NCBI GenBank assembly: GCA_019237095.1
Contig: JAFAHT010000593.1
Span: 1 to 32,163, forward strand
Direction: 5' to 3'
DNA: 32,163 bases
Source: Planctomycetaceae bacterium
GTDB taxonomy: Bacteria > Planctomycetota > Planctomycetia > Isosphaerales > Isosphaeraceae
The position numbers and the translations under genes were made by a program. This document shows, piece by piece, positions 1 to 32,163 of this stretch (within the stretch, counting starts at the first letter, position 1; each line of letters opens with the position of its first letter). The notes under the pieces are model-generated. The model ran no database searches, was not told where the DNA came from, and was given only the letters and a program-made list of their open reading frames with translations.

Positions 1-1
1 G

Positions 2-232
2 GTCCGCGAGGCCCCCGGCCTGATCCTCTGCCTGCTTTACTTTGCCATTCTCCCCGAGCTGATGAGGCGGCTCTTCTTCAAGAAATACGCCGAGCAGGCT
101 GGCTTTCTGTGCTACATGACCCTGGCGATCCTGCTCCTGTTCATGGCTAGCCTGCCGATCAAGATGGTACTGCGCTGGACAATCAACCTGAAATACCTGG
201 TGGCTATTCCCGAGTACTTCTTCAATATCTAA
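2..232 (+). CDS. C-terminal end of a cytochrome b-type membrane subunit (partial)
   Basis: This open frame enters from the left edge and stops at 230-232, giving the last 76 residues of a membrane protein. It shows two hydrophobic helices (about residues 5-21 and 35-52 of the visible part) and ends with a tail reading LKYLVAIPEYFFNI. The 'LPIKMVLRW' stretch and this tail resemble the C-terminal end of cytochrome b / subunit IV-like proteins that sit next to multiheme cytochromes in planctomycetes; I recall this rather than having tested it. The next gene, 108 bases downstream on the same strand, is a membrane-anchored octaheme cytochrome, which fits a quinol:cytochrome c oxidoreductase cluster. 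Haem-ligating histidines and the quinone site would lie outside the window, so the call rests on the tail and the context. Confidence 0.6.
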   Translation, partial: VREAPGLILCLLYFAILPELMRRLFFKKYAEQAGFLCYMTLAILLLFMASLPIKMVLRWTINLKYLVAIPEYFFNI

Positions 233-340
233 CATAATCGTGGTGGCACACGACCGCCCGGAGACTCTGAGCCGGCTGCCCCCTTAACCCCGCCCGCCGG
301 CCTCGGGGGCGATTCGACCGAGACCACAGGACCGACGAAC

Positions 341-3300
341 ATGCCAGCATCCGAGGAAACCTACAGACGTCAGCCCACGCTCCATATCATCTTCGCGATC
401 TCGTCGATCGCGATGACACTGTCGATCATCTGGATGATCATGGCTGACCACTTACGCCCTTGGAAGCAAGTCCAGCGCGAATTCCACGTCGTTGAACGCG
501 ATAAGCTGAAGGCCGTCGAGAAGGCGACTCTCGAGAAGAGGAAAGGCGATGTCCAGAATCAGATCGACGAGTTCGACAGGAAGATCAAGGAGGCCGAGCA
601 GGGGGCGGCCCAGCGCGCGGCCGACCTGAACCGGCTCGACACGGAGCTCAAGGGACTCCAGGCAAAGACCGAGAAGCTCGACACCGAGCGGAAGTTCAAG
701 AAGGCCGAGCTCGATAGCCTGCGCAGCCTGTACGACGGTATGGTCGAGCGCGATCAGGAGCGTGAGGCGCGCGTTTACCTGAACACAACCGTCGCCAAGG
801 CCGAGCAGCAGCTCCTTGTGCTGACGCGCGAGCTCGAGGAATCCCAGACCAAGCTCAAGCTGAAAGAAGATGAGAAGGAGAAGCTGCTAGGCTATGTTGA
901 TAACCTGGTCAAGGAGCGCGAGAAGCTGACCCGCGAGGCTGACCGGGTCCAGCGGCTGCTCGATCAGAAGGAGGCCCAGTACTTCGGCCTGCTGGCCTGG
1001 CTCCGTGGCCTGCCCGGGATCGACATGGCCGCCCCACCGACCAAGATCATGCAGATCAGCCTGCCCAATCTGACGATCAACTACAACTTCAAGGACGTTC
1101 CTCGCTATGATCGTTGCACCACCTGCCACCAGGGCATCGATAAGGTGGGTTACGACAAGGACGCCAGCGGCAAGCCGATGCCCGAGGTCTTTGCTTCCCA
1201 CCCCTTCCTGACCTCGGGCGCGACGTATGTCGATGTCAAGGGGAAGGTGTCGCCCGCCGGGCTCTACCTCGACGGCAACGGCCCGCATCCGATCAACGAT
1301 TTCGGCTGCACCATCTGTCACGGCGGTCAGGGCTCGGGTACGGATTTCACGTTTGCTTCGCATACGCCGGCAAACGTCGAGGAAGAAGAGCACTGGAAAG
1401 AAAAGTACGGCTGGCAGGCGATCCATCACTGGGACTATCCCATGCTGCCGCAGCGGTTCATCGAATCGAGCTGTGTGAAGTGCCACCATCAGATCACCGA
1501 TATCCCCCAGGCCAAGAAGCTCCAGGCCGGCTACCAGCGGATCGTGCAGTATGGCTGCACGGGGTGCCACACCATCGGCGGCGAGGGCTCCTTTGGACCC
1601 GACCTGACCGACGAGCGGACGGTCGGCCCCAATCTCAGCCATGTCGCATCCAAGGTCACGAAGGATTGGGTACTCAAGTGGATCAAGAACCCTCACGCCT
1701 TCCGGCCCGATACGCGGATGCCGCGGTTTTACGGTTTGACCAACAACGACAGCAAGGACGACCTGCCCAAGAGCCACGCCGAGATCCAGGCGATCACCCA
1801 TTACCTGTTCGCCAGGAGCACGCCGCCTGAAGACTTCGTCGCACCCCCAGCGCAGACCGACGCCAGGCGAGGCAAGGAGCTTTTCCTCCAGAAGGGATGC
1901 CTGGCCTGTCACCAGCATCGGCCCTACGAAGCCGGTTCCGTCCAGGTGGCCGACCGCAAGTCGATCAATCCTGACTACAAGCCCGACCCGGCCGTGACCT
2001 ACGATCCCAAGAACCTCCCCGAATCGGTGCGGACCTATGCTCAGGCCGATTACGGCCCGAACCTCGGCAACATCGCCGCCAAGTTCCGAGACCAGTCCGA
2101 CAAGGGGCAGAAATGGCTGTCCAACTGGATCCAGAACCCCGAGAAGTACCATCCCAAGAGTCTGATGCCCAAGCTTCAGTTCACCTTCCAGGACGCCGCC
2201 GACATTGCCTCCTGGCTGATCTCGGTTCCCGGCGACTGGCCGGTGCGGGTCGAGGTCCCGCCCATCGAGGACAAGAGCGTCGCCATGGCCCTCGACGACC
2301 TGGTCAAGCTCTACGTGACCAAGGGCGGTTACAAGAACCGGGACGGCAAGACGCTCTCGGTCTCACTGAGCGAGGTCGACCAGTTCGTCGGCAAGCTCGG
2401 CACCGATGAGAAGCTCTATTTTCTGGGAGAAAAGACGATCTCGCGGCTGGGTTGCTTTGGCTGCCACTCGATCCCTGGTTTCGAGAACGCCAAGCCGATC
2501 GGCACCCCGCTCAATGACTGGGGCATCAAGAGCCCGACCAGGCTGGACTATGGCCACATCCGAGAGTACCTGGAGGATCGGCCGCCGCAGGCCAGCGGCG
2601 ACCGCGACGGGACCGACCGCTTCTATCAGGAGCAGATCGAACACGAAACCCGCATCGGCTTCCTGTACCAGAAGCTGCACCGTCCCCGCAGCTACGACTA
2701 CCTGAAGGACAAGGAGAAGTACAAGACCTGGGACGACCGGCTGCGGATGCCGCAGTTCGCCTGGGCCAACGATCCGGCCGCCGTCGAGGAGGTGATGACT
2801 TTTATCCTCGGCTTGACGGGCGAGAAGGTTGGCTACAGGTATCTGGCCAAGGCCAACTACAACGATGTCCAGACCGCGCTGGCGAAGGGCGGCAAGGTGC
2901 TCATTCGGTACAATTGCACGGGCTGCCATGTCCTGGAGATGCCCAAGTTCTCTCTTTCCGAGGGAACGAAAGTGGCCGACGCCTTCACGGACTTCAGGTC
3001 CAACGTGAGGTCGTCTTACACGGCACGCAATAACGATTTCCTCGCCGAGCTGTACCCCGCACTAACCTACGATCCCAAGAAGAAGCTCGATGCCGACAAC
3101 ATCGAATCCGAGCTGGCCTTGCAACAGGACGACGGCAAGCCGGTCACGATCGAAGGCATGCCGATTGGCCTGTTCGAGAATGAGCTGACCGTCCAGCTCT
3201 GGAAACCGGTCACGATCCGGGGTTATACCTTCAACGTGGGCGACAACGTGACTCTCGATCAGACGAAAGTGCAGAAGACGCCCGCGGTCGGCGGCAACTT

Positions 3301-4036
3301 TGCCTGGCTGTACGCGACCGCCGCACAGGAGCGTACCGGCACCAGCTTCGAGTCCTTCTGGAACCGCCTGCCTCCCCCCTTGGTCCGCGAGGGGAACAAG
3401 GTGCAGACCCCTTGGTTTGCCCTTTTCCTGCGGGACCCCTACGCGATGCGGCCGGCCGCCCAGCTCCGGATGCCGCGATTCCACTATGGCAAGGCCGTCG
3501 GCACCCCGACCCGCGAGACGGAAGACCTGGCCGACTACTTCGCGGCCCGGGACGGCGCCGAGTTCCCCTACCAGACGATTCCCCAGCAGCAGGTGGGCTA
3601 TATCGCCGAGCGGAACACGATTCATCCCGACTACCTGGGTGCCGGCTGGTCAATGATGGCCAACAAGGGCTCGCCCTGCATCCAGTGTCATGCCATCGGC
3701 CAGTACAAGCCGACCGGTGGCGAGCAGGTCGTCAACGGTCCCGACCTGAGGCAGGTCGCCACGCGGTTCCGTCCCGGCTTCCTCGAGATGTGGATCGCCA
3801 ATCCCAAGCGGCTGGTGCCTTACACCGCGATGCCGCAAAACGTGGTACCCCACGGGGCACCGCAGCTACCAGTGCCCAGGACTTTCGAGAACCAGCCGAT
3901 CGAGATGGTCCGGGCAATCCGTGATACCTTGCTAAACTACACCAACGTGGTCGAGCAGCAGCTAGCCGGTGCCAAAGCCCCGGCGGCCCAGCCTGCTACT
4001 ACCGCGGCCACCAAGCCCACCGGGGCTGTCGAGTAA
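341..4036 (+). CDS. Membrane-anchored octaheme c-type cytochrome with N-terminal coiled coil
   Basis: The 1231-residue protein has one N-terminal membrane helix (about residues 14-36), then a charged heptad-rich coiled coil (about 45-220), then a cytochrome region. Eight CXXCH haem-attachment motifs begin at C259, C323, C378, C406, C520, C705, C859 and C1113. Five Met-Pro motifs follow the last five haems (M460, M609, M803, M1044, M1164). This suggests five class-I-type domains with His/Met ligation, preceded by three clustered haems in a His-rich stretch that may be bis-His. It probably faces the periplasm and carries electrons from the adjacent cytochrome b-type subunit to soluble acceptors; the two cupredoxin-like proteins downstream are candidates. 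The start ATG has an AGGA about 10 bases upstream. The tail after about 1205 is Ala/Thr/Pro-rich. The multiheme call is firm; the complex membership is inferred. Confidence 0.93.
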   Translation: MPASEETYRRQPTLHIIFAISSIAMTLSIIWMIMADHLRPWKQVQREFHVVERDKLKAVEKATLEKRKGDVQNQIDEFDRKIKEAEQGAAQRAADLNRLDTELKGLQAKTEKLDTERKFKKAELDSLRSLYDGMVERDQEREARVYLNTTVAKAEQQLLVLTRELEESQTKLKLKEDEKEKLLGYVDNLVKEREKLTREADRVQRLLDQKEAQYFGLLAWLRGLPGIDMAAPPTKIMQISLPNLTINYNFKDVPRYDRCTTCHQGIDKVGYDKDASGKPMPEVFASHPFLTSGATYVDVKGKVSPAGLYLDGNGPHPINDFGCTICHGGQGSGTDFTFASHTPANVEEEEHWKEKYGWQAIHHWDYPMLPQRFIESSCVKCHHQITDIPQAKKLQAGYQRIVQYGCTGCHTIGGEGSFGPDLTDERTVGPNLSHVASKVTKDWVLKWIKNPHAFRPDTRMPRFYGLTNNDSKDDLPKSHAEIQAITHYLFARSTPPEDFVAPPAQTDARRGKELFLQKGCLACHQHRPYEAGSVQVADRKSINPDYKPDPAVTYDPKNLPESVRTYAQADYGPNLGNIAAKFRDQSDKGQKWLSNWIQNPEKYHPKSLMPKLQFTFQDAADIASWLISVPGDWPVRVEVPPIEDKSVAMALDDLVKLYVTKGGYKNRDGKTLSVSLSEVDQFVGKLGTDEKLYFLGEKTISRLGCFGCHSIPGFENAKPIGTPLNDWGIKSPTRLDYGHIREYLEDRPPQASGDRDGTDRFYQEQIEHETRIGFLYQKLHRPRSYDYLKDKEKYKTWDDRLRMPQFAWANDPAAVEEVMTFILGLTGEKVGYRYLAKANYNDVQTALAKGGKVLIRYNCTGCHVLEMPKFSLSEGTKVADAFTDFRSNVRSSYTARNNDFLAELYPALTYDPKKKLDADNIESELALQQDDGKPVTIEGMPIGLFENELTVQLWKPVTIRGYTFNVGDNVTLDQTKVQKTPAVGGNFAWLYATAAQERTGTSFESFWNRLPPPLVREGNKVQTPWFALFLRDPYAMRPAAQLRMPRFHYGKAVGTPTRETEDLADYFAARDGAEFPYQTIPQQQVGYIAERNTIHPDYLGAGWSMMANKGSPCIQCHAIGQYKPTGGEQVVNGPDLRQVATRFRPGFLEMWIANPKRLVPYTAMPQNVVPHGAPQLPVPRTFENQPIEMVRAIRDTLLNYTNVVEQQLAGAKAPAAQPATTAATKPTGAVE

Positions 4037-4130
4037 GCGACGAGAGGATCCTCTGCCCGTACGAGCTCCGCGCTTGACCGCGCGGATTCTGCCTCGGGAC
4101 GGGCAAGGATTTCCTTTCTGTCAGTCGGAC

Positions 4131-4180
4131 GCCCTCGCCGGATCGACGAGGGCTGGGGAAGGCCGGCTCCGTTTCCGGCC
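4131..4180 (+). other. Two tandem hairpins upstream of the lipoprotein gene
   Basis: The 196-base gap between the octaheme cytochrome and the next start codon holds two adjacent inverted repeats. The first has a 7-bp stem (4131-4137 with 4147-4153, GCCCTCG/CGAGGGC). The second has a 6-bp stem (4161-4166 with 4175-4180, GGCCGG/CCGGCC). Neither is followed by a T-run, so they are not obvious intrinsic terminators. They could be processing or mRNA-stability structures between the genes, or chance pairings in GC-rich DNA. Confidence 0.3.
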
Positions 4181-4232
4181 CTCGTATTTGCCTGATAACA
4201 AGCATTTGAGTGAAGACACCGGGAGAATTGCA

Positions 4233-5180
4233 ATGACGACGAGCTGGATGCGCAAACCGGCGACCCTGGGCCTGAGCCTGGGAGTCACCTTGATGGCCTC
4301 TCTCTTCGGCTGTGGCGGCCAGGGCACCGAGAGCGACGCAGTGGTCGTGCCGGACTCGACCGTGAGTTCCAATCCCGCGGCCAAGACTTCGGCGGCTTCC
4401 GCGCCGGGATCGAGCGCTCCCTCCGCCGCAACCACGCCGGCGACCAGCGCGCCGGCGGCGGCCGCGCCGGTCAAGGCCGAAGGTTTCGGCACCCTCAAGG
4501 GCCAGGTCACCTTCGCCGGTGATCCGCAGCCTCCCAAGGTCCTCTTTGAAAAAGGGAAGGCGGCCAAGGACCCCGATGTCTGCGCCAAGGACGCGCCTTT
4601 GATTTCGGAGCGGCTGGTGGTCGATGGCGGCACCAAGGGCGTCAAGAATGTGCTGGTCTATCTGAACAAGCCCACGAGCGTCAGCGACGAGGCCAAGAAG
4701 GCCGCGGCCGCGACCAACGTCGTCTTCGACCAGAACAAGTGCGTTTTCGATCCGCACGTGCTCGCTGTCCTGGCCAACTCGACGATCGCGCTCAAGTCGA
4801 GTGATCCGGTGAACCACAACATCAACGCCAAGCTCAAGGCGTCCGGCGCGTTCAATCAGTTACTCGCCCCGCAGGCCAGCACCAAGTTCACACCGACGGA
4901 CCCCGAGCGCACACCCGCGGAGGTGACGTGCGATATCCATCCCTGGATGAAGGCCTGGTGGATGGTCTTCAATCATCCTTACTTCGCGGTTACTGACGCC
5001 AAGGGATACTTCGAGATCCAGAATGCTCCCGCCGGCACACAGAAGGTCGTGGTCTGGCAGGAAGCCGTGGACAAGGGCGGCTTCGTCACGGCACCTTCCG
5101 GCGACGAGGTGGTGATCAAGGCCAACGATTCGGTGGTCAAGGACTTCAAGGTCGAACAGTCCCGCCTGCGTGCGGAATAA
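4233..5180 (+). CDS. Cupredoxin-like lipoprotein (tandem paralogue 1)
   Basis: The 315-residue protein begins with a lipoprotein signal peptide whose predicted lipidated residue is C27 (context SLFGCGG). An Ala/Ser/Pro-rich linker runs to about residue 85. The remainder is a beta-rich domain of the type often annotated as carboxypeptidase-regulatory-like, methylamine-utilisation-like or plastocyanin-like. H195 (in SDPVNHN) plus C233, H236 and M239 (in CDIHPWM) are placed like type-1 copper ligands, although the His-to-Met spacing is shorter than in plastocyanin. The open frame extends upstream to 3969, but that extension overlaps the cytochrome gene; the ATG at 4233 has a GGGAG about 8 bases upstream and starts exactly at the signal peptide. 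The neighbouring octaheme cytochrome suggests a role as a membrane-tethered electron carrier. Copper binding is inferred. Confidence 0.85.
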   Translation: MTTSWMRKPATLGLSLGVTLMASLFGCGGQGTESDAVVVPDSTVSSNPAAKTSAASAPGSSAPSAATTPATSAPAAAAPVKAEGFGTLKGQVTFAGDPQPPKVLFEKGKAAKDPDVCAKDAPLISERLVVDGGTKGVKNVLVYLNKPTSVSDEAKKAAAATNVVFDQNKCVFDPHVLAVLANSTIALKSSDPVNHNINAKLKASGAFNQLLAPQASTKFTPTDPERTPAEVTCDIHPWMKAWWMVFNHPYFAVTDAKGYFEIQNAPAGTQKVVVWQEAVDKGGFVTAPSGDEVVIKANDSVVKDFKVEQSRLRAE

Positions 5181-5214
5181 TGTTCGTCGTGCCGTGACCG
5201 GCTGGCTGAGCCTG

Positions 5215-5266
5215 CCCGGGGCCACCTCTTCAGGAACGTTGGTTCCCGAGGTGGCCCGGGTTTTTT
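5215..5266 (+). terminator. Intrinsic terminator between the two cupredoxin-like genes
   Basis: A strong hairpin pairs 5215-5228 with 5248-5260: 13 base pairs with one bulged G. An inner GGAAC/GTTCC helix (5233-5237 with 5242-5246) closes on a four-base loop. Six T residues follow directly at 5261-5266. This is a textbook Rho-independent terminator for + strand transcription. It ends only 18 bases before the start codon of the second paralogue. Confidence 0.9.
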
Positions 5267-5284
5267 CTCTCGATCGAGGTAGCC

Positions 5285-6124
5285 ATGCGATGGATCTTCC
5301 GTTCCGGCGGGCTGGGGGCCGTGGGCTTGATGCTTGTGGCCGTGGGCGCGCGCTTTGCGACTGCCGCGAATCTGCCCGTCGGGTCATTGGGAGTGACGCC
5401 AGCTGCGCAGGGTGAGTACGGGACGATCAAGGGCCGTCTGGTCTGGGGCGGAAGCGACGTTCCCCCTGCCCGGGCGCTGATCGAGAAGGGGCGAGCACAA
5501 AAGGATCCGGAGATCTGCGCCAGGGAAGCGGCAATTCCCAACCGCGAGCTGGTCGTCGATCCCAAGACCAAAGGCGTGGTCTCTGGCTTTGCTTACCTGG
5601 TCAAGCCCAAGGGCTCCAACCCAGGGGCTGTCAAGGAGCTGCTGACCAGGAGCCCGAAGGCGGAGCTCGACCAAAAGAATTGCGAGTTCTTGCCCTATGT
5701 CCTGGCCATTCATCAAGACCAGACATTGGTGATCAAGTCCAGCGACCCCGTCAATCACAACGTTCGTTACGCCGCTTTCGCCAATTCGCCGTTCAACCAG
5801 ATCATGGCTCCGAAAGGGGAGATCGAGGTGAAGCTGGTCGCCGAGCGGCGGCCGATCGTCGTGGCCTGCGACATTCATTCGTGGATGAAGGCCTACATCA
5901 TGGTTTTCGACCACCCCTTCTTTGCAGTCACCGGTGCCGATGGCGCGTTCGAGATCAAAGGCGTGCCGGCCGGCGAACAGAACTTGGTGCTCTGGCAAGA
6001 GAGGGTCGGCTACGTCGGCTTCACCGACCCAGCCAAGAAGGCTCAGGGTAGGGCGGTCACGATCCGCGCCGGTGAGGTGACGGACCTGGGATCGGTCGCG
6101 ATCGATCCGGCGCAGGTGAAGTAG
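5285..6124 (+). CDS. Secreted cupredoxin-like protein (tandem paralogue 2)
   Basis: The 279-residue protein has a cleavable-looking signal peptide (hydrophobic core about residues 10-27, ending ATAA). Its domain aligns along its whole length with the preceding lipoprotein. Shared blocks include KSSDPVNHN, a CDIH-WMKA block, a phenylalanine-rich strand near 'HPFFAVT', and a final PAG-VLWQE strand. Candidate copper ligands are H158, C195, H198 and M201. It lacks the lipobox Cys and the long linker, so it should be soluble in the periplasm rather than tethered. A GAGG at 5276-5279 is well placed for the ATG at 5285. The intrinsic terminator ending at 5266 leaves almost no room for a promoter, so expression must depend on read-through or on an upstream promoter. 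Tandem duplication is visible; the electron-transfer role is inferred. Confidence 0.85.
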   Translation: MRWIFRSGGLGAVGLMLVAVGARFATAANLPVGSLGVTPAAQGEYGTIKGRLVWGGSDVPPARALIEKGRAQKDPEICAREAAIPNRELVVDPKTKGVVSGFAYLVKPKGSNPGAVKELLTRSPKAELDQKNCEFLPYVLAIHQDQTLVIKSSDPVNHNVRYAAFANSPFNQIMAPKGEIEVKLVAERRPIVVACDIHSWMKAYIMVFDHPFFAVTGADGAFEIKGVPAGEQNLVLWQERVGYVGFTDPAKKAQGRAVTIRAGEVTDLGSVAIDPAQVK

Positions 6125-6144
6125 TCCGGAGTCGCCGCACGACC

Positions 6145-6312
6145 ATGTTGCGCTACAGGATTGGCCGCTTGCTCCAGGTGCTGGGCATGATCATCCTCCC
6201 GTTCGGAATCGCCTCGGAACTGGTGGGGAAGGTCGGCCTGGGTCAGTCGATGCTCATTGCCGCGGGTGGAACATTCTTATTCTACGTGGGTTACGTTATT
6301 CAGAACCGTTGA
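6145..6312 (+). CDS. Small two-helix membrane protein (55 aa)
   Basis: A 55-codon frame starts at ATG 6145, 20 bases after the preceding stop, and ends with TGA at 6310-6312. The product begins MLRYRIGRLL and has two hydrophobic helices (about residues 9-24 and 34-52) joined by a short ELVGKVGLG turn, with basic residues at both ends. It has no signal peptidase site, so it is probably an inner-membrane hairpin. The upstream GGAG (6128-6131) is about 13 bases away, which is weak. The composition, two clean helices and basic ends look like a real short protein; I believe close relatives occur in other planctomycetes but cannot check here. Its function is unknown. Position suggests possible association with the upstream respiratory genes. 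Confidence 0.7.
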   Translation: MLRYRIGRLLQVLGMIILPFGIASELVGKVGLGQSMLIAAGGTFLFYVGYVIQNR

Positions 6313-6739
6313 TGAGAAGTGCCCGGGCCCACGTCTGTCAGCACGCTTCAGACGGCCAATTCTGCCGGCAAGGTGGGGAAACATGGCTTGCTGGGTGGCG
6401 GCGAGTCGTTTTCCGGGTCGGCACGGAAGATCGTCGGTCCAGTGGAGAGTAGAACATCGCTTGAACAGAGGGCGAAGGTGCACAATCTCTTGGCACGTGT
6501 GACTATGGGTGAAACTTCGTCGTAACCTATTGGAGGAGTCATCGGGAGTCGGACACTGTTTGGTACCGGATTTGCGGTTGCATGTGGAGGATGGTTTGGT
6601 GTCCAATTGATCCTTAACGCGAATGATTTCCCTTTCCATCATCGAATCTTCTCCCGCCCGCGAGGGAAGGATCATTCAGAGAACGGACTGCCAGCCTGCT
6701 CCGGCATCGATCATGGCTCCAGGAAGGGAGATCGACAGG
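6313..6739. other. Intergenic stretch without a convincing gene
   Basis: About 430 bases lie between the small membrane protein and the chosen start of the large propeller gene. Base composition is less GC-rich and more mixed than in the coding neighbours. A frame at 6526-6771 encodes a hydrophobic segment but has no ATG, GTG or TTG before it. No convincing -35/-10 pair or T-tailed hairpin was found. The promoter of the downstream block is expected here but could not be identified. Confidence 0.5.
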
Positions 6740-9700
6740 TTGACACTCTCTCGTGGTTCATCTTGCGGTGAATTGCAGTCGTTCCCGGCAAGCGGGGCTG
6801 GATTGCCTGGATTGAGCAGGGACGGGCAGCGAGGCGACGGTTTCCGGTCCGGCTTCGGAGCGCGAGCCCTGGCGTATCCGGTTTTATCGTTAATGCTGCT
6901 GGTCTGCGGGCTGATCTCGGTAGAGGGGGTCGCGCGTGGTCAGGGACCAAGCCACGGTGCGTCGAAATTCTATCCCGACTCCAGCGAGAAGGCCGAAACC
7001 CTGCTCCGGAATGCGGCCAGCCTTGCCCGTGACAGCCAGTGGTCTGAGGCGATCGAGATCTACCAGCGGATCATCGACCAGTACGGGGACAAGGTCGCCA
7101 AGCTTCCCAAAGACAAGGTCGGGACCGTTGACCAGACCTCCGACGAGTTCGTCCTGTTCGTGGATCTGAGGGCCTACTGCCATCGGTCGCTGGCGAAGCT
7201 CCCCCCCGAGGCGCGGGCGATTTACCGTAATCGCATGGACAGCCTGGCCGAGCGCTGGTTCCGGGAAGGGGAGAGCCGGCGCGACGCCGCCTTGCTCCGG
7301 CGCGTCGTCGAACTCACTTTTTGTAGTTCCTGGGGCGATGAGGCACTCGAGCTCCTGGGCGACCTGGCGTTCCAGGATGGACGCTTTGGAGAGGCGCTGG
7401 CGATGTACCGCCCGCTCGTGCCGGACCGGCCTGATGACGCGTTCGGTCTGGTCCATCCTGATCCCAGCGTCGATCTGGCACGGATCGCCGCCAAGAAGCT
7501 CTTGTGCCGCGCCGCCGCCGGCGAGAAGCTCATGCTTGCTCAGGAGCTGGAGAGTTTCAGCAATCGGTTCCCTGGGGCTTCCGGCGCGCTCACCGGGCGA
7601 AAGGGGCCGTACGCGAAGATTCTGGAAGAATCGCTTCGCGCCGACCATCTTGCTCCTCCGGCGCAGCCCGACAGCCGCTGGCCGACCTTCGCAGGCGCCT
7701 TCTCACGCACCAGGGTCGTGGCCGAGCCGATCGACGTCGGGTCGTTACAGTGGAGAGTTTCTCTCGAGCGGATCGTGTCGAATCGGTCCGGCTATTCGTA
7801 CGGTTTTCCCCGCGGCATGTCTTCCAACCCTGCGTTGCCGCTGGACCGCTTGCTCGGGTATTACCCGATCGTGCTGGGAGACCAGGTCATCGTGGGCGAT
7901 GGCACGCGGGTGCTTGCGTACAATCTGAATGATCGGCCTGGCAACCGCGAGGGGGGCGTGGCGCTGGCGATCGAACCGGCCTGGAAGTACGATCCCGATA
8001 CCACTGTGCCCCAGGCGTACCGGACCAGTTCGGGGATTCCCCGCTACACCCTGACCGCGGTCGGCAATCGCGTCTACGCCCGCATGGGCGCCGCGACACC
8101 CTCGCCCTTTGCGAATCCGAACCGGGGGGGCGGGTCGAGCAGCTACATCATTGCGCTCGACTGGAGCACGCAGGGCAAGCTGCTCTGGTTGCAAAAATCC
8201 AGCGACCTGATCCTGCCCAACCGCCCCGCCGATCGCATCAACCGGTCGGTCAATTTCGAGGGGACGCCGGTAGCGGATAGCCGCAACGTGTTCGTGGCGG
8301 TGACCGATCGGCGCGAGCAGACAGCGACCTATGTCGCCTGTTTTGACGCAGACACCGGTGCGAACCGCTGGGTGCGCTACCTGGGGGCAGCGTCGTCCGA
8401 GGTTGACAATTTCATGGCGATGGGGGGGCTGGGCTTTGCTGGACTCGTCGCCAGCGATTACGGGCACCGGCTGCTGTCGCTCGATGGCCCCTTCCTTTAC
8501 TACCAGACGAACCTTGGAGCGGTGGTCGCACTCGAGGCCGAGACCGGAGTGGTGCGCTGGGTCGCGAATTATCCGCGCCAGGATTCGGCAAGGATGGGCG
8601 GCAGCGACCGCGATCTGAACCCGGCGGTGGTGCACGACGGGCTCGTCATCGTCGCTCCCAGCGATGCCGCCGCCATTTACGCGTTCGCCGCCGACAGCGG
8701 GCGGTTGGTCTGGAAGACCGATCCCATTGCCGAGGAGGTCAAGCTCACTCATCTTCTGGGCGTGGCCAGGGGTCGGCTGGTAGCCACCGGCGATCGGGTT
8801 CTGCTCTTCGATGTCAAGACCGGCAAGCTGGCCGCCACCTGGCCCGACTCGGGCAAGTCCGAAGGCTACGGCCGCGGCCTGCTGGCGGGGAATCGAATTT
8901 ACTGGCCCACCCGGGACAGGATCGAGGTCCTCGACCAGGGCTCCGGTCTGCGCGCTGAGCCGCCGATCAAGCTGATGGAGATCTACCGGACGACCGGGGG
9001 AAACCTGGTGGCCGGCGACGGCTACCTGATCGTGACGCAGCCCGACGCCCTGGTCGTATTCTGCCAGAACAGCCGGCTGATCGAGCGATATCGTGACGAG
9101 ATCGCGCGGAACCCGGAGCACGCGGCGACCCATTACCGGCTGGCTCGAGCCGCCGAGGCGGTCGGCCGCGACCAGCTTGCGCTGGAATCGTACGACCAGG
9201 CGACCCGCAGGGCAGGACCGGCCGAGACCATCGACGGCGTTCCCCTGGCCGAGGCAGCACGCGACCACGAGTTCCGGCTGCTCCTGCGGGTGGTGGCGGC
9301 GGCCCGGAGCGACAAGAAATACGGCGCGGCGATCAGCGGCCTGGAGACCGCCTCGCGGATCGCCCGATCCGATGCCGACCGGCTGAGGGCCCGGTTGCTT
9401 CTGGCCGACATCCAGATGCAAGCCGATCGGCCGGCCGCCGCGATCGATATTCTCGAGCGGGCGCTGACCGACGACCGGCTGCGGGGTTTGACCGTGAGCA
9501 CGGAGGACGGCCACCGCGCCATCCGCGCGGACCTGCTGATCGCCGATCGCCTCTCGGAGCTCGTCAAGCAGCGCGGGCGATCGATCTACGACGCGTCCGA
9601 CCGCAACGCCCGCGAGCTCTATGACCGGGGGCTGCGCGAGCAAGATCCCCGCCTGCTCGAGGAGGTCAGCCGGATCTTCCCGGTGGCCGAGGTCGTTCCC

Positions 9701-11308
9701 GAGGCGCTGCTGGAACTCGGCCAGATTCACCAGGGTGCGGGGCGACCGGCCGCCGCCACCCAGGCGTACAAGCGGTTGCTCACCCTGGGGGCGGTTCCCG
9801 ACGTTGCTCGCGCCCGGGCACTCTGGAGACTCGCCCACGTTTACGAGGCGGAGAACTATCTGGTCTCGGCCCGCGACGCCTACCTCCAGCTCCAGACGCG
9901 CTATCCGCGGATCAAGCTGCCGGAGCTCGCAACCGACGTCCCACTGGGCGAGCGGGTATCGGCCAAGCTCACCCGCGGGCCGCTGGCGCAGATCGCCCTG
10001 GACCGTCCCCGGGCAACGGTGCCGCTGCCTTTGGCGCGGCGCTGGCACGTGCAGTCGCAGACCGGCCGCAATGTCCGGGTTCTGAGTGTCGTCGGGACGC
10101 CTCCGGGGCTGCAATCGAGCCGTGCGTTCGCGGTCGAGGGATCAGTCCTGACTCCGCTCGATCCCGCGACCGGCGAACCACGCTGGACGGTCGACCTGGG
10201 ATCGCCCGCGGTCTGGGTGGGCTATCTCTCGGAGAAGGTGGTGGCGGCCTCGGCCCAGCGGGTCGTTGGTCTCGACCCGGCGACCGGGGCGGAGCAGTGG
10301 CGGCTCGCTGCCGGCATGCCTTCCCGCTCGCGCCGCCTTCCCGATCCGTTTGCCCGCTGCGGTCCTCCCGCGGGCGGCCCGGAGGGCGCCAGGGCGGCCT
10401 TCCACGATTTCCACCCGGTTGGCGGCCGGCTCTTCTGTCTGCGGGGTGATGAAGAGCTGATCGCGATCGATGCCGAGAGCGGAGCCGTCGATTGGTCGTT
10501 CACTTCGAAGGACGGTGCGCTCAATCCGAAACTCTGGATCGGTCCGGAGCGCGCCGTCGTGCAGGTCCAGAACCCCAACCGCCTGCTGGTGCTCGAGACC
10601 GAAAGCGGGCGGCAGGTGGCGCGGGCTCCGCTGGCCGACGGAGAAGCTCTGGAGAGCGCGCCGGTGCCGATCGACGAGGATCATGTGCTGCTGGTGCCGG
10701 ACCGGCGCACGGTCAAGAACTTCGACCTCGGGCGCGGCCTGTTCACCTGGGATTACCGGGAGAGCGCCGAGATGCCGGTCAACGGCCCGCCCCGTGTACT
10801 GGTCGATGCCGAGCGCGTGCTGGTGCTGCATGACGGGCGCCTCCTGATTCGCCTGGACCCGGTCAGCGGCGCGAAGCGATGGTCGTCGCTGCTGGGCACT
10901 GAAAACCTGAGCGACCGGCTCGATGCGCTCGCATGCGATGACCGGCGGGTCTACTGCGTGAGCCAGCAGACACTGCGGGCGCTGGCGGTGGACGACGGCT
11001 CGCCGCTCTGGACCTGCTACCTGACCGGACCGGAAAACGCGCATTGGTCGATTGCGCTGACCGACCGGTGCGTGATGGCCTATCCCAGCCTCTCGGAGCT
11101 CTCCGAAGGGGAGTTGGAGAGCATGCCCGTCGTGGTCCGGCGGCAAGATACCGGCGCCCTGGTGCAGCGTTTCGTCTTTTCCGCGACGATCGCGGATGTC
11201 AAGCTGAGGCTGGACTCCCGGGGCGTGCTGGTCGCAACGTACCGCGGCCTCTGGGCCCTTGCTCGACGGGACGGCGGTGCCGATCCCAAGCCTTCCCCTC
11301 TTCCCTGA
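6740..11308 (+). CDS. Exported TPR / PQQ-type beta-propeller protein
   Basis: A very large exported protein (1522 residues from the TTG at 6740). After a hydrophobic export segment (about residues 45-65) comes a short TPR-like helical region (about 80-125, with AETLLRNAASLARD). A first beta-propeller of PQQ/BamB-like repeats spans about 337-780, with units such as ALEAETGVVRWVANY and FAADSGRLVWKTDP. A second TPR-rich section covers about 785-1070. A second propeller (about 1090-1515) has units such as PATGEPRWTVDLG and AESGAVDWSFTS. I prefer TTG 6740 because AGGAAGGGAG ends 9 bases upstream; ATG 6623 and ATG 6713 are in frame but lack a good ribosome site. The TPR-propeller-TPR-propeller layout suggests a periplasmic scaffold. 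It precedes the MoxR gene by 124 bases. Enzymatic PQQ binding is not implied. Confidence 0.85.
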   Translation: MTLSRGSSCGELQSFPASGAGLPGLSRDGQRGDGFRSGFGARALAYPVLSLMLLVCGLISVEGVARGQGPSHGASKFYPDSSEKAETLLRNAASLARDSQWSEAIEIYQRIIDQYGDKVAKLPKDKVGTVDQTSDEFVLFVDLRAYCHRSLAKLPPEARAIYRNRMDSLAERWFREGESRRDAALLRRVVELTFCSSWGDEALELLGDLAFQDGRFGEALAMYRPLVPDRPDDAFGLVHPDPSVDLARIAAKKLLCRAAAGEKLMLAQELESFSNRFPGASGALTGRKGPYAKILEESLRADHLAPPAQPDSRWPTFAGAFSRTRVVAEPIDVGSLQWRVSLERIVSNRSGYSYGFPRGMSSNPALPLDRLLGYYPIVLGDQVIVGDGTRVLAYNLNDRPGNREGGVALAIEPAWKYDPDTTVPQAYRTSSGIPRYTLTAVGNRVYARMGAATPSPFANPNRGGGSSSYIIALDWSTQGKLLWLQKSSDLILPNRPADRINRSVNFEGTPVADSRNVFVAVTDRREQTATYVACFDADTGANRWVRYLGAASSEVDNFMAMGGLGFAGLVASDYGHRLLSLDGPFLYYQTNLGAVVALEAETGVVRWVANYPRQDSARMGGSDRDLNPAVVHDGLVIVAPSDAAAIYAFAADSGRLVWKTDPIAEEVKLTHLLGVARGRLVATGDRVLLFDVKTGKLAATWPDSGKSEGYGRGLLAGNRIYWPTRDRIEVLDQGSGLRAEPPIKLMEIYRTTGGNLVAGDGYLIVTQPDALVVFCQNSRLIERYRDEIARNPEHAATHYRLARAAEAVGRDQLALESYDQATRRAGPAETIDGVPLAEAARDHEFRLLLRVVAAARSDKKYGAAISGLETASRIARSDADRLRARLLLADIQMQADRPAAAIDILERALTDDRLRGLTVSTEDGHRAIRADLLIADRLSELVKQRGRSIYDASDRNARELYDRGLREQDPRLLEEVSRIFPVAEVVPEALLELGQIHQGAGRPAAATQAYKRLLTLGAVPDVARARALWRLAHVYEAENYLVSARDAYLQLQTRYPRIKLPELATDVPLGERVSAKLTRGPLAQIALDRPRATVPLPLARRWHVQSQTGRNVRVLSVVGTPPGLQSSRAFAVEGSVLTPLDPATGEPRWTVDLGSPAVWVGYLSEKVVAASAQRVVGLDPATGAEQWRLAAGMPSRSRRLPDPFARCGPPAGGPEGARAAFHDFHPVGGRLFCLRGDEELIAIDAESGAVDWSFTSKDGALNPKLWIGPERAVVQVQNPNRLLVLETESGRQVARAPLADGEALESAPVPIDEDHVLLVPDRRTVKNFDLGRGLFTWDYRESAEMPVNGPPRVLVDAERVLVLHDGRLLIRLDPVSGAKRWSSLLGTENLSDRLDALACDDRRVYCVSQQTLRALAVDDGSPLWTCYLTGPENAHWSIALTDRCVMAYPSLSELSEGELESMPVVVRRQDTGALVQRFVFSATIADVKLRLDSRGVLVATYRGLWALARRDGGADPKPSPLP

Positions 11309-11420
11309 AGGTGGCCAGCCATCTGCCGAACCTGCAACCGAGAAGACAAGTCCGTCGACCCGAGGTGCCGCGTACGCCCGCCGTCGCGGCAAGGGCTGCG
11401 CACCGCACCATCCCCTTTAC

Positions 11421-11425
11421 GGAGG
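11421..11425 (+). promoter_or_regulatory. Ribosome binding site fixing the MoxR start
   Basis: GGAGG lies 7 bases before the GTG at 11433. It decides the start against the longer in-frame extension that reaches back to 11259 inside the propeller gene. Confidence 0.8.
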
Positions 11426-11432
11426 TCTCCGC

Positions 11433-12518
<1,086 letters not shown>

Positions 12519-13408
12519 CCTCGAGGGGCTCGATCTCCAGGCCCGGCTTGTGGTCGAGGGCTACGTCGCGGGCATGCATCCCAGCCCCTACCACGGCTTC
12601 TCCGTCGAGTTCGCCGAGCACCGCGAGTATGTGCCGGGCGACGACATCCGCCATGTGGACTGGAAGGTGTGGTGCAAGACGGACAAGCTTTACCTCAAGC
12701 AGTACGAGGAGGAGACGAACCTGCTCCTGTACCTGCTTCTGGACACCAGCGAATCGATGGTGTACGCCTCGGGCCAGAACGTATCCAAGCTCAGGTACGC
12801 TCAGTTCGTTGTTGCGGCGCTGGCCTACATGGTCATCCAGCAACAAGACTCTGTCGGCCTGGGTCTCTTCGATGACTCCGTCCGCCGCTACCTGCGTCCG
12901 GCCAGTCAGCCATCGCACCTCAAGGAGCTCTTCCACGTGCTCGAGGTGACTCCGGCACGCGAGAAATCGAACGTGGGTGCGGTACTGCACGACCTGGCGG
13001 AACGGTTCAAGAAGCGGGGGGTGGTGGCCATCTTCTCCGACTTCTTTGATGATCCGGCCCGGATCATGGCCGGGCTCAAGCACTTCCGCCACCGCCGGCA
13101 CGAGGTCATCGTCTTCCACGTGCTCGACCCGGCGGAGATTGAGTTCCCGTTCCGGGAAACCACGCTGTTTCGGGGCCTGGAGGGTCTGCCCGGGATCCTC
13201 ACCGAGCCGCACGCGCTGCGGCGCGCCTATCTGGCCGAGCTCGGCGCCTTTCTTGACGAGCTGAAGACGGGCTGCCGGATGATCGACATCGACTATGTTC
13301 CCCTGCGCACCGATCAGAGCCTCGAGGGCCCGCTCTCGAGCTACCTGGCCTCGCGCGAGGCGCGCGCCGTGTGATTGCCCTGGAGAGCCGGATCTGGACA
13401 CCAGCCTC

Positions 13409-15619
13409 ATGTTCTTCCCGTCATCACCACCGCTCTTGTGGGCGCTCGAGTTTGCCAACCCCGGGCTGCTTGCCGGGCTGGCGGCTGCCTCGATACCAAT
13501 CGTCATCCATCTGCTCAACCGGCGCAAGTTCCGGGAGATGCCGTGGGCGGCGATGCAGTTCCTGATGGCGGCGATCCGCAAGAACCAGCGGCGGGTGCGC
13601 ATCGAGCAGTGGCTGCTCCTGGCCGTGCGGACCCTGTTGATCTTGCTCATCGTCGCCGCGATGGCCAAGCCGTTCCTGGAGAGCTTCGGCAACGTGATCG
13701 CCGGCCAGCGCACCCACCGGGTCCTGGTCCTGGACGGCTCGTTGAGCATGGGCTATACCACGGGCGACAAAAGTCGATTCGACCTGGCCAAGGATGTGGC
13801 CACCCGGCTCGTCAAGGACTCGCGTCAAGGAGACGCCGTCAGCCTGATCATGATGGGAGAGCCGCCCCGAGTGGTCATCGGCGACCCCTCGCCCAACCTG
13901 ACCGAGGTCCAGAAGGAGATCGCCGAGCTCACCATGACCCACGGGTCGACCGACCTGCAAGCGACCTTCGAGGCGATCGATCGGGTCCTCGACGTCTCGA
14001 CGATCCCGCAGAAAGAAGTCATCTTTCTGACCGACCTGCAGAGCACAAGCTGGCGCAGGCCGCCAGCGACGGGTAAAGACGGCCTGGACCGGGTCCTGGC
14101 CAAGCTCGAGGCCAGGAGGCCGCGCTCGGTGATCATCGATCTGGGCAAGGCGGGCAGCGAGAACCGAGCGGTGACCGACCTCACGATCGACACCCCGGTG
14201 GTGACTGCCGGATCGACGCCCCTGGTGCGGGCGGTCATGCGCAACTTCGGGCCTTCGAAAGCCGACGGCGTGCTCGTACGGCTGATCATGGATGGCCGGG
14301 TCAGCTCCGAGCAGTCGGTCGATCTGCCGGTCGGCGAGGACGTTCCCATCATCTTCAACCAGCCCTTCACCACTCCCGGCGACCACATCGTCGAGATCGC
14401 GATGGACAACGATCCGCTGCCCCTGGATGACCATCGCTGGCTGGTCGTGCCCGTTCGCGAGTCGCTCTCCGTGCTGCTGGTGGACGGGCATTTCCGCTCT
14501 GAGCCGTTCCAGGCCGAGACCGACTATCTGGCCCAGGCCCTGGCTCCCACCGAGGGGTCGCCAGGTCAGCCGGGCATGATCCGCTCCGAGGTCGTCTCGG
14601 AATCTCAGCTCTCGCGTCGCGACCTGCCAGCCTTCGACGTTGTGGCGCTGTGTAATGTGGCCCAGTTCAGCCAGGGTGAGGTCGCGGCACTCGAGGATTA
14701 CCTCAAGCAGGGGGGCGGACTGATCATCTTCGGCGGCGATCAGGTGATCGCCGACAATTACAACCGGCTGCTCTACGCGGATGGCAAGGGGCTATTGCCG
14801 GCCGCCTTGGGCCCGACCGTGGGCGGTGCGGCCAAGAAGGCGGCCGCCTTCGCCTTCAATCCGCTAGGCTACCGGCATCCGCTGGTGGCCGAGTTCCGCG
14901 GCGAGTCCGATCCCGTCACCGCCGGGCTGACGCAGACCGCGATCTGGCAGTACCACAAGCTGATCAAGCCGGCGGATTCAAACGCCCAGGTTGCGCTGGC
15001 CTTTGACAGCGGCGATCCCGCGATCATCGAGGCTCCGCGAGCGCGCGGCAAGGTGATCCTGGTGGCCACCTCGGCCGACGCGGGCTGGACTAGCTGGCCA
15101 CTGCACAATAGCTACCCGCCGATCATGCAACAGATGATCCTCCAGGCTGCGGCCGGCCGCCTCGCCGAGCGGAACATCCGGGTCGGCCAGCCGTTCGACC
15201 AATCCTACGCCGCGGCCGGCGTCTCAGCGACCGCGACGGTGGTCACTCCCAAGGGTCAGGCTGTGGCATCCCGGTTGAAAGGAACCGGCGGTGTCAGCCA
15301 GCTCCACTTCGAGCAGACCGAGCTGTCGGGCACTTATCAAGTGCGGATCGGTCCCCCGCTTACCGTGGAAAGCACCTTCGCCGCCGATCCGGACCCGGCC
15401 GAGAGCGATCTGGCCAAGCTCGACCGCAGCGCGCTGGAACAAAGGCTTCCCGGCTGGAGCTTCTCCCTCCTGACCAACAGCCCCGAGTTGAGCCAGAGCG
15501 CCGCCTCCGTGGGCCGCCGCGGCGAACTCCACCGGCCCTTGCTTTACGGAGCGCTTGTTCTCTTGCTCCTGGAAACATTCCTGGCCTGGAAGTTTGGATA
15601 TCACGATTCCTCTTCATAA
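13409..15619 (+). CDS. BatA-type membrane protein with VWA and GATase-like domains
   Basis: The 736-residue protein starts with the BatA N-terminal module: a membrane helix within FANPGLLAGLAAASIPIVI, then HLLNRRKFREMPW, then a second helix about 70-90. A VWA domain follows with the MIDAS motif DGSLS (D109, S111, S113) and LTDLQ further on. After a beta-sandwich, CARDB-like stretch there is a class-I glutamine-amidotransferase-like Rossmann region (about 350-600, with EDYLKQGGGLIIFGG) that lacks an obvious catalytic Cys. A last helix near residues 710-727 anchors the C-terminus. The open frame extends upstream to 13295 inside the DUF58 gene, but ATG 13409 matches the usual BatA N-terminus. 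The VWA part probably faces the periplasm. The function is likely assembly or sensing, not amidotransfer. Confidence 0.92.
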   Translation: MFFPSSPPLLWALEFANPGLLAGLAAASIPIVIHLLNRRKFREMPWAAMQFLMAAIRKNQRRVRIEQWLLLAVRTLLILLIVAAMAKPFLESFGNVIAGQRTHRVLVLDGSLSMGYTTGDKSRFDLAKDVATRLVKDSRQGDAVSLIMMGEPPRVVIGDPSPNLTEVQKEIAELTMTHGSTDLQATFEAIDRVLDVSTIPQKEVIFLTDLQSTSWRRPPATGKDGLDRVLAKLEARRPRSVIIDLGKAGSENRAVTDLTIDTPVVTAGSTPLVRAVMRNFGPSKADGVLVRLIMDGRVSSEQSVDLPVGEDVPIIFNQPFTTPGDHIVEIAMDNDPLPLDDHRWLVVPVRESLSVLLVDGHFRSEPFQAETDYLAQALAPTEGSPGQPGMIRSEVVSESQLSRRDLPAFDVVALCNVAQFSQGEVAALEDYLKQGGGLIIFGGDQVIADNYNRLLYADGKGLLPAALGPTVGGAAKKAAAFAFNPLGYRHPLVAEFRGESDPVTAGLTQTAIWQYHKLIKPADSNAQVALAFDSGDPAIIEAPRARGKVILVATSADAGWTSWPLHNSYPPIMQQMILQAAAGRLAERNIRVGQPFDQSYAAAGVSATATVVTPKGQAVASRLKGTGGVSQLHFEQTELSGTYQVRIGPPLTVESTFAADPDPAESDLAKLDRSALEQRLPGWSFSLLTNSPELSQSAASVGRRGELHRPLLYGALVLLLLETFLAWKFGYHDSSS

Positions 15620-15625
15620 GGCTCA

Positions 15626-18091
15626 TTGACGGTGAAGGATTGGATATATCAAAAGCTGGCTGATGCCCTGAACGTGCCCCCCGCGCAGGCGGGTGAGGGG
15701 ATCTCGCCGCGCATCCGGCTCGAGCAGCCCTGGCCGCAATGGCTGCTCATCGCCGTCGTGCTGGGCGGGTCCGCCCTCATCGTCTGGTTTTATCGCAGGG
15801 AGGGCAGGGCGTCCGCCTTTTACAAGTACCTGCTTGCCGGCATCCGGATCTGCCTGCTCCTGCTTCTGGTGTTCATGATTTCAGAGGCCGTGCTCTCGGT
15901 GGAGCGTACGGGCTTGCCGTACCTGACCATCATGATCGACGACTCGGCCAGCGAGCAGATCGCCGACCAGTACGAGCGGCCCGAGACTCGGGCGGCTTTG
16001 CAGACCCTGGCCAGCCAGGCGGCGGCCCCGGCCTTGCCCTCGAGCCCAGCCCCCGCGCCGGCGGGGAACGGTCCGGCCGCGGACGTCACGCGGATCGAGA
16101 TCGCCAAGGGGCTGGTTCTGAAGGACAAGGCTCGCTTGATCCAGGAGCTGCAAAAGCAGCACAAGGTCAGGCTCTACCTGGTCTCGAACTCCGCCCGGCT
16201 GCTGGCCGAGGTGGACCGGCCCGCGGAGATCATGCCGGCCGCCGACAAGCTGCGCGAGGTGCAGGGGACCGGCAGCCAGTCGCGCCTCGGGGACGCCACC
16301 CGGCAGGTCTTGACCGAGCTCCGCGGCGCGCCGCCCTCGGCGATCGTGCTCCTCTCCGACGGCCAGACCACCGAGGGCGAACCGCTGGCCAAGGCCGCCG
16401 AGCTGTCGGCGCGAAAGGGCGTTCCCATGTTCACAATCGGCCTGGGAAGCGCCGAACCCGCGCGCGACCTGGAGCTCACGGAGTTGCTGGTGGACGATGT
16501 CGTGTTCGTCGATGATGCGGTGCGGTTCCAGGCAAAGCTGCTGGCCCGGGGCTTCCAGGGCCAGAAGGTGGTGGTCCGGCTCATGGAGCGAGACGCCTCC
16601 AGCGCCGACCCCAAGGCCGCGCGCGAGCTCGCTTCCACCGAGGTCGAAGCCCCTGCCGACGGCCAGCCCAGGCGGGTCGAGCTGGTGCACCGGCCCAAGA
16701 CCACGGGCGAGCGCACCTTCATCCTGGAGATCGAGCCCAAGCCGCGCGAGCTCCAGGTCGAGAACAACCGGATCGAGCGCGTGGTCACCGTCCGCAAGGA
16801 GAAGCTCAAGGTGCTGCTGGTGGAGAGCGAGCCCCGCTACGAGTTCCGCTACCTGAAGAATTACCTCGAGCGCGAGGAGACGATCGACCTGGGCGTGGTG
16901 CTGCTCTCTTCGGATCCCGAGTACAGCGAGCAAGACCGCTCTGCCTTACCGACATTCCCCGCCGCCAAGGACGAGCTGTTCGCATTCGATGTGGTGATCG
17001 TGGGTGATGCCGACCCGGGCTTTCTGAGCCACTCGCAGATGCAGAACCTCACCGAGTTCGTGACCGACAAGGGGGGCGGCATCCTCTTCGTGGCGGGCGA
17101 GTCGTTCAACCCTCTGGCCTATCGGGGGACACCGCTGGAGCTGCTCTTGCCGATCGAGCTGGCCGATGCCCGCAACCCGACGGCCGTGGGCAACGCCATC
17201 AATTCTTACCGCCCCGAGCTGACGGTGGAGGGGCGAGCCAGTCCGATCTTCCGGTTCGGCGAGAGCGAGGCCGCCAGTGCGCTGATCTGGCAGGGGCTGC
17301 CCGATCTTTTCTGGTACTTCGAGGCACCCCGCAAGAAGCCTGCGGCGCTCGTCCTTGCCGAGCATCCCACGGCCACTGGCAGCGAGGGAAAACTCGCGCT
17401 CGATCTGTACCAGTTCGCCGGGGCGGGCAAGGCGATGTTCCATGCATTCGACGACACCTGGCGGTGGCGGTTCCGCGCCGGCGATCGCTATTTCGGGCGC
17501 TTCTGGGTCCAGGCGATCCGGTTCTTGGCGCGCTCGAAGCTCGTCGGCCAGCGCCAGGCCGAGATCCAGACCGACCGTCGCCGTTACGAGCGCGGGCAGC
17601 CGATCCGGCTCCGCGTTCGCTTCCCCAATCCCGGTCTGGCGCCGGCGGTCGGATCGGCTACCGTGCAGATCGAACGCAACGGCCTGGGTCCGCGGAAAGT
17701 GACACTGAACCAGGTTCCCGGCACTCGCAATGTGTTCGAGGGGGCACTGCCGCAGGCGCCCGAGGGCGATTACGACGTCCGCCTGCTGCCCCCGCCCATA
17801 CTCGACGGCCCGATCCCGACGGCGACCTTCCGCGTCGAGGCTCCGGCCAGCGAGTTCGAGCGCGTGCAGATGAATGAACCCGAATTGATCCGGGTGGCGG
17901 CGGCGACCGGGGGCAAGTTCTACACGCCGCTGACGGCCGACACGCTCTTGCAGGACTTGCCCAAACCGTCCAAGGTCCCGCTGGATACCGATCCGCCGAT
18001 CCCCCTCTGGAACACCTGGCCGGTGCTGGGACTTTTCCTCACGCTGATCACGCTGGAATGGGTTCTCCGAAAACGCAAGCAGATGGTATGA
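15626..18091 (+). CDS. Second VWA / GATase-like membrane protein
   Basis: The 821-residue protein follows the BatA-type gene by 6 bases. It starts at TTG 15626; GTG 15632 is an equally possible start that removes two residues. Two N-terminal helices (about 36-56 and 70-92) precede a VWA-like domain with DDSAS (D105, S107, S109) and the strand AIVLLSDGQTTEGE. An Ala/Pro-rich insert separates the MIDAS from the rest of that domain. A GATase-like region follows (about 390-640, with KVLLVESEPRYEFRYLKNY and GGGILFVAGESF), then a beta-rich region, and a C-terminal helix (about 794-811) with a basic tail. It mirrors the architecture of the preceding protein, so the two may form a heteromeric membrane complex with MoxR and DUF58. 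Ligand and partner are not known. Confidence 0.88.
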   Translation: MTVKDWIYQKLADALNVPPAQAGEGISPRIRLEQPWPQWLLIAVVLGGSALIVWFYRREGRASAFYKYLLAGIRICLLLLLVFMISEAVLSVERTGLPYLTIMIDDSASEQIADQYERPETRAALQTLASQAAAPALPSSPAPAPAGNGPAADVTRIEIAKGLVLKDKARLIQELQKQHKVRLYLVSNSARLLAEVDRPAEIMPAADKLREVQGTGSQSRLGDATRQVLTELRGAPPSAIVLLSDGQTTEGEPLAKAAELSARKGVPMFTIGLGSAEPARDLELTELLVDDVVFVDDAVRFQAKLLARGFQGQKVVVRLMERDASSADPKAARELASTEVEAPADGQPRRVELVHRPKTTGERTFILEIEPKPRELQVENNRIERVVTVRKEKLKVLLVESEPRYEFRYLKNYLEREETIDLGVVLLSSDPEYSEQDRSALPTFPAAKDELFAFDVVIVGDADPGFLSHSQMQNLTEFVTDKGGGILFVAGESFNPLAYRGTPLELLLPIELADARNPTAVGNAINSYRPELTVEGRASPIFRFGESEAASALIWQGLPDLFWYFEAPRKKPAALVLAEHPTATGSEGKLALDLYQFAGAGKAMFHAFDDTWRWRFRAGDRYFGRFWVQAIRFLARSKLVGQRQAEIQTDRRRYERGQPIRLRVRFPNPGLAPAVGSATVQIERNGLGPRKVTLNQVPGTRNVFEGALPQAPEGDYDVRLLPPPILDGPIPTATFRVEAPASEFERVQMNEPELIRVAAATGGKFYTPLTADTLLQDLPKPSKVPLDTDPPIPLWNTWPVLGLFLTLITLEWVLRKRKQMV

Positions 18092-18222
18092 TCCTTGCTT
18101 ATAGTGAATGGTTACCACAGATTGACGAGGGAGCCGTGGTCCGGACCCGTTGATTCGAGTCTTTTATTCATCCCGAGGAGTTCCGCGGCCGAGGCTCAGC
18201 GCGTCTGGGCTGGGAGGGGTCG

Positions 18223-21200
18223 ATGAGCGAGCGTCTGCTGGAGTCTCGAATCTCTGCCCTGCGGGGACAGGTACGTCGGCTCTTGGTCTTTCATGGCCTG
18301 AGCTGGCTGATCGCCGGGGTGGTGCCGCTGGTGCTGCTGGCCGGACTGGCCGACTGGCTGTTCCACCTCGATGTCTTCGTCCGCCTGGCCCTCCTGCTCG
18401 CGCTGGGGGCGGTGGCCCTGTGGGTGGTTTTCAAGCTGGTGCTTCGTCCTCTGATCGTGCGGTTCGCCGATCTCGACATCGCGCTGCGGATCGAACAGCG
18501 CTGGCCCGGGCTCCATGACCGGCTGGCCAGCACGATTCAGTTTCTTCGCCTCAATCCCTCGGATGACCGTTATGGTTCGCCGGCCTTGCGTGAGGCGACC
18601 ATCAAGCAGGCGATCGAGGAAACGCGTTCGATCGATTTTCGCGAGGCCATCGACTACCGCCCGATCGTCCGTGCGGGCAGCCTCGCCGCGGCGGCCGTGA
18701 GTCTCGCCATGCTCTTCGGCCTCTTGAATCCCGCGTCTACCCGGCTGGCCATGAGGCGGCTCTTCGTGCCCTGGGGCGGAGATCGCTGGCCCCAGCAAAC
18801 CCACCTGGCCTTGAGCGACACGGGCACGACGCTCAAGATCGCCCGGGGCGATTCGTTCACGCTCTCGGTCCAGGTCCGTCCGGGAGACCGGATCCCGGAA
18901 ACGGCCAGGGTTACCTACAGCTTCATCGACGGTGAGGAGATCACCGAACCGCTCCGCGCTGCCGAGGGAGGCGAGTTCCACGGCCGGATCGAGACGGTCA
19001 ACCAGCCGTTCAAGTTCTCGGTGGCTGGCGGAGACGACGTGGGCTCGATCCGGGACGTCGAGGTCAAGGTGGTTCCCCCTCCGGCTCTCAACCGGCTCAC
19101 CATCCGGCTGGTGTCGCCCAACTACACGGGCATTCCCATCCAGACGCTGGCCGCGGGCCTGACCTCGTTTCGAGTGCTGGAAGGGACACGAATCGAGCTC
19201 GATGCCCAGGCCAACAAGGCCCTGGCCGCCGCCGAACTCTATCTGGGCGACCAGCCCGCAGCCGGCAGCGTCGCGTTCAACCCCGCCCGGTCCGGCTTTC
19301 AGACGAGTTTCCCGGTCAAGGAGAACGTGGCGTTCTGGTTCGCATTGAAGGATGCCGAGGGATTCCGCAACCGCGACTCGGTCCGCTACGACGTCCGCAT
19401 GTTCAAGGACGAGGCGCCTCGCGTCGTCATTGCCGAGCCAAGGACCGATCGCGATGTCCCCGCCGATGCCATGGTCCCCGTCCGGGTCGAGCTCGACGAC
19501 GACTTCGGCCTCCACTCAGCGCGGCTGTTATACAAGGTGTCGGCCGGGGATTCCGAGCCGCATGACGCCGTGGCCATCCCGCTCTGGTCGGCCCCCGGCG
19601 AGGAGCCCGGACAGGCCCAGCCGGCGTTTGTGAAGCATCAAGAAATCGCCTACGAGTGGAACCTGGCGCCCTTGAAACTGGCGATCGGCTCGATCATCAC
19701 CTTCCACGCCGACGCCCGCGACTTCGATTCGATCAAGGGCCCCAATGTGGGCAAGAGCCGCGAGCTGCGCCTGCGGATCGTCTCGAAAGAGGACGCGGCT
19801 CGCCAGGTCGATGACGGCCGTCGCGAGCTTCGTGAAGAGATCGCCCGAATTCTCGCCATGCAGCGTCAGGCCATCACTCCGGTCGAAGAAGCCACTCGCA
19901 CGCTGTCCCGTACCGATCGTCTTCCCCGCGCCCAGCGCGACGATCTGAACAACGCGGGGCTCATCCAGCGCCAGGTCGGCAGCCGGATGAGCAACCGCGA
20001 CGAGGGGCTGGAGCAGAAACTCCGGCGCCTGCTTGACGATCTTCGCAACTTCAAGATCGCCAATCCGGAAGCACGGCAGCAAATGCAGAACATGCTCGAG
20101 CGGCTCAACATGCTCCGCGATCGCCACCTCGGCCCGGCCGAACAGGGCCTCACCCGGGCCGGGAAGAGCCTCGAGCAGATTGCCGAACCTCCGCCGGGCT
20201 CGGCCACCCCCAGGGACGAAACGGCGAATTCCCAGCCAGCGGGCAAACAGGGCGAGGGCAAGGCCGGTCAGAAGCAGGAACCCCCCGGTGATCGCAAGGA
20301 TCAGGCAGGCGCCGCGGGTCGCCCTCAGGATGCGAAGCCTGGCGAGCAGCCGGCCCAGGCCGGGCCCAAGCCTCAGCCTCAGCAGTCGGGTTCGCCACAG
20401 GATATTGCCAGGCGATCGCTGGCAGAGGCCAAGACCAACCAGAAGGCCATTGCGGACGAGCTTCAAAAGATGCTCGAGGGCCTTGGCGAGTTCGAGACCT
20501 ACCGCGGCGTGGTCAAGGACGCTCAGGCATTGCTGAAGAAGCAAGAAGAGACAATGAAGCAAGCCGCGGAGGCGGCCACCCAACCCGATCTCATGGGCAA
20601 GTCGGCCGAGTCGCTCTCGCCCGAACAGAAGGCTGAGCTGGGCAACCTGGCCGCTCGCCAGTCCGATCTTGCCAAGGGTTTGCAGAACCTGGTGGAGCGC
20701 ATGGACGACCTCGGCAAGCGTCTCGATGAGTCCGACCCGCTGGCCGCTTCCGCCATGCGTGAGGCGGCGGGCAACAGCCGCAAGCAGGGCACCAGCGCCA
20801 AGATGGGTGAAGCCGCCGAGCAGCTCGAGAAAAACCAGATGGGTCAGGCCCGGGCCCAGCAGGATAAGGCCCGCCAGGAATTGCGGGAGCTTGTCGACGC
20901 CGTCCAGAACCGCCGCGAACGCGAGCTTTCGCGCCTGGTGAAAGAGCTGAAAAAGGCCGAGTCCGAGATGCGCGACTTGCGCAAGCGAGAGGCGCAAAAC
21001 CTCAAGGCCACCCGCGACGCCAAACAGAACCCCAATGCTCAGGAACGGCGCAACCAGCTCAAGAAGCTGGCAAAGGACCAGGCACAGATCCAGCAGGAGC
21101 TCAAGCGGCAGTTGCAGCGGCTGGCCAAGTTGAGTGCCGATCGTGCCGGTCGAGCCGCCTCCGATGCCTCGGGCAAGATGGGCAAGGCTCAGGAGGAGCT

Positions 21201-21966
21201 GGACCAGGACCAGGGAGACCAGGCCGGCAAGAACGAGGAAGAAGCTCTGGCCGACCTGAACGATGCCCAGGAAGAGCTCGAGAACGACCGCAAGGAGGCC
21301 GAGGAGCGGCTGGCCATGGAACAGCTCGCCAGAATGGGCGATCAACTCAAGTCGCTGGCCGAGCGCCAGGCCAGACTGGTGGGTGACACCGAGAGCTATG
21401 AGAACATGCGTCGCCAGTCCAACGGTAAGCTAACCATCGCCCAGCGCGCCGGCATCCGCGGCCTGGGCCAGGTCCAGGGGGGCCTCAAGGACGAGACCGG
21501 CGGGCTGATCGAACAGCTCGAGGGAGCTCCCGTGTTCTCGCTCACGCTCAAAAGGGCGACGGAGAGTATGGAGAAAGCCGCCGGGCGGCTCCAGGCCATG
21601 AAGACCGACGACGAGACCCAGAAAGCCGTTCGCTCTGCCTCTCACCGCTTTGAGCAGCTCATTGACTCGCTCAAGGCCGACGACGCCAAGCAAGGAGGAC
21701 AGGACGGTGGTGATGGGGGCGGTGGTGGAGGTGGTGGGGCCGGAGGCGGCGACGGAATTCCGGCGACCGCCCAGCTCAAGATGCTCAAGACGCTTCAGCA
21801 AGAGATCAACGAGCGAACTGAATCGTTCGACGAGCTGCGCCGTAGAAATCAGAAACTGACACCCGAGCAGACCGGGGACGCCGAGCGGCTGGCCAACGAC
21901 CAGGGTGCCCTGGCCGACCTTGTTCGCGATCTGACCAAACCGAAACGGGACGATGGGGAGGAATGA
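18223..21966 (+). CDS. Large membrane protein with beta domain and long coiled coil (DUF4175-like)
   Basis: The 1247-residue protein has two N-terminal membrane helices (about 20-43 and 51-74) and a third about 149-168. A beta-rich, Ig-like region covers about 185-510. From about residue 520 to 1150 it is almost entirely charged, Gln/Lys/Glu/Arg-rich helix with heptads, interrupted by a Pro/Gly/Gln-rich stretch (about 650-725). A near-continuous glycine run lies at about 1161-1176. This resembles DUF4175-type proteins found beside BatA/VWA genes, though I rate that assignment as moderate. GGGAGGGG at 18212-18219 sets the ATG at 18223. The 131-base gap before it is the largest in the MoxR-to-NPCBM part of the block. 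The C-terminus overlaps the next start codon. It probably spans the membrane and reaches far into the periplasm as a structural rod; this is inferred. Confidence 0.78.
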   Translation: MSERLLESRISALRGQVRRLLVFHGLSWLIAGVVPLVLLAGLADWLFHLDVFVRLALLLALGAVALWVVFKLVLRPLIVRFADLDIALRIEQRWPGLHDRLASTIQFLRLNPSDDRYGSPALREATIKQAIEETRSIDFREAIDYRPIVRAGSLAAAAVSLAMLFGLLNPASTRLAMRRLFVPWGGDRWPQQTHLALSDTGTTLKIARGDSFTLSVQVRPGDRIPETARVTYSFIDGEEITEPLRAAEGGEFHGRIETVNQPFKFSVAGGDDVGSIRDVEVKVVPPPALNRLTIRLVSPNYTGIPIQTLAAGLTSFRVLEGTRIELDAQANKALAAAELYLGDQPAAGSVAFNPARSGFQTSFPVKENVAFWFALKDAEGFRNRDSVRYDVRMFKDEAPRVVIAEPRTDRDVPADAMVPVRVELDDDFGLHSARLLYKVSAGDSEPHDAVAIPLWSAPGEEPGQAQPAFVKHQEIAYEWNLAPLKLAIGSIITFHADARDFDSIKGPNVGKSRELRLRIVSKEDAARQVDDGRRELREEIARILAMQRQAITPVEEATRTLSRTDRLPRAQRDDLNNAGLIQRQVGSRMSNRDEGLEQKLRRLLDDLRNFKIANPEARQQMQNMLERLNMLRDRHLGPAEQGLTRAGKSLEQIAEPPPGSATPRDETANSQPAGKQGEGKAGQKQEPPGDRKDQAGAAGRPQDAKPGEQPAQAGPKPQPQQSGSPQDIARRSLAEAKTNQKAIADELQKMLEGLGEFETYRGVVKDAQALLKKQEETMKQAAEAATQPDLMGKSAESLSPEQKAELGNLAARQSDLAKGLQNLVERMDDLGKRLDESDPLAASAMREAAGNSRKQGTSAKMGEAAEQLEKNQMGQARAQQDKARQELRELVDAVQNRRERELSRLVKELKKAESEMRDLRKREAQNLKATRDAKQNPNAQERRNQLKKLAKDQAQIQQELKRQLQRLAKLSADRAGRAASDASGKMGKAQEELDQDQGDQAGKNEEEALADLNDAQEELENDRKEAEERLAMEQLARMGDQLKSLAERQARLVGDTESYENMRRQSNGKLTIAQRAGIRGLGQVQGGLKDETGGLIEQLEGAPVFSLTLKRATESMEKAAGRLQAMKTDDETQKAVRSASHRFEQLIDSLKADDAKQGGQDGGDGGGGGGGGAGGGDGIPATAQLKMLKTLQQEINERTESFDELRRRNQKLTPEQTGDAERLANDQGALADLVRDLTKPKRDDGEE
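21955..21962 (+). promoter_or_regulatory. Ribosome binding site that decides between two ATG codons
   Basis: GGGGAGGA abuts the ATG at 21963 but lies 6 bases before the in-frame ATG at 21969. Spacing therefore favours 21969 as the start of the next gene. The site lies inside the last codons of the upstream gene, which supports translational coupling. Confidence 0.65.
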
Positions 21967-21968
21967 TC

Positions 21969-23003
21969 ATGATTGTCAAGCGCTCGCTGATCTCGTCCCT
22001 CGCCCTGGCTGTCGGGCTTGGCTGGTGCGCAAGCTCGGTGGCTCAGGACATGGGAAAGACCCAGGACGAGACCCTCGATTCGCTGCTGGAGAAGCTGGAA
22101 AAGCCCGGTCAGGGTCAGAAGCCGGCCAAGGAGCCGGAAAAACACGAGAAGGATGCAAAGCCTGACCTCAAGCCAGAAGAACCGGCCGCCAAGGCAAAGC
22201 CGGGTACCGACGCCAAGCCCAAGACCGAGGCCAAGCCGAAGCCAGTAAGTGGACAATCCGCAAAGCCCGTGGACCGCGCGAAAACCGGTTCCGGTGACGT
22301 GTCGTCCCAAGACAAGGACCTCGACGCGCTGCTGGAGAAGCTGGGCGAGACCAAGGACGAGCCAGCCCCAGAAGAGCGGCCCCGGTCACATTCACAGCCG
22401 GGCGAGCCGTCTGGCCCCTCCCAGCCCGCTCCTGACGGTGGGAGCGGAGAGAAAACCAAGCAGAAGGATCAAGGGCTGCACGGCAAGGACAAGGAGATCG
22501 ACGACAAGCTCGAGGAACTGGCCGGCAAGAAGCGTAAGAAGAAGGGTGGTGAGCAGGGCGAGGGAAGCGGCCCGCTTGGCGAGATCATCAAGGAGATGCG
22601 GGACGTCGAGCAGCGGCTGGGCAAGCCGGAGACCGGTGAAGATACCCAATCCAAACAGAAGCGAATCGTCAAGCAGATCGACACCCTCATCCAGCAAATG
22701 AAGCAGTCCGGCTCGTCGAGCTCGATGGCCATGCGGAGGGTGCGGCAACAGGGTCAGAAGCCGGGCGACCAGCCCGGTCAGACTCCCGGCGCCAACGCCG
22801 CCGGGGCACCGCCGATGAAGCCGGCCAAACCTTCGGACCGGCACGCCCCGGCGGGCGGCAAGGATATCTGGGGCCACCTTCCCGAAGAGCTCCGGCAAGA
22901 AATGGAAAACACCTTCAAGGAGGACGCGCTGCCCGCCAAGGCAGAGCTGATCCGTCGCTATTACCTGTCGGTTGCCAAGCAGAAGCTGGTTCGGGGAGAT
23001 TGA
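21969..23003 (+). CDS. Exported low-complexity protein with conserved-looking C-terminal segment
   Basis: The 344-residue protein begins with a clear signal peptide (MIVKRSLISSLALAVGLGW, cleavage probably after SSVAQ). Most of it is Lys/Glu/Pro/Gly-rich and likely disordered. A short motif recurs three times: LDSLLEKLEK near the N-terminus, LDALLEKLGE about 90 residues on, and IDDKLEELAGKK about 55 residues after that. The C-terminal 55 residues are ordered, beginning DIWGHLPEELRQEME and ending with an Arg/Tyr-rich helix (LIRRYYLSVAKQK). Similar WG-LP-R--YY tails occur, as far as I recall, in planctomycete proteins encoded with VWA genes. The start overlaps the upstream gene's stop region and the stop is 3 bases before the next ATG. 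It is probably a periplasmic partner of the long coiled-coil protein; its function is unknown. Confidence 0.8.
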   Translation: MIVKRSLISSLALAVGLGWCASSVAQDMGKTQDETLDSLLEKLEKPGQGQKPAKEPEKHEKDAKPDLKPEEPAAKAKPGTDAKPKTEAKPKPVSGQSAKPVDRAKTGSGDVSSQDKDLDALLEKLGETKDEPAPEERPRSHSQPGEPSGPSQPAPDGGSGEKTKQKDQGLHGKDKEIDDKLEELAGKKRKKKGGEQGEGSGPLGEIIKEMRDVEQRLGKPETGEDTQSKQKRIVKQIDTLIQQMKQSGSSSSMAMRRVRQQGQKPGDQPGQTPGANAAGAPPMKPAKPSDRHAPAGGKDIWGHLPEELRQEMENTFKEDALPAKAELIRRYYLSVAKQKLVRGD

Positions 23004-23006
23004 GCC

Positions 23007-24119
23007 ATGAGACTGCGATGCAGTTTCTCCGTGTTCCCTTCCATGCTCGTTGCGGTACTGGCTCTGCTTACGGGCGGACGCCTCATGGCCCAGGGGGACA
23101 GCCAGGACAAGGACAAGGAAAGCTCGAAATCCGTGGGGGCCTTCGGCGAGTCGCGACGCGGGGATGTTCCCGAGGGCACGATGGAGATGCTGACTCCGGA
23201 TACCGACAAGGCGATCCAGAGCGGCCTGGCGTGGCTGGCCCATTCTCAGAACGCCGACGGCTCATTCGGCACTGGCACCTACCGCGGAAATATCGCCGTG
23301 ACCAGCCTGGCCGGTCTCGCCTTCATGTCCGGCGGCTCGAGCCCCAGCCGTGGCCCGCACGGTGCCCAGATCGACAAGGCGCTCTCTTACGTGATGGAAA
23401 ACACATCCCCGTCAGGCTTCATCGCGGTGGCGTCGTCCTCGACCCATGGGCCCATGTACTCGCACGGCTTCGGCACTCTCCTCCTGGCCGAAGCCTACGG
23501 CATGACCCACCGGCCGGAGATCCGTGAAAAGCTGCAAAAGGCCGTCCGGTTGATCATCGATACCCAGAACAATGAAGGGGGTTGGCGCTATCAACCCGTT
23601 CGCAGGGACGCAGACCTGTCGGTCACGATCTGCCAGATCAACGCTCTCCGTGCCGCGCGGAATGCGGGACTCTATGTGCCCAAGGAGACGGTTGACGCCT
23701 GCATTCGCTATGTCAAGCAGTCGCAGAACCCCGATGGCGGCTTCCGGTACATGCTCCAGGGAGGGGCCAGCGCGTTTCCGCGTTCGGCCGCGGGGGTGGT
23801 GGCACTTCAAAGTGCCGGCGAGTACGACAACAAGGAGATCCGCGAGGGCATTTCCTATCTGCGCCAGTACATGAGGGAAATCAAGCTGGGCAGCCGCTAC
23901 AGCCACTACTATTACGGCCATTATTACGCGGCCCAGGCGATGTGGATCAGGGGAGGAGAGGACTGGAACGAATGGTTCCCGGCAATCCGCACCGAGCTGA
24001 TCCACCGCCAGTCCCCGGCGGGCTACTGGACCGACAGCATCTGCAATGAGTACGGCACGGCGATGGCGCTCATCATCTTGCAGATCCCCAACAATTATCT
24101 GCCCATCTTCCAGCGCTGA
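23007..24119 (+). CDS. Exported alpha/alpha-toroid protein (squalene-cyclase/prenyltransferase fold)
   Basis: The 370-residue protein has a signal peptide (hydrophobic core about 10-26, then MAQGD). The mature part consists of helical repeats with QW-like motifs: SQNADGSFGTG (near 76), TQNNEGGWRYQP (near 190), SQNPDGGFRYM (near 238) and RQSPAGYWTD (near 335). These are hallmarks of the squalene-hopene cyclase / prenyltransferase alpha-toroid fold. The DXDD acid motif of squalene-hopene cyclases is not present, and the protein is about half the length of those enzymes. Hopanoid synthesis is therefore unlikely, and a binding or protease-inhibitor-like role is possible. GGGGAG at 22993-22998 sets the ATG. 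It belongs with the preceding gene, 3 bases away, and the next gene starts 22 bases after its stop. Confidence 0.85.
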   Translation: MRLRCSFSVFPSMLVAVLALLTGGRLMAQGDSQDKDKESSKSVGAFGESRRGDVPEGTMEMLTPDTDKAIQSGLAWLAHSQNADGSFGTGTYRGNIAVTSLAGLAFMSGGSSPSRGPHGAQIDKALSYVMENTSPSGFIAVASSSTHGPMYSHGFGTLLLAEAYGMTHRPEIREKLQKAVRLIIDTQNNEGGWRYQPVRRDADLSVTICQINALRAARNAGLYVPKETVDACIRYVKQSQNPDGGFRYMLQGGASAFPRSAAGVVALQSAGEYDNKEIREGISYLRQYMREIKLGSRYSHYYYGHYYAAQAMWIRGGEDWNEWFPAIRTELIHRQSPAGYWTDSICNEYGTAMALIILQIPNNYLPIFQR

Positions 24120-24141
24120 AGGCCAGGAGGTTGAAGCCGCC

Positions 24142-25401
24142 ATGTCCTTTGCTCGTCCCAATCGTTCGTTCCGACCACGATCGCTGGTCGGCCTGATGAC
24201 GATCCTGGTTTGCTTTTGCCCGGCGTTGTCGAGAACGGTTGCCGGAGAGACCGCCGCCGCCACCGAACCGGTCTTCACCGGCCTGCGCGTTGATGGAAAA
24301 GCGGTCTCCGGGCGGATCACGGCGATCACCGCCGACCGGATCACGCTCGACTCGGATGAAGACGCCGAAGAAGAGGTGCCGCTTCGCTCCCTGGTCAAGC
24401 TTGCTCGCGACCTCCGCGTGCCCACCCAGGCGCCGGAGGGCGCTCACGTTTTGCTGCCCGAGGGCGACCGGCTGATGCGGGTCATTGTGGGAGCCACGAC
24501 CGACACCGGGATCGAGGTGCAATCTCAGTCGGCGCTGGGCAAGCTTACAATCCCGCTGGAGTGCGTCCTCGGGGTGATCTTGACCGCCCCGACCGAATCC
24601 GACGCGTTCGACCAACTTTGGAACCGAGTTGCTGGCGAGACCAGGTCAACCGAGGTCGTCTGGATGGCCAACGGGGACCGCTTGACGGGTGGATTTCTTG
24701 GTCTTGATGATCGAGCGGTCAAGTTGCAGATCGACGGCAAGCCGGTGGAAATCGATCGGACAGGAGTCGTTGCTGTCGGGTTCGATCCCACTGTGGTCAG
24801 CTATCCCCGCCATGATTCCTCCTACCTGGATCTGACGTTCGCCGACGGCTCGCGCCTCGGGGTCACCGATGCCAGGGTCGAGAGAGGACAGGTGGTCGCG
24901 ACCGCGCGGTTCGGCCAGCCAATTCGAGTTCCGATCGGCGACCTGGTCCGGCTTGATCCGCGAAGTGATGCCGTGGTCTATCTGTCCGACCGAAAGGTCG
25001 ATGCCCAGGATAATTCCGGCTACTTCGGGGCACCCCGGCCCTTGCGCGTTGACCGGACGGTCGATGGCCATGGTTTTCAGCTCGGTGGCCACACCTATGA
25101 CCGGGGGCTGGGAACGCAGAGCCAGACGCTGCTTGCTTACAGGCTGAAGCCCGGCGACCGGCGATTCCAGGCGTTGGTCGGAGTCGATGATCGCGCCGGA
25201 CCTCTGGGCAGCGTAGTCTTTCGAGTATTGACCGATCGCAAATCTCGCGTCACGACACCCCCGATGAGCTCAAGAGACGCTCCGCTTGCGATCGACATCG
25301 ACATCTCCGAAGCGAAGCTGCTCATCCTGATCACCGAGTTTGGTGAACGGGGGGACGTTCGGGACCTGGCCGATTGGGTTGAGGCCAGGATTGTTCGCTA
25401 G
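24142..25401 (+). CDS. Exported NPCBM-domain protein with four internal beta repeats
   Basis: The 419-residue protein has a signal peptide (core about 16-30). Four related beta units follow: about 50-90 (VDGKAVSGRITAITADRI), 106-148 (PEGDRLMRVIVGATTD), 176-215 (ANGDRLTGGFLGLDDRAV) and 234-273 (ADGSRLGVTDARVERGQ). Each has a [DG]-rl-G turn and ends in a VPL or equivalent strand, giving a small-barrel, Sm/SH3-like pattern. The C-terminal 130 residues form an NPCBM/NEW2 domain, recognised by HGFQLGGHTYDRGLGTQSQ, LVGVDDRAG, and the final DLADWVEARI. NPCBM domains bind carbohydrate at the cell surface in other proteins. The open frame extends upstream to 24046 inside the previous gene, but ATG 24142 has AGGAGG at 24125-24130 and starts at the signal peptide. 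It is the last exported member of the block. A carbohydrate ligand is inferred. Confidence 0.88.
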   Translation: MSFARPNRSFRPRSLVGLMTILVCFCPALSRTVAGETAAATEPVFTGLRVDGKAVSGRITAITADRITLDSDEDAEEEVPLRSLVKLARDLRVPTQAPEGAHVLLPEGDRLMRVIVGATTDTGIEVQSQSALGKLTIPLECVLGVILTAPTESDAFDQLWNRVAGETRSTEVVWMANGDRLTGGFLGLDDRAVKLQIDGKPVEIDRTGVVAVGFDPTVVSYPRHDSSYLDLTFADGSRLGVTDARVERGQVVATARFGQPIRVPIGDLVRLDPRSDAVVYLSDRKVDAQDNSGYFGAPRPLRVDRTVDGHGFQLGGHTYDRGLGTQSQTLLAYRLKPGDRRFQALVGVDDRAGPLGSVVFRVLTDRKSRVTTPPMSSRDAPLAIDIDISEAKLLILITEFGERGDVRDLADWVEARIVR

Positions 25402-25481
25402 CATCGCGCCCGGCTCGGGGGAATCGGTCGGTGTCGCCCGACTCCGAGGCATGGCGGCAGACGTGGTCCCGAGGTAAGGCG

Positions 25482-26195
25482 ATGGAGAACTTGGATCTCA
25501 AGCCGTTCCTGGGTCATCTCTCATCGGCGGTCGGACATCTCGTCATCAATGCTTTCAGCACGATCGTGAGTCAGGGTGAGATCCTGCGCATTCTGAACGA
25601 ATCGCCCGTGCAGCAGCCCCAAGAAGTGGCGGAACGTATCGAGATGCTCATCCGCACAGCACTCGAGGCCTCTCTCATCACCCGGCGTTTGATCGAGCTC
25701 AGCCACGACTGGACGTCGGTCGATGTCGATCAGCCCGGAAGCCCCGTGGCGGAGATCCACCTTGATCAACTGGTCTCCGAGTTCGTGAACGCCGAGAAGG
25801 CCGAGTTGGGGCCATCGGCGAGCTGGATCCTGAACCTGGCCCCAATCCCGCCGATCCGTGGTCAGGTGGAACCGCTCCTGACCATGTTCCGACAGTTCGT
25901 TCACAACGCGGTGGAGTCTTTCCCCATGGGAGTGGGAACGATCACCATTTCCTCGCTGACGGTCCCACGCAACTGGCTGGTCGTGGAAATCCGCGATGAC
26001 GGCTGTGGAATGAATGCCGAGGTCATGGAACACGCACTCGAGCCGTTCTACTCCACCAAGCCCAATCATTTGGGCATCGGCCTGGCCATCGCCCGGGGCA
26101 TCTGGCGCCGTCATCGCGGCACAATGTCCGTCGAGAGCCAGCCCGGCCAAGGCACGACCGTACGGCTTTCTGCCGCGGCCTCCGCCATCGCCTGA
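25482..26195 (+). CDS. Small soluble histidine kinase with atypical H-box
   Basis: The 237-residue protein has no membrane helix or sensor domain. The N-terminal dimerisation helix contains VGHLVINAFS, with H19 at the place of the phosphorylated histidine. The residue after it is Leu instead of the usual Glu or Asp, and the following block is VIN instead of NNP. The ATPase half is well preserved: N-box HNAVES, G1 box RDDGCGMN, F-box ALEPFYSTK, G2 box GIGLAIARG and a final GQGTTVRLS. I chose ATG 25482 because AGG-TAAGG (25472-25479) precedes it; GTG 25431 is also in frame and adds 17 residues. It starts 80 bases after the NPCBM gene and may be co-transcribed with it. Missing acid at H+1 may alter phosphatase or phosphotransfer activity. 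Its partner is probably the ANTAR regulator nearby, which is inferred. Confidence 0.87.
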   Translation: MENLDLKPFLGHLSSAVGHLVINAFSTIVSQGEILRILNESPVQQPQEVAERIEMLIRTALEASLITRRLIELSHDWTSVDVDQPGSPVAEIHLDQLVSEFVNAEKAELGPSASWILNLAPIPPIRGQVEPLLTMFRQFVHNAVESFPMGVGTITISSLTVPRNWLVVEIRDDGCGMNAEVMEHALEPFYSTKPNHLGIGLAIARGIWRRHRGTMSVESQPGQGTTVRLSAAASAIA

Positions 26196-26211
26196 CGGCA
26201 CTCGCCGGTGG

Positions 26212-26242
26212 GCGCGCTGAACCGGGTTTCGTTGCAGCGCGC
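26212..26242. other. Hairpin between convergent kinase genes
   Basis: GCGCGCTG (26212-26219) is perfectly complementary to CAGCGCGC (26235-26242), giving an 8-bp stem with a 15-base loop in the 114-base gap between two convergent genes. It has no T-run on either strand, so it is only a possible bidirectional terminator. Confidence 0.35.
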
Positions 26243-26309
26243 AGGTCCTCGGTAGGGCGAGTCTTGCAGTCCGCGGCTGGCCTCGCCGCGTCGATTATGC
26301 CTGTCATCA

Positions 26310-27074
26310 TCACATGCAGGGCTTACGCGGGAACTGCACCTTCACGGTAGTGCCGGCGCCAGGCGTGGAGTCGAGGAGGATCTCGCCGTGAAGCTTTTCG
26401 ATCAGCTCGCGGCAGATGGACAGGCCTAGGCCGTTACCTTCGATTCGCGAGTGCTCGTCGCGCGCAAGGCGAAAGAACGGCTCGAAAACCCGCTCGAGCC
26501 ATTCGGCGGGTATGCCTGGCCCGTCGTCGATCACCGTCACGCACCAGTCGTCGGCTCCGGCCTGACCCTCGACCCGGACATGTCCGCCCGCAGGGGTGTA
26601 CTTGATCGCGTTGGAAATGAGGTTCCCAAAGATCTGCTGGCAGAGCGAGGCGTCTGTGACCACCTGCGCTTCCGGCTCGGCAGCGACAGTTTCCCAGCTC
26701 AGCCCTTTGGCCAGAGCGGAAGGACGGAACTGGCGATCGATCTCCCGGATGATGGCGCCCAGAGAGAACGACCCGTACGAGGCGGCCCGGGATCCGTTGA
26801 CGAGCCCGGCATAATCGAGATATCCGCGTGTGAGACGGAGCAGGTCATCGCAGAGAGAGGCCATTGTCTGCAGATGCCCGCGCTGTTCCACAGTCACCGA
26901 GGCGCAGGCGTCTCCCAGCAGAAGATCGAAGCCTGCACGCAGCGAGACCAGGGGACGGCACAGTTCGTGGCTCAGACTGGTGAGCAAGGATCTCAGCTCA
27001 CCCGGGTCGATGGCGAGGTGTTGGCTTTCGGGAGAGAGCGCACGACACCTCTTGGTTTCGAGACGCACTTCCAT
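26310..27074 (-). CDS. Soluble sensor-less histidine kinase
   Basis: A standard HisKA-HATPase kinase without sensor or membrane segment, 254 residues from ATG 27074. The H-box is SLSHELCRPLVSL with H36 followed by the usual Glu. The ATPase half has N-box NLISNAIKYTP, G1 box IDDGPGIP, F-box FEPFFRLARDE, G2 box GNGLGLSIC and the final GAGTTVKVQFP. A TTG at 27119 is in frame and would add 15 residues; neither start has a clear ribosome site. With only about 25 residues before the dimerisation helix it must get its input from another protein. It lies downstream of the BON and ANTAR genes on the same strand, so the three may form one transcript. Phosphorylation of the ANTAR regulator is a natural prediction. 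Confidence 0.9.
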   Translation of the reverse strand: MEVRLETKRCRALSPESQHLAIDPGELRSLLTSLSHELCRPLVSLRAGFDLLLGDACASVTVEQRGHLQTMASLCDDLLRLTRGYLDYAGLVNGSRAASYGSFSLGAIIREIDRQFRPSALAKGLSWETVAAEPEAQVVTDASLCQQIFGNLISNAIKYTPAGGHVRVEGQAGADDWCVTVIDDGPGIPAEWLERVFEPFFRLARDEHSRIEGNGLGLSICRELIEKLHGEILLDSTPGAGTTVKVQFPRKPCM

Positions 27075-27198
27075 GGCAAGTTTGTCTGTTGTCTCAGAAG
27101 GACGAGGGAAGTCGGCCAATCAACTGTGCGGTGGCCAACCCGTGTCAGTGTGATGGCAAAGCGGTTGTGAATAAGTTCGCGACTCTTCGGTTGTCGCG

Positions 27199-27612
27199 TC
27201 AGGTGACGACGATCTGGTTGGCCAGAAGGGGATGCCCATCGGTCAAGTCGAGCACGGCCTGATGGGCAAGTTGTTTCGCATGGTACGTGCGAGACCGTCC
27301 CTGAAGGACAATCCGATCTTCCGAGTAGACGACATGAAGGTCGCGGATCCTTCCGTTGGCAACGCGATTGACGTGGCCTTCGATGAATTGTGCGAGCTCT
27401 TGTGGATTGTTGCCGAGAGCAGATCGAAGAGTGTCTGTACTGAAAGTTTGCAGCGGCATTCCAGGCTCCCACTTTGATCGGCCTGACGTGAGCGGAGAAT
27501 CGACGGTGGACTGCAAGACCGAACGAATGGATTGGGAGAGGGCCTCGAAATCGAGGGCCGCAAAAGTTTGGGACCGGGCTGAGTTGCTCGAAGTTGACCG
27601 AGATGAAACCAC
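27199..27612 (-). CDS. BON-domain-like protein
   Basis: The 137-residue protein has a Ser/Thr-rich, probably unstructured first half and a BON-like second half (about residues 75-137). That half contains GRIRDLHVVYSEDRIVLQGRS, then a Tyr/Lys helix (YHAKQLAHQAVLDL), then a final ANQIVVT strand, matching the beta-alpha-beta-beta-alpha-beta order of BON domains. I prefer GTG 27612 because AAGGA lies 8 bases upstream; TTG 27633 is also in frame. There is no signal peptide, so unlike OsmY-type BON proteins it should be cytoplasmic. It lies between an ANTAR response regulator and a histidine kinase gene on the same strand, and may act in the same signalling path. Confidence in the fold is moderate. 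Confidence 0.7.
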   Translation of the reverse strand: MVSSRSTSSNSARSQTFAALDFEALSQSIRSVLQSTVDSPLTSGRSKWEPGMPLQTFSTDTLRSALGNNPQELAQFIEGHVNRVANGRIRDLHVVYSEDRIVLQGRSRTYHAKQLAHQAVLDLTDGHPLLANQIVVT

Positions 27613-27707
27613 CCGAACCGTCCTTGTTCCCAACCGGCTACCACGGAAAAAGAGGCATCACAACGGGGACCGGAGACCGCCTACGGACTACCGGCCCTCC
27701 GAGATTT

Positions 27708-27728
27708 TATCAGTTGGACTAACTGATA
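27708..27728. repeat. Perfect inverted repeat between ANTAR and BON genes
   Basis: TATCAGTT and AACTGATA are exact reverse complements separated by 5 bases (27716-27720), in an AT-rich patch. GACTAAC also occurs twice (27717-27723 and 27729-27735). The element lies in the 5' leader of the BON gene and 3' of the ANTAR gene, in the minus-strand transcript. It could be an operator or an RNA hairpin. No T-run follows on either strand, so it is not an intrinsic terminator. Confidence 0.55.
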
Positions 27729-27759
27729 GACTAACCGAGTTGGGACGCGGCGTCAAACA

Positions 27760-28467
27760 TTATTCGCCGGTGGGCGTCTCGGTTTGTGAGCGCCGGATCG
27801 GCCGGGGAGCGATGTTTCCGGTTTGACTGGGAGCTTCCAGAAGCTCGTCGGTCTGGATGATCGACTCGGCGAGCTTGGCCATGGGAATGCGCCGATCCTG
27901 GCTCTGCCGCTGGAGCAGCCGGAACGCCTCATTTTCGTTCAAATGGCGGCGGGACATGAGAATTCCCTTGGCGCGCTCGATGAGTTTTCGCTCGCGCAGG
28001 GTCATCTTCAGATGATCAACGTTTTCCTGAAGGACCTGGATCTCACGGGCACGCGCCACGGCCACCTCGATAGCCGCATTGAGAGCGGGGTTGGTTATTG
28101 GCTTGAGCAAGTAAGAGACAACCCCATCCTCGACGGCCTGATCGATGAGGTTGGGATGTCCATGCGCGGTCAAGATGATGACGGGAGTTCCGGGGTCTTC
28201 CGCGATCTGCCGCGCAGCAGCCAACCCATCCATGCCCGGCATCTCGATATCGAGGAACACCGCATCTGGAAGTGCGCGGCGGCACATCTCGACGGCACGT
28301 TGACCGTCATTGACAACGGCCACGACATCGTAGCCCAGAGATTCGAGCTGGTCCTGCAAACCGGCAGCAACTGGTTTTTCGTCGTCCGCGATGACAAAAC
28401 GATAAGGCCGAGGCATCCTCGTTCCCCTCTCTTGCGTCGAGTCGTGTTCCGCCATGTCACGATTCAT
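27760..28467 (-). CDS. Response regulator with ANTAR RNA-binding output domain
   Basis: The 235-residue protein has a receiver domain (about residues 21-140) with the acidic pair D28/D29, phosphoacceptor D73 (FLDIEMPGMDG), T100 and K122. A short coiled linker leads to an ANTAR domain (about 155-212) with LRERKLIERAKGILM and a later helix around LAESIIQ. ANTAR domains bind paired RNA hairpins and stop transcription termination. The Arg/Thr-rich tail of about 20 residues is unassigned. Two starts are credible: ATG 28467 has GGAGGG 6 bases upstream, and ATG 28416, immediately before the receiver domain, also has a purine-rich site. It heads a minus-strand set with the BON and kinase genes, and is divergent from the MaoC-like gene. 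Its RNA target may be in its own transcript; this is inferred. Confidence 0.94.
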   Translation of the reverse strand: MNRDMAEHDSTQERGTRMPRPYRFVIADDEKPVAAGLQDQLESLGYDVVAVVNDGQRAVEMCRRALPDAVFLDIEMPGMDGLAAARQIAEDPGTPVIILTAHGHPNLIDQAVEDGVVSYLLKPITNPALNAAIEVAVARAREIQVLQENVDHLKMTLRERKLIERAKGILMSRRHLNENEAFRLLQRQSQDRRIPMAKLAESIIQTDELLEAPSQTGNIAPRPIRRSQTETPTGE

Positions 28468-28572
28468 GCCTGCCCTCCGGGCAACCTGTCCACTCGGAGC
28501 CGCGACCGATCAGTCGGAAGCACAACGATCCGCACGTTGGTCTAAGAAAGCGTGGTAATCTCGCGGGCTGAC

Positions 28573-28601
28573 TTGACGGTCGGTCCGCGACTGATCACAA
28601 T
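28573..28601 (+). promoter_or_regulatory. Candidate sigma-70-type promoter for the MaoC-like gene
   Basis: TTGACG (28573-28578) and CACAAT (28596-28601) are separated by 17 bases, matching five and four of six consensus positions. They lie 86 bases before the GTG start in the 220-base divergent intergenic region. A separate TATGAT (28649-28654) is nearer the gene but has no good -35. Planctomycete promoters are poorly defined, so this is only a candidate. Confidence 0.35.
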
Positions 28602-28687
28602 CCGGGCTTCCATCGCCCTCAAACCGCGTTCCAAACGCCTGGTTTTCTTATGATTGCTATTGAACCGCGGGGAAGGACAAGCTCAAC

Positions 28688-29188
28688 GTGACCCGTTACT
28701 CACTCGATGTCCTCTGTTTTGATGAACTGGTCGTCGGCGACGAGTGGGAAAGCCCGGGAAGGACCGTGACCGAGACTGACGTGGTGCTTTTCGCCGGACT
28801 CTCGGGAGACTTCAATCCCCTTCACTCCAACCATGACTTATCGAAAAGCGGACCCTTTGGACGTCCGGTGGCCCATGGCATTTTGGGCCTGGCCATCGCC
28901 ACCGGTTTGATCAGCCATGCACCGAGGGTTGATACGATGGCCTTGCTAGCAATCCTCGAATGGAGATTCTTGCTTCCCATCGTTTTCGGCGACACGATCA
29001 AGGTGATTTCCCGGATCGAGGCCCTTGAGCCCCAGGCAAGGGGCCGGCGTGGCATTGTCACGTGGCATCGCCACATCTTGAATCAGAATGCGCAGGTCGT
29101 TCAAGAAGGCCGCAGCCAGACCTTGGTTCGCGGAAAGCCTCAATCGCGGCCACCCAAGAGCGACCCGTCGAACGCCGCGAAAACTTGA
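28688..29188 (+). CDS. MaoC-like (R)-hydratase / hot-dog fold protein
   Basis: The 166-residue protein is a single hot-dog domain of the MaoC type. The hydratase motif SGDFNPLHSN supplies the likely catalytic pair D41 and H46, and is followed by the expected GRPVAHGILG helix. The family hydrates or dehydrates 2-enoyl-CoA esters in fatty-acid or polyhydroxyalkanoate metabolism. The C-terminal 20 residues are Pro/Ser/Lys-rich and look disordered. The GTG start follows a GGAAGGA about 12 bases upstream. The gene is divergent from the ANTAR regulator and convergent with the peptidase gene, with only 27 bases between stop codons. No acyl-CoA gene is visible nearby, so the pathway is not known. Confidence 0.93.
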   Translation: MTRYSLDVLCFDELVVGDEWESPGRTVTETDVVLFAGLSGDFNPLHSNHDLSKSGPFGRPVAHGILGLAIATGLISHAPRVDTMALLAILEWRFLLPIVFGDTIKVISRIEALEPQARGRRGIVTWHRHILNQNAQVVQEGRSQTLVRGKPQSRPPKSDPSNAAKT

Positions 29189-29215
29189 AGACTGTCATCA
29201 CGGCGCTCGCTATTA

Positions 29216-32163
29216 TTAGTTATATGGTTCCCACCGCACATTGATCAACAGTTTTCTGTCGGTTGATGAGCCATTTTTAATTGCGGGACTGCCCAGCGTC
29301 CGGCGGATGAACTCGAATTGTAGGCGGCTGTAATGTGGGCTGAAGACCCCGTGCCGCGACCCGGGATAGATCATCAGCTCAAAATCTTTGTTTGCCGTCT
29401 GGAGTGCCTCGACGAGCCGCATGGTGTTGCGCACCGACACGTTGTCGTCGATCAACCCATGGATGATCAAGAGCCTGCCGTGCAAGTTCCTGGCGGCCTT
29501 GACGACCGAGCTGGTGTCGTAACCCTGCGGGTTGTCTTGCGGCAGGCCCATGAACCGCTCCGTATAGATGGTATCGTAGTCGCGCCAGTCGGTCACGGGC
29601 GCGCCGGCGATGCCCGCGGCGAACAGGTCCGAGTGGGTCATGGCGTAAGACGTCATGTAGCCACCGTAGCTGTGCCCGGCCATGCCGATTCGTGAACCGT
29701 CCACGTAGGGCCTCTGCTTCAGCCAGGCGATTCCGTCCTTGATGTCCTCGAGTTCCTGCACGCCAAGCTGCTTGTAGGCCTTCCACGCCGAGACGGCTCC
29801 CTTGCCACTTGCCGTACGCGGGTCGAGACGAAAGACGATGAACTCCTCGTTGGCTAAAGCCTGGTCCCAGAGTCGTCCGCCCATCCATCCGTCGGTGGTC
29901 ATCGGCATGTGCGGCCCGCCGTAGGTCGTGAACCAGACCGGGTATTTCTTGCTCGGGTCAAGATCGGCCGGCAGCACCACTTCTCCCTCGAGAATGAAGC
30001 CGTCCCTGGTGCGGACCCCGACGCGTTCCCGAGGGCCGAACCGATATTCCTTGAGCCTGTACACGGGGTTGGTGTCCACGGTCCGGACCAGTGTGCCGTC
30101 GGCGGCGTGCAGCTTGACGCGCGGCGGCGTGCGCAGATCCGACCAGCTCGCCACGTAATGCCGGCCGTCGGGACTGAGGCTCACCTGGTAGCTCCCAGCG
30201 CCCTGGGTGAGCCGCTCAATCGGCCCGCCGATCTTGACCCGGTACAGGTTCGTGGACATCGGATAATCACGAGTCGCGGTGAAGTAGATCCAGCCCGACT
30301 CGCGATCGACATGGGCGATCGACCGGACCTCCCATTCTCCCGTGGTGACACGGTCCTTGAGGCTGCCGTCGGCCGCGTAGTGATACAAATGCTTCCAGCC
30401 GTCGCGCTCGCTGGTCCAGAGGAAGCTGCCATCCTTGAGAAATGCGATCGGATCGGGATCAGCTATCCACGCCCTGGTGGAATCGCGAAACACGCGATGG
30501 GGCTTCGGGTCTTGGTCGGCCGCCGCGACCTGCACGAGGTCGAGCCAGGTCTGGGTCCGGTTCTGAATGTCGCAATAGGCCGACGAGCTGTCGGGCCACC
30601 ACCCCACATGGCTGATCAGGAACGTCTCGGCCGAATAGTCCGACAGGTCGGCCCATCGCACCGAGCCGCCTCCCGCATCGACGATCCCGAACCGGACCTT
30701 TGGGTTGGGCTCGCCGGCGCGGGGATACTTGTTCTGCTCAACCTTGCGAGGACTGTTCGTGTCATTGAGCATGGTCAGCGTGCCCACGGGTGCGTCATCG
30801 AATTCCATGAGCGCGATCCGCTTTGAGTCCGGACTCCACCAGAACGCCGGCCAACAGCGATTAAAGATCTCCTCGAAGTAGACCCAGTCGGCGATACCGT
30901 GCCGCAATGTCTCGGTGCCGCCGATCGTCAGTGCCCGCTCGCGCGGGGCCGCGATGTCCACGACGTGCAGGTCGTGGTCCCGGATGAACGCGACCGAACG
31001 GCCGTCGGGACTGAACTGGGGGTACTGTTCCACGCCCGGGTGGTCGGTCAGACGGACCGCGGTCGTGCCGTCGAAAGTCGCGTAGTAGAGGTCTTCGTTG
31101 TGGTTGAACAGGAATCCCTTGTGGTCAGGGTCCATAGCGAACGACATGTCTCCCGCGATCGTCCGGGCGGTACTCTCATCAATGGTGGGTAGCCGCATCA
31201 GACCTCGCGTGAGGGTCTCCGTGTCGACGAATGGGCGCGACCGTCCGGTCGTCGCCTGAACTTTGTGCAGCTTTCCCTCGCGGATTTGCAGCCAGGATTC
31301 ACCGTCCAGCCAGGTGACCGAAACGGGTGAGCCGGAGAGCATCTTGCCTCCCTGCCCACCGCGCGCCATGTCGAAGGTGATGGGCAGGTCGTGTTTGCGT
31401 TCTTCGGCCAGCGGCTCCGCGGCAGTCGTGGTGATAGGTACGGGATGGCGCAGGCGCAGCACCGGGAAATCGCCTCCGGCCTGCACGGCTCCGTCGAAAA
31501 ATTTCCAGGCGGCCAGGCCATCTTCGGAGCGGGGCTCGAGCAGGTAGACCACGAGGTTGCCCAGGGGTTGTGCCGTCTTGACCAGGAGCGTTCCGGCCGG
31601 CAAGCGCCGTGTTTCCTGGCGCGAGCTCACGCGGAGCTCCACAACGTCCTGGCGGTCACAGCCTGACGATGCCGGCTTGCCGGCCTCGTCCACGCGATAA
31701 AGCTCCACGTCGAGTTCGATATCCTCGCGCAGTTCCTGAACATCGATGCCGTGGCGTTTGAGTGTTGCCACCGCGTCGGGGAAGCTGGGTGGCAGCAGGT
31801 AGGCATAAGGCCGCACGACCGTCTCGGTGGCCGCGAAGTCGTGCATGAGCTGGACCGGGTAGTCCTTCGGCGTGTCGGTCTTGGCCCGGTGGCCGTTCGC
31901 TTCGCGCTCGACGTAGCCAAGAATTGGCTCCGGGTTGGGCAGCGGCCGCGCCTCGGAGCGGATCGCCACGCGATCCTTCCCGGGGGTCTGGCCAGACTTC
32001 GCGACGGCCCTGTCGGCGTCATCGATCAGCCGGATGATCTGATCCTTGTGGGAAGCCGCCTGGATCAGGCACTCGCGCACGAAGTCGCGAGTCGCCAGCA
32101 CGCGGTCCTTGTACGGAGCGTACGCGTAAGCCTCGGAGAGGACGGCCAGCCGGTTCCGCAAAC
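29216..32163 (-). CDS. M14 carboxypeptidase-S9 dipeptidyl-peptidase IV fusion (partial)
   Basis: The gene runs off the right edge; 981 residues are visible, counted from the codon at 32161, and the true start lies outside. Residues 1-45 contain RNRLAVLSEAYAYAP, which matches the end of an M14 zinc carboxypeptidase with E10 as the likely catalytic Glu. About 90-240 resemble the C-terminal extension of the same M14 group (for example QPLGNLVVYLLEPRSEDGL). About 310-700 form the DPP-IV beta-propeller, with units such as YPQFSPDGRSVAFIRDHDL and VSLSPDGRHYVASWSDL. The alpha/beta-hydrolase domain carries GHSYGGY (S831), D905 or D906 in HGLIDDNV, and H937 in SRHGV, so the S9 triad is complete. It is probably exported and degrades peptides from both ends. 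Whether the M14 zinc ligands are intact cannot be seen. Confidence 0.9.
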   Translation of the reverse strand, partial: LRNRLAVLSEAYAYAPYKDRVLATRDFVRECLIQAASHKDQIIRLIDDADRAVAKSGQTPGKDRVAIRSEARPLPNPEPILGYVEREANGHRAKTDTPKDYPVQLMHDFAATETVVRPYAYLLPPSFPDAVATLKRHGIDVQELREDIELDVELYRVDEAGKPASSGCDRQDVVELRVSSRQETRRLPAGTLLVKTAQPLGNLVVYLLEPRSEDGLAAWKFFDGAVQAGGDFPVLRLRHPVPITTTAAEPLAEERKHDLPITFDMARGGQGGKMLSGSPVSVTWLDGESWLQIREGKLHKVQATTGRSRPFVDTETLTRGLMRLPTIDESTARTIAGDMSFAMDPDHKGFLFNHNEDLYYATFDGTTAVRLTDHPGVEQYPQFSPDGRSVAFIRDHDLHVVDIAAPRERALTIGGTETLRHGIADWVYFEEIFNRCWPAFWWSPDSKRIALMEFDDAPVGTLTMLNDTNSPRKVEQNKYPRAGEPNPKVRFGIVDAGGGSVRWADLSDYSAETFLISHVGWWPDSSSAYCDIQNRTQTWLDLVQVAAADQDPKPHRVFRDSTRAWIADPDPIAFLKDGSFLWTSERDGWKHLYHYAADGSLKDRVTTGEWEVRSIAHVDRESGWIYFTATRDYPMSTNLYRVKIGGPIERLTQGAGSYQVSLSPDGRHYVASWSDLRTPPRVKLHAADGTLVRTVDTNPVYRLKEYRFGPRERVGVRTRDGFILEGEVVLPADLDPSKKYPVWFTTYGGPHMPMTTDGWMGGRLWDQALANEEFIVFRLDPRTASGKGAVSAWKAYKQLGVQELEDIKDGIAWLKQRPYVDGSRIGMAGHSYGGYMTSYAMTHSDLFAAGIAGAPVTDWRDYDTIYTERFMGLPQDNPQGYDTSSVVKAARNLHGRLLIIHGLIDDNVSVRNTMRLVEALQTANKDFELMIYPGSRHGVFSPHYSRLQFEFIRRTLGSPAIKNGSSTDRKLLINVRWEPYN

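Follow-up and report, generated by a model that had tools for sequence, protein, structure and literature searches.

The window analysed here, a stretch of DNA of 32,163 nucleotides from a Planctomycetaceae bacterium, encodes near its start an octaheme cytochrome c (341..4036, forward strand). This protein is probably the c-type subunit of a b6f-like Rieske/cytochrome b complex related to Kustd1480-1485 of Kuenenia stuttgartiensis, without the NAD(P) oxidoreductase of the latter, and would work as a wire to a periplasmic acceptor, for which two cupredoxins encoded next door are the most likely candidates.

The octaheme gene is a single intact open reading frame coding for 1,231 residues. Its only hydrophobic segment (residues 16-34) predicts one membrane anchor, which corresponds in the AlphaFold2 model to a helix spanning residues 11-37 (371..451, +). 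The model, calculated with 56 sequences, is confident (mean pLDDT 89.9, pTM 0.82). The coiled coil of about 175 residues previously noticed between the anchor and the haems was recovered in it as some 175 helical residues, forming a long coiled-coil-like region (residues 40-215; 458..985, +) broken near positions 71, 92, 137-139 and 184. In most homologues the first haem lies 220-290 residues from the start. A Foldseek search of the model against the PDB and viral structures matched coiled coils only, none of them significantly. Searches against Pfam and NCBIfam returned generic cytochrome c matches (PF00034 at residues 509-628), a weak QcrC match (22.6 bits for a cut-off of 200 bits) and neither a cytochrome f nor a cytochrome c1 profile.

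Homologues of the octaheme protein were gathered from the same family, from one genome collection and from the phylum, and 56 full or near-full sequences across Planctomycetota were aligned (median pairwise identity 30%, minimum 22%). The eight CXXCH motifs reported in the preliminary description, whose haem histidines are residues 263, 327, 382, 410, 524, 709, 863 and 1117, are kept in 56/56 sequences, barring haem 1 in one row. That row is very divergent and probably misaligned at this position. The first 1,200 residues also contain 22 histidines and 23 methionines outside the motifs. Among the histidines only H287, H316 and H341 are invariant, all three between the motifs of haem 1 and haem 3; among the methionines only M460, M609, M803, M1044 and M1164 are invariant, with one of them following each haem from 4 to 8. 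On this conservation alone, a chance origin of the haem motif pattern can be excluded.

The triheme module (1103..1501, +) comprises the first three motifs (1115-1129, 1307-1321 and 1472-1486) and the codons of the three invariant histidines (1199-1201, 1286-1288 and 1361-1363). The segment around these haems had been called His-rich, and residues 254-387 indeed hold seven non-motif histidines, of which exactly three (287, 316 and 341) are invariant. As alternative ligands of haems 1 to 3, M368 (51/56) and H362 (45/56) were ranked below them. The five following haem domains, also on the forward strand, each join a motif to a methionine, both invariant in 56/56 sequences: haem 4 at 1556..1720 (CTGCH 1556-1570, Met460 1718-1720), haem 5 at 1898..2167 (CLACH 1898-1912, Met609 2165-2167), which is covered by the PF00034 match, haem 6 at 2453..2749 (CFGCH 2453-2467, Met803 2747-2749), haem 7 at 2915..3472 (CTGCH 2915-2929, Met1044 3470-3472) and haem 8 at 3677..3832 (CIQCH 3677-3691, Met1164 3830-3832). 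The haem 7 segment contains a strand-rich insertion at residues 935-980 or so, modelled as strands by AlphaFold2. The proline following these methionines is present in 56/56 sequences at the first four positions and in 51/56 at M1164. The claim that a Met-Pro motif follows the last five haems only was thus right for the conserved motifs but not for the dipeptide itself, further copies of which occur at residue 280, after haem 1, and at residues 867 and 940, in the haem 7 segment. The methionines of these copies are not conserved (9/56, 24/56 and 21/56, respectively), and M867 and M940 were rejected as haem 7 ligands for this reason.

Since eight haems match eight invariant candidate ligands, the simplest reading would be three haems with His/His ligation in one module and, after it, five domains with His/Met ligation; from their conservation, we infer that the eight candidates bind iron. 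The exact count, three invariant histidines and five invariant methionines, agrees with the 3 + 5 split proposed at the outset and leaves no haem obviously free for catalysis. This bears on the idea that the octaheme protein is a terminal reductase, of nitrite, NO or a similar substrate, and not a wire. Multihaem reductases are common in Planctomycetota, and Kuste4574, from a sister complex of Kuenenia, is HAO-like (PMC12954380). We nevertheless hold a reductase to be very improbable, with as many invariant candidates for distal ligands as there are haems (eight), no multihaem reductase family above cut-off in Pfam and NCBIfam, and no match to a solved fold.

The interpretation of the protein as an electron wire is further based on its operon. 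The window starts, within a gene, at the start of its contig. Positions 2..232 (+) encode the C-terminal 76 residues of a subunit-IV-like protein, 76% identical by tblastn to residues 456-530 of the 530-residue protein of Aquisphaera insulae, so the cytochrome b-type end suspected upstream is indeed there. The remainder was found on a second contig of the same genome, C238 (L027:3-1508, minus strand), with an identical overlap of 147 bases between its end and the window start. Read on its reverse strand, this contig encodes, in this order, a PEP-utilising enzyme, a Rieske protein, cytochrome b6 and residues 1-502 of the subunit-IV-like protein, in which PF00032 was detected. The upstream search called for in the preliminary description therefore recovered cytochrome b6 and the missing part of subunit IV as well as a Rieske protein. 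The order Rieske-b6-subunit IV-octaheme was found in 40 of 50 octaheme loci; this count and the two further 50-locus counts given below, for cupredoxin and oxidoreductase genes, were made by eye from a locus table, and some of the loci counted as missing are contig ends or cut regions. In four loci (L069, L072, L066 and L077) the octaheme gene lies apart from the b6 genes. The nearest named relative is Aquisphaera insulae (Isosphaeraceae), with 76% identity.

Cytochrome b6 is a four-helix protein of 257 residues, best matched by cytochrome b6 of 1q90. Invariant in 45/45 rows are its two haem-b histidine pairs (H107/H121 and H228/H243) and a cysteine, Cys57, that corresponds in the alignment to the haem c_n cysteine of known cytochrome b6. 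Judged by this four-helix b6, the separate subunit IV and the invariant cysteine, the predicted complex is of the split b6f type and not a bc1. The initial proposal of a planctomycete bc-type complex consequently stands as regards a Rieske/cytochrome b operon with a conserved gene order, but not as regards the bc1 type. A normal course of quinol oxidation is not assured, because all untruncated subunit IV rows have A-P-W-Y at the place of the Qo motif PEWY.

The Rieske protein identified the closest relative of the complex. Its best match in the PDB is 9rk3 (E-value 1.5e-41, 146 bits; 72 bits for Kuste4569), which is Kustd1480 of Kuenenia stuttgartiensis (PMC12954380). One of our loci, L070, encodes a Rieske protein that matches 9rk3 at 100% identity from end to end; behind it come b6, an NAD(P) oxidoreductase of the FAD/4Fe-4S type, subunit IV and an eight-haem protein of 946 residues. 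The latter, which by position and homology is Kustd1485, is 26% identical to the window protein over most of its length and keeps every candidate ligand. Because a locus with an identical Kustd1480 encodes a homologous octaheme protein, the complex of the window can be regarded as a relative of Kustd1480-1485. In the published AlphaFold3 model the long helices of Kustd1485 wrap around the complex and its haems are arranged in twos and threes (PMC12954380); by homology with that model, the coiled coil previously described as a stalk would more probably encircle the membrane part and the Rieske protein like a belt.

Kustd1480-1485 has been proposed to bifurcate electrons and reduce NAD(P)+ (PMC12954380), and from this homology one could suppose that the complex of the window does so as well, its low-potential branch reducing NAD(P)+ while the octaheme branch serves as the downhill reaction. 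In Kuenenia the oxidoreductase gene lies between b6 and subunit IV (L070:3538-5238). No homologue was detected at an E-value of 1e-10 beside the other 49 octaheme loci, Kuenenia being the one case out of 50, and in the genome of the window b6 and subunit IV are separated by about 150 bases only. Bifurcation by the complex of the window consequently appears most unlikely. Judged by its genes, with the oxidoreductase absent from its own operon, the complex is related to the Kustd1480-1485 core but falls short of full membership in the NAD(P)-linked complex.

Downstream of the octaheme gene, the window encodes two putative cupredoxins. Cupredoxin 1 (4233..5180, +) carries a CarboxypepD_reg-like tail and a cysteine near its N-terminus in a lipobox-like context (SLFGCGG); cupredoxin 2 (5285..6124, +) is 41% identical to it and shows the same copper-ligand pattern, NHN ... 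CDIHSWM. Residues H195, C233, H236 and M239 (cupredoxin 1 numbering) are invariant in 54 homologues. The AlphaFold2 model of cupredoxin 1 (pLDDT 85.9) was matched by Foldseek to NirK, amicyanin and plastocyanin, with E-values of about 1e-6 to 1e-5, and an HMM profile of the cupredoxins detected in the PDB amicyanin, a blue-copper domain protein and copper nitrite reductases. Both genes thus have the predicted fold and the His, Cys, His and Met ligands of type-1 copper cupredoxins. At least one cupredoxin-like gene adjoins the octaheme gene in 39 of the 50 loci, which suggests a separate copper carrier. In one locus (L077) the eight-haem protein and a cupredoxin domain are even fused in a single reading frame of 1,973 residues, although this fused gene does not adjoin the Rieske and b6 genes. 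Given this adjacency, the type-1 ligands, the fold matches and the fusion, the cupredoxin is a promising candidate acceptor, in the way that plastocyanin serves cytochrome f. The preliminary claim that the octaheme protein replaces soluble cytochrome c as well as c1 found no support here, as cupredoxin genes are its neighbours in most loci.

Alternatively, an oxidase could receive electrons straight from the octaheme protein without any mobile carrier in between, and the cupredoxins could serve elsewhere, for instance in copper storage or assembly. Eight haems could span a long distance, no cupredoxin gene was found in 11 of the 50 loci, and the actinobacterial bcc complex with its diheme c works without a soluble cytochrome c. 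On the other hand, no oxidase gene was found in the cluster within the window, the caa3-type oxidase of the same genome is clustered with an NrfD-type complex, and the cupredoxins keep the full type-1 ligand set typical of electron carriers. We regard direct transfer as unlikely, if clearly less so than a reductase or a bifurcating function. Other carriers are also encoded in this genome. Further contigs carry, for one, a Rieske gene with a cytochrome b fused to a diheme c domain (C245), an arrangement described for Kuste3096-3097 (PMC12954380), and, for the other, genes for an NrfD protein, an iron-sulphur protein, a monohaem cytochrome and the caa3-type oxidase (C186), consistent with an alternative complex III-oxidase cluster. 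With these two systems present, the octaheme complex is not the sole quinol route of the genome.

For the octaheme protein as a wire to the cupredoxins, we infer the following scheme, including the assembly of a single complex, the ligation and order of the haems, the direction of electron flow and the Q cycle. Cytochrome b6 and the subunit-IV-like protein would together form the Qp site for quinol oxidation. From there one electron would pass through the b haems and haem c_n back to quinone; the other would be taken by the mobile Rieske head to the octaheme protein. There the His/His triheme module and the five class-I-like His/Met domains would conduct it to the periplasmic acceptor, most likely the neighbouring cupredoxins.

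Among 392 sampled planctomycete genomes, 134 were matched by the octaheme profile at an E-value of 1e-20, partial matches included. Across the loci we looked at, the core genes (Rieske, b6, subunit IV and octaheme) are in most cases accompanied by a cupredoxin gene and not by the NAD(P) module. A quick tree placed the Planctomycetia rows, those of Isosphaeraceae among them, in a supported group of 25 rows and the four putative anammox rows in another, nested within the remaining classes, the midpoint root serving for drawing only. HZS_alpha (PF18582) was discarded as an anammox marker, being too broad (76 genomes); L070 was assigned by its 100% match to Kustd1480, and L069, L071 and L072 by HZS-like frames of about 820 residues in their families. 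The tree is compatible with inheritance within the phylum, the Kuenenia lineage or a close neighbour having acquired the NAD(P) module, although it does not prove the direction. We tentatively suggest, as an idea that could well turn out otherwise, a bc-type complex of its own kind, found throughout Planctomycetota and ancestral in the phylum, whose eight-haem wire stands in for cytochrome f/c1 and feeds a dedicated cupredoxin, and to which anammox bacteria later added the NAD(P) oxidoreductase.

The octaheme complex is a variant of one already described in Kuenenia, which has been treated as peculiar to anammox bacteria and as linked to making NAD(P)H. Our literature search retrieved no description of the octaheme subunit outside anammox bacteria, nor, in the literature searched, the exact conserved ligand set, the wide non-anammox spread, the absence of the NAD(P) module or the conserved cupredoxin neighbour. 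The 2013 review by ten Brink et al. reportedly deals with multiple Rieske/cytb complexes and may hold a prior description. The present complex offers a comparative handle on the origin of the anammox one, and Aquisphaera and other Isosphaeraceae provide a cultured, non-anammox model in which to study a Q-cycle enzyme with a multihaem wire.

Compared with known systems, the complex of the window most resembles Kustd1480-1485, with a Rieske protein of the Kustd1480 lineage (the closest among solved structures), a b6-like cytochrome b with a separate subunit IV, and a large multihaem cytochrome c with a membrane anchor and long helices that replaces cytochrome f and shares with Kustd1485 eight CXXCH motifs and all candidate ligands. 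Unlike it, it has no NAD(P) oxidoreductase gene and has two adjacent cupredoxins. The octaheme protein is also longer (1,231 residues against about 946 in Kuenenia), as is the subunit-IV-like protein (530 residues in A. insulae, with about seven extra hydrophobic segments, against 278 in Kuenenia), and the Rieske protein bears a long Ala/Pro-rich tail, unlike that of Kuenenia. Kuste4569-4574 likewise combines the b6/subunit IV type with a multihaem c (PMC12954380), but its Rieske protein is clearly more distant (72 against 146 bits) and it carries an HAO-like octaheme enzyme with no counterpart in the complex of the window. Alternative complex III (Act) similarly couples a multihaem c to quinol oxidation, but has neither Rieske protein nor cytochrome b. 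Cytochrome bc1 differs by its unsplit cytochrome b and by its c1, whose profile has no match here. In the actinobacterial bcc complex a c subunit with more than one haem (QcrC, a diheme c) replaces c1 and possibly soluble c, but cytochrome b is unsplit and there are two haems instead of eight. With the cytochrome b6f of chloroplasts and cyanobacteria the complex shares the split cytochrome b, the haem-c_n cysteine and the Rieske protein, unlike it in that an octaheme protein replaces cytochrome f and the PEWY motif is absent; the b6f acceptor, plastocyanin, is itself a cupredoxin, in parallel with the cupredoxins of the window.

Variants of the octaheme cytochrome were found in other loci. In L077, a single reading frame of 1,973 aa (7635-13553), separate from the Rieske and b6 genes, joins the octaheme cytochrome and a cupredoxin, and the octaheme proteins L017:3575-7798 and L023:6382-10542 carry an insertion of about 100 residues within the coiled-coil region. 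The Rieske protein of the genome studied here, encoded on the minus strand of another contig (L027:2545-3825), possesses an Ala/Pro-rich N-terminal tail of about 255 residues, which precedes the membrane helix and repeats GRPLTLKEKLAAARAGG.

The same genome encodes an NrfD-type cluster with a caa3 oxidase (contig C186, L102) and a second Rieske/cytochrome b with a fused diheme c (contig C245, L026). With these two clusters included, it probably possesses three quinol-oxidising systems. Further genes of the window, namely a 1,561-aa TPR plus PQQ-repeat protein (6623-11308), a MoxR-DUF58-BatA-VWA cluster (11259-25401) and a DPP-IV-type S9 peptidase (29216-32161, minus strand), are unrelated to the octaheme finding.

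The subunit-IV-like protein, the terminal part of whose equivalent here is encoded by window 2-232, is found at L016:6314-7903. Every untruncated row of its alignment exhibits A-P-W-Y in place of the Qo motif PEWY. The L016 protein comprises about 270 additional N-terminal residues, containing some seven hydrophobic segments and returning no match in a Pfam search, whereas its Kuenenia counterpart has 278 aa and five hydrophobic segments.
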